A stretch of 64,000 nucleotides of DNA, from the NCBI RefSeq assembly GCF_006517175.1, contig NZ_CP041186.1:1329001-1393000 (forward strand), read 5' to 3'. The position numbers and the translations under genes are program-made. Below the pieces are notes generated by a model. The model was not told where the DNA came from, ran no database searches, and saw only the letters and a program-made list of their open reading frames with translations. Shown here piece by piece: positions 1 through 64,000 of this stretch. This DNA is from Persicimonas caeni. Its GTDB lineage: Bacteria > Myxococcota_A > Bradymonadia > Bradymonadales > Bradymonadaceae. The stretch's first letter is position 1. The number at the start of each line of letters is the position of its first letter.

Positions 1-163
1 TCTCGGCCGTGACGCCCTCGCAGTCGAGCAAGGTCGAGACGACGCGCGAGGTCGACAGCGCCTCGATGACCGCCGCGCTTGTTAACTCGCGCTCGCGGGC
101 ATCTGCGAGGGTTGTCACCGCAGCCCTTCTCGCGCTAGCGAGTATCTGGTCTTTGCTGTCCAT
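1..163 (-). CDS. Partial protein, N-terminus only, possibly Clp-repeat-like
   Basis: The reverse strand is open from an ATG at 163 to the window edge (54 codons, no stop). A strong Shine-Dalgarno (AAGGAAG) sits just upstream of this ATG and supports the start. The peptide begins MDSKDQILASARRAA and contains a stretch (LTSAAVIEALSTSRVVSTLL) that resembles the helical repeat of Clp N-domains, in which a conserved hydrophobic pattern precedes a run ending in a Gly-Val. That similarity is weak and by eye; the remainder of the gene lies outside the window, so no function can be assigned. It is divergent from the HD-domain gene at 351. Confidence 0.5.
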   Translation of the reverse strand, partial: MDSKDQILASARRAAVTTLADARERELTSAAVIEALSTSRVVSTLLDCEGVTAE

Positions 164-228
164 AGAACTTCCTTAGATCATCACGCCCTGCTCGTCTATA
201 ATCCCCCGGCGCGATTCTTCTCGCCCGC

Positions 229-316
229 CTGCGGCGCGGCTGCTTGCTGCCCGCGGAGCACGCGCCGGTGCAGCCCCGTGGCCTCGGCCCGGGATCAGAT
301 GCATCAACCAACAACG
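229..316 (-). repeat. Diverged partial copy of the palindromic element found near 52.1 and 53.1 kb
   Basis: This stretch contains GGCTGCTTGCTGCCCGCGG, then GCGCCGGTGCAGCCCC, then a CGGCCCGGG block and a GATGCATCAAC end. In inverted orientation this is the left half of the 178-bp elements at 52071-52248 and 53054-53231. It has substitutions and short indels and lacks the other half. It fills the intergenic space between the partial gene at the window start and the HD-domain gene. Confidence 0.65.
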
Positions 317-350
317 CCGCGCGGGACGACCCCAACGCTGTAGCCAATCT

Positions 351-1796
351 ATGCCCGACCAGAGCCAAGACGCCCCCATCACCCCACAGATCACCACCGC
401 CGCCGCCAACCTGCCCGAATTCGGCGCAGGCTTCGAGCGCGTAGGCTCTGTGCGAGTGCCCGAACTTCGCAATGTCCCAGTCACCGCACGCGTCCAGGCG
501 GTCATCGACCACCCCGCCTTCCAGCGGCTGCGCCGCGTTCGCCAACTCGGCCCGACCCACCTGGTCTACCCGGGCGCCGTGCACACCCGATTCGAGCACA
601 GCCTCGGGGTCTACAGCTGCGTGCGCATGTACGTGAGCGCCCTGCTTCAAAACGAAACCTTCGCCCAGTCGGCCACCGAAGAGGACCTGATGTCGGTGCT
701 CGCCGCCGGACTGCTGCACGACATCGGCCATTACCCGTTCGCCCACAGCCTCGAGGCATTGCACCTCAAGGGGCGCGACACGCCGCGCCACGAGGACGTC
801 GGCGGGCGGATCATTCGCGGCGAAATCGAGTCGCTCCGGGGCGACCGGCCGATCGGTGAGATTCTTCGCACCGATTGGCGCGTCGACCCCGAGCGGGTCA
901 TCCGGCTGTGCACCGGCCGTCTGGGTGACGATCCCTCGCCCATCGACCGCATCTTGCGCTCGGTCGTCTCCGGCTCGATCGACGCCGACAAGATGGACTA
1001 TCTCGAGCGCGACAGCCACCATATGGGCGTGCCGTACGGGCGAAACTACGACCGCGGCCGGCTGCTGGCGAGCCTGACCCTCAATCACGACGACGACGGC
1101 GTCGCCATCGTCTCGAAGGGCAAAGTGCCTGCCGAGATGTTCATCTTTAGCCGCTACACCATGTTCAGCGAGGCCTATTGGCACCACACGGTGCGCTCGG
1201 CCAGCGCGATGGTCGAAAGCGCCCTGGCCGCCTTTCACAGCCGGGGGATCTACGACGCCGACGAGTTCTTGAGCGTGCTGCTGCGCTACGACGACGACCG
1301 CCTGCTCGAGTGGCTGCGCGACCAGACCCCGCAGGGCAGCGCCACCCGCTATCTGACCGAAGGGATGACGGGAAATCGCCGCCGACTCTACAAGCGAGTG
1401 GCCACCTTTAGCCGCGTCTACTCCGAAGAGCACAAGCAGAAGGCCTACGAGGCCATCTACAATATGGACGCGCCGGCGCTCTACTCGCTGATCGACCGAC
1501 TCCGCGCCCGATTTTCGTCGCTGGTGGGCCGCTCGCTGCACCCGGCGGACATCATCATCGACACCCCGCCGCGCGACAAAGACAAGCTCGAGACGATCGA
1601 GGTTGTATATCCCGGGGCGAGCGGGCAACAATACTACCAACTCCACGAGCTTTCGCGCGTCGTCGCGGGCATCCAAGACGACTTCATCATGGTCGTCAAA
1701 AAAATCCGCGTCTTCGTCGAGCCCCAGCTCGCCGCCGAGCTCGCCGCGCACGAAGGTGTCGGGGAGATGTTGTTAGAAGAGATCTTGCGAAAGTGA
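351..1796 (+). CDS. HD-domain phosphohydrolase, SAMHD1/dGTPase-like
   Basis: A 481-residue cytosolic metal-dependent phosphohydrolase. The family signature is complete: H83 in HTRFEHSLG, the H123-D124 pair in LLHDIGHYPFAHS, and the downstream Asp motif SIDADKMDYLERD (about 210-221). This order is typical of the SAMHD1/dNTPase branch of HD enzymes, which hydrolyse (d)NTPs or other nucleotides; the actual substrate cannot be read from the sequence. The first 20 residues look disordered. No convincing Shine-Dalgarno precedes the ATG at 351, so the start is the least certain part. The stop overlaps the next start by 4 bp (GTGA), indicating translational coupling with the lipoprotein downstream. 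Confidence 0.85.
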   Translation: MPDQSQDAPITPQITTAAANLPEFGAGFERVGSVRVPELRNVPVTARVQAVIDHPAFQRLRRVRQLGPTHLVYPGAVHTRFEHSLGVYSCVRMYVSALLQNETFAQSATEEDLMSVLAAGLLHDIGHYPFAHSLEALHLKGRDTPRHEDVGGRIIRGEIESLRGDRPIGEILRTDWRVDPERVIRLCTGRLGDDPSPIDRILRSVVSGSIDADKMDYLERDSHHMGVPYGRNYDRGRLLASLTLNHDDDGVAIVSKGKVPAEMFIFSRYTMFSEAYWHHTVRSASAMVESALAAFHSRGIYDADEFLSVLLRYDDDRLLEWLRDQTPQGSATRYLTEGMTGNRRRLYKRVATFSRVYSEEHKQKAYEAIYNMDAPALYSLIDRLRARFSSLVGRSLHPADIIIDTPPRDKDKLETIEVVYPGASGQQYYQLHELSRVVAGIQDDFIMVVKKIRVFVEPQLAAELAAHEGVGEMLLEEILRK

Positions 1797-3046
1797 CCGC
1801 TGTGCCACGAATTGTTCGAATTTCGCGCCTGCTTGCAGGCATCGCCCTCCTCGCAGCAGTCGGCTCCGGCTGCTCGACGGTCCAACAAACCCTGTGCGAA
1901 ACGCCGGCCCCCCAGGCCAACGGCAAGGCGCAGCCCGACGGGCTCGACGCGCCCGTCGCCGACTGCGACTGCTCGAAAGAGCAGAAGACGGCTGAGGCGC
2001 AAGCTCCCGAGAAACAAGAGACCGCAGAGCCGCACGTGATCGCCAAACAGGCGTTCAGCTTCACGTCCAAGGGCGACGAGCTCGCCGGCGTGATCGACCG
2101 ACCCGAGACGATCACCGAGCCGCTTCCGGCCGTGGTGGTGCTCCACGACTCGGGGCCCATGAACCGGCGCGGGCTCTTCAAAGGCGCGCTGGGCCTCGAG
2201 CTTCCCGTCGAGGTGCCGGTTTATCAAGAGATCGCCGAAAACCTCGCCCAAAACGGCTACGTGGTCATGCGCTTCGACAAGCGAACGTGCGTCGACGGTG
2301 GCCCGCCGTGGTGCAAATACCCGCGCGACTACATCGAAGACCATCGCGAGAAGCTCGCCAGCACCTTGATGGCCGACGCCAAGGCCGCCGTCACCGCGTT
2401 GCGCAAGCGCAAGGACGTCGATCCGACGCGTGTCTATATCTTGGGTCACGGCCAAGGAGCCGAGTTGGCACTTGCCGTAGCCGGCGACGTCGAGCCCCGG
2501 GGACTGGTGTTGCTGGCTCCGAGTCCGTATCCGGTCGACGAGGTGGTCCTGCACCAGACCCAAGCCTCGCGTGACCACCTGGCCAAGCGGCGAAAGGCCG
2601 AGGGTAACACGACGATGGGCACGCTCTTGCAACAGCAACTCGACGCCCTCGAGACGACCCACGAAAAGCAGAAGAAGGCGTTCGAAAAGCTGCGCGCCGA
2701 TGAGGAGATGGACGGCGACGTGTTGGGCGCACCGGAGACGACGTGGGCGGGGCTATTCGAGCTGCACGACCGCGCCATGGCGAGCGTGAAGAACTCGCAA
2801 GTGCCTGTGCTCGCACTCTTCGGCGAGCACGATCTCGACATCCCGAGCGACAGCGCCGAGAAATTTCAGACCCAGCTTGGGCGCTCGCGTAAGAGCGAGG
2901 TGATGCTGCTGCCCGACGTCACCCGCGTGATGGTCGGGCTCGGCGAGGAGCAGGGCGACACCACGCAGGTCTCGGAGGACGTCCACCAAGCGATCCTTCA
3001 CTTCTTCGGCGAGCTCGACAAGGCGCCCACCGAGCCGGAGAGCTGA
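1793..3046 (+). CDS. Lipoprotein with alpha/beta-hydrolase fold, nucleophile replaced
   Basis: A 417-residue protein whose N-terminus has basic residues, a hydrophobic stretch and a Cys at 27 (VGSGC), consistent with a lipoprotein signal. After a spacer (about 28-85) comes an alpha/beta-hydrolase fold: VVVLHDSGP near 115 (oxyanion-hole HxxG-like region), GHGQG at 218-222, GEHDLD (D347) and a candidate His (H398). In active family members the nucleophile elbow reads GxSxG; here position 220 is Gly (codon GGC), so the Ser nucleophile is absent although the Asp and His positions look kept. It starts with GTG, overlapping the HD gene by 4 bp. It may bind rather than hydrolyse a ligand, or use different chemistry; substrate unknown. 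Confidence 0.75.
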   Translation: MTAVPRIVRISRLLAGIALLAAVGSGCSTVQQTLCETPAPQANGKAQPDGLDAPVADCDCSKEQKTAEAQAPEKQETAEPHVIAKQAFSFTSKGDELAGVIDRPETITEPLPAVVVLHDSGPMNRRGLFKGALGLELPVEVPVYQEIAENLAQNGYVVMRFDKRTCVDGGPPWCKYPRDYIEDHREKLASTLMADAKAAVTALRKRKDVDPTRVYILGHGQGAELALAVAGDVEPRGLVLLAPSPYPVDEVVLHQTQASRDHLAKRRKAEGNTTMGTLLQQQLDALETTHEKQKKAFEKLRADEEMDGDVLGAPETTWAGLFELHDRAMASVKNSQVPVLALFGEHDLDIPSDSAEKFQTQLGRSRKSEVMLLPDVTRVMVGLGEEQGDTTQVSEDVHQAILHFFGELDKAPTEPES

Positions 3047-3074
3047 AAAGCCCACACTAAAAGCCCACACAAAA

Positions 3075-3104
3075 AAAGCGCCACGAGCGATGTCGCGGCG
3101 CTTT
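3075..3104. terminator. Bidirectional intrinsic terminator
   Basis: An inverted repeat with 12-nt arms (AAAGCGCCACGA against TCGCGGCGCTTT, one mismatch) lies between convergent genes. Read on the minus strand it is followed by a run of seven T, a classic terminator for the small genes at 3132-3608; on the plus strand it follows the lipoprotein stop at 3046. Confidence 0.75.
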
Positions 3105-3131
3105 AGCATTGCTCTGCGTGAGCCGATGCCA

Positions 3132-3242
3132 TCAAGGCTCTTCCATCTGATACTGGTTGCGTGTGCGGTACCATGCCGCCAACGCCGCCAAGAGTAACGC
3201 GGCAGGAATGCCGATGAACAAGCCGAGAATTAAGTCCTCCAT
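3132..3242 (-). CDS. 36-residue single-pass membrane protein
   Basis: A short reading frame starting with ATG at 3242, preceded by a good Shine-Dalgarno (AGGAGGG, 5 nt upstream) and ending 28 bp before a strong terminator on the same strand. The product starts MEDLILGLFIGIPAALLLAA and ends in a charged tail (RTRNQYQMEEP); it is one hydrophobic helix with the charged end probably cytosolic. Size and hydropathy recall small oxidase-associated or regulatory membrane peptides, but no family is recognised. It follows another small membrane protein (3396-3608) on the same strand, with a 153-bp gap. Confidence 0.6.
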   Translation of the reverse strand: MEDLILGLFIGIPAALLLAALAAWYRTRNQYQMEEP

Positions 3243-3395
3243 AAGTCCCTCCTATCCCCCAACAGGAAGCCATACTTCACGATGTAAGTATGCTGCTACA
3301 GAACGCTCGTACGAACTCACGAACAAAGTTAAGCGCCTGCAGATCTAGTTCAAGACCCTGGACTTTCTCGTTTTTTGCTTGAGCGCCGAAGCGAC

Positions 3396-3608
3396 TCAGG
3401 TGGGCTGAGTCGGTTGATTGGTCGTTGGCTGGTTGCGGGGCGTCTGATTTTGACCCGGTCGAGTCTCGCCTTCTTCACGCGGCGGCACATTCGAGCGGCT
3501 GACGCGCTCGATGTCTTCGCGGCGGCGATACAGGTAATAGACGAACGCGGCCGCCAGAAGCACGATCGGCGTGGCGATATAAAACGCAATGAACAGCTCG
3601 TCTCCCAT
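3396..3608 (-). CDS. 70-residue membrane protein with Pro/Thr/Gln-rich tail
   Basis: ATG at 3608 has an upstream AGGAG, supporting the start. The N-terminus holds one membrane helix (about 6-27, IAFYIATPIVLLAAAFVYYL) followed by a basic cluster (YRRRED) and a low-complexity hydrophilic tail rich in Pro, Thr, Gln and Asn. The positive-inside rule suggests the tail is cytosolic. It has no recognisable domain. It shares direction, small size and helix-plus-charged-tail design with the 36-residue protein downstream, and both sit before one terminator, so they may be one transcript. Confidence 0.6.
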   Translation of the reverse strand: MGDELFIAFYIATPIVLLAAAFVYYLYRRREDIERVSRSNVPPREEGETRPGQNQTPRNQPTTNQPTQPT

Positions 3609-3686
3609 GGTCGTCTCCTGGCCTAAAGAACGTGCCGAGTGACAGATCCGTTCTGTAGGCCCAAGCTAACCACCCTCGGGGGACTC

Positions 3687-4169
3687 TCAAACTGCCTGGC
3701 CAGTCACCAAGATGGCCAGAATCTCGCGCAGCGCCTGCGGGTCGGGATGGTCGAGTTGAGCGGCGAGTCGCTCGACGGCAGCTGCACGCGCTCGCCCGTC
3801 CAGCGGGCGCGTCTGGAGGGCGGCGAGGACTTCGCGGCCGACGCGGGCCTCCATGGAGGTGTCCGCATCGCTCGACTCTCGGGGCGTGGCGCTGGCGGCT
3901 CGGGGAGCCGCGCGCGAGGCCTGTGGCTCGGGGCTCGGCGTCTTGGTCGGAGCACTCGAGGCTTTGGACCATTGAGACGGGGGCTTCGTCTGCTGGTCTC
4001 GAGCCTCTGTTGCGAGAGCAGCCGTGAGGCTCGCGATCGGATCGTCGCCCGTCGATTCGTAAGGATCGAGGTCGGGCAGCACGCGCGCCTCGTCGATCGC
4101 TGCAAGCAGGCCAGCGAGCGGCTCTTCGTTGGTCGGCGCGGTCGAAGTGGAAGCGGCAGAAGTGGTCAT
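3687..4169 (-). CDS. Hypothetical protein, Ala/Pro/Ser-rich N-half, helical C-half
   Basis: A 160-residue protein taken from ATG 4169 (MTTSAASTSTAPTNEE); the frame is open further upstream but that extension overlaps the tRNA promoter and looks non-coding. The N-terminal 90 residues are rich in Ser, Thr, Pro and Ala and likely disordered; the C-terminal 60 residues (from ESSDADTSMEARVG) look like a helical bundle with LDHPDPQALREILAI. No family is recognised. The Shine-Dalgarno is poor. It is divergent from the tRNA-Leu gene. Confidence 0.5.
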   Translation of the reverse strand: MTTSAASTSTAPTNEEPLAGLLAAIDEARVLPDLDPYESTGDDPIASLTAALATEARDQQTKPPSQWSKASSAPTKTPSPEPQASRAAPRAASATPRESSDADTSMEARVGREVLAALQTRPLDGRARAAAVERLAAQLDHPDPQALREILAILVTGQAV

Positions 4170-4308
4170 TGAAATACTTTGGCGGCTTGTTGATTTTGTG
4201 AGGCGCTGCGACTCGTTCTCGGGGCGAATCTTACACCCTCTGAGCGCGGTGTCGAGTCGGGGGAATGGCCCGATGGAGCGCTGTGTTGTTCGAATTGAAA
4301 AAAAGTGG

Positions 4309-4337
4309 TTGACACACCCTCTTTTTCGTCCTAAATA
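4309..4337 (+). promoter_or_regulatory. Sigma-70-type promoter of tRNA-Leu
   Basis: A perfect -35 hexamer TTGACA (4309-4314), a 17-bp spacer and a -10-like TAAATA (4332-4337) place a start point near 4344, about 33 bp before the mature tRNA. It is the clearest housekeeping promoter in the window and serves the only stable RNA gene. Confidence 0.8.
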
Positions 4338-4376
4338 CTTCAGCCCTCGCAGCGCTGCGGCGTTCGCGATTGCCAC

Positions 4377-4460
<84 letters not shown>

Positions 4461-4492
4461 TAGCGAATCAAAAGTTCGAAAGCCTTAGTCAG

Positions 4493-4522
4493 AGCCCCGA
4501 CGCGTGAGAACGCATCGGGGCT
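4493..4522 (+). terminator. Intrinsic terminator after tRNA-Leu
   Basis: The arms AGCCCCGA and TCGGGGCT enclose a 14-nt loop and are followed by a short T-rich stretch (TTGCTCGTTCTT). The hairpin lies 32 bp downstream of the tRNA. Confidence 0.75.
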
Positions 4523-4615
4523 TTGCTCGTTCTTGCCCTGGGCTCGGCTGTGCACAACTTGTTCGCATGCACAAATGGCTGAATTGATCTCTCCATCCAA
4601 CCCAGGGACTCACTC

Positions 4616-5512
4616 ATGGCAGACGAGCGAAAGAGCATTCTGGTCATCGGCGCCACCGGCAGTCAGGGCGGCGCGGTGGTGCGCCATCTGTTGGCGCGCG
4701 ACGACGAGTTTCAAGTCCACGGACTCACCCGCGACAACGCCAGCGAGCGCGCCGAGAAGCTTAGCGAGCGCGGCGTGGTGATGCTCGAGGGCGATCTCGA
4801 CGACCCCGACTCGCTTCGCCGGGTGATGGAGGGGATGCACGGGGTCTTCTGCGTGACCAACTTCTGGCAGACCGGCTACGACCGGCAGGTCCAGCAAGGC
4901 AAAAACGCCGCCGACGTCGCCAGTGAACTCGGCGTGGAGCACTTCGTGTTCAGCGGCGTTGGCGACCACGACCAGTCGACCGGCATCCCCCACTTCGACT
5001 CGTGCTGGGAGATCGACCAGCATATCCAGCAGCTCGACCTTGCGACGACGGTGCTCAAACCGGTCTTCTTCTTCCAGAACTTCGAGGGGATGAGCGACGA
5101 CATCACCGACGGCACCCTGGCATTGGGGCTAAAACAGGGCGTGAAATTGCAGATGATCGACGTCGACGACATCGGCAAGGCCGCCACCGTCGCTTTTCTG
5201 AACCCGGACGAGTTCATCGGCACGCGCCACAACTTGGCCGGCGACTCCAAAACTGTCGAGCAAGCCGCTCACGTCTTCTCGAACGTCCTCGACATCGAGG
5301 TCGAGCCGGTTCACGTGCCCATGGACGCGTTGCGCGAACAGATGGGCGAGGAGTTCGCGGTGATGTTCGAGTGGTTCAACGAGCACGGCTACACCACCGA
5401 CCTGCAAGAGTGCGAGGAGACCTTCGGCTTCGAATTCACCAACCTGCGCGACTACCTTCACAAGCACGGCTGGCACGTCGTCAACACCGGCGGACAAGGC
5501 CTTCGCCCGTAG
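4616..5512 (+). CDS. NmrA-like NAD(P)-binding protein
   Basis: A 298-residue Rossmann-fold protein of the NmrA/atypical short-chain dehydrogenase group. The dinucleotide-binding Gly motif is near the start (VIGATGSQGGAVV, residues 10-22), followed by the GDLDDPDSL segment (about 60-68) seen at the second strand-helix unit. NmrA relatives sense NAD(P) redox state or act as reductases on quinones or phenylpropanoids; the YxxxK catalytic pair of true dehydrogenases is not obvious, so a sensor or isomerase-like role is possible. It stands alone after the tRNA and has its own downstream hairpin. Confidence 0.85.
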   Translation: MADERKSILVIGATGSQGGAVVRHLLARDDEFQVHGLTRDNASERAEKLSERGVVMLEGDLDDPDSLRRVMEGMHGVFCVTNFWQTGYDRQVQQGKNAADVASELGVEHFVFSGVGDHDQSTGIPHFDSCWEIDQHIQQLDLATTVLKPVFFFQNFEGMSDDITDGTLALGLKQGVKLQMIDVDDIGKAATVAFLNPDEFIGTRHNLAGDSKTVEQAAHVFSNVLDIEVEPVHVPMDALREQMGEEFAVMFEWFNEHGYTTDLQECEETFGFEFTNLRDYLHKHGWHVVNTGGQGLRP

Positions 5513-5529
5513 ATCGGTCGTTGGTGATC

Positions 5530-5577
5530 GGTTCTTGGTGAGCGCTCCCTTCATACCCATCGCGCTCGCCAAGAACC
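5530..5577 (+). terminator. Hairpin downstream of the NmrA-like gene
   Basis: A 15-bp stem (GGTTCTTGGTGAGCG against CGCTCGCCAAGAACC, one G-U pair) with an 18-nt loop begins 17 bp after the stop. It lacks a T-run on either strand, so it is a terminator candidate rather than a typical intrinsic one; it could also be an mRNA-stabilising hairpin. Confidence 0.45.
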
Positions 5578-5679
5578 AAACCCCAAGAACCAAAACCCGT
5601 GAATGTGGACACGTCTTCACACGTCAGTACAATGAACGCGTTGACGACGAACAACCCACATTGCAATTGCGAAGCGACC

Positions 5680-6240
5680 ATGACCAAACGTGCCCTGCTC
5701 TTTTCGACCGGTCTGTTGGCGATGCTGCTCCTGGCGAGCCCTGGCTTTGCTCAAGACGGCAAGCCCTATGCTCCTCACCAGTTCTCGCGCTCGGAGTTGA
5801 TCAACTTCGGCACCTATGACGCGCCCCCGCTCGACTTCGACTTCGGCATCGTCGACGTCGAGCAGCAGCCCGAGGACAAGTGGGTCAACTTCGTCATCAC
5901 CGTCGACGCCGACCACGCCGCGGTGGTCCAGCACTTCGAAACCGCCTACATCCAGCAACAGACCGCCGCGCGCTTGGCCCAGGGGATCATGCCCTACCAG
6001 AGCACGCGCGAGTTGACCGTGGTGGGCAAGTCGACGCCGGCCGACAACCAGTCGGTTCGCTATATGCTGGGCAGCAAAGCGATGACGCGTCGCTTCGCCA
6101 TCGACATCTCTCAGGAGGGAGGAAAGACGCTGATCACCATGCGCAACCTGGTGATCAGCCGACTCTTCAGTGGCGTGGTGCCGCCCCGACAAAACTTCAA
6201 GCCCAAGGGCGCCAAGCCGGTGCACCTGCTCTACAACTAG
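5680..6240 (+). CDS. Exported protein of unknown function
   Basis: A 186-residue protein from ATG 5680, chosen because it starts directly at a signal peptide (MTKRALLFSTGLLAMLLL, likely cut after GFA); an in-frame upstream ATG would put 27 odd residues before it. The mature part is about 160 residues with alternating strands (VNFVITVDADHAAVVQHF, TRELTVVGKS) and ends in LYN. No domain is recognised. The gene ends convergently with the GH57 gene: both stop codons are read from the same CTAG palindrome at 6237-6240. Confidence 0.7.
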   Translation: MTKRALLFSTGLLAMLLLASPGFAQDGKPYAPHQFSRSELINFGTYDAPPLDFDFGIVDVEQQPEDKWVNFVITVDADHAAVVQHFETAYIQQQTAARLAQGIMPYQSTRELTVVGKSTPADNQSVRYMLGSKAMTRRFAIDISQEGGKTLITMRNLVISRLFSGVVPPRQNFKPKGAKPVHLLYN

Positions 6241-8387
6241 ACGATCCAGTTGCGCAGCTCGAAGGTCTCGTCGGGCACCTGCAGGACGAGCGCGCGCTCG
6301 ATCGGATGCCGGCTGACCTCCATGGACTGCTCGATCACCGACAGGTGAATCGAGAACTCGTCACCGGTATGAAGCTCCAAGTGGGCAAAGGGCGCGGCGA
6401 GCTCGAGGCAATCGACGTAAGCGGCGCGCTCGACGGGGCATTTGCCGTGCCTCGCACTCTCGACCACCGCTTCGACTCGTTCTCCAAATTCGACACTGAT
6501 CGAGCGCACGCCCCCATCAGGTCCGGTGATCTTGAACCTGAGCTCCAACTCCTTTCGGCGCTCGTGAAAGTCAGCGCCCGGCTTGACCATCAGGTACAGA
6601 AAGCCGAGATCGAAGCCGATGCGTAGCTCGTCGACAAAGCGCGTGTTCTCGAACATCGAGCCGCGCCCACCCCGGTTGGTGTAGACGCCTGCACCGCTCC
6701 ACTCGTAAAAGAAGTCATTATTGCCGTCGATGCTCGGCTGGATCAGGCCCTGAGGGGGCTTGAACTCGACCTCGGCTGCCGTGTCGCCAATAAGGGGGAC
6801 ATCCAAGTCGGCCGGCGGCTCGTCACGCAGCGCAGCGTACACGTGGCGAAGTTGGTCGCGGAAGAGCCGGTCGAAGTCGGCATCGTTACGTGAGGTGAAG
6901 TCGTCGCCGTACCACCAGAACCAGTCGCTTCCCTCGGCGATATGGAGCGCCTCCCAAGCCTGGTGCAGCCGCCCCTCCGACAAGCTCTCGTCCTCGGAGC
7001 GTTCCACGAGGTGCTCGCGGGTGCGCCCCAGCAGATTCCAAGCGCGATTGGTCTGATCTTCGCCGATCCAGATGCGATAATTCGCCTCGATCCACGAGCC
7101 CGAATGGAGCGTCTCGAGCGCAGGGCCCGGGCCCACCTCTTCGAGGTACTGCGTCGGCGTGACCGTCTCGATGTCATCGGCCTCGGTGAGCGCTCGATAC
7201 AACTCGCTCAGAAACGACTCACCATCCTGCGGGTAGTGCTCCCACGGATTCTCGCCGTCGAGGATGACGCTGATGACCGGCGGTGAGAGATCTTCGCGGC
7301 GCTCCTGGCCGATATGGCGCACCCGGTCGACGAAGTCGGCGACGGCCTCGTCGGCGTCATTCTTGGCGTAGACGAAGCCGATGAGATCACTCAGACCGCG
7401 GTCGCGAAAGAAGATCTGGGTCTCCGGCGCACTCTCGAGATGCCACGGGTGATACAGGTCCCAGTTGCGGGACCAACGCTCCCCGATCGACTTCTGCAAT
7501 ACCTCTTCGTCGCTGGCGATCCAGGCGACGTCGTGCTCGGCGAAGGTCGCCACCGCCTGCGGCGAGATCGATCCTTCGGCAGGCCACATGCCGCTGGCGT
7601 CGACGCCCAGAAAATCGCGCGCCAACGAGCGCGCCTCGTCCACATGGAAGTCGGCATCGTCAGGGGCTTGAAAACGGCGCGGCCGCGGTCGATTGGGCGT
7701 GGCGACCGCCGCGACGTCCGAATCGATGATCAACGGCAAGATCGGGTGATACATCGGCGTGATGCTCAGCTCGATTTGGCCTCGGTGGTGAAGCTTGCTG
7801 TACAGCGGCGCCACGAGTTGCATGACCTCGATCTGCTGCTCGAGCACTGCGTGTTTCTCGCTCTCGGTGTACCCGCGCCCCTTGTCGATGAGCGCCTGGA
7901 CGACCACGCGCTCCTCACGCGCCGAAAAGCCAAACCACGCCAGGTTAAACAGCACCTGCAAGTCGCGCAGCTCCTGGACGGAGAACGCGCCCGGATCGAT
8001 GGCGTCGTCGTCCTCGCCCCGCTTCTCCAACAGCTCTTTGTAGCGCGGGAAGCGCTCGACGCAGGTGTCCCAATCGATGCTGAAGAAGTTGCGCAACAGA
8101 TGGTACTTCTCGGCCTCGTTGAGCTCCCGCGCCGGCTTCTCGGTCAAATCCCACCAGCTATCGCGCTTGCCCTCTTCGATATACTCGCGAAGCTGCTGCA
8201 GAAGGCATCCCGAGAAGTTGACGACACAGCGCACCTGGGGAAAACGCTCGAGCATGCGCCCCATGTCGTAATACGACTTGATGGAGTGCAGACGCACCCA
8301 CGGCAGCTTGTTCGAGGTTTGATTGGGAACGCTGTAATACGGCTGGTGAAAATGCCAGAGGAACTGAACGTAAATTTTGGAGGTCAT
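6237..8387 (-). CDS. Glycoside hydrolase family 57 protein (alpha-amylase/pullulanase type)
   Basis: A 716-residue alpha-glucan-active enzyme. GH57 landmarks are in order: the N-terminal LWHFHQPYY (region 1, residues 10-18), GMWPAEGSIS with the nucleophile Glu near 270 (region 3), and ILDGENPWEHYPQDGE with the catalytic Asp near 377 (region 4), followed by the all-helical segment rich in Trp (SDWFWWYGDDF) usual for this family. The last 170 residues form an additional beta-rich domain. No signal peptide, so cytosolic. It lies 4 bp downstream of glgC, so both should be one operon for glycogen synthesis and remodelling. Debranching or amylase specificity cannot be separated by eye. Confidence 0.9.
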   Translation of the reverse strand: MTSKIYVQFLWHFHQPYYSVPNQTSNKLPWVRLHSIKSYYDMGRMLERFPQVRCVVNFSGCLLQQLREYIEEGKRDSWWDLTEKPARELNEAEKYHLLRNFFSIDWDTCVERFPRYKELLEKRGEDDDAIDPGAFSVQELRDLQVLFNLAWFGFSAREERVVVQALIDKGRGYTESEKHAVLEQQIEVMQLVAPLYSKLHHRGQIELSITPMYHPILPLIIDSDVAAVATPNRPRPRRFQAPDDADFHVDEARSLARDFLGVDASGMWPAEGSISPQAVATFAEHDVAWIASDEEVLQKSIGERWSRNWDLYHPWHLESAPETQIFFRDRGLSDLIGFVYAKNDADEAVADFVDRVRHIGQERREDLSPPVISVILDGENPWEHYPQDGESFLSELYRALTEADDIETVTPTQYLEEVGPGPALETLHSGSWIEANYRIWIGEDQTNRAWNLLGRTREHLVERSEDESLSEGRLHQAWEALHIAEGSDWFWWYGDDFTSRNDADFDRLFRDQLRHVYAALRDEPPADLDVPLIGDTAAEVEFKPPQGLIQPSIDGNNDFFYEWSGAGVYTNRGGRGSMFENTRFVDELRIGFDLGFLYLMVKPGADFHERRKELELRFKITGPDGGVRSISVEFGERVEAVVESARHGKCPVERAAYVDCLELAAPFAHLELHTGDEFSIHLSVIEQSMEVSRHPIERALVLQVPDETFELRNWIV

Positions 8388-8391
8388 AAAA

Positions 8392-9627
8392 TCAGTTGAA
8401 TACTGCGCCTTTGGGGATGACGACGACGCCGCCGTCAGAGACAGTAAAGCGCTGGCGATCCTTCTCCAGGTCGTAGCCGATGACGGTGTCCGGCGGGATG
8501 GCGACGCCTTTGTCGATCACCGCTCGGCGAATCTTGGCACGCCGGCCGATGTCGACACCGTCGAAGAGCACCGAATCCTCGATCCGCGAGTAGGAGTTCA
8601 CGCGTACGCGGGGAAACAGAATCGAGTTGCGGATGACACCACCGGAGACGATGGCGCCTTCGGCGACCATCGAGTTGATGGCCGTGCCCACCCGGTTGTG
8701 CGACGGGTCGTCGTGTACGAATTTGGCCGGCGCGTGGTGTTCGTAGCGCGTGCGGATGGGCCACTTCGGGTTGTAGAGGTCGAATTCGGGGTCGATGGCC
8801 ACGAGATCCATCGAAGATTGCCAATAGGCGTCGATCGTGCCGACGTCACGCCAGTAGCCGCGCTCACGCTCGGTCTGACCGCGCACGACGTTCTGCGAGA
8901 AGTCGTACACGAACACGTCGGAGACCTCATCGCGGACCATCTTGGTCACGATGCTCTTTCCGAAGTCGTGGACCGAATCTTCGTCGTGGGCGTCGCGACT
9001 CACCTCGTCGACCAACGCGCCGGTCTCGAAGATGTAGTTGCCCATCGACGCCAAGCAGCGGGTCGGATCGCCGGGCATCGGCCTGGGGTTTTCGGGCTTC
9101 TCCTCGAACCCGATGATCCGCCCCTCTTCATCCGACTCGATGATGCCAAATTGCCAGCCATCTTCGATTGGCACCGGAACCGCAGCCACGGTCAAGTCGC
9201 CGTTAGAGTCGCGGTGAAAGTCGACCATCTGGCGCACGTCCATCTTGTAGATGTGGTCGCCGCCAAAGACGCACACGTCGCGCGGCTCGGCATCCTCGAT
9301 CAAGTTGAGGTTCTGATAAATCGAGTCTGCGCTGCCGCGATACCAGTGCGGCCCGCGCCGCTGTTGGGCGGGCACCGCGTCGACGTAGTGGCCCACAAGC
9401 TCCGAGAGCCGCCAGCCACGCGAGATGTGGTTGATGAGGCTGTCGGCCTTGTACTGCGTCAAGACCTTGATCTGGTAGAAGCCGCTGTTGATGAAGTTCG
9501 ACAGCACGAAGTCGATGATCCGATAGCGCCCACCGAATGGCACGGCGGGCTTGGCGCGATCTTCGGTCAGCGGCATGAGCCTGCTACCCTGGCCGCCGGC
9601 TAGAATCATGACGAGTACGTCGTCCAT
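8392..9627 (-). CDS. glgC: Glucose-1-phosphate adenylyltransferase
   Basis: A 411-residue ADP-glucose pyrophosphorylase that makes ADP-glucose from glucose-1-phosphate and ATP, the committed step of bacterial glycogen synthesis. The nucleotide-binding signature [13 protein letters not shown] and following [10 protein letters not shown] are at residues 9-33; the GSADSIYQN motif and GDHIYKMD metal/sugar site follow at about 100 and 125. The C-terminal third has the hexapeptide left-handed beta-helix pattern ([12 protein letters not shown] and on). Length is normal for the family. A GGAAGGG-like ribosome site precedes ATG 9627. It is the first gene of a pair with the GH57 gene. Confidence 0.95.
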
Positions 9628-9698
9628 TCTTACCCTTCCTGAGATTGATCGCCTTGCAGATTAGAAACGCCTGCTAGTCGTCTTCGCCTGAATTCAAC

Positions 9699-11306
9699 TC
9701 ACATCTGCGTCAGCAAATACGCGCCTGCGCCCAGAATTGCCAAGACGAGGAGCCCGATGAGCAAGATGGCGGCCTTGCCGACGGCCTGCTTGTCGGGCTG
9801 ATGGTTTTTAGGCACCTGCTCGACCGGCGGTGTCTGCTGCTGGGTGGGCTGGGGCTGTTGCGTGGGCGGCGGCTGTTGAGGCTGCTGATTCGGCCCGCGT
9901 CCGCTCGGGTTCGGTGGACTCTGCTGGCCGCCGGAGTTCATCAACGCGTCTCCCTGGCGGCCTTGGCCCTGCTGGGGCGAGCGCTGGTTCTGCTGCGGGC
10001 GCTGCCGTTTCTGTTGCGCCTGTTGCTTCTTTTTCTTCGGGTCGGGCTTGGGTCCCTTGATGGCCTGCATCGACTGGGTCGCTCGAGCGACGTCTTGAAG
10101 ACCTCCCTCTTGCCAGCTGTCCGAGTCACTGCCTGCGGGCGCGCCATGGGGAGGCTCGCCGCCTTCGAAACCGCCGGCGAAATCCTCGCCGCCAAAGCCA
10201 AGGTCCATCCAATCGCGCGGGTCTTCGCCCTCGCCGTCGTACTCGCCGCTCGCCTCGGAATCTTGGGCGATCTGGCCGTAGTGCTCGGCCATGAACAGGT
10301 CGAGATTGCCCATCTCCTCGAGGGACATGAGCTGATTGAGTTCGCGCTGGACCTCTTGGCCGGCAGCCACGTCGGCGGCGGTGGTCTTGTCGTCCTTCTT
10401 GTCGAGCACGCTCTCGACCAGCTGAGCGATGTCGAACGCCGAGACGACCATGCCGTGTGAGAACAAAAAGCCTGCCAGCGCCCGCCCCATCTCTTCGGCA
10501 CTCTGGTAGCGCGTCGCAGGGTCTTGGGTCAGCGAACGCGCCAAGATTTGCTGCAGATCCCTGGGGATCTCGCGGCCGTATTTGGACAGCGGCGGAATCT
10601 TGGCTTGCTGGACCTGCTTGAGCGTGTCGTAGTCGCTCTTGCCCAAAAAGAGTCGCCGCCCGGCGAGCATCTCCCACAGGACGATGCCCACGGCGAAGAT
10701 GTCGGTCCGCGCGTCGACGTCCTCTCCGTTGGCGGCCTCGGGTGACAGATACCCGAACTTGCCTTTGACCACGCCCGGATCGGTAATCTCGGCCTGGCTC
10801 TTGGCCTTGGCCAGACCGAAGTCGGTGATCTTGACCTCGCCCTCGCGGCTCATCAGCACGTTGGGCGGGCTGATGTCGCGGTGGACGATGCTCAAGTGGT
10901 TGTCTTGCTGGTCACGCTTCTGGTGCGCGTGAGCGAGCCCTTTGCACACCTCCAAGGCGATGTAGACGGCCTGCTCGACCGGCAAACGCTGCTTTCGCTC
11001 GCCCAGAAGCTGGATGATCTTTTTGAGGTTGGTGCCGTCGACGAACTCCATGACGATGAAGTAGGTGCCGTCGGCAATACCCAGATCGAAGACCTGGACG
11101 ATGTTGGTGTGGTTGAGGTGGAGGCTGACCTTCGCCTCGTCGAGGAACATGCGCACGAAGCGCTCGTTCTGGGTCAACGACGGCAGAACGCGCTTGATGG
11201 CGACCAACTTCTGGAAGCCCTGCAAGCTGGTGGAGTTGGCCTTGAAAACTTCGGCCATGCCACCGGCGTCGATACGTTCGATGACCTGATATCGCTGTTG
11301 GGCCAT
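9699..11306 (-). CDS. Membrane-anchored Hanks-type Ser/Thr protein kinase
   Basis: A 535-residue kinase with all catalytic features: Gly-loop DAGGMAEVF (13-21), ATP-binding Lys K38 (VAIKRV), catalytic loop HRDISPPN (D144) and DFG (D162), APE-like SPEA, so it should be active. The kinase domain ends near 300. Then follows a long linker that is acidic and then strongly Gln/Pro-rich (about 350-505), and a C-terminal hydrophobic helix (AAILLIGLLVLAILGAGAYL) only 2-3 residues from the end. This tail-anchored layout puts the kinase in the cytosol tethered to the membrane. It is read towards glgC with a 71-bp gap. Its targets are unknown. Confidence 0.9.
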   Translation of the reverse strand: MAQQRYQVIERIDAGGMAEVFKANSTSLQGFQKLVAIKRVLPSLTQNERFVRMFLDEAKVSLHLNHTNIVQVFDLGIADGTYFIVMEFVDGTNLKKIIQLLGERKQRLPVEQAVYIALEVCKGLAHAHQKRDQQDNHLSIVHRDISPPNVLMSREGEVKITDFGLAKAKSQAEITDPGVVKGKFGYLSPEAANGEDVDARTDIFAVGIVLWEMLAGRRLFLGKSDYDTLKQVQQAKIPPLSKYGREIPRDLQQILARSLTQDPATRYQSAEEMGRALAGFLFSHGMVVSAFDIAQLVESVLDKKDDKTTAADVAAGQEVQRELNQLMSLEEMGNLDLFMAEHYGQIAQDSEASGEYDGEGEDPRDWMDLGFGGEDFAGGFEGGEPPHGAPAGSDSDSWQEGGLQDVARATQSMQAIKGPKPDPKKKKQQAQQKRQRPQQNQRSPQQGQGRQGDALMNSGGQQSPPNPSGRGPNQQPQQPPPTQQPQPTQQQTPPVEQVPKNHQPDKQAVGKAAILLIGLLVLAILGAGAYLLTQM

Positions 11307-11378
11307 GGGGCGTCAGTTACCTGGTGTTGGTCGGCATGAAAGGTCCCAGCCAATATATGTCATCAGTGCAAGGCTGTC

Positions 11379-11493
11379 TATTTGAGCAGACAAACGACTA
11401 TTCAAGCAGACAAACTACAATTTGGGGGTCGTCCAATTCACCCAGGCGGGCCGATCGCACGCCCCTCAATTCGTTGTTTGTCCGCCATGATAG
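11379..11493. repeat. Imperfect palindromic repeat, family also at 51.3 kb
   Basis: The segment contains two direct copies of AGCAGACAAAC, then ATTTGGGGGTCGT, and ends with CCCTCAATTCGTTGTTTG, roughly the reverse complement of its left part. The same blocks (ATTTGAGGGTCGT, CCCTCAAATCGTTGTTTG) form the palindrome at 51277-51401. It occupies the 190 bp between the cyclase stop and the kinase start; nothing else was found there. Confidence 0.6.
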
Positions 11494-11496
11494 CTC

Positions 11497-13164
11497 TCAA
11501 TTCTCGTCGCGCGGCGGCGCGGTGCGCTGCGTATCCTCACGCTCGAAGCTGCCGGCGCCCTTCAGGCCGAGGATGCGGTAGATGTCGACGTGCTCCATCT
11601 TGCCTTTGAGCTTGGTCGGCGGCAACAATTCGTAGTCGACCATGTCGGCGACCTCGGCGAAGGTGTCCTCGCCGATAAGAATCTCGTCCGGGCCGGCCGC
11701 AGAGCAAAATCGGGCGGCGGTATTCACCACATCGCCCATCACCGTGTAGTTCATGCTCTTGGTCGAGCCCATATAACCGGCCACGACTTCGCCGGTGTTC
11801 AGACCGATGCCGATCTTGAAGGTCATCTCGCCGGCAGCCTCGCGCTCGGCGTTGTACTGCTCGAGCACCTGCTGCATCTCGATGACGCAACGCACGGCGC
11901 GCTCGGCGTCGTCCGGGTGGCCGATGGGCGCGCCCCAGATGGCCATGATCTCGTCGCCGATGAACTTGTCGAGGGTGCCCTCGTACTTGAAGATCACGTC
12001 GACCATCAGCTCGAAATACTCGTTGATGTTGTCGACGACTTCTTGGGGCGGCAACTGCTCGCTGACCGACGTGAAATTTCGGATATCGGCGAACATGACC
12101 GTGGCGTGACGAAGCTCGCCGCCCTTCTTGAGCTCGAGCCGGCCGCTGACGACCTCCTCGACAAGCTGGGGCGACAGGAGCCGGCGCATCTTCTCACGCA
12201 CGACGATCTCGGCCTCCATCTTCTTGAGCAGCCGGTGGTGCTGGACCATCGCGGCGGCCTGACGGGCAAAGCCGGTCAGAATCTGGAGGTCTTTCTCGGT
12301 AAACGCCCCGCTGGCGAGCTTCGAATCGAGGTGAATGACCCCGAGAATGCGCTTTTCATGGAGCAGCGGCACGCTCATCGTCGAGCGAATCTGCCCCAGG
12401 ATGATCGAGTGGCTGCCCGAAAAGCGCGAGTCGCTCATCGCGTCCGACGAGAGCACGGCCTGCTTCTCCTCGCATACCTCGTTGAGGATGGTCTGGCTGA
12501 TGCGCACGTCGTCGACGTCGCCGTCGTCTCCCTGGCGCGATTTGACGACCATGGGCACGAGGCTGTCGGACTCTTCGGGGCGCAGCAAAATCACGCCGCG
12601 GTCGGCCGGAAAGATCTCGAATGCCTTGTCGAGGATCTTTTGCAGCAGCACCTCGAGGTCCATCTCCACGCCGATCGACTGGCTGAGCTCGTGGGCGATG
12701 CGCAGCTTCTCGTAGTCGCGGCGCACCGTGGCGTCGTCGCGAATCGTCGATTCGGGCAAAAACCGGTCTTGAACCTGGTGGGCGAGCTTGCTGCGGATAT
12801 GAGTCTGCAGATCGTCGGAGTGGATGGTGACCCGACCACCGCGCGTCTCGGTAAACGAGTCGGTGTTGGGCTCCCGCTCCTCGTGATAGAACATGTCGGT
12901 CGAGCCGACAGTGATGCGATCACCATCGCTGAGGCGATGGCCGTCCTGGATCAGCGAACCGTTGACGTAGGTGCCGTTTCGACTACCACCGTCCTGAACG
13001 GCAAAGCCGCCGTCGGGCAGGGCCACGACCTCGGCGTGCTGCTTCGAGACCACTCGGTCCAAGATTTGAATGGCTTGGTCCGGGTGGCGCCCAATAGAGG
13101 TTCGCTTCCCCAATTGGTGTTCGTGGAGAACACCACGCGCATCTCGGTATGACAGCTTCGCCAT
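11497..13164 (-). CDS. FHA-GAF-class III adenylate cyclase
   Basis: A 555-residue signalling protein. An N-terminal FHA domain (about 20-95; TSIGRHPD, SKQHAEV, GSRNGTYVN) binds phosphothreonine. A GAF domain (about 165-315) follows a helical linker. The C-terminal class III cyclase domain (about 345-520) has both metal-binding Asp residues, D360 in FADIRNFT and D404 in GDEIMAIWG, and the transition-state region NYTVMGDVVNTAAR. The Lys of DKFIGDE suggests adenine specificity, so cAMP is the likely product. FHA plus a neighbouring Ser/Thr kinase implies that phosphorylation controls the cyclase. It has no membrane segment. The gene reads towards the kinase gene with 190 bp between. Confidence 0.9.
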   Translation of the reverse strand: MAKLSYRDARGVLHEHQLGKRTSIGRHPDQAIQILDRVVSKQHAEVVALPDGGFAVQDGGSRNGTYVNGSLIQDGHRLSDGDRITVGSTDMFYHEEREPNTDSFTETRGGRVTIHSDDLQTHIRSKLAHQVQDRFLPESTIRDDATVRRDYEKLRIAHELSQSIGVEMDLEVLLQKILDKAFEIFPADRGVILLRPEESDSLVPMVVKSRQGDDGDVDDVRISQTILNEVCEEKQAVLSSDAMSDSRFSGSHSIILGQIRSTMSVPLLHEKRILGVIHLDSKLASGAFTEKDLQILTGFARQAAAMVQHHRLLKKMEAEIVVREKMRRLLSPQLVEEVVSGRLELKKGGELRHATVMFADIRNFTSVSEQLPPQEVVDNINEYFELMVDVIFKYEGTLDKFIGDEIMAIWGAPIGHPDDAERAVRCVIEMQQVLEQYNAEREAAGEMTFKIGIGLNTGEVVAGYMGSTKSMNYTVMGDVVNTAARFCSAAGPDEILIGEDTFAEVADMVDYELLPPTKLKGKMEHVDIYRILGLKGAGSFEREDTQRTAPPRDEN

Positions 13165-13353
13165 GAATGGAGAACAAGAGAACGGAAAATCCTAAAAAAT
13201 TGCGCTGCGTGGCACTCACAGAGTTCTATCGAACTTTCTCAACAACTTCAATGCTGCAATGGAGAAGCAGAGGGTGACGTATGGGAATGAATCTGCGTAA
13301 TATCGCCGTTGGAGCAACACGCCTGACCACAAGCATCGCCACCCGATCCACTT

Positions 13354-14691
<1,338 letters not shown>

Positions 14692-14726
14692 GCGCCAACC
14701 TCTGAAGGCGCGCACTCCCTCGACAT

Positions 14727-14945
14727 CTTCCTCTCCGCCCGAGGCGCAGCCGAGGGATGGAGAGGACCGAGGAGAGGCCTCCCTTTCCACGCAGCGTAGC
14801 GGAGTGGAGAGGGACCGAGGGAGAGGCCTCTTCTTTTGCATCTTTTCTCTTTTCGCACGCCTACCTTCCTCCTCCTCGATCCTCCTCCACTTCGCTTCGC
14901 TCGCGGAGGAGGGGTCCCCTCCTCGGTCCTCCCCACTTTATGACT
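14727..14945. repeat. Dispersed GGAGAGGACCGAGG hairpin repeat, several units
   Basis: About four units of a repeat built from CCTCTCC, a purine-rich core with AGCGAAGCG or variants, GGAGAGG, and ACCGAGGAGAGG. The first two units read forwards (14727-14835), the next two are inverted (from about 14868). The family recurs at 22551, 30279 and 35161. Together with the promoter elements downstream it fills the 577 bp between the regulator gene and gspC; no open frame there has coding character. Confidence 0.8.
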
Positions 14946-14994
14946 GCAAAGCGGGGAGGAAGATGTCGGATTGTCGGCCGGTTTCCAGGCGCGT

Positions 14995-15047
14995 TGACAT
15001 TTTGTCACTCGATCCCCTCCCAATCCTGCCCGATTGACAAAATGTCA
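14995..15047 (+). promoter_or_regulatory. Paired inverted activator-binding sites upstream of gspC
   Basis: TGACATTTTGTCA (14995-15007) and TGACAAAATGTCA (15035-15047) are exact reverse complements, each itself near-palindromic, with centres 40 bp apart (about four helix turns). They lie about 90-140 bp upstream of the expected transcription start, where enhancer-binding proteins usually act. The neighbouring NtrC-type regulator is the natural candidate ligand; this is an inference. Confidence 0.7.
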
Positions 15048-15110
15048 CAAACCTATGCTAAACCCGCTGCCCCACCTGCCCGTAGCGCCGCCCAGACGGC
15101 CTTTCGAGGT

Positions 15111-15126
15111 TGGCACGGCTCTTGCT
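15111..15126 (+). promoter_or_regulatory. Sigma-54 (-24/-12) promoter of the type II secretion operon
   Basis: TGGCACGGCTCTTGCT matches the sigma-54 consensus TGGCAC-N5-TTGCA/T with no mismatch, with GG and GC separated by 10 bp. A start point near 15137 would give a leader of about 130 nt before gspC. Confidence 0.85.
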
Positions 15127-15268
15127 CTAACTAGTAGTCGACCGTCCCGTGCTCCCGCGAGGGTGGGTTTGGAATGAACCTCTGGCAGGTGCTGTTTGCC
15201 GCAGTGACTCACTCCCGTTCGTCGTACGGACGTCTTGGACACTCTAGCCATCGAGCGTTTGGCTGATT

Positions 15269-16294
15269 ATGGAGAACTTTCTTCGAAAATACGGTTGGAC
15301 CGTCGCCCTGGCCCTGATCGCCATCGGTGCGTTCTTGCTGGCGCTGATGACCAACAACATCGTAGCCAGCCAACTGGCGCCGCTGACGGTGCCCAAGCTG
15401 CCCGACATGAGCGCCAAGCAGGCCGACGAGCCCGCCAAGCGCCAGCCCACGCGGCGTCGCGGCCAGAACTGGGACCGCACGATCGCGTCGCTGTGCCTGT
15501 TCGGTTGCCCCGACACCACGCCCAAGGACGAATGCGAAGGCGGCTGCCCCGACGGCCAAGAATGCCAGGCCGGTCAATGCGTGCCCGCCGAGGATCAGCC
15601 GCCGGTCGACTCGGACGTGCCTGTCTTGAGCGACCTCAACATGAAGTTGATGGGCGCGATGGTCGCCGACAATCCCGAATACTCGATGGCGCTCATCCGC
15701 GACGACAACTCCAGCGAAACGCTGGTGCTCAGCCCCGGTGACCTCGTCACCAACGGCGCCGAACTCGTCGAGATTCGCCGCGACCGGGTCATCCTCAAGC
15801 GCAACGGCCGCCTCGAGTATATCCGCATGGACAAGACCATCGGCGGCGACCCGAGCGCCACGACCGCGTCCACGCTCGACCGCACGCCGCGTCCCACCCC
15901 GATCAAGCAGCCGCCTCGCACCCGGCGCGCCTCGACGCGCGGCTCGGCGGGCGACTCGATCAAATCGGTGGGCCGCGACAAATTCGAGGTCGACCGCAAC
16001 GCCATCAACAAACAGATCGAAGACAAACAGGACCTGGCTCGCCAGGGCCGCGTGGTGCCCAACTACAAAAACGGCAAGCGCGACGGGCTCAAGCTCGTCG
16101 GCATCAGCCCCAACAGTGTGTATTCGAAGCTGGGCATCCAGAGTGGCGACGTGATCCACTCGGTCAACGGAAAAGAGATCAACACCTCGCAAGAGGCCAT
16201 GGAGCTGTTCGAGCGCATGCGCGACTCCGGTGACGTCACCGTCGAGATCGAGCGCCGCGGCCAGAAGCGAAAGCTGAATTACAATATCCGATGA
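15269..16294 (+). CDS. gspC: Type II secretion inner-membrane protein GspC
   Basis: A 341-residue GspC, which links the secretin to the inner-membrane platform. One N-terminal membrane helix (about 9-30) is followed by a periplasmic linker, the HR-like region with the pattern VLSDLNMKLMGAMVAD and LSPGDLVTNGAELVEI (about 118-190), a basic Thr/Arg-rich linker, and a C-terminal PDZ domain (about 255-341: NSVYSKLGIQSGDVIHSVNG). The linker between residues 70 and 105 has six Cys in 29 residues (C76, C80, C89, C93, C99, C104), not usual for GspC. It is the first gene after the sigma-54 promoter. The Shine-Dalgarno is poor. Confidence 0.9.
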   Translation: MENFLRKYGWTVALALIAIGAFLLALMTNNIVASQLAPLTVPKLPDMSAKQADEPAKRQPTRRRGQNWDRTIASLCLFGCPDTTPKDECEGGCPDGQECQAGQCVPAEDQPPVDSDVPVLSDLNMKLMGAMVADNPEYSMALIRDDNSSETLVLSPGDLVTNGAELVEIRRDRVILKRNGRLEYIRMDKTIGGDPSATTASTLDRTPRPTPIKQPPRTRRASTRGSAGDSIKSVGRDKFEVDRNAINKQIEDKQDLARQGRVVPNYKNGKRDGLKLVGISPNSVYSKLGIQSGDVIHSVNGKEINTSQEAMELFERMRDSGDVTVEIERRGQKRKLNYNIR

Positions 16295-16385
16295 GTACGA
16301 CGCCCCCTTCGAGCGCCCCACATCGGGGCTCTGGACGGGCGTCGGTTCAATAAGACGTTTTTACCGAATCTACGAGAAGTAGTTG

Positions 16386-18983
16386 ATGATTTCGATGCGA
16401 CGACGATTCCAGCGAACCTTTCTGGCTGTTTCGATCCTCGTGGGGCTGGCCGTACCGTCTGTGGCCGCCGCGCAGGACGTCCAGGGCAAAAAGCCGGGCG
16501 TGATCCAACGCGGCGGCGATCAAGCCGACGAAGAGCAGGACCAAGAGGACAACCAGGCGCAACAGCAACGCAACCGACGTCAAAACCAGGGCCAGCAACA
16601 GAAGCCCCAGGGGCAGGTGATCACCCCGCAGAACGTCGACCCCAACGAGCAGTACAACCTGCCGCCGAACTTCGACCCGAATTATCGGCCCAAGCGCACC
16701 CCGCGAAGCACCAAGGTGACGCTCGACTTTCGGCAGGCCCAGCTCGAAGAGGTCGTCAAATTCTTCGCGGCGGCGATGAACAAGAACTTCATCATCTCCG
16801 ACAGCCTGCAGGCCAACAAGACGATCACGATCATCTCGCCCGAAGAGGTGACCCTGGCGCAGGCCTACCGCGCGTTCGTGGCCGCCCTCGAGATGAACGG
16901 GCTGACGATCGTGCCGTTCGGTCAGTTCTCCAAGATCGTGCAGGCCAAAGAGGCGATCAGCTCGTCCATCGAGACCTACAGCGGCGACGAGCGCCTGCCC
17001 GGCGTGCCCCGCATGGTCACCGCCATCGTGCCGGTGGAGAACACGCCGCCCGATGAGATGGAGCAGATCATCGGCAAGTTCGCCAGCCAGTTCGCCACGA
17101 TCATCCCGTACGGCAGCAGCCTGATCATCACCGAGAACGCCTCGAACCTCGACCGGCTGCGCAAGCTCATCAAGCAGCTCGACCAGGACGAGGCTGTCCA
17201 GCAGGTCTACGTCTACGAGGTGCAATACGCCGAGGCCACCGATGTCCAGCAGAAGCTCATGGAGATCTTCGAGGCCGAACAAGGCAACCAGCAGACCAAC
17301 CGCCGCACGCGGCGCCGCAACACCAAGGCGCAGCAAGCGGCCACTGACGGCGGCGAAGGCGACCTCAACGTCCAGATCTCGCAGATCTTGGCCGACGAGC
17401 GCACCAACAAGCTCATCATCGTGGCCAACCCGCGCGACTTCGAAAAGATCCGCGAGATGATTGAGATTTTGGACGTGCCCACCGCCGTGGGCGGCCAGGT
17501 GCACGTGAAGTTCTTGGAGTACGCCGACGCCGAGGAGATCTCGTCGACCCTGTCGAACCTGACCTCCGGCCAGAACCAGCAGCAACGCCAGCGCACCGCC
17601 CGAGCTCGTGCTCGCGGCGGTGAGGGCGTCGCCGGCCAGGTCGCCGCGCTCCTCGAGGGCGAGGTCCAGATCACCGCCTACAAGCCGAACAACGCGCTGG
17701 TCGTGACCGCTTCGCCCAAAGACTACGTGGCCCTCGAGACGGTCATCGACCTCCTCGATCGGCCCCGCAAGCAGGTCTACGTCGAGGCGGTCATCCTCGA
17801 GATCGCCATGGACAACGACATGCAGTACGGCATGGGCGTGACCGCGGTCAGCGGCCAGGACTACGACGGCATCATCCCCGACTCCGCCCAGGAGAGCGGC
17901 CTCATCGAGGACACCCAGGGCGGCATCATCGGCCAGTCGAACTTCCAGGGGCTCACCTCTCTGTTCGGCGGCGGCCTCGCCGGCTCCATCGGCCTCATCG
18001 GTCCGATTGCTACGATTCCGGGCACGGAAATTTCACTGCCGGCCTTCGCGTTGACGCTGCAAGCTTCGCAGACTGACCGTTCTGTGAATCTGCTGTCGGC
18101 TCCGGCCGTGATGACCATGGACAACGAAGAGGCCGAGATCGTGGTGGCCGACCGGGTGCCGTTTGTGCGCGGTCTGGCCAGCGGCGCCGGCGGCCTGGGC
18201 GGCCTCGGCGCGCTCAGCGGCCTGGCCAGCCAAGCCGGTGGGCAAAACGCCGCCGCCGGACTCGGCGGCCTCGGCGCGCTCGGCGGCCTGGGCGGGCTCA
18301 TCTCGCCCATCGAGTACGAGGACGTCGGCATCACGCTTCGCATCCTCCCCCAGATCAACGAGAGCAACTTCGTTCGCCTCGAGATCGACCAAGAGGTCAG
18401 CGACATCAAAGGGGCGAGCAACCTGGGAAGTGAAATCCCCACTCGCACCAAGCGCACCACCAAGACGGTCGTGCTGGTCGAGGACCAGTCGACCATCGTC
18501 ATCGGCGGTCTGATGAAGGAGCGCGAGTCGAAGACGGTCACCAAGATTCCGTTCCTGGGCGATATCCCGGTCATCGGCTTTCTGTTCCGCAACACCGGCA
18601 CCACCAAGACCAAGCAGAACCTGGTGCTGATGCTCACGCCCTACATCATCGAGAGCGAGGCGGACGTCCGAAAGATCTACGAGCGCAAGATGGAAGAGCG
18701 CCGCGAACTGGCCAAGCTCTTCAAAATCCAGCGCAAAGAGTACACCGCGGCGGTCAACTACCAGAAGACCAGCGGCCTCATCGAGCGGATGCGCAATCAG
18801 CTCTCCGCAGCCGAGCGCAAGGCCAAGGCGCGCCAAGAGGCGCTCGAGGCCTTCGAGAACAAGGGCCCGCGCTACCAGATTCTGGGCGAGGAGCCCCAGC
18901 CCCAGCCCGAGCAGCAAGAGCAGCCGGGAGAACAAGAGCAAGAAGCACCCGCGCAGCCGCAAGGCGAGCCGGAACAGCAGTAA
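16386..18983 (+). CDS. gspD: Type II secretion secretin GspD
   Basis: An 865-residue outer-membrane secretin. A signal peptide (ending AAAQ) is followed by a Gln-rich linker (about 30-95), the N0 domain (KVTLDFRQAQLEEVVKFFA, about 112 on), N1-N3 repeats (VTAIVPVENTPPDEMEQII; VYEVQYAEATDVQQ; VKFLEYADAEEIS) and the secretin core from about 465 (RKQVYVEAVILEIA) to about 755 (LVLMLTPYII). A Gly/Leu-rich insertion (about 597-640) lies in the core near the gate region. The C-terminal 100 residues are charged then Pro/Gln/Glu-rich and may be the pilotin-binding part. ATG 16386 is preferred over a TTG one codon upstream. Confidence 0.95.
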   Translation: MISMRRRFQRTFLAVSILVGLAVPSVAAAQDVQGKKPGVIQRGGDQADEEQDQEDNQAQQQRNRRQNQGQQQKPQGQVITPQNVDPNEQYNLPPNFDPNYRPKRTPRSTKVTLDFRQAQLEEVVKFFAAAMNKNFIISDSLQANKTITIISPEEVTLAQAYRAFVAALEMNGLTIVPFGQFSKIVQAKEAISSSIETYSGDERLPGVPRMVTAIVPVENTPPDEMEQIIGKFASQFATIIPYGSSLIITENASNLDRLRKLIKQLDQDEAVQQVYVYEVQYAEATDVQQKLMEIFEAEQGNQQTNRRTRRRNTKAQQAATDGGEGDLNVQISQILADERTNKLIIVANPRDFEKIREMIEILDVPTAVGGQVHVKFLEYADAEEISSTLSNLTSGQNQQQRQRTARARARGGEGVAGQVAALLEGEVQITAYKPNNALVVTASPKDYVALETVIDLLDRPRKQVYVEAVILEIAMDNDMQYGMGVTAVSGQDYDGIIPDSAQESGLIEDTQGGIIGQSNFQGLTSLFGGGLAGSIGLIGPIATIPGTEISLPAFALTLQASQTDRSVNLLSAPAVMTMDNEEAEIVVADRVPFVRGLASGAGGLGGLGALSGLASQAGGQNAAAGLGGLGALGGLGGLISPIEYEDVGITLRILPQINESNFVRLEIDQEVSDIKGASNLGSEIPTRTKRTTKTVVLVEDQSTIVIGGLMKERESKTVTKIPFLGDIPVIGFLFRNTGTTKTKQNLVLMLTPYIIESEADVRKIYERKMEERRELAKLFKIQRKEYTAAVNYQKTSGLIERMRNQLSAAERKAKARQEALEAFENKGPRYQILGEEPQPQPEQQEQPGEQEQEAPAQPQGEPEQQ

Positions 18984-19016
18984 CAACGACACACTCGACT
19001 TCGAGCGAGCAGGCAT

Positions 19017-20753
19017 ATGTATAATCGCCAGAGACTTGGTGAAATCCTGATCCAGCGGGGACACGTCACGGCCGACGCCGTCGACAAGGCCCTGCGCCAG
19101 CAGCGCGACAAAGGCGGCCTCATCGGCCAGATCTTGATCGCGATGGAGGCGGCCTCTGAGAAGCAGGTCATGGAGGCGGTCGCCGAGCAACTCGACTACC
19201 CCTTCCAGGCCGAGCTCGACGCCGAGGCGATCGAGCTGGGGCTCCTCGAGAAACTCCAGCTCGGCTACTCGCGCGAAAACCGCGTGCTCCCCTTCGACGT
19301 GCGCGACGGCTATATCCTGGTCGCCACCGACGACCCGCTCAACGTCGAGGCGCTCGATGAGATCCGCTTCTTGAGCGGCAAGGAAGTCCTGCCGGTCGTG
19401 GTGCCCACAAGCCCGCTGCGTGACGCCATCAACAAGGCGTTCGACCGCAAGAGCCGCCAGCTCGGCGCCGGCTTGGACGAGCTCGACGAGGCCGAAAGCC
19501 CGCACGCCGAAGACGCCAGCATCGACATCAACGATCTGCTCGACGCCGGCGACGACGACGAGGCTCCGGTCATTCGCTTCGTCAACAGCCTGTTCGTGCA
19601 GGCCGTTCGCGAGCGTGCCAGCGATATCCACATCGAGCCGGGCGAAAAAGACCTGACGGTGCGCTTTCGCATCGACGGCGTCCTCAAAGAGATCGCCCAT
19701 CCGCCCAAGCGCTTCCACTCGTCGATCATCACGCGTGTGAAGATCATGGCGGGCCTCGACATCGCCGAGAAGCGCCTGCCCCAGGACGGCCGCATCCGCA
19801 TCAAGATGGCCGGCAAGGACATCGACATTCGTGTGGCGACCGCCCCGGCGGTCCACGGCGAGCGCATCACGATGCGTCTCCTGGACAAGTCGGCGGTTCT
19901 GCTCAACGTGCGCGACATCGGCCTCAAGAAGTCCGACCAAGAGACGTTGCTCAAGCTCATCCACCGGCCCAACGGCATCGTGCTGGTCACCGGCCCGACC
20001 GGCTCGGGTAAGACGACCACGCTGTACTCGTCTTTGAGCGAGATCAACACCCCCGACAAGAATATCCTGACCATCGAGGATCCGGTCGAATACCAGCTCG
20101 AAGGCATCAGCCAGATGCAGGTCAACCCGAAGATCAAGCTGAACTTCGCCACCGGCCTGCGCAGCTACCTTCGCCACGACCCCGACGTCATCATGGTCGG
20201 TGAGATTCGTGACCTCGAGACCGCCGAGATGGCCATTCAGGCCTCGCTGACCGGTCACTTGGTCTTCTCGACCCTGCACACCAACGACGCCGCCAGCGCG
20301 TTCACCCGTCTGATCGACATGGGCGTCGAGCCCTTCCTGGTCAGCTCGACGGTGATCGCCTCTCTGGCCCAGCGCCTGGTGCGCCGGCTGTGCTCGAACT
20401 GCAAAGAGCCGTACGTGCCCGACGCCACCGTACTCGAGGAAGTCGGCCTGACCAAAGCCGACCTCGACCGCGTCGGCGGCCACGTCTTCCGCGCCCGCGA
20501 AGGCGGCTGCGAAGAGTGCATCAGCCTCGGCTACCGCGGCCGTACCGGCATCTACGAGGTCTTGAGCGTCGAGGACTCGGTCAGAAACCTGATCATGAAC
20601 CGCGACGACGCCTCCAACATCAAGCGCGAGGCCTGCAACCACGGCATGGACACGCTGCGCGAGGACGGCGCGGTCAAGATTCTGCAGGGTCAGACGAGCA
20701 TCGAAGAGGTGCTGCGCGTGACTCAGGAAGATAGTGTTTCGGAGGCGGCTTAA
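19017..20753 (+). CDS. gspE: Type II secretion ATPase GspE
   Basis: A 578-residue hexameric ATPase powering pseudopilus assembly. It has the MshEN/T2SSE N-domain (LGEILIQRGHVTADAVDKAL), a linker rich in Asp, Walker A GPTGSGKTT (about 326-334), Asp box and Walker B VIMVGEIRDLET (about 387-398), and the zinc-binding CM domain with CSNC near 459 and GGCEEC near 499. Length and motifs are those of an active enzyme. The stop codon shares its last A with the gspF start (TAATG), so the two are translationally coupled. Confidence 0.95.
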   Translation: MYNRQRLGEILIQRGHVTADAVDKALRQQRDKGGLIGQILIAMEAASEKQVMEAVAEQLDYPFQAELDAEAIELGLLEKLQLGYSRENRVLPFDVRDGYILVATDDPLNVEALDEIRFLSGKEVLPVVVPTSPLRDAINKAFDRKSRQLGAGLDELDEAESPHAEDASIDINDLLDAGDDDEAPVIRFVNSLFVQAVRERASDIHIEPGEKDLTVRFRIDGVLKEIAHPPKRFHSSIITRVKIMAGLDIAEKRLPQDGRIRIKMAGKDIDIRVATAPAVHGERITMRLLDKSAVLLNVRDIGLKKSDQETLLKLIHRPNGIVLVTGPTGSGKTTTLYSSLSEINTPDKNILTIEDPVEYQLEGISQMQVNPKIKLNFATGLRSYLRHDPDVIMVGEIRDLETAEMAIQASLTGHLVFSTLHTNDAASAFTRLIDMGVEPFLVSSTVIASLAQRLVRRLCSNCKEPYVPDATVLEEVGLTKADLDRVGGHVFRAREGGCEECISLGYRGRTGIYEVLSVEDSVRNLIMNRDDASNIKREACNHGMDTLREDGAVKILQGQTSIEEVLRVTQEDSVSEAA

Positions 20754-21982
20754 TGCCAGTTTACGAATACAAAGGCCTGGACGGGTCCGGAAAGACCGTC
20801 AAAGGAATCCAAGACGCCGACAGCCAGGGGGCGCTGCGCTCGCTTCTGCAATCCCAGGGCATCTACGTCACGGATATTTGGGAGGGCAAGGGAGGCAGAG
20901 CCAAAGCCTCCGGTGAGGTCGACTTCCAGAAGATGCTCGAGCGGGTCACCCTGCGCGACATCTCGGTGCTCACTCGCCAGATGGCCACGCTCACCCGCGC
21001 CGGCATCCCGCTCGTCGAGACGCTCAACGCGCTCAGCGAGCAGGTCGAAAAGGACGAGCTCAAGCGCACCATCAGCGACATTCGCCAGAAGGTCAACGAG
21101 GGCTCGAGCCTAGCCAAGGCGCTCAGCGACCACCCCAAGCACTTCAGCGACCTGTACGTCAACATGGTCAAGGCCGGCGAGAGCTCCGGTAACCTCGACG
21201 TCGTCCTGGAGCGGCTGACCGAATTCCTGGAAGCCCAGATCGAGCTGCGCGGCAAAGTCATCGGCGCGATGGTCTACCCGATCATCATGATGTTCGTCGG
21301 TGTCATCATCATGAGCGTGCTCTTCATCTTCGTCATCCCGAAGGTCACCCAGATCTTCCAGGACCAGAACGCCGCCCTGCCCTGGATCACCCAGCTGCTG
21401 ATCGGCACCAGCGAGGTCTTCGCCAGCGCCTGGTTCGTCATCCTGCCGGCCATCGGCGGGCTGATCTGGGCCTTCTTCAAGTGGAAGAACTCACCGGAGG
21501 GCAAAGACAAGTGGGACCGCTGGGTCTTGAAGGTCCCCGTCTTCGGCCCCCTGGTCCGCATGATCGCCGTGTCGCGCTTCGCCCGCACGCTGGGAACCCT
21601 CCTGGCCAGCGGCGTGCCGCTGCTGACGGCGCTCGACATCGTCAAAAATATCCTGGGGAACAACCGGCTCATCGAAGTCGTCGAAGACGCCCGCGTCAAC
21701 ATCCGCGAGGGTGAATCGATCGCCCAGCCCCTGAAGCGCTCGGGCGAGTTTCCGCCGCTTGTCACCCACATGATCGCCATCGGCGAGAAGAGTGGCCAGC
21801 TCGAGGACATGCTCGACAACGTGGCCACCGCCTACAACCAGCAGGTCGACATGCGCATCCAGGCGCTGACCACCCTGCTAGAGCCGTTGATGATCGTCGG
21901 CATGGGCGCCGGCGTGGCAGTCATCGTCTTCGCTGTCATGATGCCGATTCTGCAGCTCAATCAGACGATTGGAGCGGGATGA
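20753..21982 (+). CDS. gspF: Type II secretion platform protein GspF
   Basis: A 409-residue polytopic inner-membrane protein that forms the platform rotated or moved by GspE. Two cytosolic T2SSF domains (about 70-195 with LTRQMATLTRAGIPLVETL, and about 275-400 with FARTLGTLLASGVPLLTAL) precede and follow membrane helices (about 175-195, 225-245 and the C-terminal one at 380-400). All features are canonical. It overlaps gspE by 1 nt. Confidence 0.95.
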   Translation: MPVYEYKGLDGSGKTVKGIQDADSQGALRSLLQSQGIYVTDIWEGKGGRAKASGEVDFQKMLERVTLRDISVLTRQMATLTRAGIPLVETLNALSEQVEKDELKRTISDIRQKVNEGSSLAKALSDHPKHFSDLYVNMVKAGESSGNLDVVLERLTEFLEAQIELRGKVIGAMVYPIIMMFVGVIIMSVLFIFVIPKVTQIFQDQNAALPWITQLLIGTSEVFASAWFVILPAIGGLIWAFFKWKNSPEGKDKWDRWVLKVPVFGPLVRMIAVSRFARTLGTLLASGVPLLTALDIVKNILGNNRLIEVVEDARVNIREGESIAQPLKRSGEFPPLVTHMIAIGEKSGQLEDMLDNVATAYNQQVDMRIQALTTLLEPLMIVGMGAGVAVIVFAVMMPILQLNQTIGAG

Positions 21983-22049
21983 CGTTCTTTTAGGCAAAAA
22001 GCAACAACGTCGCACTGAACAGAACACGAAAACCCAAAAGGGAGTGAAA

Positions 22050-22487
22050 ATGAAGCTCATCGAAAACATCAAGGAAGCCCACTTGGCAGCCACCAAGCGC
22101 GGCCAACTCGCCAACACCCGCGGCATGACGCTCATCGAGATCATGATCGTCATCACGATCATGGCCAGCATCATGGGCGTGGTCGGCTTCTACGTCGTCG
22201 GCGCCCTCGAGGAAGCCAACATCAAGGAAGCCAAGATCCAGATGGGCAACCTGAACCAGTCGCTCGACATGTACTACACGCGCACCGACCCGCACGAGTA
22301 CCCGGAGAGCCTGCAGAAGCTGGTCGACCGCAACATCATGCAGGAAGTCCCCAGCGACCCGTGGGGCGAGCAGTACGTGTACCGTCGCGACAGCCGCAAC
22401 GAGTTCACCCTGATGAGCAAGGGCCCCGACATGACCGAGGGCACCGAGGACGACATCACCCCGGGCGGCGACGGCGGCGAGAGCTGA
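22050..22487 (+). CDS. gspG: Major pseudopilin GspG
   Basis: A 145-residue major pseudopilin. The start is ATG 22050, with GGGAG upstream; the open frame extends 27 codons further but without a ribosome site. The prepilin cleavage site RG|MTLIEIM lies after a 25-residue leader, longer than the usual 6-10, and the residue after the cut is Met rather than Phe. E5 of the mature protein is present. The conserved C-terminal DPWG (PSDPWGEQYVY) and calcium-loop region (LMSKGPDMTEGTEDDI) of GspG are visible. A 350-bp repeat-filled gap follows before gspH. Confidence 0.95.
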   Translation: MKLIENIKEAHLAATKRGQLANTRGMTLIEIMIVITIMASIMGVVGFYVVGALEEANIKEAKIQMGNLNQSLDMYYTRTDPHEYPESLQKLVDRNIMQEVPSDPWGEQYVYRRDSRNEFTLMSKGPDMTEGTEDDITPGGDGGES

Positions 22488-22490
22488 CCC

Positions 22491-22656
22491 GGCACATCCT
22501 CGGCGAGAGCTGTTCCGGCAACATCCTCGGCGAGAGGCGCTCCGGCAACCTCCTCCTCTCCGCCCGTAGCGAAGCGAAGGGATGGAGAGGACCGAGGAGA
22601 GGCCTCCCTTTCCGCCCGTAGCGAAGCGAAGGGATGGAGAGGGACCGAGGGAGAGG
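22491..22656 (+). repeat. Repeats inside the gsp operon, gspG-gspH gap
   Basis: Two direct copies of a roughly 27-bp unit (ACATCCTCGGCGAGAG) at 22493-22547 are followed by two tandem units of the dispersed hairpin repeat (CCCGTAGCGAAGCGAAGGG, GGAGAGGACCGAGGAGAGG). The remaining 180 bp to gspH show no gene; a processing site or internal promoter may lie there but none is recognisable. Confidence 0.75.
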
Positions 22657-22837
22657 CATTCAATGGCCTCAGACGCGCGAGTGATTAGGAGCGCGGGCAG
22701 CTTGCCCGCATCGGGCGACGTCGCCGGGGTCGCTTTTTGACCCCGCGACGGAGGCCGAAATCGAATGAGGAATGTAGCTCGCCGGCCCCTGTTAGTTATG
22801 CGCGCCGACATCAACGCATTGTAAAACCGAGCACCTA

Positions 22838-23539
22838 ATGACCCATCGCCCCACATCTCCCCTTCGCACGACGAAGGGCATGACCATCATCGAAGTGATG
22901 GTCGTGATGTTCATCGTCGCCGGCCTGGCGGGGATGTCGTTCTACGCCGTCGGCGCGCTCACCGCGACCGACCTGCGGGACGAGGCGATGCGCATGACCT
23001 CGGCGATGAAGTACACCTGGACGCGCGCCGCGGTAAACGGCGCGCAGTACCGCATGGTCATCGACCTCGAAGCGGGCGAATACCACACCGAGGTGACCGA
23101 CGCGCCGGTGGTCCAAGAGGCGCCGGACAACGCCGGCAGCTCCGAGGGCGTGCTGCCCGAGGAGGCTCAGGAGCGCGAGAACGCCAAGAAGGCCAACGCC
23201 TCCGACCTGTTCGGCGAGGAGAGCGACCCGTTCGGCGTGCACCGCGCGCCGACCTACGAGCAGGTCCAAGACGGCGCCATCGAGCCGCGCGCGTTCGAGT
23301 CGGGCGTCAAGATCAAAGAGGTGCACGTGGCCTATCAGGACACGCCCATCACCTCCGGCAAAGTGGCGGTGAACTTCTTTCCGGACGGCTTCCAGCAGCC
23401 GGTGATCATCGTGTTGACCAACGAGGAGGAGGACGACTTCTTCTCGCTCGTCAACGAGCCGCTGACGGGGCGCGTCAAGCTCTTCAGCAAGCGGATCGAA
23501 GATCGCGAGATGCTCGAGCATGGAGAGGACGATGATTGA
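22838..23539 (+). CDS. gspH: Minor pseudopilin GspH
   Basis: A 233-residue minor pseudopilin with prepilin site KG|MTIIEVMVV at residues 14-15 and E5 present, followed by the hydrophobic helix (MFIVAGLAGMSFYAV). The globular domain has an acidic, Ala/Glu-rich insertion (about 95-125). Position between gspG and gspI identifies it as GspH rather than another type IV pilin-like protein. It overlaps gspI by 8 nt. Confidence 0.85.
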   Translation: MTHRPTSPLRTTKGMTIIEVMVVMFIVAGLAGMSFYAVGALTATDLRDEAMRMTSAMKYTWTRAAVNGAQYRMVIDLEAGEYHTEVTDAPVVQEAPDNAGSSEGVLPEEAQERENAKKANASDLFGEESDPFGVHRAPTYEQVQDGAIEPRAFESGVKIKEVHVAYQDTPITSGKVAVNFFPDGFQQPVIIVLTNEEEDDFFSLVNEPLTGRVKLFSKRIEDREMLEHGEDDD

Positions 23540-24143
23540 GCGACTGAGATCACAACACGGTTTTACGCTCTTGGAAGTGCTCATCGCTCTGGCCATCTTG
23601 GCCAGCGCCCTGACTGTGCTCATCGGCACCACGGCCACGAGCAACCAGCAGGCGATCTACGCCAACAAGCTCACCCGCGTCTCGCAGCTCGCCCGCTCGA
23701 AGATGACCGACATCGAGTACGAGATGATGGACGAGGGCTTCCCCGACACCGTCCAACGCCTCGACGGCGACTTCGGTGAAGAGGGCTACGACCACATCAG
23801 TTGGGAGGCCGAGGTTTTCCCGGTCGAGATTCCCCCGGAGGTCAAAGAGGAGCTCATCGCGCAGGTCAACGCGCAGCTCTTCGGCGGCCAGGACACCCAG
23901 GGCGCGCTCAAGGGCAACGCGGCGTTCAGCGCCATGTTGCCGATGCTCGTCGCCCAGGTGCCCGAGATGATCAACCAGATCGGCAAGAAGATTCGCCGCG
24001 TCAAGCTGGTCGTCACCTACGATTTCCACGGCTCCGAAGAGACGATGACGGTCACCCAGTACATCGTCGACCGCGACCAGGCCGGCTTCGACCTGTTCGG
24101 CACCGGCGAGTCGGACTCGGGCAGCGAAGGGGGCGAAGAATGA
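23532..24143 (+). CDS. gspI: Minor pseudopilin GspI
   Basis: A 203-residue minor pseudopilin. ATG 23532 is chosen because GGAGAGG sits 7 nt upstream, inside the end of gspH; an ATG at 23520 is in frame but lacks such a site. The prepilin site HG|FTLLEVLIAL and the typical GspI pattern LAILASALTVLIG are clear; the ANKLTRVSQLARSKM segment also fits the family. Longer than usual (about 125) because of a C-terminal helical and acidic extension. The last 4 nt overlap gspJ (ATGA). Confidence 0.9.
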   Translation: MIERLRSQHGFTLLEVLIALAILASALTVLIGTTATSNQQAIYANKLTRVSQLARSKMTDIEYEMMDEGFPDTVQRLDGDFGEEGYDHISWEAEVFPVEIPPEVKEELIAQVNAQLFGGQDTQGALKGNAAFSAMLPMLVAQVPEMINQIGKKIRRVKLVVTYDFHGSEETMTVTQYIVDRDQAGFDLFGTGESDSGSEGGEE

Positions 24144-25003
24144 GCACCCTCCGTGACAAGCTGGCAAGGTGTGACAAGCTGACAACAATCGCCCAAGCGC
24201 ATCGCGCGCTGTGGGGTACGGACGACCGACGCGCACAGGCGGGCTTCACCCTCATCGAAGTCCTCCTCGCCGTCACCGTGCTCGCCACGCTCACCGCGAT
24301 TACGTGGGTGGGCGTGTCGGGCATGTTCAGCACCCGCGACTACATGACTGAGCGCTTCGAGCGCTACCAGATCATGCGCGTGGCCATGGACCGCATGGCC
24401 CGCGAGTTCTCCTCGGCGTACCTCGCCGGCCCGGAGCACGGCGGCGAGCCGCTTCCAGGCGAAGAGGAAGAGATGCAGGAAGCCCAGGACGGCAACGCCG
24501 GCAAGGTCGCCCAACTGCAGGCGCGCCGCGAGCCGGTCCAATTCGGCATGATCGGGCGCGACGACGAGGTCAACTTCACCAGCTTCGCCCACATCCGAAG
24601 CATCGCCGGCGAGAAGGCCAGCCAGCACGCCGAGATCGGCTACTTCACCGAGCGCAAGCGCGACAGCCGCACCGGCCGCCTGGTCAACAGCCTGATGCGC
24701 CGCGAGGACACCACCCTCGACGACGACATCACCGACGGCGGCAAGATCTACACGATGATCCCCAACATCGAAGACGTCGAATTCGAGTATTGGGACCCGG
24801 GCCCGCCCAGCGTGGGCACCATGGAGGAGATGGCCGAGGGCGACTGGACCGACAGTTGGGACACGACCAAGAGCGAGTTCGCCGGGCGATTGCCCACCCG
24901 CGTTCGCATCCGGGTGACCCTTCCGCCGCAAGACGAACGCGGCGACGAAGAGGTCTTCACCATCCAGACTCAGCTGGAGACGACTGAGGTGCTGGAGTTT
25001 TGA
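24140..25003 (+). CDS. gspJ: Minor pseudopilin GspJ
   Basis: A 287-residue minor pseudopilin. ATG 24140 overlaps the gspI stop (ATGA); the frame is open further upstream but lies within gspI. The prepilin site AG|FTLIEVLLAV is preceded by a very long leader of about 36 residues. The beginning of the gene contains a direct repeat (TGACAAGCTG twice), which is coding. FERYQIMRVAMDRMAREFS fits the J-family helix. It forms the pseudopilus tip with GspI and GspK. Confidence 0.9.
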   Translation: MSTLRDKLARCDKLTTIAQAHRALWGTDDRRAQAGFTLIEVLLAVTVLATLTAITWVGVSGMFSTRDYMTERFERYQIMRVAMDRMAREFSSAYLAGPEHGGEPLPGEEEEMQEAQDGNAGKVAQLQARREPVQFGMIGRDDEVNFTSFAHIRSIAGEKASQHAEIGYFTERKRDSRTGRLVNSLMRREDTTLDDDITDGGKIYTMIPNIEDVEFEYWDPGPPSVGTMEEMAEGDWTDSWDTTKSEFAGRLPTRVRIRVTLPPQDERGDEEVFTIQTQLETTEVLEF

Positions 25004-25005
25004 TC

Positions 25006-26613
25006 ATGCTCGATTTTATCGCCAAAGCGACGATGAGGACGCTCGACGCGCTCGACCGTCCCGCGCAAAACCCCATGAAGGGGCGCCCGCGGGGCATCGC
25101 GTTGATCGTGGTCACGGTCACAGTGGGCATCTTGGCCACCGCGGTGGTCGAGTACGCCTATTCGACCCGCGTCAACTTGTCGATGTCGTCGAATAACGCC
25201 GACAAGGTGCGCAGCTATTACCTGGCGCGCTCGGCGGTCAATATCAGCCGGCTTCTGCTGTCGTTCCAATACGCGCTGCAGTCGGAGTCGCGCGAGGCCG
25301 GCCGCGGCGAGGACGCCGACGACATGGCCCAGCTCATCAGCCGGGCGATGCGCCGCAGCAACTTCCAGATGTACCAGTACGTCGACCTTCTGATGAAACC
25401 GTTCAACTCGGGCAAGCTCGAAAGCCCGGTCGGCGGCATCGACCTGAAGGACTCCGGCGTCGAGGGCTTCGGGGAGTTCGGCGGCGATTTCACCGTCGAG
25501 ATCATCCCCGAGGAGGGCAAGGTCGACATCAACCGGTTCAACACCGACCAGATCTCGGAGGGCGACCTCCAGGAGATCTGCGCGATGATCGTCGACAGCT
25601 CCTACGACAGCATCTTCGAGGAGAAGGACGAGTGGGGAGAAACCCTCGACCGCGCGCTGGTCATGGAGCGGATGGTCAACTATATCGACCTGAACACGCA
25701 GGGCTTGGAGCTGACGCCCGACTGCACGATCCGCTCGTCGAGCGGCGACGAGCAGCGCCCTTACGATCGCGCCGAGCGCGACACCGAGCCGCGCGACGCC
25801 AAGCTGACCCACCTCGACGAGCTGTACCAGGTCGAAGGGGTCAGCGACACGTTCATGAAGGCGTTCGGCGAGCAGATGACCGTCTATCCGGTCGGCCGGC
25901 CGAACCTCAACGTGGCCACCGCCCCGATCTTCTACTCGGTGCTGTGCCGCAACGTCGAAGCCCAGAACGGCATCGCCCCGCGAAGTGGGAATGAAGGCAG
26001 CGCCTCACCGTTCAACTTGTGCGCTCGCGACCCGCAGATTCGCTCCCAGGTGCTCTATTTCGCCCTGGCGCTCGACGGGGTCCGCCAATTCTTCTCCGAC
26101 CCGATGTCGGTCTTGATGGCCTACGTGGGCAGCACCGAGAGCAAGCTGCTGCCGTCGGCCAAAAAGGGCCAGCCGGTCGCGTTTTTGAGCGTCAGCCAGC
26201 TCCCCTCGTATGTCGAGGATTTCAAGCGCAATCCGCAGGTGATGGCGCAGTTTCTGATGTACTCGCCGACCTACCAGCAACTGGTGGCGGCCAACCCGGC
26301 CCTGCAGGTCGACCCGCTCAACCCGCAATTTCCCCAGTGGACGGTCAACTTCGACCGCACCGGGTTGATGCGGTCGGTCTCCTCGCGCACCCCGAGCATC
26401 TATCGGCTGCGCGCCAAGGGGACCTACGGGTCGAGCGAGACGGTCATCGAGACGGTGATCGACTTCGGCAAGACCGTGCGCCGGCTGCCCGGTGAGAAGC
26501 AATTGACCGAGAACGTTGACGACCCCGAGGAAGTCAAAGAGCTCAAGAAAGCGCTGCGTGAAACACGCGAAGCAATGCCGAAAGGCCGCGTGCTTTACTG
26601 GCGAGAAAAATGA
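25006..26613 (+). CDS. gspK: Minor pseudopilin GspK
   Basis: A 535-residue tip pseudopilin. Start at ATG 25006, 3 nt after gspJ, with GGAG upstream. The prepilin-like site PRG|IALIVVTVTVG lacks the fifth-position Glu, which is normal for GspK, and is followed by ATAVVEYAYSTRVN and SYYLARSAVNISRLLL. The helical GspK domain with helix-hairpin-helix-like segments (GKVDINRFN, YIDLNTQGLELTPDC, DELYQVEGVSDTFM) spans about 180-310. It is some 200 residues longer than typical GspK, with an additional C-terminal region. Confidence 0.9.
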   Translation: MLDFIAKATMRTLDALDRPAQNPMKGRPRGIALIVVTVTVGILATAVVEYAYSTRVNLSMSSNNADKVRSYYLARSAVNISRLLLSFQYALQSESREAGRGEDADDMAQLISRAMRRSNFQMYQYVDLLMKPFNSGKLESPVGGIDLKDSGVEGFGEFGGDFTVEIIPEEGKVDINRFNTDQISEGDLQEICAMIVDSSYDSIFEEKDEWGETLDRALVMERMVNYIDLNTQGLELTPDCTIRSSSGDEQRPYDRAERDTEPRDAKLTHLDELYQVEGVSDTFMKAFGEQMTVYPVGRPNLNVATAPIFYSVLCRNVEAQNGIAPRSGNEGSASPFNLCARDPQIRSQVLYFALALDGVRQFFSDPMSVLMAYVGSTESKLLPSAKKGQPVAFLSVSQLPSYVEDFKRNPQVMAQFLMYSPTYQQLVAANPALQVDPLNPQFPQWTVNFDRTGLMRSVSSRTPSIYRLRAKGTYGSSETVIETVIDFGKTVRRLPGEKQLTENVDDPEEVKELKKALRETREAMPKGRVLYWREK

Positions 26614-26744
26614 ACAGAGAAGCAAAGAAGTAAAAAAGTAAGAAAGCAAAAGAGTCACAACTCACTGATGTGGCTCGACTGGAGCCTTTAGCTCTTTCGC
26701 TTTTTTGCTCTTTTGCTCTTTTGCTGAGTTTCCGAAGGAAACGT
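26614..26744 (+). other. Purine/pyrimidine inverted repeat between gspK and gspL
   Basis: A purine tract containing AGCAAAAGAG (26645-26654) is mirrored by CTCTTTTGCT (26708-26717 and again 26716-26725). The hairpin with its T-rich right arm could attenuate transcription within the operon, or stabilise the upstream mRNA. Confidence 0.45.
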
Positions 26745-28559
26745 ATGGCAAACCATATCATCGGCCTCGACTTTGGCACCCACTCGATCAAGCTCGTGCG
26801 CATCGAGCGCGGGCGAGATCCGCAGGTGATCGGCTACGACGAAGAGCCGCTGCCGAGGTTGAACGAGCGCCCTGCCCCTGCTGGCAACGCCACTGAGGCG
26901 GGCGACGAATTCGAAGACGCTCCGACCCAGGTGCGCCACCGCGACGACGTCGCCGGTGCGCAGGGCGAAGACGGCGGACCGCCGCCCATGCCCGGCGGCC
27001 CCGAGACCGAGGCGCCCCAGAACGAGGCGGCCGGCGACGATCACTTCGGCCCGGAAGACGACGAGCCGACCGACGACGCGCAATCAGACGACGAGCACGC
27101 CGACGACACGGGTCGCTGGGAGGCCGCCCTCGACCGGCTCATCGAGCGCGGTGCGTTCGATGACGACGGCCTGGTGGTCACCTTCCTGCCCAACGGGCAG
27201 GCCATGTCGATCCACCAGCCGGTGCCCTTCGCCGAGCGCAGCAAGGTCGAGAATATCTTGCCGCATATGCTCAACGACCGGCTGCCGGTCGACCCGAGCA
27301 AGGTCGTCTACGACTTCCAGCTCATCGAGAGCACCGTCGAGGAAGGCGCCGAGGCGGTCGTGGGCTTCGCGCGCAAAGAGCAAGTCGGCGAGTTTCTGGG
27401 CGAGCTCAAGCGCCAGCACGTCGACCCGGCGGTCTTGGGCATCCCCGAGCTTCTGCTGACCTACGCGCTCGAGCGCTGCGCCCCGGTCGACGAGGGCACC
27501 TACGCGGTCGTCGACATCGGCCACGAGTACACCCGCGTGCTGGTGCTCCACCAGCGCGAGCCGGCCGTGGCTCGCTCGGTGCAGTTCGGCGGCCACAACC
27601 TGACGAAGGCGATCGCCGAGCGCTTCGACTCGACCTACGAGCAGGCCGAAAACCTCAAAGAGAACCACGCCAAGATCTTGGGGCCCGAAGACGCCCCCAG
27701 CGGCAACCAGCGGCTGGTCAGCGACGCGCTCGAGCAATCGCTCAAGCCGTTCGTGCGCGACCTTCGGCGCACCTTCCAGTCGCTGTATGCGCGCACCCGC
27801 ATCAAGATCGACGAGATCTACGTGTGCGGCGGCACCAGCAAGCTTGGGAACCTGCCCGAGTTCATGAGCCGCGAGTTCGGCGTGCCCGTTCGCCGCTTCC
27901 CCATCGACCGCATCCCCGGCATGCCCTTGCAGCCGGGCGACGAGGTGAGCAAGGCCCCGCTGGCCATGGCCGCCTCGGCCGCGCTCCAGCAGATCGACGG
28001 CCGCGACGAAGAGCGCCTCATCGACCTGCGCAAAGACGAGTTCACCTACCGCGGCAAGTCGAGCTACCTGCGCTCGCAGATGGTCAAATACGGCGCCGCC
28101 GCGGCCGTGCTCCTCTTCTTGCTGGTGGGCATGCTCTTCAGCCAAAAGATCCAGATGGAGGCCCAGCGCGACGCCATGCGCGCCGCGCTGACCCAGCAGA
28201 CCACCAAGCTCTTCGGCGAGCCGGTCTACACCAACGACAAGATCAAGAAGCGACTCACGGGCGAGAGCTCGAGCAAAAAGGGCTACATCCCCGAGATGAG
28301 CGCCTACCAGCTCTACTACGAGCTCGCCTCCAATATCTCCCAAGATATCGACCTGACGATCAGCCGCTTCGAGGTCGACGTCGACCGCAATGTCGCCCAG
28401 GTCTACGGCGAGACGACCAGCCCTCAGGCCGTCGAGCAGCTCATGGACAACATGCGCCAGCTCGAGTGCCTCAAGGACGTGCGCCAAGAGGGCGAGCTCA
28501 AGATCAAGGGCGACTCCGAGGTCGACTTTCACCTGCATATTTCCAGTGAGTGTTCCTGA
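26745..28559 (+). CDS. gspL: Type II secretion protein GspL (PilM-like actin fold)
   Basis: A 604-residue inner-membrane protein. The start is ATG 26745 with AAGGAA upstream. The N-terminal actin-like fold begins HIIGLDFGTHSIKLVRIE, closer to PilM than to enterobacterial GspL, and has a second phosphate-loop-like AVVDIGHEYTRVLVL near 255. An acidic low-complexity insertion (about 41-122) splits the first subdomain. A membrane helix (about 448-468) and a ferredoxin-like periplasmic domain (ISRFEVDVDRNVAQVYG) follow. GspL recruits GspE and pairs with GspM, encoded next with a 1-nt overlap (TGATG). Confidence 0.9.
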   Translation: MANHIIGLDFGTHSIKLVRIERGRDPQVIGYDEEPLPRLNERPAPAGNATEAGDEFEDAPTQVRHRDDVAGAQGEDGGPPPMPGGPETEAPQNEAAGDDHFGPEDDEPTDDAQSDDEHADDTGRWEAALDRLIERGAFDDDGLVVTFLPNGQAMSIHQPVPFAERSKVENILPHMLNDRLPVDPSKVVYDFQLIESTVEEGAEAVVGFARKEQVGEFLGELKRQHVDPAVLGIPELLLTYALERCAPVDEGTYAVVDIGHEYTRVLVLHQREPAVARSVQFGGHNLTKAIAERFDSTYEQAENLKENHAKILGPEDAPSGNQRLVSDALEQSLKPFVRDLRRTFQSLYARTRIKIDEIYVCGGTSKLGNLPEFMSREFGVPVRRFPIDRIPGMPLQPGDEVSKAPLAMAASAALQQIDGRDEERLIDLRKDEFTYRGKSSYLRSQMVKYGAAAAVLLFLLVGMLFSQKIQMEAQRDAMRAALTQQTTKLFGEPVYTNDKIKKRLTGESSSKKGYIPEMSAYQLYYELASNISQDIDLTISRFEVDVDRNVAQVYGETTSPQAVEQLMDNMRQLECLKDVRQEGELKIKGDSEVDFHLHISSECS

Positions 28560-29167
28560 TGGCGAATCCCAAACAATCGCTCTCGGCCAAAATGAGCGAC
28601 GCGTATTCGGACCTGACCGACCGCGAGCAAAAGCTTGTCATCGCCATGGCGATCATCTTGCCGTTGGTGGTCCTGGCGCTCATCGTGGGCATCTTCTCGC
28701 GCTCGCTCGGCGATATCGAGTCGCAGACGCAGGCCTACGAGAACGCCCTCGAGCTGGTCGCAGCCGGTGGGCCGAGCTACCTCGAAAAGAAGAACGCCGG
28801 CGAAGGCAGCGGCGGGCTGGCCGACCAGTTCACCGAAGAGATCCTGACCAACAACGAGGTCAAGCTGACGAGCTTCATCGCCTCGAAGGCCTCGGCCGCC
28901 GGGGTCAAGGTCAGCAGCTACGACTCCGAGGAGATCCCCATCGGCTCGGGCGACAAGTCCGGCCCGATCATCGTCGAGAAGCGCGTCAAGGTCGACATCC
29001 GCGACGCCCAGCACGACGAGCTGTTGAAATTCCTCGAGGAGATCGAGACCAGCGGCGAGCCGGTGGTCATCAAGCGCATCGACATGCGCGGCAAGCACCG
29101 CAGCCCCGGCGAAGTGCGGGCGCGCGTGGAAGTTTCGACGTTCATCAAACGTGAGCAAAAGAGCTGA
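28559..29167 (+). CDS. gspM: Type II secretion protein GspM
   Basis: A 202-residue bitopic inner-membrane protein. ATG 28559 shares its A with the gspL stop. It has a short cytosolic start (YSDLTDREQKLVIAM), one membrane helix (about 25-45), a periplasmic coiled segment and a ferredoxin-like domain (VKVSSYDSEEIP; VVIKRIDMRGKHRS). The DREQKL element just before the helix is the usual mark of GspM. It partners GspL. Confidence 0.9.
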   Translation: MANPKQSLSAKMSDAYSDLTDREQKLVIAMAIILPLVVLALIVGIFSRSLGDIESQTQAYENALELVAAGGPSYLEKKNAGEGSGGLADQFTEEILTNNEVKLTSFIASKASAAGVKVSSYDSEEIPIGSGDKSGPIIVEKRVKVDIRDAQHDELLKFLEEIETSGEPVVIKRIDMRGKHRSPGEVRARVEVSTFIKREQKS

Positions 29168-29170
29168 TTC

Positions 29171-30277
29171 ATGGACCGTCCCCTTGTACGAATCACGGCC
29201 TACGTCGCCTTCGGAGTGGCCACCTTTCTGGTCGCCCTGGTGCTGACCTTCCCGGACCAGCGCCTCAAAGAGATCGCGACGGTGCAGCTCGAAAGCCAGC
29301 TCGGCGGCAAATACAACGTCGAGATCGAGGACCTCGATCTGTGGTGGCTCAGCGGCGTCGAGCTCGAAAACGTCACCCTCTCCGAGCGCGTGGCCGACAC
29401 GGCGAGCGACGACGACGCCCAGGGCGGAGGCCCCACCGACGACGCCAACGGCGGTCGCCCCTCGGGCAAATCCGACGACGGCGGCGGGCCGCCCAACAAG
29501 CAGCCCATGCGCATCACCGTGCCGAGCATCGCCGCCGGCTTCTCGCCGCTTGCCAGCATCGCCAACTTCGCCCCCACGGTCGATTTCCTGGTCGACCTTG
29601 GCGGCGGTGACATCAGCGGCAACTACGTGCACGGCGGCGACAAGCGCGAGGTCAACGTCGACATCGACGACATCGACCTGTCGAAGACCAAGATCATCGA
29701 CTCCTTTCTGGGTGTGCCCGTGCTGGGCACCCTGGGCGGCGAGATCAACCTCGAGCTCGACCCCAAGCGCCCGCTGTTGACCGGCGGCAAGATCACGCTG
29801 ACAGGCCGCCAGCTCATGGTCGACGAGGCCACCATCCACACCGACCAGCTCGGCCCGATGGCCTTCATCGACGTGCCCCCGACGAGCTTCGGCAGCCTCG
29901 ACGCCAACCTGGTCATCAACAAGCCCAAGGGAAGCCCCACCCCCACGGTCGACTTCAAGCGCTTCGAGTTCCACGAGGGACGCGACGTGCGCGGCCAGAT
30001 CTGGGGCGACCTCGAACTCGGCCGCAACATGGCCTCGAGCCGCGCCAAGCTCAAGATGCGCTTCCAGTTCGAGGACAAGTATATCCGCTCGAACGACCTC
30101 TCGAGCGTCCTTCAGATGAAGTGGTTCCGCGAGGGCAAAGCCAAAGAATGGTACGGCTTCGTCCTGTGGGGCCGCCTCGCCAAGCCGCGCTTCAAGGGCG
30201 CCCCGACCGCCGCCAGCGGCCCGCAGGCCGACGCGGGCAACAAGGGCGCGAAGAGCGCGCCGAAGGGCAAAAAGTAA
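29171..30277 (+). CDS. gspN: Type II secretion protein GspN
   Basis: A 368-residue protein with one N-terminal membrane helix (about 8-27) and a beta-rich periplasmic domain. The opening YVAFGVATFLVALVLTFP and the following LWWLSGVELENVTL are typical of deltaproteobacterial GspN, whose role is not well defined. It has an Asp/Gly-rich insertion (about 72-113). It closes the gsp operon, 3 bp after gspM; a repeat cluster follows. Confidence 0.85.
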   Translation: MDRPLVRITAYVAFGVATFLVALVLTFPDQRLKEIATVQLESQLGGKYNVEIEDLDLWWLSGVELENVTLSERVADTASDDDAQGGGPTDDANGGRPSGKSDDGGGPPNKQPMRITVPSIAAGFSPLASIANFAPTVDFLVDLGGGDISGNYVHGGDKREVNVDIDDIDLSKTKIIDSFLGVPVLGTLGGEINLELDPKRPLLTGGKITLTGRQLMVDEATIHTDQLGPMAFIDVPPTSFGSLDANLVINKPKGSPTPTVDFKRFEFHEGRDVRGQIWGDLELGRNMASSRAKLKMRFQFEDKYIRSNDLSSVLQMKWFREGKAKEWYGFVLWGRLAKPRFKGAPTAASGPQADAGNKGAKSAPKGKK

Positions 30278-30278
30278 T

Positions 30279-30378
30279 CCTCCTCTCCTCCCGCAGCGAA
30301 GCGAAGGGAAGGAGAGGACCGAGGAGAGGATTCCCTTTCCACAAGCGAAGCGCAGTGGAGAGGGACCAAGGGAGAGGG
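30279..30378 (+). repeat. Dispersed hairpin repeat, two units after gspN
   Basis: Two forward units of the same family as at 14727 and 22551 (GCAGCGAAGCGAAGGG, GGAGAGGACCGAGGAGAGG; then CAAGCGAAGCGCAGTGG, GAGAGGGACCAAGGGAGAGG). They start 2 bp after the gspN stop and may act as an mRNA 3'-end hairpin. Confidence 0.75.
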
Positions 30379-30442
30379 CCCCCACTTGTTTGACAACACG
30401 TCGCCTCCTACAATGTCCCTACCCCACACCCCAGGAGGCGAC

Positions 30443-30829
30443 GTGAACCCCACACCAAAGCGCCCAAACACCCAGCGACACTCCACCGCCCTGCTCTCCG
30501 CCCTCGGCCTCACCGCGCTGAGCGCCCCGGCGCTCGCCTGCGGCAACGCCATGGAGCTGGTCGCGCGCGGCCTCTTCCCCGACATGTTCTGGGGCTGGTT
30601 CGCCGCCTTCGCCATCACCATGTTCGTCTACTACTTCGACGACAAACGCGCCGAGCCGCTCAGCAAACGCAGCCGCGTGTACGTCGCCCTGGCCCTCTTC
30701 GCCCTGGCCACAGCGATCTTCGGCATCTACTACGGCGCCACCGTCGACCCGGACGACTGGCGCCTGTGGGACCTCGAGCGAAGCTCCTGGGTGACGCACT
30801 CCGAGGATCTTGGAGAGGTCACGTTCTAA
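30443..30829 (+). CDS. Small membrane protein with signal-like N-terminus
   Basis: A 128-residue protein. GTG 30443 is preferred over upstream in-frame starts because a perfect AGGAGG lies 5 nt before it. It has a hydrophobic signal-like segment ending SAPALACG (about 16-34), which could be a signal peptide or a first helix, then two membrane helices (about 51-67, MFWGWFAAFAITMFVYYF, and 82-101, VYVALALFALATAIFGIYYG). No family is recognised. Confidence 0.65.
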   Translation: MNPTPKRPNTQRHSTALLSALGLTALSAPALACGNAMELVARGLFPDMFWGWFAAFAITMFVYYFDDKRAEPLSKRSRVYVALALFALATAIFGIYYGATVDPDDWRLWDLERSSWVTHSEDLGEVTF

Positions 30830-30846
30830 AAGAGGCGCTCACCTTG

Positions 30847-30964
30847 CCCAAGACCCCCGCAGGCTTGTCCCGCGGGTGAATGAGCCTGTGTAGCTAGAAT
30901 AGGGCCGCCTTTACCCCAAGACCCCCGCGGGCTTGTCCCGCGGGTGAATGAGCCTGTGTAGCTA
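30847..30964 (-). repeat. Two direct copies of a 50-bp hairpin repeat
   Basis: 30847-30896 and 30915-30964 differ by one base. Each holds CCCGCGGG, a 5-nt loop and CCCGCGGG, and ends GAGCCTGTGTAGCTA. A third, inverted copy lies at 33140-33189 on the other side of the IS3 element. No gene is seen in the surrounding 30830-31318 segment. Confidence 0.8.
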
Positions 30965-31318
30965 ACCATGACGGTCGCCCCACCCACCATCCGCGCATCC
31001 TGAATCATCACCCTCTATCCGCGCCCAATCCGCCTATCATCACCCCATCCGAGCTCAGCGCCATCAACGCCATCAACGCCATCCCCGTCATCCGCGCCAT
31101 CCGCAAATCCCCCATCAGCGCCATCCCCCACGAGAAACCCACCACGCCCCGATCTGCAAGAAAGTACGCAACAAATCCACAAATCCCGCGATAACCATAA
31201 TAGGGGCCCCGAACGCGTCGTCTCACCCAGCGCCGCGTTCGAGAGTGGCCCCCATCGGATGCGCAACCGACGACGAAATCACCCCCCCGGCCTGGCCCAC
31301 GCCTCCAGCCGCGGTATG
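30965..31318. other. Gene-free segment with degenerate GCCATC repeats
   Basis: Between the hairpin repeats and the insertion sequence there is no credible gene. From about 31053 to 31130 GCGCCATC, ACGCCATC and CCGTCATC motifs recur in an irregular tandem. This looks like decayed repeat DNA. Confidence 0.5.
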
Positions 31319-31347
31319 TGTCAAGATAGTTGTCGCGTCTGAATTAT

Positions 31348-32397
31348 CTACGTCTCTTGTAAATTGAGCGGCGCAAGCCGCACCTCTTCGGGGCGCGTCC
31401 ATCCTCGCGGCCTTCGACTCCAGCGTGCGGGATTCTTTTGGCGCGCCTGTTCATAGAGCTTTTGGCGTCTTTGTAGCAGCTCGACGTCTTCGCCCGCGTG
31501 GCGCTGCTCGGGGGTCACCCAGCCGATCCCGCTGTGATAGTGCTCGGTGTTGTACCAGCGGACAAACGCCTCGACCCACTCAGACCATTCATGCACGCCG
31601 TCGAGCGGCTTTTTGGGGTAGCCAGGCCGGTATTTGAGCGTGCGAAAGCTCGATTCGCAGTGAGGGTTGTCGTTGGAGACGCCCGGGCGGCTAAACGAAG
31701 CGGCCACCTCCAGGCGCTCCAGCGTCGCCAGAAGCGTCGAGCCCTTCATCGCAGCCCCGTTGTCGGCGTGGATGCAAAGTCCGCTCGCCTCGACCTGTTC
31801 GGCGAGGATCGTCTTTTCAATGAGGCGGCTCGACAGCTCCATCGATTCTTGGTCTTCGACGCTAAAGCCGACGATCTTGCGGCTGAACAAGTCCATGATC
31901 CAGTAAAGGTAGACAAACCGGCCGCGTACCTGGGTGGGCAAGTATGTGATATCCCACACCCAGACCTGGCCGGGGCTGGCGGCCACTAATTCGGGCTTCG
32001 GCCTGGGCTTCGGCGGCCGGCTTGGCTGGCGGTGGGTCATCATCTTCTCTTCGCGCAACACGCGGTAAAATGTCGACTCGCTGGCGACATACTCGCCCCG
32101 GTCGGCCAGGCTGCATACGATCTGCCGGGGGCTCACATCACAGAATTCACGACCTGTGGCGATGGCGACCACCTGTGCTCGCTCCTCGTCGGTGAGCGCG
32201 TGCGCACACCGACTGTGGGGTCCCTGGCGAGCGTCCTCGGCCTGCGGGTCTTTTCGCCACCGCTGTATGGTGCGCTCGCTGATGCCCAGGGTCCGACAGG
32301 CCTGGGCCTGACGCGCGCCGTGGGAGACCGCCTCTGCGATCATGTCGAGGATGACTTGTCGCTCTTGCCGATCATGGGAGCGTCCTCGTCCCCCCAC
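31348..32397 (-). CDS. IS3-family transposase OrfB (DDE integrase catalytic part)
   Basis: A 349-residue frame with a helix-turn-helix-like start (ACRTLGISERTIQRWRKD), the HTH_21-type DVSPRQIVCSLADRGEYVAS segment and an rve catalytic core. The DDE triad is D149 (VWDITYL), D212 (HADNGAAMKG) and E248 (NPHCESSFRTLKYR), with D-35-E spacing typical of the family. It is probably translated mainly as an OrfAB fusion by -1 frameshifting; the listed start (a GTG at 32397) is only the first in-frame start codon. Confidence 0.9.
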   Translation of the reverse strand: MGGRGRSHDRQERQVILDMIAEAVSHGARQAQACRTLGISERTIQRWRKDPQAEDARQGPHSRCAHALTDEERAQVVAIATGREFCDVSPRQIVCSLADRGEYVASESTFYRVLREEKMMTHRQPSRPPKPRPKPELVAASPGQVWVWDITYLPTQVRGRFVYLYWIMDLFSRKIVGFSVEDQESMELSSRLIEKTILAEQVEASGLCIHADNGAAMKGSTLLATLERLEVAASFSRPGVSNDNPHCESSFRTLKYRPGYPKKPLDGVHEWSEWVEAFVRWYNTEHYHSGIGWVTPEQRHAGEDVELLQRRQKLYEQARQKNPARWSRRPRGWTRPEEVRLAPLNLQET

Positions 32398-32870
32398 AAC
32401 CGGCGCGCCTTTTTTGAGAGCACCAACAAGGCGGCCGTCTCGGCCAGCGCGGCCTCCTTTCGGCGAAGCTCGCTTTCGAGTTCGCGCTTGTCCCGTTGGG
32501 CCTGGCGCAGCTTCTGGGTGGCCTCCTTCTTGGCCCTGGTGCGTCCATCAAGCCCCTCGTACATCTGCGCTCTCCAGCGTCGAAGGTCGCTTGTATGCAC
32601 TCCTTCCTCGCGCAGGAAAGCGCCAAACTCCTTGCCCTCGAGCGCCTCGGCGGCCATCACAAGACGCAGCTTTTCGGCCGAAGAGCGTCTCTCGGGTGCC
32701 GACTCTGGCTTTGCCTCAGCACGCAAGGCACCATCGAGCGCCGCCTTTCTCCACCGCCAAAGCGTCGTCTTGCCCACGCCGCTCAGCTCGGCCAGGCTCT
32801 CCGGGCTGATCTTTTCGTCGAGCATCCGTCGAACAAGACGCTCTTTTAGCTCTTTAGGATATGGACTCAT
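32340..32870 (-). CDS. IS3-family transposase OrfA (DNA-binding part)
   Basis: A 176-residue frame started at ATG 32870 (MSPYPKELKERLVRRML). It has a helix-turn-helix (SLAELSGVGKTTLWRWRKAA), a second one (EFGAFLREEGVHTSDLRRWR) and a leucine-zipper-like coiled coil rich in Lys/Glu (about 115-160) that would mediate multimerisation. The last 58 nt overlap the OrfB frame. Confidence 0.85.
   Translation of the reverse strand: MSPYPKELKERLVRRMLDEKISPESLAELSGVGKTTLWRWRKAALDGALRAEAKPESAPERRSSAEKLRLVMAAEALEGKEFGAFLREEGVHTSDLRRWRAQMYEGLDGRTRAKKEATQKLRQAQRDKRELESELRRKEAALAETAALLVLSKKARRLWGDEDAPMIGKSDKSSST
32409..32415 (-). other. A6G programmed -1 frameshift site in the IS3 element
   Basis: On the coding strand the heptamer AAAAAAG is in the zero frame as A-AAA-AAG inside TCA AAA AAG of orfA. 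A slip of one base back enters the OrfB frame, which is open here. This is the standard IS3 arrangement. Confidence 0.75.
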
Positions 32871-33139
32871 CTCGGATCTCCTTGTTGCCCCTTCGTTCCA
32901 TGAAACTAACAATCGAAGAGGCGACAACTATCCTGACACCTGGGGGCCGAGCCCGCCCCACCCGGGCGGTCGAAGCGAGGCAGGCGGAGGCAGCGCCGAG
33001 GTACGTCTTGGATGGTCAATGGGCGGGGGTCCGCGGGACCCAGGGGGAGGGAGCCATTCTGCTACTCTGTTCATATCTGCAGATCGCGCGCGCGAAAAAT
33101 TCACGCGTTTGAGGGGGGATGTCGGGCGGCGGGACATTC

Positions 33140-33189
33140 TAGCTACTCAGGCTCGCTCACCGGCGGGACGAGCCCGCCGGGGTCGTGGG
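33140..33189 (+). repeat. Third, inverted copy of the 50-bp hairpin repeat
   Basis: This copy is about 86% identical to the reverse complement of the copies at 30847 and 30915. The stem is now CCGGCGGG / CCCGCCGG, where the others have CCCGCGGG / CCCGCGGG: one C-G pair has become a G-C pair, keeping the pairing. Confidence 0.8.
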
Positions 33190-33206
33190 CAACCGGCTGC
33201 CGGCGA

Positions 33207-33326
33207 CCGGCATCCGGCATCCGGCATCCGGCATCCGGCATCCGGCATCCGGCATCCGGCATCCGGCATCCGGCATCCGGCATCCGGCGACCGTGACCGT
33301 GACCGTGACCGTGACCGTGACCGTGA
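33207..33326. repeat. Two adjacent microsatellites, (CCGGCAT)11 and (CCGTGA)6
   Basis: Eleven perfect CCGGCAT heptamers (33207-33283), one variant unit, then six perfect CCGTGA hexamers (33291-33326), followed to about 33390 by mixed and decayed units of both. Neither a gene nor a promoter is evident; the array lies about 190 bp upstream of the ABC-F gene. Together with the hairpin copy it accounts for most of the gene-free 32939-33514 segment. Confidence 0.9.
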
Positions 33327-33448
33327 CCGGCATCTGTGTCCGTGACCGGCATCCGTGACCGTGACCGGCACCCGTGACCGTAACCGTAACCCCAAAAGGG
33401 AATTCCCCTCCCTCCCCACACGTCTTACACCGAATTCGATTGACCCTT

Positions 33449-33474
33449 GGCCCCCCGCGATGTAGTGGGGGGCC
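33449..33474 (+). terminator. Hairpin in the leader of the ABC-F gene, terminator or attenuator
   Basis: GGCCCCCC and GGGGGGCC pair around a 10-nt loop and are followed by TTCTTATAT. The hairpin ends about 40 bp before the ABC-F start. It could end transcription from upstream or act as an attenuator of the gene; resistance-type ABC-F genes are often controlled that way. Confidence 0.55.
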
Positions 33475-33514
33475 TTCTTATATCGGTGAGCAAAAAGTCT
33501 CGGAGAGTAGAACA

Positions 33515-35149
33515 GTGATCACGACATCGGACATCATGGTGAACTTCGGCGGCACGCCCCTCTTCGAGGGGGTCAACGTCAAGTTCGTGCCCGGCAACTG
33601 CTACGGGCTGATCGGCGCCAACGGCGCGGGCAAGTCGACCTTTTTGAAAGTCTTGAGCGGTGAGCTCGAGCCGTCGGCCGGCAGCGTGCATATCCCGGCG
33701 AACCTGCGCATGGCCAAGCTCGAGCAGGACCAGTTCAAGTTCGACGAGATGGTCGTGCTCGACACGGTGCTCTTCGGTCACCCGCGCCTGTTTGAAGTCC
33801 ACAAAGAGCGCGCCGAGCTGTACGCCAAGCCCGATTTCAGCGAGGAGGACGGCGCGCGCGCAGCCGAGCTCGAGGTCGAGTACGCCGACATGAACGGCTA
33901 CGAGGCCGAGTCCGAGGCGGCGAGCCTGCTCGACGGGCTGGGCGTGCCCTCCGAGCTGCACTACAAGACGATGGGCGAGCTCGAGGGCGGCCACAAGGTG
34001 CGCGTGCTCCTGGCCCAGGCGCTCTTCGGCCAGCCCGACATCCTGCTGCTCGACGAGCCGACGAACCACCTCGACGTGCACACGATCGCCTGGCTCGAGA
34101 ACTACATCTCGCGCCTGACCACGCTGGTCATCGTGGTCAGCCACGACCGCCACTTTTTGAACAACGTGTGCACCCACATCGCCGACATCGACTTCCGCAA
34201 GGTGCAGGTCTACGCCGGCAACTACGACTTCTGGATCCAGGCCAGCGAGCTCGCCTTGCGCCAGCGCCGCGACGCCCAGAAGAAGGCCAGCGACAAGGCC
34301 AAAGAGCTGCAGGCGTTCATCGAGCGCTTCTCCTCGAACGCCTCGAAGGCCAAGCAGGCCACCTCGCGCAAAAAGCTGCTCGCCGAGCTCACCCTCGACG
34401 ACCTGCCCGTGTCGACGCGCAAATACCCGCATATCGTCTTCAAGCCCGAGCGCGAGCCGGGCCGCGTGCTCCTCAACGTCGAGGGTCTCACCAAGACGAT
34501 CGACGGCGAGAAGATCCTCGACAATGTCAGCTTCTCGTTGCAGCCGGGCGAGCGCGTGGCGTTCGTCGGCCACGACGGCCGCGCCAAGACCGCGCTATTC
34601 GACATTTTAGCAGGCGTCAGCGAGCCCGACAGCGGCACGTTCGAGTGGGGCTCGACCATCACCCACGCCTACTTCCCCCGCGAGAACGAGCCCTTCTTCG
34701 ACGGCGTCGACCTCAACCTCATCGACTGGCTGCGCCAGTACACGATCAACAAGCACGAGGAGGACGTGCGCGGCTTCTTGGGCAAGATGCTGTTCACCGG
34801 CGAAGACACCCTCAAGCCGGTCAACGTCCTGTCGGGTGGCGAGCGCGTCCGCTGCATGCTCGCCCGCATGATGCAGGTCGGCGCCAACGCGCTCATCTTC
34901 GACGAGCCCACCAACCACCTCGACCTCGAGAGCATCACCGCGCTCAACCGCGCGATGGAGGCCGCCGAGGACCTGGTGATCTTGCTGTCGTCGCACGACC
35001 GCGAGCTGGTGAACACCGTCGCCAACCGCATCATCGAGATCGGCCCGCACGGGATGGTCGACCACCTGATGACCTTCGACGAGTACATCGAGAGTGACCG
35101 GGTGGCGCAGGAGCGCGTGGAGATTTATGGGGGCGTGGCGGCGCTTTGA
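33515..35149 (+). CDS. ABC-F family ATPase, YbiT-like
   Basis: A 544-residue soluble protein with two ABC domains and no membrane part. It starts at GTG 33515 with GGAG 9 nt upstream; the open frame extends upstream into repeat DNA. Domain 1: Walker A GANGAGKST (34-42), signature-like LEGGHKVR, Walker B LLLDEPTNHLD. The linker with charged coiled coil (QRRRDAQKKASDKAKELQ) is the P-site tRNA interaction motif. Domain 2: GHDGRAKT (352-359), LSGGERVR, LIFDEPTNHLD. In domain 2 the Walker A third Gly is Ala (A357), a departure from GxxGxGKT. ABC-F proteins act on stalled ribosomes; YbiT-type members are translation factors. Confidence 0.85.
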   Translation: MITTSDIMVNFGGTPLFEGVNVKFVPGNCYGLIGANGAGKSTFLKVLSGELEPSAGSVHIPANLRMAKLEQDQFKFDEMVVLDTVLFGHPRLFEVHKERAELYAKPDFSEEDGARAAELEVEYADMNGYEAESEAASLLDGLGVPSELHYKTMGELEGGHKVRVLLAQALFGQPDILLLDEPTNHLDVHTIAWLENYISRLTTLVIVVSHDRHFLNNVCTHIADIDFRKVQVYAGNYDFWIQASELALRQRRDAQKKASDKAKELQAFIERFSSNASKAKQATSRKKLLAELTLDDLPVSTRKYPHIVFKPEREPGRVLLNVEGLTKTIDGEKILDNVSFSLQPGERVAFVGHDGRAKTALFDILAGVSEPDSGTFEWGSTITHAYFPRENEPFFDGVDLNLIDWLRQYTINKHEEDVRGFLGKMLFTGEDTLKPVNVLSGGERVRCMLARMMQVGANALIFDEPTNHLDLESITALNRAMEAAEDLVILLSSHDRELVNTVANRIIEIGPHGMVDHLMTFDEYIESDRVAQERVEIYGGVAAL

Positions 35150-35160
35150 TTCGGTGCGGG

Positions 35161-35465
35161 GGGCCTCTCCCTCGATCCCTCTCCTTCCCTTCGCTTTGGG
35201 CGAGGATGGGTGGCCTCTCCCTCGATCCCTCTCCTTCCCTTCGCTTCGCTACGGGTGGAGAGGGGGGCCTCTCCTCGGTCCTCTCCTTCCCTCCACTTCG
35301 TTACGGGCGGAGAGGAAGACGTCGTTCTATCGGACTCTGTACAAGGTGCGTACTGGCAACATCTTCCTCCCCTGCGCGAAGCAAAGCGTAGCGTAGGGGA
35401 GGACCGAGGAGGGGACTCCTCCTCCGCGCAGCGAAGCGAAGTGGAGGAGGACCGAGGAGGAGGCC
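35161..35465. repeat. Largest cluster of the dispersed hairpin repeat
   Basis: About five or six units: three inverted ones (CTCTCCTTCCCTTCGCTTCG with GGGTGGAGAGG, from 35161) and, after a spacer with GTACAAGGTGCGTACTGG, two forward ones (GCGCAGCGAAGCGAAGTGG, GAGGACCGAGGAGGAGG). The spacer flanks GGAAGACGTCG and CATCTTCC echo the unit borders seen at 14721 and 14960. It fills most of the gap between the ABC-F gene and uvrA; the rest (35466-35608) shows nothing. Confidence 0.8.
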
Positions 35466-35608
35466 AAACAAAGCCCCAACACTGAACAAACGTCCCGGCA
35501 CTTGCCACCACTCCAATCCCCTGAAATACTGCCCCGCCCACGGCGGTTCATTTCGAGCATGATTGTCCGCCGCGCCGAAGTGTTTTCCCTGCAGTATCTC
35601 CGGTACAT

Positions 35609-38506
35609 ATGACTGCCCAACCCAGCTTTAAAGCGCCCGCTCGCGCCACCCACGGCGAGCGTGTTTTCGACAAAGATGCGATCGTGATCCATGGGGCGCG
35701 CGAGCATAACCTGCGCAACCTCGACCTGGCGTTGCCCAAGCGCCGGCTGATCGTGTTCACCGGGCCGAGCGGCTCGGGCAAATCGAGCCTGGCTTTCGAC
35801 ACGGTCTATGCCGAGGGGCGGCGCCGCTACGTCGAGAGCCTGTCGACCTACGCGCGCCAGTTTCTGGGCCAGATCGACAAGCCCGACTTCGACTATATCG
35901 CGGGGCTGAGCCCGACGATCTCCATCGAGCAGAAGACGTCGACCAATAACCCGCGCAGTACCGTGGGGACGGTGACCGAGCTGCACGACCACCTGCGCGT
36001 GCTCTACGCCAGGCTCGGCCAGCAGTTTTGTCACGAGTGCGACCGCCCGATCACCTCGATGTCCAAAGAGGCGATCATCGGCAGCGTGCTGTCGCTCGAC
36101 GAGGGCACCAAGTTCATGGTGCTCGCCCCGCTGGTGCGAAACCGCAAGGGTGAGTACCGCGACCTGTTCGAGGAGCTTCGCCAGGACGGGTTCATCCGGG
36201 CGCGGATCGACGGCGAAATCGTCGCGCTCGAAGACGTCGAGAAGGTCGCGTTGCACACGCGCCACGACATCGACGTGGTCGTCGACCGGCTCATCGCCAA
36301 GCCCGGCAAGCAGCAGCGCATCACCGACTCGGTGGAGCTGGCGCTGTCGACGGCCGGGGGGCGCTGCATCATCGTGACGCCGCCTCAGGGAGACGAAAAG
36401 CAAGAGCGCGAGCGCCTCTACAGCACCGAGCGCGCCTGCACCCACTGCAATATCGCGTTCCCCGAGTTGAGCCACCAGAGCTTCTCGTTCAACAGCCCGC
36501 TGGGGATGTGCTCCGATTGTCAGGGCATCGGCACGACCGACCAGGTCGCGCCCGACTCGCTGGTCATCGACGGGTCGAAGTCCCTCGCCGAGGGCGCCGT
36601 CGAGGCGATTGGGCCCCACCCGGAGAGCGACCGCGGCAAGCGCTTCAAGCACGCCGAGTCGGTCAAAAAGGTCTGGAAGCAGCTCGAGACGAGCGCCAAG
36701 GCCCGCAAAATCGACCTCGACCGGCCGTGGAGCGAGCTGACGAGCGACGAGCGCGAGCTCGTGCTCTTCGGGCCCGCCGAAAAGAAAAAGAAGAGCTACA
36801 AGGGCTTCGAGGGCGTCGTCGACTTCGTCGCCCACGCCCACAAGAAAGCCCGCAAGAAGAGCACCCGCGAGTTCTTCGGCGAGTTCCAGGAGCCGGCGCC
36901 CTGCCCCACCTGCGACGGCACGCGCATGCGCCCCGAGAGCCGGGCGGTGCGCTTCAAGGGCCGCTCGCTCGCCGAGGTCGGCGACATGGGCATCGACGAG
37001 GCGCGCGCGTTCTTCGAGGAGGTCGAGCTCGAGGGCCGCGACGCGGTCATCGGCACCGAGCTCATCGAGGAGATCCGCGAGCGCCTGGGGTTTTTGCTCG
37101 ACGTCGGCCTCGACTACCTGTCGCTCGGCCGCGCCGCGCAGACGCTGTCGGGCGGCGAAGCCCAGCGCATCCGCCTGGCGAGCCAGTTGGGAAGCGAGCT
37201 GTCGGGCATCTTGTACGTGCTCGACGAGCCGTCGATCGGCCTGCACGCGCGTGACCACCGACGCCTGCTCGAGACGCTCGAGTCGCTTCGCGACCAGGGC
37301 AACTCGGTCATCGTCGTCGAGCACGACCGCGACACGATGGAGCACGCCGACCTGATCGTCGACTTCGGCCCGGGCGCCGGGCGCGTGGGCGGCGATATCG
37401 TGGCCATGGGCACGCCCGACGAGATTCTGGAGAGCTCCGAGTCGCTCACCGCCGACTACCTGGCCGGCCGCAAAAAGATCGCCGTGCCCGAAGAGCGCCG
37501 CTCGACGGACACGCCGAGCCTGTGGATTCGCGGCGCGCGCCACAACAACTTGAAGGGCATCGACGCGCGCTTTCCCACCGGCACGTTCACCTGCGTGACC
37601 GGCGTGTCGGGCGCGGGCAAAAGCTCGCTGGTCAACGAGACGCTCTACCCGGCGATCGCCCGAAACGTCTACTTCAAGCACCGATCGGTGGGCGCCCACG
37701 ACGAGATCGAGGGCCTCGAGCTCTTCGACAAGGTCATCAAGATCGACCAGTCGCCCATCGGCCGCACCCCGCGCAGCAACCCGGCGACCTACACCAAGGT
37801 CTTCGACCATATCCGCGACCTGTTCGCCAACCTGCCCGAGTCGCGCATGTACGGCTTCGACAAGGGCCGGTTCAGCTTCAACGTCAAGGAGGGGCGCTGC
37901 GACGAGTGCAAGGGCCAGGGCGTCCAGACCGTCGAGATGAGCTTCTTGGCCGACGTGTACGTCCCGTGCGACGCCTGCCTGGGCCGGCGCTTCGACCCGA
38001 CGACGCTTCGGGTGAAGTACCGCGGCCACAGCATCAACGACGTGCTCGACATGACGATCGCCGAGGCCGCCGAGGTCTTCGACAAGCACCCCAAGATCTC
38101 GCGAATCATGCAGACCTTGCTGGACGTCGGCCTCGACTATATCCAGCTCGGCCAGCCCTCCCCGACCCTGTCGGGCGGCGAAGCCCAGCGCGTCAAGCTG
38201 TCGCGCGAGCTGGCCAAGATCGCCACCGGCGACACGCTCTATATCCTCGACGAGCCGTCGACCGGGCTGCACTTCCACGACATCAGCAAGCTCCTGGGCG
38301 TGGTCGACCAGCTCGTCGACGCGGGCAACACGGTCGTGATGATCGAGCACAATATCGACATCATCAAATGCGCCGATTACCTCATCGACATCGGCCCCGA
38401 GGGCGGCCACGAAGGCGGCCACCTGGTGGCCGCGGGCACGCCCGAAGAGGTCGCCGAGGTCGACGAGAGCTACACCGGCAAGTTTTTGCGTGAGGCGTTG
38501 GGGTGA
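35609..38506 (+). CDS. uvrA: Excinuclease ABC subunit A
   Basis: A 965-residue UvrA, the damage-recognition ATPase of nucleotide excision repair. It has Walker A sites GPSGSGKSS (about 51-59) and GVSGAGKSS (about 664-672), two LSGGEAQR signatures (TLSGGEAQRIRLA, TLSGGEAQRVKLS), the Cys pairs of the zinc modules (CHEC, CTHC, CPTC, CDECKGQG with CDAC), and the family start IVIHGAREHNLRNLDLALP. Length is near the E. coli protein (940). It stands alone; uvrB and uvrC are not in the window. Confidence 0.97.
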   Translation: MTAQPSFKAPARATHGERVFDKDAIVIHGAREHNLRNLDLALPKRRLIVFTGPSGSGKSSLAFDTVYAEGRRRYVESLSTYARQFLGQIDKPDFDYIAGLSPTISIEQKTSTNNPRSTVGTVTELHDHLRVLYARLGQQFCHECDRPITSMSKEAIIGSVLSLDEGTKFMVLAPLVRNRKGEYRDLFEELRQDGFIRARIDGEIVALEDVEKVALHTRHDIDVVVDRLIAKPGKQQRITDSVELALSTAGGRCIIVTPPQGDEKQERERLYSTERACTHCNIAFPELSHQSFSFNSPLGMCSDCQGIGTTDQVAPDSLVIDGSKSLAEGAVEAIGPHPESDRGKRFKHAESVKKVWKQLETSAKARKIDLDRPWSELTSDERELVLFGPAEKKKKSYKGFEGVVDFVAHAHKKARKKSTREFFGEFQEPAPCPTCDGTRMRPESRAVRFKGRSLAEVGDMGIDEARAFFEEVELEGRDAVIGTELIEEIRERLGFLLDVGLDYLSLGRAAQTLSGGEAQRIRLASQLGSELSGILYVLDEPSIGLHARDHRRLLETLESLRDQGNSVIVVEHDRDTMEHADLIVDFGPGAGRVGGDIVAMGTPDEILESSESLTADYLAGRKKIAVPEERRSTDTPSLWIRGARHNNLKGIDARFPTGTFTCVTGVSGAGKSSLVNETLYPAIARNVYFKHRSVGAHDEIEGLELFDKVIKIDQSPIGRTPRSNPATYTKVFDHIRDLFANLPESRMYGFDKGRFSFNVKEGRCDECKGQGVQTVEMSFLADVYVPCDACLGRRFDPTTLRVKYRGHSINDVLDMTIAEAAEVFDKHPKISRIMQTLLDVGLDYIQLGQPSPTLSGGEAQRVKLSRELAKIATGDTLYILDEPSTGLHFHDISKLLGVVDQLVDAGNTVVMIEHNIDIIKCADYLIDIGPEGGHEGGHLVAAGTPEEVAEVDESYTGKFLREALG

Positions 38507-38510
38507 GCCC

Positions 38511-38680
38511 CGCGACCGCGCCCGAGACCGCGCCCGCGCCCCGTTGTTATTTTTGCAATGAGTTCACCGTTCGAAGCCGCTCCGATTGAACGATATCGAT
38601 CAATTCGAGCGATATTGCTGCATCGACCGTAAAGCAGATGAACGGCGGGGCGCGGGCGCGGGCGGGGGCGCGGGCGCGGC
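38511..38680. repeat. GC-rich inverted repeat downstream of uvrA
   Basis: A left arm of repeated GACCGCGCCC and CGCGCCCGCGCCCC units (38511-38543) faces a right arm of GGGGCGCGGGCGCGG units (38644-38680), separated by about 100 bp of AT-richer DNA. It could form a large hairpin and may act as the uvrA transcript end. Confidence 0.6.
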
Positions 38681-38722
38681 GAGTCCCGGGCTAATGAATA
38701 TTGTTTATTGATGGAGCACACC

Positions 38723-39820
38723 ATGACCCACCCACGCCTGCACAACCTCCTCGCCCTCTCCACCGCCTCGCTCGCCCTGCTGGCGAGCGCGTGCGAGACC
38801 TCCGGGCCGACGGCCGACGAAGCCAAACCGGCGCAGTCCGCGAAACCCGAACCGCTCACCCAGCCCGACGACGTCGCCGCCGAGCCGTGCGCGGCGAAGA
38901 TGGAGGCGGTCGCCGAGAAGCTGCGGCCGTTCCGGTTGTCGCGGTCGCTGCCCGACTTCGCCGCGGCCGACGACGAGCTCGTCGCGATGCCCGCGGACAT
39001 CGGTGAGGCGCTGCTGCCCGACAGCCCCACCTCGGAGCGCTTCGACACGATGACCTTCGTCGAGTTGATGCCCGACGGGCGGGTGCGCCTCGGCGACGCC
39101 AAGGCGCCGATCGACGTGGCGAAGCTCGAGGCGCGCCTGGTGTCGCTGCAGCGACGACGCGCTAAAGAGGCGCAGATGCTGCAGCAGTCGGCGCCCGAGC
39201 CGATGCAGGCGGTCGTTGTGGCCCGGTCAGACGCCCAGCCGTCGGCGCTCGCCGACGTCATCTTCGCGCTCAACAAGGCGAAGGTCGCCGACATCGCGTT
39301 CGCCTACGCCGCCGAGGGCGTCGAGGCCGAGATGCTGCCGGTAGTCACCATCGAGACCGAGCTGGGCGTCGACGCCCAGGTAGAGCGCTACCGGCGCCAC
39401 CTGCGCGCGTCCGACGCCGAGCGCGACGAGTTGCGCGAACAGGACCGCGCGTTCCACGACAAGGTGTTCGGCGAGCCGTGGAACGCCCAGTGCCACCGCA
39501 CGTGGACCCTCGCCCTCGCCGGGCGCCTCGACGACGCCGAGGACGTGGTCGACCCGGACGAGACAGCCTGTTGTGCTCAGACCAACTGGAGCGCCGTGCA
39601 GTACCTCACCGTCGGCGGCGAGCAGCGCTCGTATGCGTCGTGGCGTGTGGTGTCGGCGAAGATGAGCGGGGTTCAGGCTAACAGCAGCCCCCTGGCGAAG
39701 CTGAAGTTGAAGCAGAACCACCCGGTGTTGAAGCTGTCGGCGGGCGACTCGTACCGGGCGTTTTTGCAGAAGGTGGTCGAGGCGGGCGACGAGCTACACG
39801 TGTTTGTGTTTGTGCCGTAG
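38723..39820 (+). CDS. Lipoprotein with ExbD-like segment
   Basis: A 365-residue lipoprotein. The start chosen is ATG 38723 with GGAG upstream; an earlier ATG adds four residues. The signal peptide ends LLASAC. Then comes a low-complexity stretch and a domain with QAVVVARSDAQPSALADVIFALNKAKVADIAFAYA, resembling the periplasmic part of ExbD/TolR proteins, though without an N-terminal membrane helix. Later parts are helical, with CHRTW and CCAQTNW cysteines. Function is unknown. Its 3' end overlaps that of the convergent kinase gene by 27 bp. Confidence 0.7.
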   Translation: MTHPRLHNLLALSTASLALLASACETSGPTADEAKPAQSAKPEPLTQPDDVAAEPCAAKMEAVAEKLRPFRLSRSLPDFAAADDELVAMPADIGEALLPDSPTSERFDTMTFVELMPDGRVRLGDAKAPIDVAKLEARLVSLQRRRAKEAQMLQQSAPEPMQAVVVARSDAQPSALADVIFALNKAKVADIAFAYAAEGVEAEMLPVVTIETELGVDAQVERYRRHLRASDAERDELREQDRAFHDKVFGEPWNAQCHRTWTLALAGRLDDAEDVVDPDETACCAQTNWSAVQYLTVGGEQRSYASWRVVSAKMSGVQANSSPLAKLKLKQNHPVLKLSAGDSYRAFLQKVVEAGDELHVFVFVP

Positions 39821-41254
39821 CCGCGCATACGCCTCGCGCTGGCTCCCCTCTCCGAATACTTCGACGAGCCACGCCTTGTCGGCGCGCGACAGGTGGGCTT
39901 CGACGGGCACCTCGGGTGACCAGGTCAGGGTGCCGTCGCCCACGCCGGGCCGGCCGCGGTCGGCCATCAGCACGAGCCGACGCTGGTCGCCCACACCGTG
40001 CTCGACCACGTAGAGGCCGCCGAATTTCTCGCGCGGGATTTTCAGCCCCGCGTTGAGCCCCCGCGGCGCGATCAGCTCGACGTAGTCGGGGGTGAGGGCC
40101 AATTTGCGGATGCGGTGTCGGTTGTTGTAGCCGGCGCCGAGCGCGACCGTGACCACCAGCAGGGGGATGGCGAAGGCGAAGAGCGTGAAGAAGATGCCCG
40201 GCGCAAAGAAGAGCCCGGCGACGAGCAACGGGACCAGGATGCCGAGCACGATCAGGTTCGTGCGCAGGCTCATGTCGACGCTGAACGTGCGGAAGAGTTC
40301 GACCTCCAGGCGCCCCTCCTCGCGCGAGACCGACAGCTTCGATTGGTAGGGAAGCGGCGGCAGGTCGTCGGCCGTGGGCACGAGGCCCGCGCCGGCGTAG
40401 CGTTTCAGTTGGCCTCGCTCTTCGACGTCGAAGCGAAGCCGCACCATCGCTTCGCGCGCGGTCTGCAGCCGCTCGGTGGGGTTCGGCTCGAGCAACTCTC
40501 CCAAAAAATCGACGAACTCGCCGGTGACCGGCACCACGTCGCGAAACTGCAGGCGCAGTCGTTCGACGGGCAGGTCGGCCGGGTGGCGGTGGGCGAGCAG
40601 GTGGACGAGCGTGGCGCCGAGCGAGTAGAGGTCGCTTGCGGGCGTGGCGCGACCGCTGAGCTGCTCGGGGGCGACGTAGCCGGGGCTCCCGACGAGCGTC
40701 GAGCCACCCACCGTCGCCTGCACGTGCTCGCCGGCAATGCCGAAGTCGATGAGGGCGACGCGCCCGTCGGGCCTGCGGATCAGATTCGACGGCTTGACGT
40801 CGCGGTGAATCACCGGCGGGTCGAGGCTGTGGATATAGTCGAGGACGTTGAGCACCGAACGACACAGCGCCACGGCTTCGGATTGGCGCATGTGGTGGCC
40901 GCGTTCGATGAGCTCGAGGAAGCTGTCGCCGGCGATATACTCGCGCACGAGGAAGTAGCGCGTCGCGTTGTCGCCGGCTTGTTGGAACGCATCGATATGT
41001 CTGGGGATGGCGTCGTGGTCGAGGCGCTCGAGCAGCCTGGCCTCGCGCTCGAAGAGCTCGACCGCCTTCCAATCGTGCGCCAGGTCGAGGTCGAACTCCT
41101 TGACGACGACCTGCTCGCCCGTGCGGTGGTCCACCGCCAAGTACGTATCGCCCTGCCCGCCGCGCCCGAGCACGTCCGACAACTCGTAGCGCCCGTCGAG
41201 CATCTCGCCGTCGAGGCGCTCTACCGCGTCCATGTCGAGGGGAGTCTGGGCCAT
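39794..41254 (-). CDS. Ser/Thr protein kinase with two membrane helices
   Basis: A 486-residue kinase, second of a tandem pair. The ATG shares its A with the stop of the first kinase (TGATG). Catalytic residues are intact: Gly-loop GRGGQGDTY, K52 (VVVKEF), HRDVKPSN (D152), DFG (D170). The kinase domain ends near 275; two hydrophobic helices follow (about 336-385), then a C-terminal beta-rich domain facing the cytosol (KLALTPDYVELIAPRGL onwards) that may be a PH-like sensor. High similarity in the N-terminal 100 residues to its neighbour (KAVELFERE) shows an internal gene duplication. Confidence 0.9.
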   Translation of the reverse strand: MAQTPLDMDAVERLDGEMLDGRYELSDVLGRGGQGDTYLAVDHRTGEQVVVKEFDLDLAHDWKAVELFEREARLLERLDHDAIPRHIDAFQQAGDNATRYFLVREYIAGDSFLELIERGHHMRQSEAVALCRSVLNVLDYIHSLDPPVIHRDVKPSNLIRRPDGRVALIDFGIAGEHVQATVGGSTLVGSPGYVAPEQLSGRATPASDLYSLGATLVHLLAHRHPADLPVERLRLQFRDVVPVTGEFVDFLGELLEPNPTERLQTAREAMVRLRFDVEERGQLKRYAGAGLVPTADDLPPLPYQSKLSVSREEGRLEVELFRTFSVDMSLRTNLIVLGILVPLLVAGLFFAPGIFFTLFAFAIPLLVVTVALGAGYNNRHRIRKLALTPDYVELIAPRGLNAGLKIPREKFGGLYVVEHGVGDQRRLVLMADRGRPGVGDGTLTWSPEVPVEAHLSRADKAWLVEVFGEGSQREAYARLRHKHKHV

Positions 41255-42567
41255 CACGCACCGCCTTCGGAGTTGCCGAGCGAGCGCCCTTCTTTTGAGA
41301 GCGCCAGGTAGAGGCGTAAGAACTTACAGAGCCACGCCTGCGTCAGGTTGCCGGGCAACAGAGTCCACGTATGTTCGATGGTCCCTTCGAGGACTTTGAT
41401 GCGGTCGAATTCGGCGATGACGTCGAAGAGCCGGTCGCGGCGCACGGTGCGCGTGCCGAGCGTGCGGCCGCGCCACCGTCGCACCAAGACGAGCTCGTCA
41501 CGCGTGATCTCCAGGCGCCCGTCGAACCCGAGCGAGCGCCAAGTCGGCTCGGTCTCGACGACGAGCCTGTCGGCCTCGGCGCGAATCGACAGCGTGTCGG
41601 GAAGCCTCCTGGCGAGTGTCGAGCGCCCGCGCACCAAGCGCAGCCGCTCGGCGGGCGACTCGCCGGCGACGAGCGCGTCGTCGCCTTGCTCCGACGTCTT
41701 GTCGTAGCCGCGCCGGTAGAACCCATCGGCCGGCACCGCGGCCAACTCGCGAAGCCGCGCGAGCGCCTCGGCGGCCGACGCGATCCGGTCCTCGGGATAC
41801 GGCGCGAGCATGTCGGCGAGCAGCTCGCCGAAGGCCTGCGATGCCTCGATATGGGGGGCGAAGTCGATCTCGAGGCCGCCGTCGCACAGCTCGACGGGGT
41901 GCACGCCGCTCATCATGTGCACGACGGTCGCGCCCAGCGCGTACAGGTCGCTGCACGGCTGCGCGCGGCCCATGATCTGCTCGACGGGCAGGTAGCCGCT
42001 GGTGCCGACGACGGTCGAGCCGCCGACGTCCTTGGGCACGATCGCCTGCACGGCGCCGAAGTCGACGAGCGCGTAGCGCCCGTTGGGGCCGCACACGATA
42101 TTGGCCGGCTTGATGTCGCGGTGGACGATCGGCGGGTGCAGCTCGCCCAGATACGCCAACACGTCGAGCATCTGTTCCAGAAAGTCGACCGCTTGGTCCT
42201 GCGTCCACGTCTTGTTGGCCTCGAACCGGGCAGCCAAGCTGTCGCCCTCGACGTACTCCTGCACGAGGTAGAACCGCGGGTCGTCGGTCTCCTCGCCGAC
42301 CACGAAATGGTCGATATACGACGGGATCGCCGGATGCTCGAGCGAGCGCAGCACCTTGCCCTCGCGCTCGAACAATTCGACGGCCTTCCACTCCGACACC
42401 GCCCGCATGGCGAGCTGCTTGACGGCGACCCGCGCCCCCGAGTCGAGGTCGCACGCGAGGAAGAGCCGCCCCTGCCCGCCGCGGCCGAGCACCCCGAGAA
42501 TCTCGTAGCGCCCGCCCGATCCCTGAACGATGGAGAGTGTCTGGTTGTCGTCGAAGTGTTCTGCCAA
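41254..42567 (-). CDS. Ser/Thr protein kinase, first of a tandem pair
   Basis: A 437-residue soluble kinase starting with TTG at 42567 (GAGAAG upstream). Gly-loop GRGGQGRLF, K50 (VAVKQL), HRDIKPAN (D151) and DFG (D169) are present, so it should be active. After the kinase domain (about 20-275) there is a 150-residue C-terminal domain of alternating strands (DTLSIRAEADRLVVETEP; LEITRDELVLVRRWRG) similar in place and style to that of the downstream kinase but without membrane helices. Confidence 0.9.
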   Translation of the reverse strand: MAEHFDDNQTLSIVQGSGGRYEILGVLGRGGQGRLFLACDLDSGARVAVKQLAMRAVSEWKAVELFEREGKVLRSLEHPAIPSYIDHFVVGEETDDPRFYLVQEYVEGDSLAARFEANKTWTQDQAVDFLEQMLDVLAYLGELHPPIVHRDIKPANIVCGPNGRYALVDFGAVQAIVPKDVGGSTVVGTSGYLPVEQIMGRAQPCSDLYALGATVVHMMSGVHPVELCDGGLEIDFAPHIEASQAFGELLADMLAPYPEDRIASAAEALARLRELAAVPADGFYRRGYDKTSEQGDDALVAGESPAERLRLVRGRSTLARRLPDTLSIRAEADRLVVETEPTWRSLGFDGRLEITRDELVLVRRWRGRTLGTRTVRRDRLFDVIAEFDRIKVLEGTIEHTWTLLPGNLTQAWLCKFLRLYLALSKEGRSLGNSEGGA

Positions 42568-42621
42568 GGTGCTTCTCGGTTTCGGCCAAAGCCCGTGCGA
42601 TACACGTTCAAGAAAATAAAA

Positions 42622-42651
42622 CGCCCGGGACGTGAATTCACGTCCCGGGCG
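42622..42651 (-). terminator. Perfect 30-bp palindromic terminator
   Basis: The arms CGCCCGGGACGTGAA and TTCACGTCCCGGGCG make an uninterrupted palindrome. Read on the minus strand it follows the RCC1 gene stop at 42677 and is followed by TTTTATTTTC. It separates the RCC1 unit from the kinase pair. Confidence 0.9.
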
Positions 42652-42676
42652 CTCGATTTTCAGCAGATCCCGCGCG

Positions 42677-43822
42677 TCAATGTCGAGGAGCCCATCGCCA
42701 GCACAGCAGCGTGTCGTTCGTGCGAATGCCGCAGGCGACGATCCCGGTACTCACCTTGCGAAACTGCGCTTTGCTCGGCCATCCCGAGTAATTCCAGCCC
42801 CAGCACCAGATCGCGCCGACCTCGTCGACCGCGCAGCTCGTCTGGGTGCCCGCGCTGATCTGGGTGAACGGCACTGCGGGGGGAATTGCCTGGTCGACGT
42901 CGCCCGAGATGCCGCTGCCGCCGTCGTCGGGCACCTCCCACTCAGTCTGGGAGTTGGGCTCGGATCCCAGCCCCCAGCACTCCGTGGTGCCGTCGTCTCG
43001 CAACGCGCAGGTGTGATATCGCCCCGCGTCCAGTGAGGCGAACGAGCCGGCGGGCGGCACGGCTTGGCCGTGGTTGATCCGGTCGTCCAAGCTGGGGTCG
43101 GAGCCGGCGCCCCAACACTCGATCGTGTTGTCGTCGCGCAGCCCGCAGGTGTGTTTTCCGCCCGCGCTCAGGTCGGTGAACGTGCCGCTGGGCGGCGTGG
43201 CCTGGCCTTCATCGTTGCGTCCCCAGCAGGAGACCACCCCGGCGGTGTCGATCGCGCAAGTGTGATGCCAGCCGGCGGCCACGTCGAGGTAGGTGCCCGT
43301 GGGGGCGACCGCCTGGTCGAAGTCATTGTCGGCGTTCTCGTCGACGTTGGGGTCTTCCCCCATCCCCCAGCACGCAAGGGTGTCGTCGTCGCGGATGGCA
43401 CATGCGTGCCAGAACCCGGTGCTGATCGCCTTGAAGCTGCCATCAGGCCCGTCGAGGTTCTCGTTGCAGCCGACGCTGCCGTCGGACTGCAGCACGCAGA
43501 ACCAAGAGCCCGTGACATCGACGTCGAGCACGGCCAAGCCCTGGGGCGTGTCGACCTCGGCCCACACGTCACCTGGCTGACGGGTGACGTCCTGGGCCAC
43601 CCCGTCGGTCGCATCGAGCGAGTCGACGCCGTCGTTCGGGCGACACTGCCCCGAGATACAGGTGTGCTCGGAGGGACAGTCGGAGGTGGTGTTACACGAC
43701 AGCCAATGCGACTCGCTGCCGGTCTTCGGGTCGTGGTCGTCGGTGCAACTGGCCGAGAACGTCAGGCTCACCAAGCTCGCCAGTGCAACGGTTGCGACGG
43801 TTGCGATTGATCGTGCTTTCAT
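42677..43822 (-). CDS. RCC1-repeat surface lipoprotein
   Basis: A 381-residue lipoprotein (signal ending FSAS-C26). Mature residues 40-95 have a Cys-rich start (CNTTSDCPSEHTCISGQC) seen in many myxobacterial surface proteins. The remainder is a run of RCC1-like beta-propeller blades, each with the pattern HTCA(I/L)...CWG (about six, such as WHHTCAIDTAGVVSCWG), in which each blade has paired Cys. Such propellers bind proteins or polysaccharides outside the cell. It overlaps the upstream gene by 4 bp (ATGA), so expression is coupled. Confidence 0.85.
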   Translation of the reverse strand: MKARSIATVATVALASLVSLTFSASCTDDHDPKTGSESHWLSCNTTSDCPSEHTCISGQCRPNDGVDSLDATDGVAQDVTRQPGDVWAEVDTPQGLAVLDVDVTGSWFCVLQSDGSVGCNENLDGPDGSFKAISTGFWHACAIRDDDTLACWGMGEDPNVDENADNDFDQAVAPTGTYLDVAAGWHHTCAIDTAGVVSCWGRNDEGQATPPSGTFTDLSAGGKHTCGLRDDNTIECWGAGSDPSLDDRINHGQAVPPAGSFASLDAGRYHTCALRDDGTTECWGLGSEPNSQTEWEVPDDGGSGISGDVDQAIPPAVPFTQISAGTQTSCAVDEVGAIWCWGWNYSGWPSKAQFRKVSTGIVACGIRTNDTLLCWRWAPRH

Positions 43823-44841
43823 CGTGCTTCTCCATGTTCGTCATCATCGTCATTCGAATTGTCGAGCACCGACTGACCGAAATAAAACGTCACTCTGGAG
43901 GTCTGCGCGTGCGAAGGACGGTTGTCGGCGTTGTAGGCATCGACCTCCTCGCGAAGCTTGGACAACTCCCGGCGGGTATCGCTCAAAAGCCCGAGCACGC
44001 GACCGGCAAACGGGTGGCCCTCCCAGATCTCGAAGGAGTACGTGCTGCCGCCGACCGCATCGGAGGGGAGCGACTGCAAGCGCGTGTTGCGCAGTTTGAC
44101 GCACGCGGCGGTGACCAGCGCGTTGAAGTGGTCGAAGAACGACGCCTCCCACCCGGCGGGGTCTTCCATCGGAATCACGCAGACGTCCGAGCGGTAACTG
44201 GGTGCGTCGGCTTGCGTCGGGCTCGAGCGAGTCACCCGCCCCTCGTCGACCAGCGTATCGAGGGCGTCCTCGACGACGGCCGGCTCATAACCGAGCCGCT
44301 CGCTCAACGCGTCGACGCTGATCGGCCCGTGCAAGTAGACGTGGAGCCAGATGAGCGCCAACGCCGAGGCGTGCTCGTCACGCCCGGCGAGTCGGGCGAA
44401 GTCTTGGTCGCTGGCAAAGCGATAGGCCGTCGAGTGGCCGCTTCCGGTCTGGAAGACCAGGCCGGACTCGACGAGATCCCACAGGATGCCGCGCACCGTG
44501 GCGTCATCCTCGGCGTAGAACTCACCGAGCACTTCGGCGCGGGTGACGACCTCGCGCTCACGCACGAAGTTGAAGACGGCCTCCCAGACCGACTCCTTTT
44601 CAGCATCGCGACGGGCGGTCAGCCGCCGAAGCTTCGCCTGATAGGAGCGCAGGGCCATGCCGAACATGTCGGCCGCGACCTTGCGGCTCACGCCCTGCTC
44701 CTCGAGCTCGGTGGCCAACTCGAGAAAGACGGAGTTGGCGATATCGGCCAACGGGGCGCGCAGGCCCGCCGAGGTGGCCAATTGCGCGATGAGCACCGTG
44801 GTCTGACGGACGACGGCGTCGATGAGCAGTCTGACGTTCAC
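43819..44841 (-). CDS. Conserved myxobacterial-type hypothetical protein, winged-helix-like segments
   Basis: A 340-residue cytosolic protein. GTG 44841 is chosen over GTG 44853 because TGGAG lies 6 nt before it and gives the start MNVRLLIDAVVRQTTV. The N-terminal 80 residues are helical (ISQL-like, GVSRKVAADMFGMALRSYQ); two regions (about 90-145 with EREVVTRAEVLGEFYAEDD and 175-210 with HGPISVDALSERLGYEP) look like winged-helix DNA-binding or arm domains. I recall similar proteins in deltaproteobacteria without a known role. It is translationally coupled to the RCC1 lipoprotein gene. Confidence 0.7.
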   Translation of the reverse strand: MNVRLLIDAVVRQTTVLIAQLATSAGLRAPLADIANSVFLELATELEEQGVSRKVAADMFGMALRSYQAKLRRLTARRDAEKESVWEAVFNFVREREVVTRAEVLGEFYAEDDATVRGILWDLVESGLVFQTGSGHSTAYRFASDQDFARLAGRDEHASALALIWLHVYLHGPISVDALSERLGYEPAVVEDALDTLVDEGRVTRSSPTQADAPSYRSDVCVIPMEDPAGWEASFFDHFNALVTAACVKLRNTRLQSLPSDAVGGSTYSFEIWEGHPFAGRVLGLLSDTRRELSKLREEVDAYNADNRPSHAQTSRVTFYFGQSVLDNSNDDDDEHGEAR

Positions 44842-44955
44842 AACATTCTCCACAGAGGTGAATCGGGCTCGACATCCCCCACTCTAGGGCGTCACGGATG
44901 CGCGGGTAGTGCAAGATCTTGCATCCCCATAGAGGCAGACTCGAAGGGCAAACGC

Positions 44956-44994
44956 AAAAACGCCCGCGACGCATCTCGCGTCGCGGGCGTTTTT
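44956..44994 (-). terminator. Intrinsic terminator with 17-bp perfect stem
   Basis: AAAAACGCCCGCGACGC pairs fully with GCGTCGCGGGCGTTTTT around ATCTC. It works on either strand; it lies 28 bp after the stop of the Asp-rich gene on the minus strand. Confidence 0.9.
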
Positions 44995-45022
44995 GGTGCG
45001 GCTAGTCTAGCCGGAGCTTGGC

Positions 45023-45487
45023 TCAGCCGACAACGCTGTTGTCGTCGTCATCACCGTCGTCGTCTCCGTCACACGCGAAGCTCTCGCCGTCGTCGTCTCC
45101 GTCGTCGCCGTCTCCGTCACACGCGAAGCTCTCGCCGTCGTCGTCTCCGTCGTCGCCGTCTCCGTCACACGCGAACGAGTCGTCGCCCTCTTCGTCGTCG
45201 CCGTCCTCGTCGTCTCCGTCGTCGCCGTCGTCCTCGTCGCCCTCACCTTCTGCGACAAAGCCTTCGCCGTCGTCGTCTCCGTCGTCGCCGTCTCCGTCAC
45301 ACGCGAACGAGTCGTCGCCCTCTTCGTCGTCGCCGTCGTCCTCGTCATCCTCATCGTCTTCGTCGGCCTGCGGCGCCTCCATGTGGGCGTCGTCGAGCGC
45401 GACGGTGTTCGGCGAGGACCAGGTGAAACCGGTGGTCAGACCGAGAACCAACAAGCAGAACAGCAAACTTTTGAACTTGGAATCCAT
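45023..45487 (-). CDS. Exported Asp-rich repeat protein
   Basis: A 154-residue protein. ATG 45487 has GAGGAG upstream; the signal peptide MDSKFKSLLFCLLVLGLTTG is followed by a mature protein that is almost wholly Asp, Glu and Gly. Units of the form SFACDGDGDDGDDDGE occur four times, some truncated, each holding one Cys, with DDEEGDD and VAEGEGDEDD spacers. Net charge is strongly negative. Such a protein could bind calcium or other cations, or form a Cys-linked surface layer, but no family is recognised. A strong terminator follows. Confidence 0.75.
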   Translation of the reverse strand: MDSKFKSLLFCLLVLGLTTGFTWSSPNTVALDDAHMEAPQADEDDEDDEDDGDDEEGDDSFACDGDGDDGDDDGEGFVAEGEGDEDDGDDGDDEDGDDEEGDDSFACDGDGDDGDDDGESFACDGDGDDGDDDGESFACDGDDDGDDDDNSVVG

Positions 45488-45652
45488 CCGTTTCTCCTCA
45501 AAAGAGAGTAATGTCGGCAGCGCCGAACAAGCATTCATGTGAGCCGCTGGGCGCGGGCCCTTCGCTCGTGCTCGACGCGCTCACACTGATGCAGAGTAAC
45601 GGTCGACTCCAAAGTATGCAAACAGGAACCAGCCGAGCGCGCCACTTTTTCT

Positions 45653-48600
45653 TTATGTTTCGCTTGTTTGGCGAATAAAGCCGAGAAAGATGAGGCCCAC
45701 GAGTAGGGCCCACCCGACGGGCGGAGCGGCGTCGCCGCCGGCCGAGCAGCCTCCGGAGCTACCGCCCGGACGGTGGTCGTCTTCGTCTCCCGCGTCTCCG
45801 GCATCGGGGTCGCTAATGTCGGGCTCGCCGACGGGACATCCATCGATGTCTCCGCCCGCGTCGAAGGGACAGGCGTCTTCGACGTCGTCGATCGAATCGT
45901 CGTCGTCATCGGGATCGCAGACGTCTCCCAAGTCGTCCGCATCGTTGTCGAATTGGTCGGCGTTGGCGGTCTGGGGGCAGTTGTCGAGGTCGTCGGGGAT
46001 GCCGTCGGCGTCGGCGTCCTCGATCTGGACGGCGACTTCGATATGTCGAGTGATACGCGTGCCCACGGCTTCCTCCGCGAAGAGCGTGAGTCGATACTCG
46101 CCGGCCTCACGCCAAGTGGGCTGCCACCGAAATTCGCCGGTTTGCGCCGAGAAGTTGGCCGTCGGGGGAAGGGGATCGACTCCGTAGGTGAGCACGGCGT
46201 CCTCGACGTCCGACGCGGCGATCTGAAACTCCACCACGTCGCCTGCGCGGAGTTCGTACCGAGTGCCCTCTCTGGGCGTCGGCGCGATGAAGGAGGGAAC
46301 GTCGTTGACGGGCGTGACCTCGATCGTCACCGTCGCCTCGGCGCGCAGTCCTTCGGAGTCGAAGGCCTCATAACAAAACGAATCGGTGCCCACGAAGTGC
46401 CGCTCCGGCTCGTAACGGTATCGGCCCTCGCCCAGTTCGATAAGCTCGCCGTGTTCGGCGAAGCTGCACAAGCTCGCGCGGTGGACGGTCACATCCTCGA
46501 CGTCGGTGTCGTTGGCGAGCACGTCGATTTCGATGGGAGCGTCTTCGTGAGTCGAAAACGAGTCGTCGAGCGCCTCGGGCGCGTCGTTGACCGCATCGAC
46601 CGTGACCCAGACACGCGCGGTGTCCGTCGCCCCCTGTGGATTGGTGACGGCAAACTCGAAGACGTCGGTACCTACGAAATCGGGATCGGGGATGTAGGTT
46701 AGCGCCGGGAGCGTACCTGTGAAGGTGCCATGCGCGGGTTGGCTTGCCAGCGAGAAAGTGAGCGCGCCGCCGTCGGGATCGTGGCCCGACAAGTCCACTC
46801 GCACTGGTGTTTCTTCCCGGGTGAAGACCGACTGGGAGTGAGCGGCGAAAGGCAACGGTATCTCGACACGCCGAGCGTACAGACGCCGCTCCCCGAAGTC
46901 GGTCTCGCGAGTATAGGCGACGAGATGGCTTCCCGGGCGGGTCGAAGCAGCACTCTCGAGTCGGTTGTGCGGCATGTCGGAGGCCGCCAACACGAAGGGA
47001 GGCTCGGCTGTGGTCTGGTTGCCGACGACCGCGGCTTCGAGATTGTGAGGCTGCGACCCGCCAGGGTTCACGTGGTCTTGGAGAAAGAGCGTCGCCGACT
47101 TGTCGCCGGAGAGCGCCAGCTTGTCTCCGCGGGTGTCGAGCTCGCTCGGATTCGCCAATCCCGTCTGGATGAGGTTTCCGGTGGCATCGATGCGAGCCAG
47201 GCGAACCAGGCTGTTACTCCATGTATCCTCGGCCCAACCGACCAGAAAATGGTCACCGTCGAACGCAACTGACACATATTCGATGTCGGTGGCTGCAGGA
47301 AGCGTCACAGCCACTTGCACCGGGGTCCCGGGAATGCCTCGGTGGTCGACCGGGACGGCAAAGATCTTGTCATCCTGAGCGTACGCCACCATGAAGTGAT
47401 GACCGCCATAGACCGTGGCCACCTCGGAGGACGATGCCTCGGGCGGCACGACCTCCGCGGTGCTCGCGCCGAGCACCTCGCCGTCTGGCGCGATACGCAC
47501 CGCGTGCATGCCCGACTGGGGACTGGGCTTGCCGATCACCAGGTAGTGCCCTGCGCCGAAGACGACGTTGCCTCGAGGCGCCGACTCCAGCCCGACCTCG
47601 ATCTCGAAGTGGTCGAGCACGGCGCCGGTCGCGCCATCGATGCGATGGGCCCACAGTCGGCTGTAGAGGGCGTTGCGCCAGACCACCAGATAATCGGAGC
47701 CGTCGGAAGCGACGCCGATCAGGGCGTCGAAGGCCGGGTCGGTGCCGATGGCCATGGGTGAAGCCTGCAACGCAGCGCCCGTCTCGTCGAGGCGCACCCC
47801 GTAGATGTCCATCGAACCGTTGCGGTCGTCGCTCCATGCGGCGAAGTAGCCGTCACCGTTGGTCGCCAGTTCGACCATGCTGCGTCGGCTGTCTTGGCCA
47901 TAGGGGATGAAGCCGCCCGAGTCGAGGATGGCTCCCGAACGGCTGATTCGAGCCGCGTACAGGTTCAGGCCGCTCAACAGTTCGCGCACGTTCCAGACCA
48001 TGAGCGTCTTGTGCCCGTCACTCGCTGCGCTGAGCCCGACACCCGACCGCCCCAGACGCGTTGCAACCTGCCGAGGCGTCGGGTCGAGCAGCGCTCCCGT
48101 ATCACTCAGTCGGCTGGTGACGATTCCGCCCAATGTCGGCCAAGAGACGACGAAACTGTGCCCATCGTAGGTGAGCGCTTTGCTGAACCGTACACCGGCA
48201 GGCGAGAACGTCTGCGGGTCGATCACGCCGTCCTCGGTGATGAATTGGCCATGAAGCCCCGTAGAGCCGGGCCGCGTGACCAAGAATTTGCCGGCTCCGG
48301 CGACCATCGACAGGCGACCACCACACTGCGTACACAGAGAGATTCCGCCGGGGTCGAGCACCGCGCCGGCGGTCGAAACGCGCACCGCGTTGTGATCGTA
48401 GGGCGACTGCCCCTCGACATACGTCAGTAAGTAGGTGGACTGGCCGAAGGCGATGTCGGCCAGCCAAAGCCGGCGCTGAGAAGAGGCGATGACAAAGGGC
48501 TGCGCCTCCATAAACTGGCCGCCCGCCGAGATGCGCCTCGCGCGAAGCTCGTACCCACCGGAGCCACCGGCACGAACAGCCACCAGGTAATTTGCCCCGT

Positions 48601-49201
48601 CGGTGGCGACCTTCGGATACAGGCCCCCGATCTCGACGACCATATCCTGCTGCTCGAGCCGGTTACCGTCCGCATCGATTCGAAACGCGCGCGTCTCGTA
48701 CGGGCCGTAATCCCAATACGCGCTGTAGCTGACCAGACACTGCCCGGTGATGCACGCGATGCTCACATCGACGGGGATGAACGAGCTGGGGTGGAGCCAG
48801 GTGAGGCTCGCAAGCCGGATGCCCTTCGGGTCGAGCACATGGCCGAGCGGGGAAATGCGCACGCCTCGAATCTCGGCGCGCCCCGAGTACTTCTGCTCGA
48901 CAAAAACCACCCAAAAATTCGTCCCGTCGAATGCAATCTCCGGATCGAATTGGTCATCGAGATGCGGAGCCAATACCGGAGCATCGAGTTCCAGCTCCCC
49001 GGAGACCGTCGGGCTCGACACCGCCGACGTCGTATGGGTCAGCGCGGACATCGAAACCGTCGGCGCCGACGGTCTCGGTGTCGGGTCGACGAAGTCGTCA
49101 TCCCCTTCAGTACACGCCGTGGCGAGGAGGGCCGAGAGGGCGAGCAGAGGCGCGATACAGCGCAGCCTTTCGAGACGCAGACTCTTCACAAATTGAAACA
49201 C
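45653..49201 (-). CDS. Giant surface lipoprotein with cadherin-like, thrombospondin-3 and MYXO-CTERM-like parts
   Basis: A 1182-residue protein from GTG 49201 (GGGGG upstream). A lipobox LATA-C30 ends the signal. Residues 60-720 form a series of strand-rich repeats (YLVAV, DGTNFWVVFV, DGHKTLMVW) like beta-propeller or WD-like blades. Then come two tandem cadherin/Ig-like domains (VTREETPVRV; SFSTHEDAPIEIDVLAND), a calcium-binding type-3 thrombospondin segment (DADGIPDDLDNCPQTAN, DACPFDAGGDIDGCP), and a C-terminal GGCSAGG, hydrophobic helix and Arg, resembling MYXO-CTERM sorting tags. MYXO-CTERM proteins in Myxococcus reach the surface through type II secretion. Coexistence with a lipobox is unusual. 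Confidence 0.8.
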   Translation of the reverse strand: MFQFVKSLRLERLRCIAPLLALSALLATACTEGDDDFVDPTPRPSAPTVSMSALTHTTSAVSSPTVSGELELDAPVLAPHLDDQFDPEIAFDGTNFWVVFVEQKYSGRAEIRGVRISPLGHVLDPKGIRLASLTWLHPSSFIPVDVSIACITGQCLVSYSAYWDYGPYETRAFRIDADGNRLEQQDMVVEIGGLYPKVATDGANYLVAVRAGGSGGYELRARRISAGGQFMEAQPFVIASSQRRLWLADIAFGQSTYLLTYVEGQSPYDHNAVRVSTAGAVLDPGGISLCTQCGGRLSMVAGAGKFLVTRPGSTGLHGQFITEDGVIDPQTFSPAGVRFSKALTYDGHSFVVSWPTLGGIVTSRLSDTGALLDPTPRQVATRLGRSGVGLSAASDGHKTLMVWNVRELLSGLNLYAARISRSGAILDSGGFIPYGQDSRRSMVELATNGDGYFAAWSDDRNGSMDIYGVRLDETGAALQASPMAIGTDPAFDALIGVASDGSDYLVVWRNALYSRLWAHRIDGATGAVLDHFEIEVGLESAPRGNVVFGAGHYLVIGKPSPQSGMHAVRIAPDGEVLGASTAEVVPPEASSSEVATVYGGHHFMVAYAQDDKIFAVPVDHRGIPGTPVQVAVTLPAATDIEYVSVAFDGDHFLVGWAEDTWSNSLVRLARIDATGNLIQTGLANPSELDTRGDKLALSGDKSATLFLQDHVNPGGSQPHNLEAAVVGNQTTAEPPFVLAASDMPHNRLESAASTRPGSHLVAYTRETDFGERRLYARRVEIPLPFAAHSQSVFTREETPVRVDLSGHDPDGGALTFSLASQPAHGTFTGTLPALTYIPDPDFVGTDVFEFAVTNPQGATDTARVWVTVDAVNDAPEALDDSFSTHEDAPIEIDVLANDTDVEDVTVHRASLCSFAEHGELIELGEGRYRYEPERHFVGTDSFCYEAFDSEGLRAEATVTIEVTPVNDVPSFIAPTPREGTRYELRAGDVVEFQIAASDVEDAVLTYGVDPLPPTANFSAQTGEFRWQPTWREAGEYRLTLFAEEAVGTRITRHIEVAVQIEDADADGIPDDLDNCPQTANADQFDNDADDLGDVCDPDDDDDSIDDVEDACPFDAGGDIDGCPVGEPDISDPDAGDAGDEDDHRPGGSSGGCSAGGDAAPPVGWALLVGLIFLGFIRQTSET

Positions 49202-49291
49202 GATTCCCCCACAAAATGGCCTTGGGCGTCGAAGTGTCGGGAAGTATACGCAAAGCGTCGGCGAGATGCACCACCAACCACACATTGCCGC

Positions 49292-49314
49292 CCGCACCAT
49301 CTATGGTATATGGT
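49292..49314. promoter_or_regulatory. Candidate operator between divergent genes
   Basis: GCACCAT and ATGGTGC lie 9 bp apart with TATGGTAT between them, giving a 23-bp imperfect palindrome 48 bp upstream of the kinase-like start and 91 bp from the divergent gene. It is a plausible repressor site; no promoter hexamers are obvious. Confidence 0.3.
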
Positions 49315-49361
49315 GCCTACCAGCGACATTCACCAACGCTTTCTGCCACGGAGCCAGCTTC

Positions 49362-51245
49362 ATGTCAGACGACGCCCTGTCCCTCGGGGACATCGTCGAG
49401 GACCTAAGCCAGATCCTCGAGATGGTCCAGCAACGGGAGCAATCCGGTGCTCCCGCCTCTTACGACGCCATCCAAGCTGAAACGTCCGGTCAACTCCACC
49501 TGCACATCCTGAGCTATATTCGCTTCTTGGAGGGGCAGGACTTTCTGGTCTACGACCGCATCAATGACGAGCTGACCGTGCCGTCGGGAGGCCAGCAGGC
49601 GCTGGCGGCGCCCGAGACGTGGCAGCAGGACGTCTACGAGGCCTTCGCCGAGCATATCGGCGACGACGCCATCGACGAAGAGGACGTCGACGAGCTGCTC
49701 GACGGAGTCGACGACGGCTTTCTGGACCAGATCGCCTCGGGGATCGAGGAGGTCAGCGCCGAGCTCGAGGCCGAGGAAGCCGCCCAGCAGGCGGCCCAGC
49801 AGGCCGGCTTCGAGGATTCGACCCCGCAGACCAACGAGGTCGAGCCCGAGATGGCCTTCGACGGCCCCGGCCCCCAAGGATCAACCGAGCAAGGATTCAC
49901 CGAGCAAGGATTCACCGAGCAAGGATTCACCCAGGACCCGGTGGACGATTCCGCCGAGCCCGATTTCGCGCCGGCCGCCGAGGCCGGCAGCCAAGACGCA
50001 ACGCCTAACTCAACGGACGCTATGAACGGACAAGGACTTCAGGGACAATCGCAAGGAGGCGTGACCATCTCCGCCAACCCGTCGACCGCGGAGATGTATA
50101 CCCGCCAAGACGAGCTTGGAAGCGGTGGCGTGGGCACGGTCTACCGCGCCAGCCAGACCAAGTTGGCCCGCGATGTCGCCCTCAAAGAGATCAACCAGGT
50201 CTTCAACGTGTTCGCCGGGGTCAAGCGCGACGACATCATCGATGCGTTCACCCACGTGGTCCAGCAGCAGGCGAGCCTGGTGCACCCGAATATCGTCCAG
50301 GTCATCGACATCGAGACCCAGGTCGAGTACCCGTTCGTGGTCACCCAGTACGCGCCCAAGGGCAACCTGCGCCGGCTCATCGAGATGGAGGACCGGCCCA
50401 AGCTGAGCGTGGCGCTCAAGTACTTCATGCAGATTCTGGCGGGCCTCAAGACCGCCCACGACTCCGGCGTCATCCACGGCAACCTCAAGCCGGAGAACGT
50501 CGTGCTCGACGCCGCCGGCAACGCCATGCTCTCGGACTTCGGCCTGTCGAGCATCGTCGAGCGCGAGGGCGGCAACTCGGCGCACGTGTATGTGGGCGTG
50601 GGCACCGTCGCCTACATGAGCCCCGAGCAGTTCCAGAACCCCAACGCCGCCACCATCAAGAGCGACATCTACTCGCTGGGCATCATGTTCTACGAGATGC
50701 TCACCGGCAAAGTCCCCGGCCGACGCTCGCCGATGCCCTCGAGCTTCTACCCGGACATCCCGCGCAAGCTCGACGACATCTTCGACAAGATGTCGATGGA
50801 CGCCCAGGAAGACCGCTACGACTCCACCGAGGAGATTCTGGCCGACCTGTACGCCGCCGACGAGGTGATGAGCCTGCTCGACAACCGCTCGGGCGTGCTG
50901 TTCATGACCGACCCCATCGAGCACGGCGAGCTCGGCGGCATCGCCGTGGCAGGCGGCGGTGTGGGGCTCGGCGAGGAGTCGAGCTCGGAGATGGGCCTCG
51001 AGGAGTCGTCGATTTCGGAGGTCTCCGAGGTCTCGGAAGCCGACGAAGACAGCGAAGCCGAAGAGGTCGACGAGGCCGAGGCGTCGGAGGCCGAAGAGGC
51101 CGCCGAGCAGAGCGAGGCCGAGGACGCAGGAGACCCGGAGGCCGAAGAGGCCGACGACGCCGAGGAGTCCGAAGCTGACGACGCCAGCGATCCTGACGAC
51201 GTGCTCGACAAGCTCGACAAGTACGGCGACATGTTCGACGACTGA
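49362..51245 (+). CDS. Kinase-like protein with altered catalytic loop (probable pseudokinase)
   Basis: A 627-residue protein started at ATG 49362 (GGAG upstream). The N-terminal 110 residues are helical and acidic. A linker follows with a tandem TEQGF repeat (about 170-190). The kinase domain (about 245-520) has the Gly-loop GSGGVGTVY, the ATP-binding Lys K275 (VALKEI) and DFG (D392), but the catalytic loop reads HGNLKPEN (372-379) where active kinases have HRDLKPEN: the proton-acceptor Asp is Asn374. The C-terminal 95 residues are an extreme Glu/Asp/Ala/Ser tail. It may be a scaffold or regulator; no active-site rescue is apparent. Confidence 0.85.
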   Translation: MSDDALSLGDIVEDLSQILEMVQQREQSGAPASYDAIQAETSGQLHLHILSYIRFLEGQDFLVYDRINDELTVPSGGQQALAAPETWQQDVYEAFAEHIGDDAIDEEDVDELLDGVDDGFLDQIASGIEEVSAELEAEEAAQQAAQQAGFEDSTPQTNEVEPEMAFDGPGPQGSTEQGFTEQGFTEQGFTQDPVDDSAEPDFAPAAEAGSQDATPNSTDAMNGQGLQGQSQGGVTISANPSTAEMYTRQDELGSGGVGTVYRASQTKLARDVALKEINQVFNVFAGVKRDDIIDAFTHVVQQQASLVHPNIVQVIDIETQVEYPFVVTQYAPKGNLRRLIEMEDRPKLSVALKYFMQILAGLKTAHDSGVIHGNLKPENVVLDAAGNAMLSDFGLSSIVEREGGNSAHVYVGVGTVAYMSPEQFQNPNAATIKSDIYSLGIMFYEMLTGKVPGRRSPMPSSFYPDIPRKLDDIFDKMSMDAQEDRYDSTEEILADLYAADEVMSLLDNRSGVLFMTDPIEHGELGGIAVAGGGVGLGEESSSEMGLEESSISEVSEVSEADEDSEAEEVDEAEASEAEEAAEQSEAEDAGDPEAEEADDAEESEADDASDPDDVLDKLDKYGDMFDD

Positions 51246-51276
51246 GTAAGAAGAGTTGGCCTTGCAGGTGTGCAGC

Positions 51277-51401
51277 GCCTGATATTTGAGGCGAGGGCAA
51301 ACAACGCCCCCGCGGAACAGCAATTTGAGGGTCGTTTCAATCGCCACATAAGCCGGATTGAGACGACCCTCAAATCGTTGTTTGCGCCGCATTTCAGGCG
51401 C
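51277..51401. repeat. Long palindromic repeat, same family as at 11.4 kb
   Basis: Left blocks GCGCCTGA, GCAAACAACG and ATTTGAGGGTCGT are mirrored on the right (ACGACCCTCAAAT, CGTTGTTTGC, TCAGGCGC), with a 16-bp insertion in the left arm. The full fold would have arms of about 50 bp. It lies between the kinase-like gene and the carbonic anhydrase gene and may end the first transcript. Confidence 0.75.
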
Positions 51402-51476
51402 CCCAAATAGCAGTCGTTGCTCCTCTGCGGGGCCTTCACCACTGAAAACAACCCCCTACAACCCCAACAAAATATC

Positions 51477-51998
51477 ATGTCCGACGACACCATCCTCCCC
51501 TTCGAAGGCGCCCTGCCCGAGCTGGGCGAAGACGTCTACATCGCCGAGGGCGCCCGCGTCATCGGCAACGTCGAACTCGGCGACCATGCCAGCGTCTGGT
51601 ACAACGCGGTGCTGCGCGGCGATCTCGAAAAGATCACCATCGGCGCACGCACCAACGTCCAAGACGGCACGGTCATCCACATCGAGAGCGGCCAATACGC
51701 CACCAACATCGGCGAGGGCGTCACCATCGGCCACAAGGCGCTGGTCCACGCCTGCACCATCGGCGACAACTGCCTGATCGGCATGGGCAGCATCATCCTC
51801 GACGGCGCCGTCATCGAGGACAACTGCCTGGTGGCCGCCGGCGCCGTCGTCACCCCCGGCAAGACCTTCCCCGCCGGCAGCCTGATCATGGGCACGCCCG
51901 CCAAAGTCGTGCGCGAATTGTCCTACGAGGAAATCGAGGGATTTCGCGACTCCGCCGCGCATTACGTGGAGCTGGCGCGGCGTCATCGCGATTCGTAA
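51477..51998 (+). CDS. Gamma-class carbonic anhydrase family protein
   Basis: A 173-residue left-handed beta-helix protein from ATG 51477. Hexapeptide repeats run throughout (IGNVEL, VWYNAVL, IGEGVTI, IGDNCLI, IEDNCLV). Metal-ligand His residues are H68 (TVIHIE), H86 and H91 (IGHKALVHAC), the family pattern. The surrounding LRGDLEKITIGARTNVQDG is diagnostic. It may hydrate CO2 or serve as an acyl-CoA-binding relative (CaiE/YrdA branch); the sequence does not decide. No partner gene is adjacent. Confidence 0.9.
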   Translation: MSDDTILPFEGALPELGEDVYIAEGARVIGNVELGDHASVWYNAVLRGDLEKITIGARTNVQDGTVIHIESGQYATNIGEGVTIGHKALVHACTIGDNCLIGMGSIILDGAVIEDNCLVAAGAVVTPGKTFPAGSLIMGTPAKVVRELSYEEIEGFRDSAAHYVELARRHRDS

Positions 51999-52000
51999 TT

Positions 52001-52086
52001 GTTCGAATTGCGGCGTGTGTGGTTGATGCGGATCAATCCGTCGGCCGTTCGTTCGAATTGCGGCGTGTGTGGTTGATGCGGATCAA
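52001..52086. repeat. 36-bp direct repeat with GTTGATGCGGATCAA hairpin
   Basis: 52001-52036 and 52051-52086 are identical, 50 bp apart. Each ends in GGTTGATGCGGATCAA, in which GTTGAT and ATCAA pair as a small hairpin; this unit recurs at 52967, 53010 and 53054, so it is a REP-like motif. Confidence 0.8.
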
Positions 52087-52248
52087 CACCCCGGGCCGAG
52101 ACCCGGGGCTGCACCGGCGCCGGGCTCCGCGGGCAGCAAGCAGCCGCTCCGCCTGGGCCTATTGCGGTCAACCGCCGTTGCGGAGCGGGGGCTTGCCCCC
52201 AGCGGAGCCCTCGCCCGTGCAGCCCCAAGGCTTGCCTTGGGATCATGC
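52071..52248 (+). repeat. Palindromic element copy A (178 bp)
   Basis: The unit opens with a GTTGAT hairpin and a CCCCGGG/CCCGGGG hairpin, then GGGGCTGCAC...GGGCTCCGC facing GCGGAGCCC...GTGCAGCCCC near the other end, an inner GCAAGCAGCCGCTCCGC facing GCGGAGCGGGGGCTTGC, and ends with CCAAGGCTTGCCTTGG. The nested pairing would make a long cruciform. It lies just downstream of the transposase stop. Confidence 0.85.
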
Positions 52249-52267
52249 ATGAGGTCATGCGTGGCAA

Positions 52268-52789
52268 TCACCCCGCATCCCGCCGGCCGCCGCCATCCCA
52301 CGAGGCGCCCGAAACCGCAGCCAGGTACGTCACAGCCTCATCATCCGCCTCCGGGGTTTCGTCAAACCGCACCTTTTCGAAAGGCGTCCAGACCTCCTCG
52401 TCGCGATGATGCTCTTTCTGCTTATCCACGTAGTTTTGGACCACACGCATATCCTCCATCCACGTGCTGACGGCGCCGTAGCCGACCTGCCACTTCAGCT
52501 CCTCGCCACGATGCTCACCGTTGCGAAGACCTTTGTTCCACTCCACCGCCGTCTTCGATTTCATGACACGCACGGCTCTCTCGACCGCAGTTGATGCATG
52601 CCAGCGGTAGAACGAATGCACATGGTCCCACGCCGAATTGACGGCCAACGGCGTCAAGTCGAGCTCCTTACCAATTTCGCGCAGTCTTTGATGAACGAAT
52701 AGTTCGAGGTCGCCGCTCAAGATGCGGCGGCTGTATTTCGTACGCCAAACGAGATGGATGTAGATCTCGCAGTAGCTCTTCGTTGCCAT
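52268..52789 (-). CDS. IS200/IS605-like Y1 HUH transposase
   Basis: A 173-residue single-strand transposase. The HUH motif is H56-V-H58 (WDHVHSF) and the nucleophile Tyr is Y120 in QNYVDKQKEHH, with Q124 and the HH pair at 127-128 placed as in TnpA/RAYT proteins. The start IYIHLVWRTKYSRRIL and WQVGYGAVS are also typical. Start ATG 52789 has GGGAG at a good distance. It is longer than most TnpA by a C-terminal stretch (about 140-173). All catalytic residues are present, so it may be active. Confidence 0.85.
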   Translation of the reverse strand: MATKSYCEIYIHLVWRTKYSRRILSGDLELFVHQRLREIGKELDLTPLAVNSAWDHVHSFYRWHASTAVERAVRVMKSKTAVEWNKGLRNGEHRGEELKWQVGYGAVSTWMEDMRVVQNYVDKQKEHHRDEEVWTPFEKVRFDETPEADDEAVTYLAAVSGASWDGGGRRDAG

Positions 52790-52966
52790 TGTAGTCTCCC
52801 GGGTCGGGATGATTGTTTTCGGGCTCTACAATGGTTTTCGGCAGGATGGGGCGAATCGTTGCGTGTTTTCTGCGAATTCGCCGTGTGGGGTGGTTCTGGC
52901 GGGGGTGGTTTTGTTTCGGTTTTGTCCGGGGTGGTGGGTTCGAATTGGGCGACATGAGGCCCATGT

Positions 52967-53069
52967 GGTTGATGCGGATCAAACCCCCGGGACGAAATGA
53001 AGCCCATGTGGTTGATGCGGGTCAACACCCCGGGGCCGAAATGAGGCCCATATGGTTGATGCGGATCAA
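52967..53069 (+). repeat. Three tandem REP-like units upstream of the transposase
   Basis: GCCCATGTGGTTGATGCGG occurs three times with near-identical surroundings (hairpins at 52967-52982, 53010-53025, 53054-53069), each followed by CCCC and CGGG blocks. The third unit is the start of palindromic copy B. No gene is seen in 52790-53370 apart from these repeats and the 32-bp array. Confidence 0.75.
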
Positions 53070-53231
53070 CACCCCGGGCCGAGACCCGGGGCTGCACCGG
53101 CGCAGGGCTCCGCGGGCAGCAAGCAGCCGCTCCGCCTGGGCCCATTGAGGTCAACCGCCGTTGCGGAGCGGGGGCTTGCCCCCAGCGGAGCCCTCGCCCG
53201 TGCAGCCCCAAGGCTTGCCTTGGGATCATGC
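53054..53231 (+). repeat. Palindromic element copy B (178 bp)
   Basis: Nearly identical to copy A (differences include CGCAGGG for CGCCGGG and CCCATTGAGG for CCTATTGCGG) and in the same orientation, on the 5' side of the transposase gene. The high identity points to recent duplication or movement. Confidence 0.85.
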
Positions 53232-53235
53232 GGTG

Positions 53236-53343
53236 CAACAACCACACACGCCACAACACGCTCGCCACAACAACCACACACCCCACAACACGCTCGCCAC
53301 AACAACCACACACCCCACAACACGCTCGCCACAACAACCCCCC
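53236..53343. repeat. 32-bp tandem repeat, about 3.3 copies
   Basis: The unit CAACAACCACACACCCCACA followed by ACACGCTCGCCA starts at 53236, 53268 and 53300, and a partial copy follows. One base differs in the first copy. There are no spacers, so this is a minisatellite. Confidence 0.85.
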
Positions 53344-53370
53344 CCCACAACGTGGTCGCCGCAACCCAAT

Positions 53371-55137
53371 TCAATTCGCCGGCGACGCCAACGCCCCCAA
53401 ACGCCCCGCCTCGTTAATCAGCATGAAGCCCCGGCGTTGTGAGAAGTCGAAGCTGGCGTTGCAGCGTTTGTGTTTGGTGAGCAGGTAGGGCTCGAAGCGG
53501 CCTTTGCTCGGGGCCCACATTTTGATGTGGGTGCGGACCATCTCGCCGTGCTCGAGTGTCTTGCAGGAGCGGTTGAGCCCGTTGCACGACTGCTCTTTGA
53601 CGTGCTCGACCTCGCATAGGTCGAGGCCCTTCTTGTCGTCGACGAGTGCCAGGTAGACGTGGCTTCGCGAGATGGTGCGCTCGCTCGAGGTGGCCTGGGT
53701 GCGCTCGTTGAGGGCTTTGCCCATGTACGGCTCTTTCGAGCTCGGGTTCGCAAACCAGATGCCGCGCTCTTCGAGCTCTTCGGTGCTGCTCGAGTAGGTC
53801 TTCTTGAAGCCGATGCCCCACACCGACGAGCCCAGCATCTCCATCGGCAGCAGCGAGAACTCGCTGTAGTAGTCGCCGCCCTTTCGCGGGGCCGTGGCGC
53901 ATTGCGGCAGGGGCTTTTCGGTGACCTCGGTGTACTGGTGGAGCTTCCAGCCCTGTTTGCCGGGCTTCAGGTGGACCCAATACAGGTGCGACTCGGCGTC
54001 GTCGGGGCAGCGGCCGCGCGGGGCGCGGGGGCCGCAGTAGACCAGCCCGGCGCGGTGATTGCCGCTTCTGGACTGGTAGCCCTCGACGAGGGTGCGCTCG
54101 CTGGTGGCCGCCGGGCACAGCTCGTTCAACGCCTCCGAATTGGCCAGCGCCTTGTCGAACCCGCTCACATCCTGCAACACGTGCCAGTGGACCGGGCGTA
54201 CTTCGAAGCTCTGGAAGCGCCAGGTGCCGTCGGCGAGTTGCCAGCGGCCCAGCGCGCCGGGGCGCGGGGGTTGGCCCTGGGCCTCTTCGTAGGGGAGCCA
54301 GCCGCCGACGTTGTAGAGCGCAAAGCGCGGGCCCGACTCGTCGGGCAGCATGCTCATGCGCGTCTGCTCGCCGCGGCGGTCGGTCTCGTCGCCGTCCATC
54401 ACCTCGACGCGAAACGCGATGCTCTCGGTGGGCAGGCTCGCCACCTGTTGCAGGACGCCAAGGCTCAGGGCGGCCTCGAGGCGGTAGCCGTTCTTCATCT
54501 TCTTGGTCTTGGCGTCGATGCCGGTGCGGTACAGCTTGCCGCCCGTCTGGTCGTAGCGCCAAAACTGGCCGTCGGGCGTAAACAGGATCGCCATCTCGGG
54601 GCGCACGTTCGACTTCTCGGCCATGCCTGCAGGCAGCGAGTCGACGATCTCTTCGAGCTTGGGGTCGCGCAGCCACAGGATGACGCCGTCGGCCATGACG
54701 TCCTCGCTGGCCGCGTCGATGACCTTGTCGTCGCGCACGTCGACCCAAAAGTAGACGTGGCCGGCGTCGGAGTCGACGCCCACGCGAAAGCTGGCGTCGG
54801 GGCCGCCGGTCCAAAACTGCTCGCCTTCGACGACGTGCTCCTTCTGGCCGAATTTGCGCGCCTTGCTGCGGCTCCAGTCGTCGACCTCGGCGTCGATCTT
54901 CTTGGACTTCTCGGCCGGCGGGTCCGGCAGCATCAACACCGCCTCGTTGGCGGTCGCAGCGCCCGCGGTGCGCGGCGCGGTGGTGCGCCGCTCGACCGGG
55001 GCGTCGAGCATGTCGGCCGGCTCTTCTTCGTCGGCGGCGGCGAACGGGTCGATGCCCTTGGTGTTCGACGTCGAACACGCCGAGGCGGCAGCGGCGAGGA
55101 CCAATAGAGCTAAGACAACGGCATTAGAACGCTTCAC
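53371..55137 (-). CDS. Large lipoprotein with CBM9/DOMON-like fold
   Basis: A 588-residue lipoprotein starting with GTG at 55137 (signal ending AAAS-ACS). After a Glu/Thr/Ala-rich linker comes a domain (about 80-260) with the pattern of CBM9-like beta-sandwiches in carbohydrate or sugar-binding proteins (DASFRVGVDSDAGHVYFWVDVRDDKVID; GYRLEAALSLGVLQQ; VEVMDGD). The C-terminal half (about 300-588) has 10 or so Cys residues but no recognised domain. It overlaps the upstream mutS stop by 4 bp, so it is read as the second gene of an operon with mutS, an odd pairing. Confidence 0.75.
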   Translation of the reverse strand: MKRSNAVVLALLVLAAAASACSTSNTKGIDPFAAADEEEPADMLDAPVERRTTAPRTAGAATANEAVLMLPDPPAEKSKKIDAEVDDWSRSKARKFGQKEHVVEGEQFWTGGPDASFRVGVDSDAGHVYFWVDVRDDKVIDAASEDVMADGVILWLRDPKLEEIVDSLPAGMAEKSNVRPEMAILFTPDGQFWRYDQTGGKLYRTGIDAKTKKMKNGYRLEAALSLGVLQQVASLPTESIAFRVEVMDGDETDRRGEQTRMSMLPDESGPRFALYNVGGWLPYEEAQGQPPRPGALGRWQLADGTWRFQSFEVRPVHWHVLQDVSGFDKALANSEALNELCPAATSERTLVEGYQSRSGNHRAGLVYCGPRAPRGRCPDDAESHLYWVHLKPGKQGWKLHQYTEVTEKPLPQCATAPRKGGDYYSEFSLLPMEMLGSSVWGIGFKKTYSSSTEELEERGIWFANPSSKEPYMGKALNERTQATSSERTISRSHVYLALVDDKKGLDLCEVEHVKEQSCNGLNRSCKTLEHGEMVRTHIKMWAPSKGRFEPYLLTKHKRCNASFDFSQRRGFMLINEAGRLGALASPAN

Positions 55138-57836
55138 GACGACTCCAGCTTCTGGACCAACTCGTTCAACACGTTGAGCGCTTCGAGGGGAGTCAGCGAG
55201 TTGACGTCCACCTCGTCGAGGGTCTCGAGCGCGGCCTTTTGGCCCGGGCTCAGCGACGCGCCCCCATGAAAGAGCGTGAGCTGATTCGGGTTGTGGTGGC
55301 GCGTCGGCTCGGGCGCCTCGCCCGGCTTGCGGCCGGCCATCGGGATGCCCATCTCGTCGAATTGGCCGCCCTCGAGGTTCTCCAGGACCTGCTTGGCCCG
55401 CTCGACGACCGGCTCGGGCAAGCCGGCGAGCTTGCCGACCTGGATGCCGTAGCTTCGGTTGGCCTCGCCGTCGACGAGCTTGCGCAAAAAGATGATGTCA
55501 TCTTGCCACTCTTTGACCGCGATCGACAGGTTGCGCGCCCCGTCGAGGGTGCGAATCAGCTCGGTGAGCTCGTGGTAGTGGGTGGCGAACATCGTCTTGG
55601 CGCGAATCTCGTCGTGCAGATGCTCGGCGACCGCCCACGCGATCGACAACCCGTCGAAGGTCGAGGTGCCGCGGCCGATCTCGTCGAGGATGACCAGACT
55701 GTGCTCGGTGGCGTTGTTCAGGATATGAGCCGCCTCGGTCATCTCGACCATGAAGGTCGACTGGCCACGCGCGAGGTTGTCGCTGGCGCCCACGCGGCTG
55801 AAGATCTTGTCGACCACACCCAGCTCAGCGGCCTTGACGGGCACGAACGAGCCCATCTGGGCCAGGAGACTGATGAGCGCGACTTGTCTGATGACCGTCG
55901 ACTTACCGGCCATATTCGGCCCGGTGATGATCAGCAAGCGCTGCTCGGGGTCCATGCGCACCGAGTTGGGCACGAAGCGCTCGTCTTTGAGCGTGCGCTC
56001 GACGACCGGGTGGCGCCCCTCGTCGATGTCGATGACCGGCTCTTCGGTCATATCGGGCCGGGTGTACTCGAGGCGTTGGGCGAGCTCGCTCAACCCGGCG
56101 ATGACGTCGAGGTTGGCCAGTTGGCTGGCGGTGCGAAGCAGCGTGCCGACCTCGAGGCCGACGCGCTTTCGAAGCTCCTGGAACAGCTGGTATTCGAGGG
56201 TCTTTCGCTTGTCCTCGGCCCCGAGGATGCGCTCCTCCATCTCCTTGAGCTCGGGGGTGTAGTAGCGCTCCGAATTCGCCAGGGTCTGCTTACGGATATA
56301 GCGGTCGGGGACCAGGTGCAGGTTCGCCTTGGTGACCTCGATGAAGTAGCCGAACACCTTGTTGTGCTTGACCTTCAGGCTCGAGATGTCGGTCGCCTGC
56401 TTCTGCTCGGTCTCGTAGCGAAGGATCCAGTCCTTGCCGTTTCCGCTGATCTCCAAGAGCTCGTCGAGTTCGTCGTCGAAGCCCGCCTTGAACAAGCCGC
56501 CCTCGGTCAGCTCGACGGGCGGGTCGTCGACGACCGCCCGGTCGATGAGGTCGCGAATCTCGTGGCACGGGTCGAGGTCCTCGTCGAGCTCGACCAGAAA
56601 CTCCGAGTCGCACTCGCTCAACACCTCTTTGACCTCGGGGATGATGGCCAGCGTGCTCAGCAGGCTTCGCAGGTCGCGGGCGTTGGCGGTGCCCGACGAG
56701 ATCTTTCCGCACAGCCGCTCGATGTCGTAGACCGCGTCGAGCGCCTCGCGGATATCCTCGCGCAGCGCCGGGAAGCGCACGAGCTCCTCGACGGCGTCGT
56801 GACGCCGGCGAATCGCGTCGAGGCTGACCAGCGGGTAGTTCAGCCAGTGGCGAAGCCGGCGCCCGCCCATGGCGGTGACCGTCTTGTCGATCACGCTGAG
56901 CAGGCTCCCCTGCCTGCGCCCGCCCATCAAGGTGCGGGTCAGCTCAAGGTTCGCCTTGGTCGACTCGTCGATCACCAGGAACGACTGGGCGTGGTACGGC
57001 GTAATCTCCTGGACGTTCGTGGGGATGCCGCGCTGGGTCTCGACGATATAGTCGAGCACGGCGCTGGCCGCCTGTTGGACGACGTCGGGCGACTCGAAGC
57101 CGAAGTCGTGCACGTGGGTGAACATCTTTTCGACCGGGCCCGCCTCCAGAAAGTAGGCGTCGTGGTCGATGTCGCCGCTCAGCCGGGCGCCGCCGGCGAT
57201 ATTCGACAAGAGCGCCTTGGGCTCGAACGCCTCGTTTTTGCGCGGCCGGAAGAAGACGCCGTCGAGGTGGCGCTCGACCTCACCGAACAGCGCCTCGGCG
57301 CTCTTGGGCACCAGCACCTCGCGCGGCTCGATGCGGTTGAGCTCGCTGCGAAGCTCCTCTTGGCGCGACACCTCGGTCACCCGGAAATCACCGGTGGAGA
57401 CGTCCAGGTAGGCGATGCCGTACTCGTTTTTGACCCCGCGGCCTTTGACGCCGATGGCGGCCACGTAATTGGGCGCCTTGTCGTCGAGCGAGTCGGAGTT
57501 CAGGACCACGCCGGGCGTGATCACGCGCACCACGTCGCGCTTGACGATGCCCTTGGCGGCCTCGGCGTCCTCGACCTGCTCACAGATGGCGACCGAGAAG
57601 CCCTTGTCGATGAGCTGGTTGACGTAGCCCTCGGCCGCATGATGCGGCACGCCGGCCATGGGGATATTGTTGGCCCCCTTGCTGCGCGCCGTCAGCGTGA
57701 TGCCGAGCTCGCGCGAGCAGACCTCGGCGTCCTCGAAGAACATCTCGTAGAAGTCGCCAAGGCGGAAGAAAAGGACCGCGTCGGGGTAGCGCTCCTTGAC
57801 GTCCATGTACTGCTGCATCATCGGTGTGAGCTTCAT
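55134..57836 (-). CDS. mutS: DNA mismatch repair protein MutS
   Basis: A 900-residue MutS. ATG 57836 begins MKLTPMMQQYMDVKERYPD; an extension further upstream is out of character. The mismatch-reading F-x-E motif is in GDFYEMF (about 27-33); the lever and clamp regions follow; the ATPase domain carries Walker A GPNMAGKST (about 640-648), VILDEIGRGTSTFDG and the ATHYHELTEL motif. The final Gln/Leu-rich dimerisation tail is present. The length is slightly above usual. It is the first gene of an apparent operon with the lipoprotein gene. Confidence 0.97.
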   Translation of the reverse strand: MKLTPMMQQYMDVKERYPDAVLFFRLGDFYEMFFEDAEVCSRELGITLTARSKGANNIPMAGVPHHAAEGYVNQLIDKGFSVAICEQVEDAEAAKGIVKRDVVRVITPGVVLNSDSLDDKAPNYVAAIGVKGRGVKNEYGIAYLDVSTGDFRVTEVSRQEELRSELNRIEPREVLVPKSAEALFGEVERHLDGVFFRPRKNEAFEPKALLSNIAGGARLSGDIDHDAYFLEAGPVEKMFTHVHDFGFESPDVVQQAASAVLDYIVETQRGIPTNVQEITPYHAQSFLVIDESTKANLELTRTLMGGRRQGSLLSVIDKTVTAMGGRRLRHWLNYPLVSLDAIRRRHDAVEELVRFPALREDIREALDAVYDIERLCGKISSGTANARDLRSLLSTLAIIPEVKEVLSECDSEFLVELDEDLDPCHEIRDLIDRAVVDDPPVELTEGGLFKAGFDDELDELLEISGNGKDWILRYETEQKQATDISSLKVKHNKVFGYFIEVTKANLHLVPDRYIRKQTLANSERYYTPELKEMEERILGAEDKRKTLEYQLFQELRKRVGLEVGTLLRTASQLANLDVIAGLSELAQRLEYTRPDMTEEPVIDIDEGRHPVVERTLKDERFVPNSVRMDPEQRLLIITGPNMAGKSTVIRQVALISLLAQMGSFVPVKAAELGVVDKIFSRVGASDNLARGQSTFMVEMTEAAHILNNATEHSLVILDEIGRGTSTFDGLSIAWAVAEHLHDEIRAKTMFATHYHELTELIRTLDGARNLSIAVKEWQDDIIFLRKLVDGEANRSYGIQVGKLAGLPEPVVERAKQVLENLEGGQFDEMGIPMAGRKPGEAPEPTRHHNPNQLTLFHGGASLSPGQKAALETLDEVDVNSLTPLEALNVLNELVQKLESS

Positions 57837-57957
57837 ACAACCTGTCGTGTTTCCTGGTCGTGTTCCATCGGGTCGCGTGGGTGGTGTTCGAGCGGCGAAA
57901 ACCGCCACGCGCGGACAGAGTGGCATTGGAACTTGCGGGGCGTCAATCGCAACAAAA

Positions 57958-57991
57958 AAAGCCCCCGGACGGCGAACCATCCGGGGGCTTT
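57958..57991 (-). terminator. Intrinsic terminator of the lamin-tail lipoprotein gene
   Basis: AAAGCCCCCGGA and TCCGGGGGCTTT pair around a 10-nt loop; on the minus strand the hairpin is followed by TTTTTTTGTTG. It lies 46 bp after the stop of the gene at 58037. Confidence 0.9.
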
Positions 57992-58036
57992 CGGCTGCGA
58001 GTTTCTAGCAAATCAACTTGCTAGCTAACGAGCAGA

Positions 58037-59854
58037 CTACTCGAGCACGATGACGCGGCCGAGCAGCGAGGTGTCGTTGCTGCTGGTGTAGTGCAGCGTC
58101 TCGCTGGTCGAGAAGGTCTCGCTGGCCTGACCGGCGGTAGCGGTCAGCTGCAGGTCGATGCCCGGAGCAGACACGACGGTGTCGGTGACCGGGTCACGCT
58201 CGGTGACCGTCTGCGGCGAGGTGGTGCCGTTGGTCCAGGTGACCGTGCCGCCGTTGTCGACGCAGATGTCGGCCGGGGTCAGCCCCGTGCCCGCCGAGAT
58301 GGAGACCGCAGCGGAGGCACCGCTGGAGGTCACCGCGTTGGGCGTGCCGAAGTCGGCGGCGTCACGCGGCAGCAGCTTGAAGTTGCCGAAGCTGTAGTGC
58401 ATCACGCCGGTCAGCGTCGAGAAGGTGTCGCAGTTCGTCGGGTTGGTGGCGTTGGTGTCGTAGTCGAACAGCGCGTCATCGACACGCACGGCACCGTCGA
58501 CGCGGAACTCGCCGAAGTCGTTGTTCGCAGCGTCGGGGTTCTCGTTGGTGACGGCTGGCTCGGCGAAGGTCACCAGCACGCCTTCCCAGGCTTCGGCAGT
58601 TGCCGGGTCGGCCAGGATGTCGGCGTTGATGACGTCCGGAGTGATCGTGGCGCCGGCGCTGCTCGACGCGATCGAGGTCGCCTCGATGGTGGTCACTTCG
58701 CCGAAGGCCTCGGCGTAGGTTCCCTCGACGTCGACGTTGTCGCCGACTGCAGCGGTGGTGGTCACGTTGGTGATGTCGACGGCGACGCCGCTACGCTCGC
58801 CACCGGTGGGGTCTTGGACCCAGATGGTGTCGCTGCTCACCGCGGTGACGACCACGCCGTTGATGTCGAGCGGCTGGCCGAGCTGCGGATGGTTCGCGCT
58901 GCTCGGGTCCTGCAGGTCGTAGATGCTGATGGTCGCCGTGGGCAACGTGCAGTCGACGTTGGCCGCGCCCGGGGTGCCGGTGTCGCCGCCGCTCAGCGCG
59001 TCGCGCGACACGCACCACTTGGTGCCGTCGTCGTTGTCGGTGGCCGCCAGGGTGAACTCGGCGCCGTACTGCATCGACGCGCCGGACGGATCGGGCCAGT
59101 CGGTGCCGCCGTCATACTCGATGCGGTCAATCTCGGTGCCGGCGTCGTTGGTCAGGATGATCTCGTCGTCGCTGTTGGACAGGTTCAGCTCCGACTGCGG
59201 GTAGACGTAGTCGACGGTCACGCCACCGTTGGTGGCCGTGTCGCCGTTGACACCGAGCACGAAGTAGGTGTCGGGCGCGATTTCGATGGGATCGCTGTTC
59301 GGGTCGGTGATCGTGTGCGAGTCGGCGCCCGCATCGCTGATCACCACGCCGTTGAGCTCGAGAGTACGCGAGCTGGCGTTGTAGATCTCGAAGTACTCGC
59401 CGTCGCTGTCGTTGACCGCGCTCGGGTTCTGCATGACCTCGGTGATCACCAGGTCGCCGGCTCCCGGAGTCGGGTCGCCGCCTGCGTCGGTTTCGACATC
59501 CTGCTCGACGTCTTCCTCGACGTCTTGACCGACATCTTCGGTGACGTCGTCTTCGACGTCCTCGACCACATCTTCGGCGACGTCCTCGCCGACATCTTCG
59601 GTGACGTCCTCTTCGACGTCCTCAGTGACGTCTTCGGCCACATCTTCGCCGACATCCTCGCCGACATCCTCGCCGACGTCCTCGCCGACGTCCTCGCCGG
59701 CGTCTTCGTCAGCGTCCACGCCCACGTCCGCGGCGTTATTCGTGTTATTGCCAGGCTCATCGTCGTCGCCGCAAGCGCTGGCGCCCACGAGGGCGACAAC
59801 GGCAAAAATTGCAAGCAGCTTTCGCGTCGTCTTGTGACGCTCCAACATTTTCAT
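58037..59854 (-). CDS. Lipoprotein with EDVx repeat spacer, lamin-tail domain and cupredoxin-like end
   Basis: A 605-residue lipoprotein (ATG 59854 with GAGG upstream; signal ending GASAC). A spacer of about 18 tetrapeptides of type EDVG/EDVT/EDVE (about 43-120) leads to a lamin-tail domain (DLVITEVMQNPSAVND, about 130-265), an OB-like domain (about 300-425; QPLDINGVVVTAVSSD) and a C-terminal cupredoxin-like beta-sandwich (about 510-605; VTWTNGTTSPQTV, LHYTSSND). The usual copper ligands (His, Cys, His, Met) are not present in the last domain. It is probably a surface-exposed binding protein. Confidence 0.8.
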   Translation of the reverse strand: MKMLERHKTTRKLLAIFAVVALVGASACGDDDEPGNNTNNAADVGVDADEDAGEDVGEDVGEDVGEDVGEDVAEDVTEDVEEDVTEDVGEDVAEDVVEDVEDDVTEDVGQDVEEDVEQDVETDAGGDPTPGAGDLVITEVMQNPSAVNDSDGEYFEIYNASSRTLELNGVVISDAGADSHTITDPNSDPIEIAPDTYFVLGVNGDTATNGGVTVDYVYPQSELNLSNSDDEIILTNDAGTEIDRIEYDGGTDWPDPSGASMQYGAEFTLAATDNDDGTKWCVSRDALSGGDTGTPGAANVDCTLPTATISIYDLQDPSSANHPQLGQPLDINGVVVTAVSSDTIWVQDPTGGERSGVAVDITNVTTTAAVGDNVDVEGTYAEAFGEVTTIEATSIASSSAGATITPDVINADILADPATAEAWEGVLVTFAEPAVTNENPDAANNDFGEFRVDGAVRVDDALFDYDTNATNPTNCDTFSTLTGVMHYSFGNFKLLPRDAADFGTPNAVTSSGASAAVSISAGTGLTPADICVDNGGTVTWTNGTTSPQTVTERDPVTDTVVSAPGIDLQLTATAGQASETFSTSETLHYTSSNDTSLLGRVIVLE

Positions 59855-59885
59855 AACAACCTCATCTAGAATAAAAATCGTAAAT

Positions 59886-59898
59886 CGGTTTTAAACCG
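59886..59898. promoter_or_regulatory. Short palindrome upstream of the lamin-tail gene
   Basis: CGGTTTTAAACCG is an odd-length perfect palindrome located about 32 bp upstream of the start at 59854. It may be an operator, but the AT-rich core could also be chance. Confidence 0.25.
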
Positions 59899-60062
59899 CT
59901 CCCTCTACTTCGGGCGGACCATAATCATCCACCCGGCGAAGGTCCAGCCGCGGTTGGATTAAAAACACAATCCTAACAGAGTTGTAACACAGAGACAGAT
60001 AGCAAGAAGGAAAGGCGACTTTTTGGAGAGGATCCCGTCAGACAGGCGTCACGCCTTGGCGT

Positions 60063-63000
60063 TCACCGGCCGAGCCGACGCCACTGCGTTCGACCGACAT
60101 TCGTCGCACGCTGGGCGCGCTCGTGATGCCCGGCCGCCTCGAGCAGCTCGGCCGCCAGCTCGAGGGCCTGCGGGACATACGGGAAGATAAACGACATCTC
60201 GTCGAGCAGTTGCTGCGTTCGGGCGAATTCGACGTCCCATGCTCCGATATCGCCCCGGTGGGCCAGCAACGGCAACTGCATGACGTGAAACAGCAGCCGG
60301 TAGGTATAGCGCCCGTCGATGCGAGTGACCCGCTCGAGCGGCGCCAACAGCTCGTCGGCCTCGTCGAATCGTTCGGCCTTCATCGCCGCCAACACCGCGC
60401 CGGTGCGCGCCAGGTCGGCCAGCCGGGAGTTGACGGCGAGCAGCATGTCGAGCGCGCTGCGATAGCCGATCCACGCCTCCTGCTCGTCGCCGCGCTCTAG
60501 CGCTAAGTCGGCCTGCAGCCTGCGCGCCATGCCGATATATACCGGCGCCCCCACCGCGCGCGCCAGCCGCTCGGCCCGGTGATTGTACTGGGCGGCCCTG
60601 CCCTGTTGGCCGCGAATCCAAGCGAATTCGGCCAGCCCCTGATAACACCAGGCCAGCTCGGCGCGCACCGGCCGCGTGGGCAGTTGTCGCGCTGTGTCGA
60701 TCGCATGGGTGAACAGCGCCTCGGCTTGCTCGAGCTCGCCTGCGAAACCGCGCATCCATGCCTCGCCGCTCCATGCGCGCACCTGCCCCTCGACGTGGTA
60801 GACGCGTTTGAAGAGGTGCGCGGCGTGCTCGTAGAAGTACGCGCCGCGCTCGACCTCTCCGTCGAGGCGGTCGAGCTCGGCCAACACGTAGAGGACCGTG
60901 CCCAACCCGGTCGGGTCGTCGACGTAGGCCGCCTCTTCCAAAAAGAGCCCCACCCAGCGGCGCGCCTCGCCGGGGTCGCCGATGATGCGCGCAATCTCGG
61001 CCTGCAACGCCAAATCGGCGGTGCGCCGAGGGTCGTTGCCATCGAGCTGCAGCGAGTCGACCAGCTCGCGATACTGGTTCAGGCACGTGCGGGCCTGCTC
61101 GAAGCTCGCCTCCTGCATCAGCTCGCGCCCTGCTTCGCGCAGCGGCTCGAGGGCGGCTTCACAAAAGCCGGCCCGGCGCAGGTGCAGCGCGCGCCGCTGC
61201 ATCGCGTTGGCCGACAGCCCCTCGCTGACCAGGAGCCTCGCCACCGCCGCGTTGATCGGCGCCCAGCGCCCCACGCGCTTGGAGCGCTTCTCGAGCATGT
61301 GACGCAACGACTCCTCGGCCATGCGCCAGCCGGTGGGCGTCGCGCTGGCCAAGCCCTGCCTCGACAGCTCGTCCCAAAGACGCTCGGGCACCGTCAGCTC
61401 GAGCGTGTCGACCAGCGCGCCGTACTCCTCGCGGCTAAACGATTCGCCCAGCGCCGCGGCGGCCTCCAGGGCGGCCCAGACCTTGTCGGCCCCCGTGTCG
61501 GTACCGGTACCGGGCAACGCGCCGATCAACTGATCGAGGCGCGCCTGCCACAACTCGTCGAAGTCCTTCGGGAAGGGCTGCTCGGCGTCGGCGAGTCGGT
61601 AGCCGCGCTCGGAGCGCCGCAGCATGTCGCGCTCGACGAGGTGATTGACCAGGTGCACCGCGAAGAGCATCGAGCCGCGAGCGTGCCGGTGGATTCGGTC
61701 GACGAGGTCCGGGTGGAGCTCGAGCAGATCTTCGACCACCCGGCGCTGCTCGGCGTCGCCCATCGGTTCGAGCGGCAACTCGACGACCGCGTCGTGGCCG
61801 ACCAGCTCGGCCAGCCGGCCGCCGGTGCCCTGAAGTTCGACGGCCTGCGCATCGCGCAGCGAGATGACGATCATGCAGCCCATCTCGGCCAGGTGCTCCT
61901 GGACCAGCAGGTAGCGGGCGAGGTCGAGCGACTGACTCTGCGAGTTGGCCCCGTCGATCCACACGATCAGCGGGCGCAACGCGGCCTCCAGGGTCAGGAA
62001 TCGCGCGATCACGCTCCACTTCTGGGTCGGCTCGCTGAAGTGAAACGCCGGCTCGTCGGCGGCGCGCCGCGCGCCTGATGGGGTCATCAATTGGGCGAGC
62101 GCGGGCACGTCGACCCGCTCGAGCAGCTCGACGATCTCGGGGTCGTCGGTGGTCAGGCGCTCGTCGATATAGGTCTGGATGCGCTGACGACACTCCGAGC
62201 GCGACAGCCCCCAGGTGCGCAGGTGGTCGCAAAGCGCCAGGCGCAGCGCGTCGCCCGCCCCGGATGCCTCGCTCTCGGGGATGCGCAGCACCTTGGCGGC
62301 CCCGACCTCCTGGGCGCGCTGGACGAACCAGCCCAGCACGCGCGCCTTGCCCACCCCGGCGGGTCCGCCGACGATCACCCCCCGGGTGGTGCGCGTCGAG
62401 AAGACACGGCTCAGCTCACCCCACAACACATCGCGCTCACGCTCGCGTCCCACCAGCGGCGGGCGGCGCAACCCGAGCAGCCCCAATGAAGTGCGTCCGC
62501 GCCGGCGTACGTCGACCGCGTCGGCCTCGGTATGCCAGCTTCGCGCGAGCGCCGGCATCTCGTAATCGGGCACGATGGCGTGGTCCGAAAACGACACCCC
62601 CCGAGGGTCGATGCGCTTGCGGCCGGTCGTCGGACGCGACGAAAACGGCGCGCTCGTCTCCTCGCCGTGGCTCGTCTGCGACCAGAGCCCCACGCCGTCG
62701 GTGCGCGCCGACAGCAGCGAGTCGAGCGCCCGGGTGGTCTGCACGGGCGGCGCGGGCGCCCCGCTGAGGCTTGCGGTCTTGTCGACCGGTGAAACGTCGC
62801 CCGGCGACATCTTATCCGGCGACATCTTATCCGGCGACATCTTATCCGGCGATATGGGGCCCGGCAGATGCGTCCAGGTCTTCGCGTCCGCGTGACTGGC
62901 CACGCCGCCGAACTCAACGTCCAACGACTCGTCGTCGACGTCGCCCAGCAACAACAGATTCCAGGCCGCGTCGGCCGCGCACTGGAATCGCCGGGCGGGC

Positions 63001-63788
63001 TCCTTGGCCAACAACCGCTGCAACCAGCGCTCGAAGCCGTCGGGCACGCCGATGGTCGCCTCGAGCGGCGGCACCGGCGCCTCCAGATGCTTGAGCCACA
63101 TGCCCGGGGCGTTGTTGGCCTCGAACGGCGGACGGCCGCACGCCAGCTCGTAGGCGACACAGCCCAATGCGTACAGGTCGGTCCACGGGCCGAAATCTCG
63201 CCAATCTCCGCGCACTTGCTCGGGGGCCATATAAGACGGCGTCCCCGAGCGCTCCTGGGTGTGGGACGGCTCGCCGGCGCCGCCGCGCCCGACGGCGTGG
63301 ACCAGGCCAAAGTCGCTCAACAACACCCGCACATGCTCGCCGCTACCGTCGAGCAGGATATTCGACGGCTTGATGTCGCGGTGGACCAGCCCGCGAGCGT
63401 GCGAGTGGGCCAGCGCGTCGAGCACCGAGACGAGCACGCTCTTGACCGTCGACCAGGTCATGTAGCGCATCAGGTTCTCGAGGTTGCCCTGCGAGGCATA
63501 CTCCATGGCGAACCAAGGCGTGCCCACGTTCCAGCCGGACATGGCGCCGGTCGACGGCTCGATGACCCCGTAGTCGACGATGCGCACGACGCCCGGATGA
63601 TCGAGGCGCGCAGTCGCGCGCACCTCACGCTCGAAGGCGCGCATATATTTGCCCGCGTTGCCCAACCCGCGGCGGATGACCTTGACCGCGAATACTTCGC
63701 CGGTGGGCTCGTGCTCGGCACGCCAAACCTCTCCCATGCCGCCTCGCCCGAGACGATTGTGCAACTTGAATGAGCCTAGATGACGCAT
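60063..63788 (-). CDS. PknK-like Ser/Thr kinase fused to AAA-type ATPase and TPR repeats
   Basis: A 1241-residue signalling protein from ATG 63788 (MRHLGSFKLHNRLG). The kinase domain (1-280) has GRGGMGEVW, K36, HRDIKPSN (D138) and DFG (D159), all intact. A linker contains four SPDKM-type repeats encoded by a 15-bp DNA repeat (about 305-325). Then an AAA/STAND-type ATPase module (from LVGRERERDVLWGEL) with a P-loop GGPAGVGKAR near 475 in which the usual Ser/Thr after Lys is Ala, and a long helical TPR-like region (about 830-1230). This order is that of PknK-type regulators. No HTH at the end. Confidence 0.9.
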   Translation of the reverse strand: MRHLGSFKLHNRLGRGGMGEVWRAEHEPTGEVFAVKVIRRGLGNAGKYMRAFEREVRATARLDHPGVVRIVDYGVIEPSTGAMSGWNVGTPWFAMEYASQGNLENLMRYMTWSTVKSVLVSVLDALAHSHARGLVHRDIKPSNILLDGSGEHVRVLLSDFGLVHAVGRGGAGEPSHTQERSGTPSYMAPEQVRGDWRDFGPWTDLYALGCVAYELACGRPPFEANNAPGMWLKHLEAPVPPLEATIGVPDGFERWLQRLLAKEPARRFQCAADAAWNLLLLGDVDDESLDVEFGGVASHADAKTWTHLPGPISPDKMSPDKMSPDKMSPGDVSPVDKTASLSGAPAPPVQTTRALDSLLSARTDGVGLWSQTSHGEETSAPFSSRPTTGRKRIDPRGVSFSDHAIVPDYEMPALARSWHTEADAVDVRRRGRTSLGLLGLRRPPLVGRERERDVLWGELSRVFSTRTTRGVIVGGPAGVGKARVLGWFVQRAQEVGAAKVLRIPESEASGAGDALRLALCDHLRTWGLSRSECRQRIQTYIDERLTTDDPEIVELLERVDVPALAQLMTPSGARRAADEPAFHFSEPTQKWSVIARFLTLEAALRPLIVWIDGANSQSQSLDLARYLLVQEHLAEMGCMIVISLRDAQAVELQGTGGRLAELVGHDAVVELPLEPMGDAEQRRVVEDLLELHPDLVDRIHRHARGSMLFAVHLVNHLVERDMLRRSERGYRLADAEQPFPKDFDELWQARLDQLIGALPGTGTDTGADKVWAALEAAAALGESFSREEYGALVDTLELTVPERLWDELSRQGLASATPTGWRMAEESLRHMLEKRSKRVGRWAPINAAVARLLVSEGLSANAMQRRALHLRRAGFCEAALEPLREAGRELMQEASFEQARTCLNQYRELVDSLQLDGNDPRRTADLALQAEIARIIGDPGEARRWVGLFLEEAAYVDDPTGLGTVLYVLAELDRLDGEVERGAYFYEHAAHLFKRVYHVEGQVRAWSGEAWMRGFAGELEQAEALFTHAIDTARQLPTRPVRAELAWCYQGLAEFAWIRGQQGRAAQYNHRAERLARAVGAPVYIGMARRLQADLALERGDEQEAWIGYRSALDMLLAVNSRLADLARTGAVLAAMKAERFDEADELLAPLERVTRIDGRYTYRLLFHVMQLPLLAHRGDIGAWDVEFARTQQLLDEMSFIFPYVPQALELAAELLEAAGHHERAQRATNVGRTQWRRLGR

Positions 63789-63905
63789 GCGACCTACTCT
63801 GAGAAGTACCACCCGCCGGTTGGCGAGCCGAAAAACCTAGCTTATCTCAACAAGAAACGCCAGTTTGCCCGCACAAACGCTGGGTCTTCGACTCGACCGA
63901 CGCCG

Positions 63906-63999
63906 CGAGGGCTCGCGAACTCCGAAAACGCGACCGGACCGCAGTGTCGAAGGCTCGCGAGCCCTCGAATGTGCGGTCGACCAGAAAAACGAGGGCTCG
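63906..63999. repeat. Inverted repeat of CGAGGGCTCGCGA
   Basis: CGAGGGCTCGCGA (63906-63918) and its exact reverse complement (63955-63967) flank 36 bp; a third CGAGGGCTCG is at 63990. No gene or promoter is evident between the kinase start and the window end (63789-64000). Confidence 0.6.
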
Positions 64000-64000
64000 T

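Follow-up and report, generated by a model that had tools for sequence, protein, structure and literature searches.

The type II secretion (gsp) operon of Persicimonas caeni is very probably transcribed from a sigma-54 promoter under the activation of an NtrC-type regulator that is encoded immediately before the operon and acts from two dimer sites, and the arrangement of regulator, paired sites, promoter and gspC is, judging from comparison across genomes, a phylum-wide module of the Myxococcota. The locus was analysed within a stretch of 64,000 nucleotides (the window, with a G+C content of 64.3%), whose relevant features are collected in Table 1. In the mechanism that we infer from sequence, domain content, conservation and geometry, dimers of the regulator would bind two TGACA-N3-TGTCA palindromes separated by about four turns of the helix, and activation of the receiver domain, presumably by phosphorylation, would lead the protein to assemble into an ATPase ring. 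This ring would contact the sigma-54 holoenzyme via short-range looping and open the promoter, from which transcription would run through the whole operon.

Table 1. Regulator, control region and type II secretion genes, in window coordinates.
Feature	Position	Strand	Basis or remark
NtrC-type response regulator, proposed activator	13354-14691	+	PF00072, PF00158, PF25601, PF02954 above cut-offs
Dispersed intergenic repeat copy	14700-14990	.	between regulator and sites; 121 genomic matches
Distal putative activator site TGACATTTTGTCA	14995-15007	.	centre 15001; motif TGNCA-N3-TGNCA kept before gspC
Proximal putative activator site TGACAAAATGTCA	15035-15047	.	centre 15041
Predicted sigma-54 (-24/-12) promoter TGGCACGGCTCTTGCT	15111-15126	+	all positions fit TGGCACG-N4-TTGCW
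Predicted 5' leader of gsp mRNA	15137-15268	+	Rfam no match; fold z-score 0.84
gspC, first operon gene	15269-16294	+	PF11356 T2SSC, PDZ
gspD secretin	16383-18983	+	PF00263, PF03958, PF21305
gspE ATPase	19017-20753	+	PF00437, PF05157
gspF platform protein	20753-21982	+	PF00482
gspG major pseudopilin	22044-22487	+	PF08334
gspH-gspN region	22838-30277	+	ORFs; PilM-like GspL

The predicted promoter TGGCACGGCTCTTGCT places its GG and GC elements 10 bp apart inside the consensus and is conserved before gspC, bearing out the perfect -24/-12 promoter proposed in an initial annotation of this DNA. Searched on both strands, the window holds no other perfect match to TGGCACG-N4-TTGCW (0.016 expected) and no other site that reaches at least 0.88 on the scale used for sigma-54 promoter scoring; across the 8.05-Mb genome about two perfect matches are expected by chance. 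The genome also encodes the cognate sigma factor, rpoN being present at genome positions 2438794-2439273 (PF04552). From the position of the promoter, transcription would start near 15137, which would centre the paired sites near -136 and -96. The idea that the gspC leader is structured or contains a riboswitch was considered and rejected, there being no Rfam match and an ordinary folding energy (z 0.84).

The two upstream sites, TGACATTTTGTCA and TGACAAAATGTCA, are exact reverse complements of each other with a centre-to-centre distance of 40 bp when read from the window sequence, just as the initial annotation had it. TGACA-N3-TGTCA occurs at nine places in the 8.05-Mb genome, and of these copies just the two listed in Table 1 stand close together; with an A/T core (TGACA-WWW-TGTCA) the motif is reduced to two copies, both at this locus, against an expectation of 0.13. 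The 40-bp pair remains a single genomic occurrence even when three mismatches are allowed over its 22 defined positions, so that a scan of the genome for other such pairs, which had been recommended along with the proposal, returned no second one. A second target in the P. caeni genome was therefore rejected, and the system looks here like a dedicated secretion switch.

Pfam domains and translation likewise agree with the earlier description of the preceding gene as an NtrC-type activator with an intact GAFTGA loop. Its product runs from a receiver through a sigma-54 AAA+ domain to a Fis-type helix-turn-helix (HTH_8) ending in LLDISTRTIYRKL, and the translation holds, besides the loop, the Walker motifs GESGTGKE and GGTLFLDE. 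In an alignment of orthologues the receiver keeps the phosphorylation residues DD/D/T/K (within VDDE, ITDLKM, MTAF and SKPIK) and looks functional. Compared with NCBIfam, the protein stays below every equivalog cut-off, its best model being AtoC at 468 of 714 bits. Paralogous activators are numerous, the genomes of the window's family giving about 29 scored matches each; among the paralogues is a PilR-like protein, encoded beside pilB/pilC-like genes in the P. caeni genome and only about 47% identical to the regulator.

No histidine kinase gene adjoins the regulator in the window locus by the Pfam content of its neighbours, and no histidine kinase domain was found among nine neighbours in six other regulator loci. 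A two-component pair with an adjacent histidine kinase was thus rejected, the upstream neighbours being a Ser/Thr kinase and an FHA-GAF-nucleotide cyclase (9699-13164), which lie divergent from the regulator. Their linkage to the regulator persists in many relatives and may point to a role in signalling. A tie between secretion and a phosphorelay, as the initial annotation envisaged, would suit the receiver, but no kinase that could bear it out was found in the loci checked.

Comparison across genomes lends the regulatory reading strong support. Full-length orthologues of the regulator are 65-82% identical within the window's family, and gspC follows the regulator in many relatives, other families of the class included. 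When 58 relatives were searched for paired TGNCAWWWTGNCA sites, with the reversed pattern as control, the pair was found at exactly one place in each of 26 genomes and the reversed pattern at none. In 23 of these 26, which are all those whose flank holds the next gene, gspC lies just downstream; two further genomes have the pair next to the regulator where the contig ends, and in the last, where it falls near the contig start, no gspC was found. Six genomes retain the pair before a gspC that no longer adjoins the regulator, indicating that the sites go with gspC rather than just with the tail of the regulator gene. A looser pattern gave matches in 44 of 379 genomes, and its matches in families f2, f30, f51 and f52 again stand before gspC and are accompanied by a sigma-54 site. 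The order regulator, gspC, gspD is repeated in Sandaracinaceae, Polyangiaceae (Sorangium), Labilithrix, Archangium and Hyalangium, with some of the sites weaker.

Across the Myxococcota, an orthologue of the regulator precedes gspC by no more than 1.5 kb, in the same orientation, at 76 loci. The pair reaches threshold in 73 of 103 distinct gspC upstream regions, which are related to one another and so do not count as independent events (dereplication at 65% GspC identity leaves 52 clusters); the corresponding figures are 0.15% for shuffled regions and none for 228 regions upstream of gspD, gspE or gspF. A -24/-12 promoter follows the pair in every one of the 73 regions, as compared with 6% in shuffles, and the spacing within the pair is 39-43 bp in 64 of them and 27-34 bp in the other nine. 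Conservation of sites and promoter before gspC, the absence of which would have spoken against the initial proposal, accordingly extends together with the regulator over the phylum. About 30 of the 103 regions fall below the pair threshold, some of them as weak pairs, and in some of these lineages the promoter may have shifted upstream of the regulator. In Kofleriaceae and related loci the gap between regulator and gspC measures about 90-170 bp and is free of sites, single good sites with weak promoters being found upstream of the regulator instead, so that regulator and gspC may there form one operon.

The geometry of the module is constrained as well. Measured between proximal site and promoter, the distances fall into groups of 59-62, 70-74, 80-85 and 90-94 bp, the window's own being 70 bp, and are best described by a period of 11.2-11.4 bp (R 0.63 over 47 dereplicated cases, a value reached by none of 5000 jittered nulls). 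They thus keep to one face of the helix, as binding to the same face and short-range looping would leave them.

That the adjacent regulator is the protein occupying the sites is supported indirectly, by its phylum-wide adjacency, by the recurrence of the motif at its own gene, and by a joint change of protein and sites in one family. Of 135 cases, 37 have the same palindrome motif before the gene of the regulator itself (0 of 2700 shuffles); all 37 lie outside the window's family, and the spacing is mainly 18-22 or 38-41 bp. The motif is thereby tied to the regulator protein, and the pattern suggests autoregulation. No such sites were found before the regulator gene in the P. caeni genome or its family, and the argument is for that reason drawn from other families. 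At a number of these loci the palindromes form arrays in steps of about 20 bp, often near the start of the regulator gene, where autoregulation could perhaps take the form of repression. As for the third line, the recognition helix reads G/D-I-A/S-T-R-T-I-Y-R in most site-bearing lineages, whereas in family f4 GMGRRTVYR or GVGRRTVYR replaces GIATRTIYR and the sites are absent, a loss that represents a single evolutionary event in one lineage. In three f4 loci almost no gap is left between regulator and gspC, and with their altered helix and missing sites these loci are candidates for a rewired binding specificity.

It is conceivable, if improbable, that gsp is indeed controlled through these sites and this promoter, but that the sites are occupied by another sigma-54 activator or palindrome-binding factor while the adjacent regulator works elsewhere. 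The abundance of paralogues would provide such a protein, the six genomes holding the pair at gspC with no adjoining regulator would be accommodated, and in Myxococcus xanthus the sigma-54 activator Nla28 has been reported to bind a type II secretion promoter at MXAN2511 (PMC9765219), so that sigma-54 control of type II secretion has a precedent. Nla28 is, however, a different activator, its promoter is not the one before gspC, and its half-site CT[C/G]CG[C/G]AG is unlike TGACA-N3-TGTCA. Nor is Nla28 control of type II secretion known to extend over the phylum. The regulator orthologue, on the other hand, adjoins gspC phylum-wide, an identical motif precedes its own gene, and f4 lost the sites together with the change in the recognition helix. 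Control of gsp by the adjacent activator, which the initial annotation had put forward as conjecture, is hence the better supported reading, and the pair stays with gspC even where gspC has parted from that activator.

Far less probable is a reading in which the palindromes bind a repressor or form a repeat without regulatory function, and gsp is expressed from a conventional promoter or by transcription continuing out of the regulator gene. Regulator and gspC do share a strand, and the gap of about 90 bp in f4 and in Kofleriaceae would allow co-transcription, yet an alternative sigma-70 promoter had to be rejected, as no sigma-70-like sequence was found in 14600-15300, and the -24/-12 promoter after the pair is both invariant and helically phased. 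Moreover, in the window a dispersed repeat splits the regulator from the site-promoter module and leaves the latter intact. Finally, although the consensus alone is weak in 8 Mb, chance likeness to consensus sequences can be dismissed, being refuted by the pair survey in 58 relatives, the position before gspC, and the 103-region survey with its fixed spacing and empty controls.

The intervening repeat explains an oddity of the window locus. In related loci of the same family the sites begin 17-92 bp past the regulator stop, and the distance of about 300 bp seen here arises because the gap holds a copy of the repeat, downstream of which the module continues undisturbed. The repeat is partly inverted, and further copies occur in the window at 22537-22657, 30277-30377 and 35162-35465. 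By Pfam the type II secretion core from gspC to gspG is complete (secretin, ATPase, platform protein, pseudopilins), and the genes beyond it start at 22838 (gspH), 23520 (gspI), about 24131 (gspJ), 25000 (gspK), 26670 (gspL) and 28550 (gspM), the start codons of gspJ and gspL having been assigned by inference, with gspN at 29171-30277. Related loci carry gspH-K in the same order downstream of gspG. Just beyond the operon, a minus-strand reading frame (31348-32397) resembles a transposase of the IS3 type.

The order of receiver, AAA+ domain with GAFTGA and Fis-type helix-turn-helix is that of regulators of the NtrC/DctD/ZraR/AtoC type (PDB 4l4u; 1ny5, NtrC1; 1ojl, ZraR), whose systems likewise place paired palindromic enhancer sites upstream of a -24/-12 promoter. 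What distinguishes the present case from these is its target, a type II secretion operon, and its predicted site TGACA-N3-TGTCA. PilR, which controls the type IV pilus gene pilA via sigma-54, is similarly a response-regulator activator encoded beside an evolutionarily related pilus-type machine, but is adjoined by its cognate membrane kinase PilS, whereas no such kinase adjoins the regulator here.

A probable counterpart lies in M. xanthus, where the NtrC-like activator gene nla4 is Mxan_2516 (PMC2875238) and GspD is MXAN_2514 (PMC3222651), two tags apart. Nla4 therefore very likely occupies the same place as the regulator does in the window, and given this position and the succession of regulator orthologue, gspC and gspD in a contig scan of Archangium and Hyalangium, it is probably the M. 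xanthus counterpart of the regulator. Nla4 has been linked to (p)ppGpp, growth and fruiting-body phenotypes (PMC4048283, PMC7910581). The open-access literature searched yielded neither a role for Nla4 in type II secretion nor a description of a dedicated, conserved sigma-54 activator of type II secretion beside gspC. A wider reading, possible but for the moment doubtful, is that one orthologous activator, that of the Nla4 group, became the dedicated sigma-54 switch for type II secretion early in the history of the Myxococcota and has remained so, its phased geometry kept throughout, and that the growth, stringent-response and developmental phenotypes of M. xanthus Nla4 arise partly via such ancestral control of secretion.

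Degradative enzymes leave the cell through type II secretion, by which predatory Myxococcota presumably draw nourishment from their prey. P. caeni is a predatory member of the Bradymonadales (PMC7188933), and expression of type II secretion genes rises during predation in M. xanthus (PMC10196010). If activation of gsp by the adjacent regulator holds true, the decision to secrete becomes testable via one regulator and one promoter, orphan regulators of the Nla4 type gain a candidate direct target together with a predicted binding motif, and the gspC regions offer an extensive natural collection in which to study how enhancers and promoters are spaced. Regulation by sigma-54 enhancer-binding proteins is itself known; the interest of the present system lies in the depth of conservation and in a probable target for orphan regulators.

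Pairs at another operon were also encountered in the phylum. Neither the P. caeni genome nor six relatives checked hold pair sites at homologues of this operon, whose products include an outer-membrane beta-barrel protein (PF13505) and one that looks secreted. At seven loci in three other families this operon is preceded by the same pair, as a rule together with a strong sigma-54 promoter, and the beta-barrel operon is likely a second target in those families.
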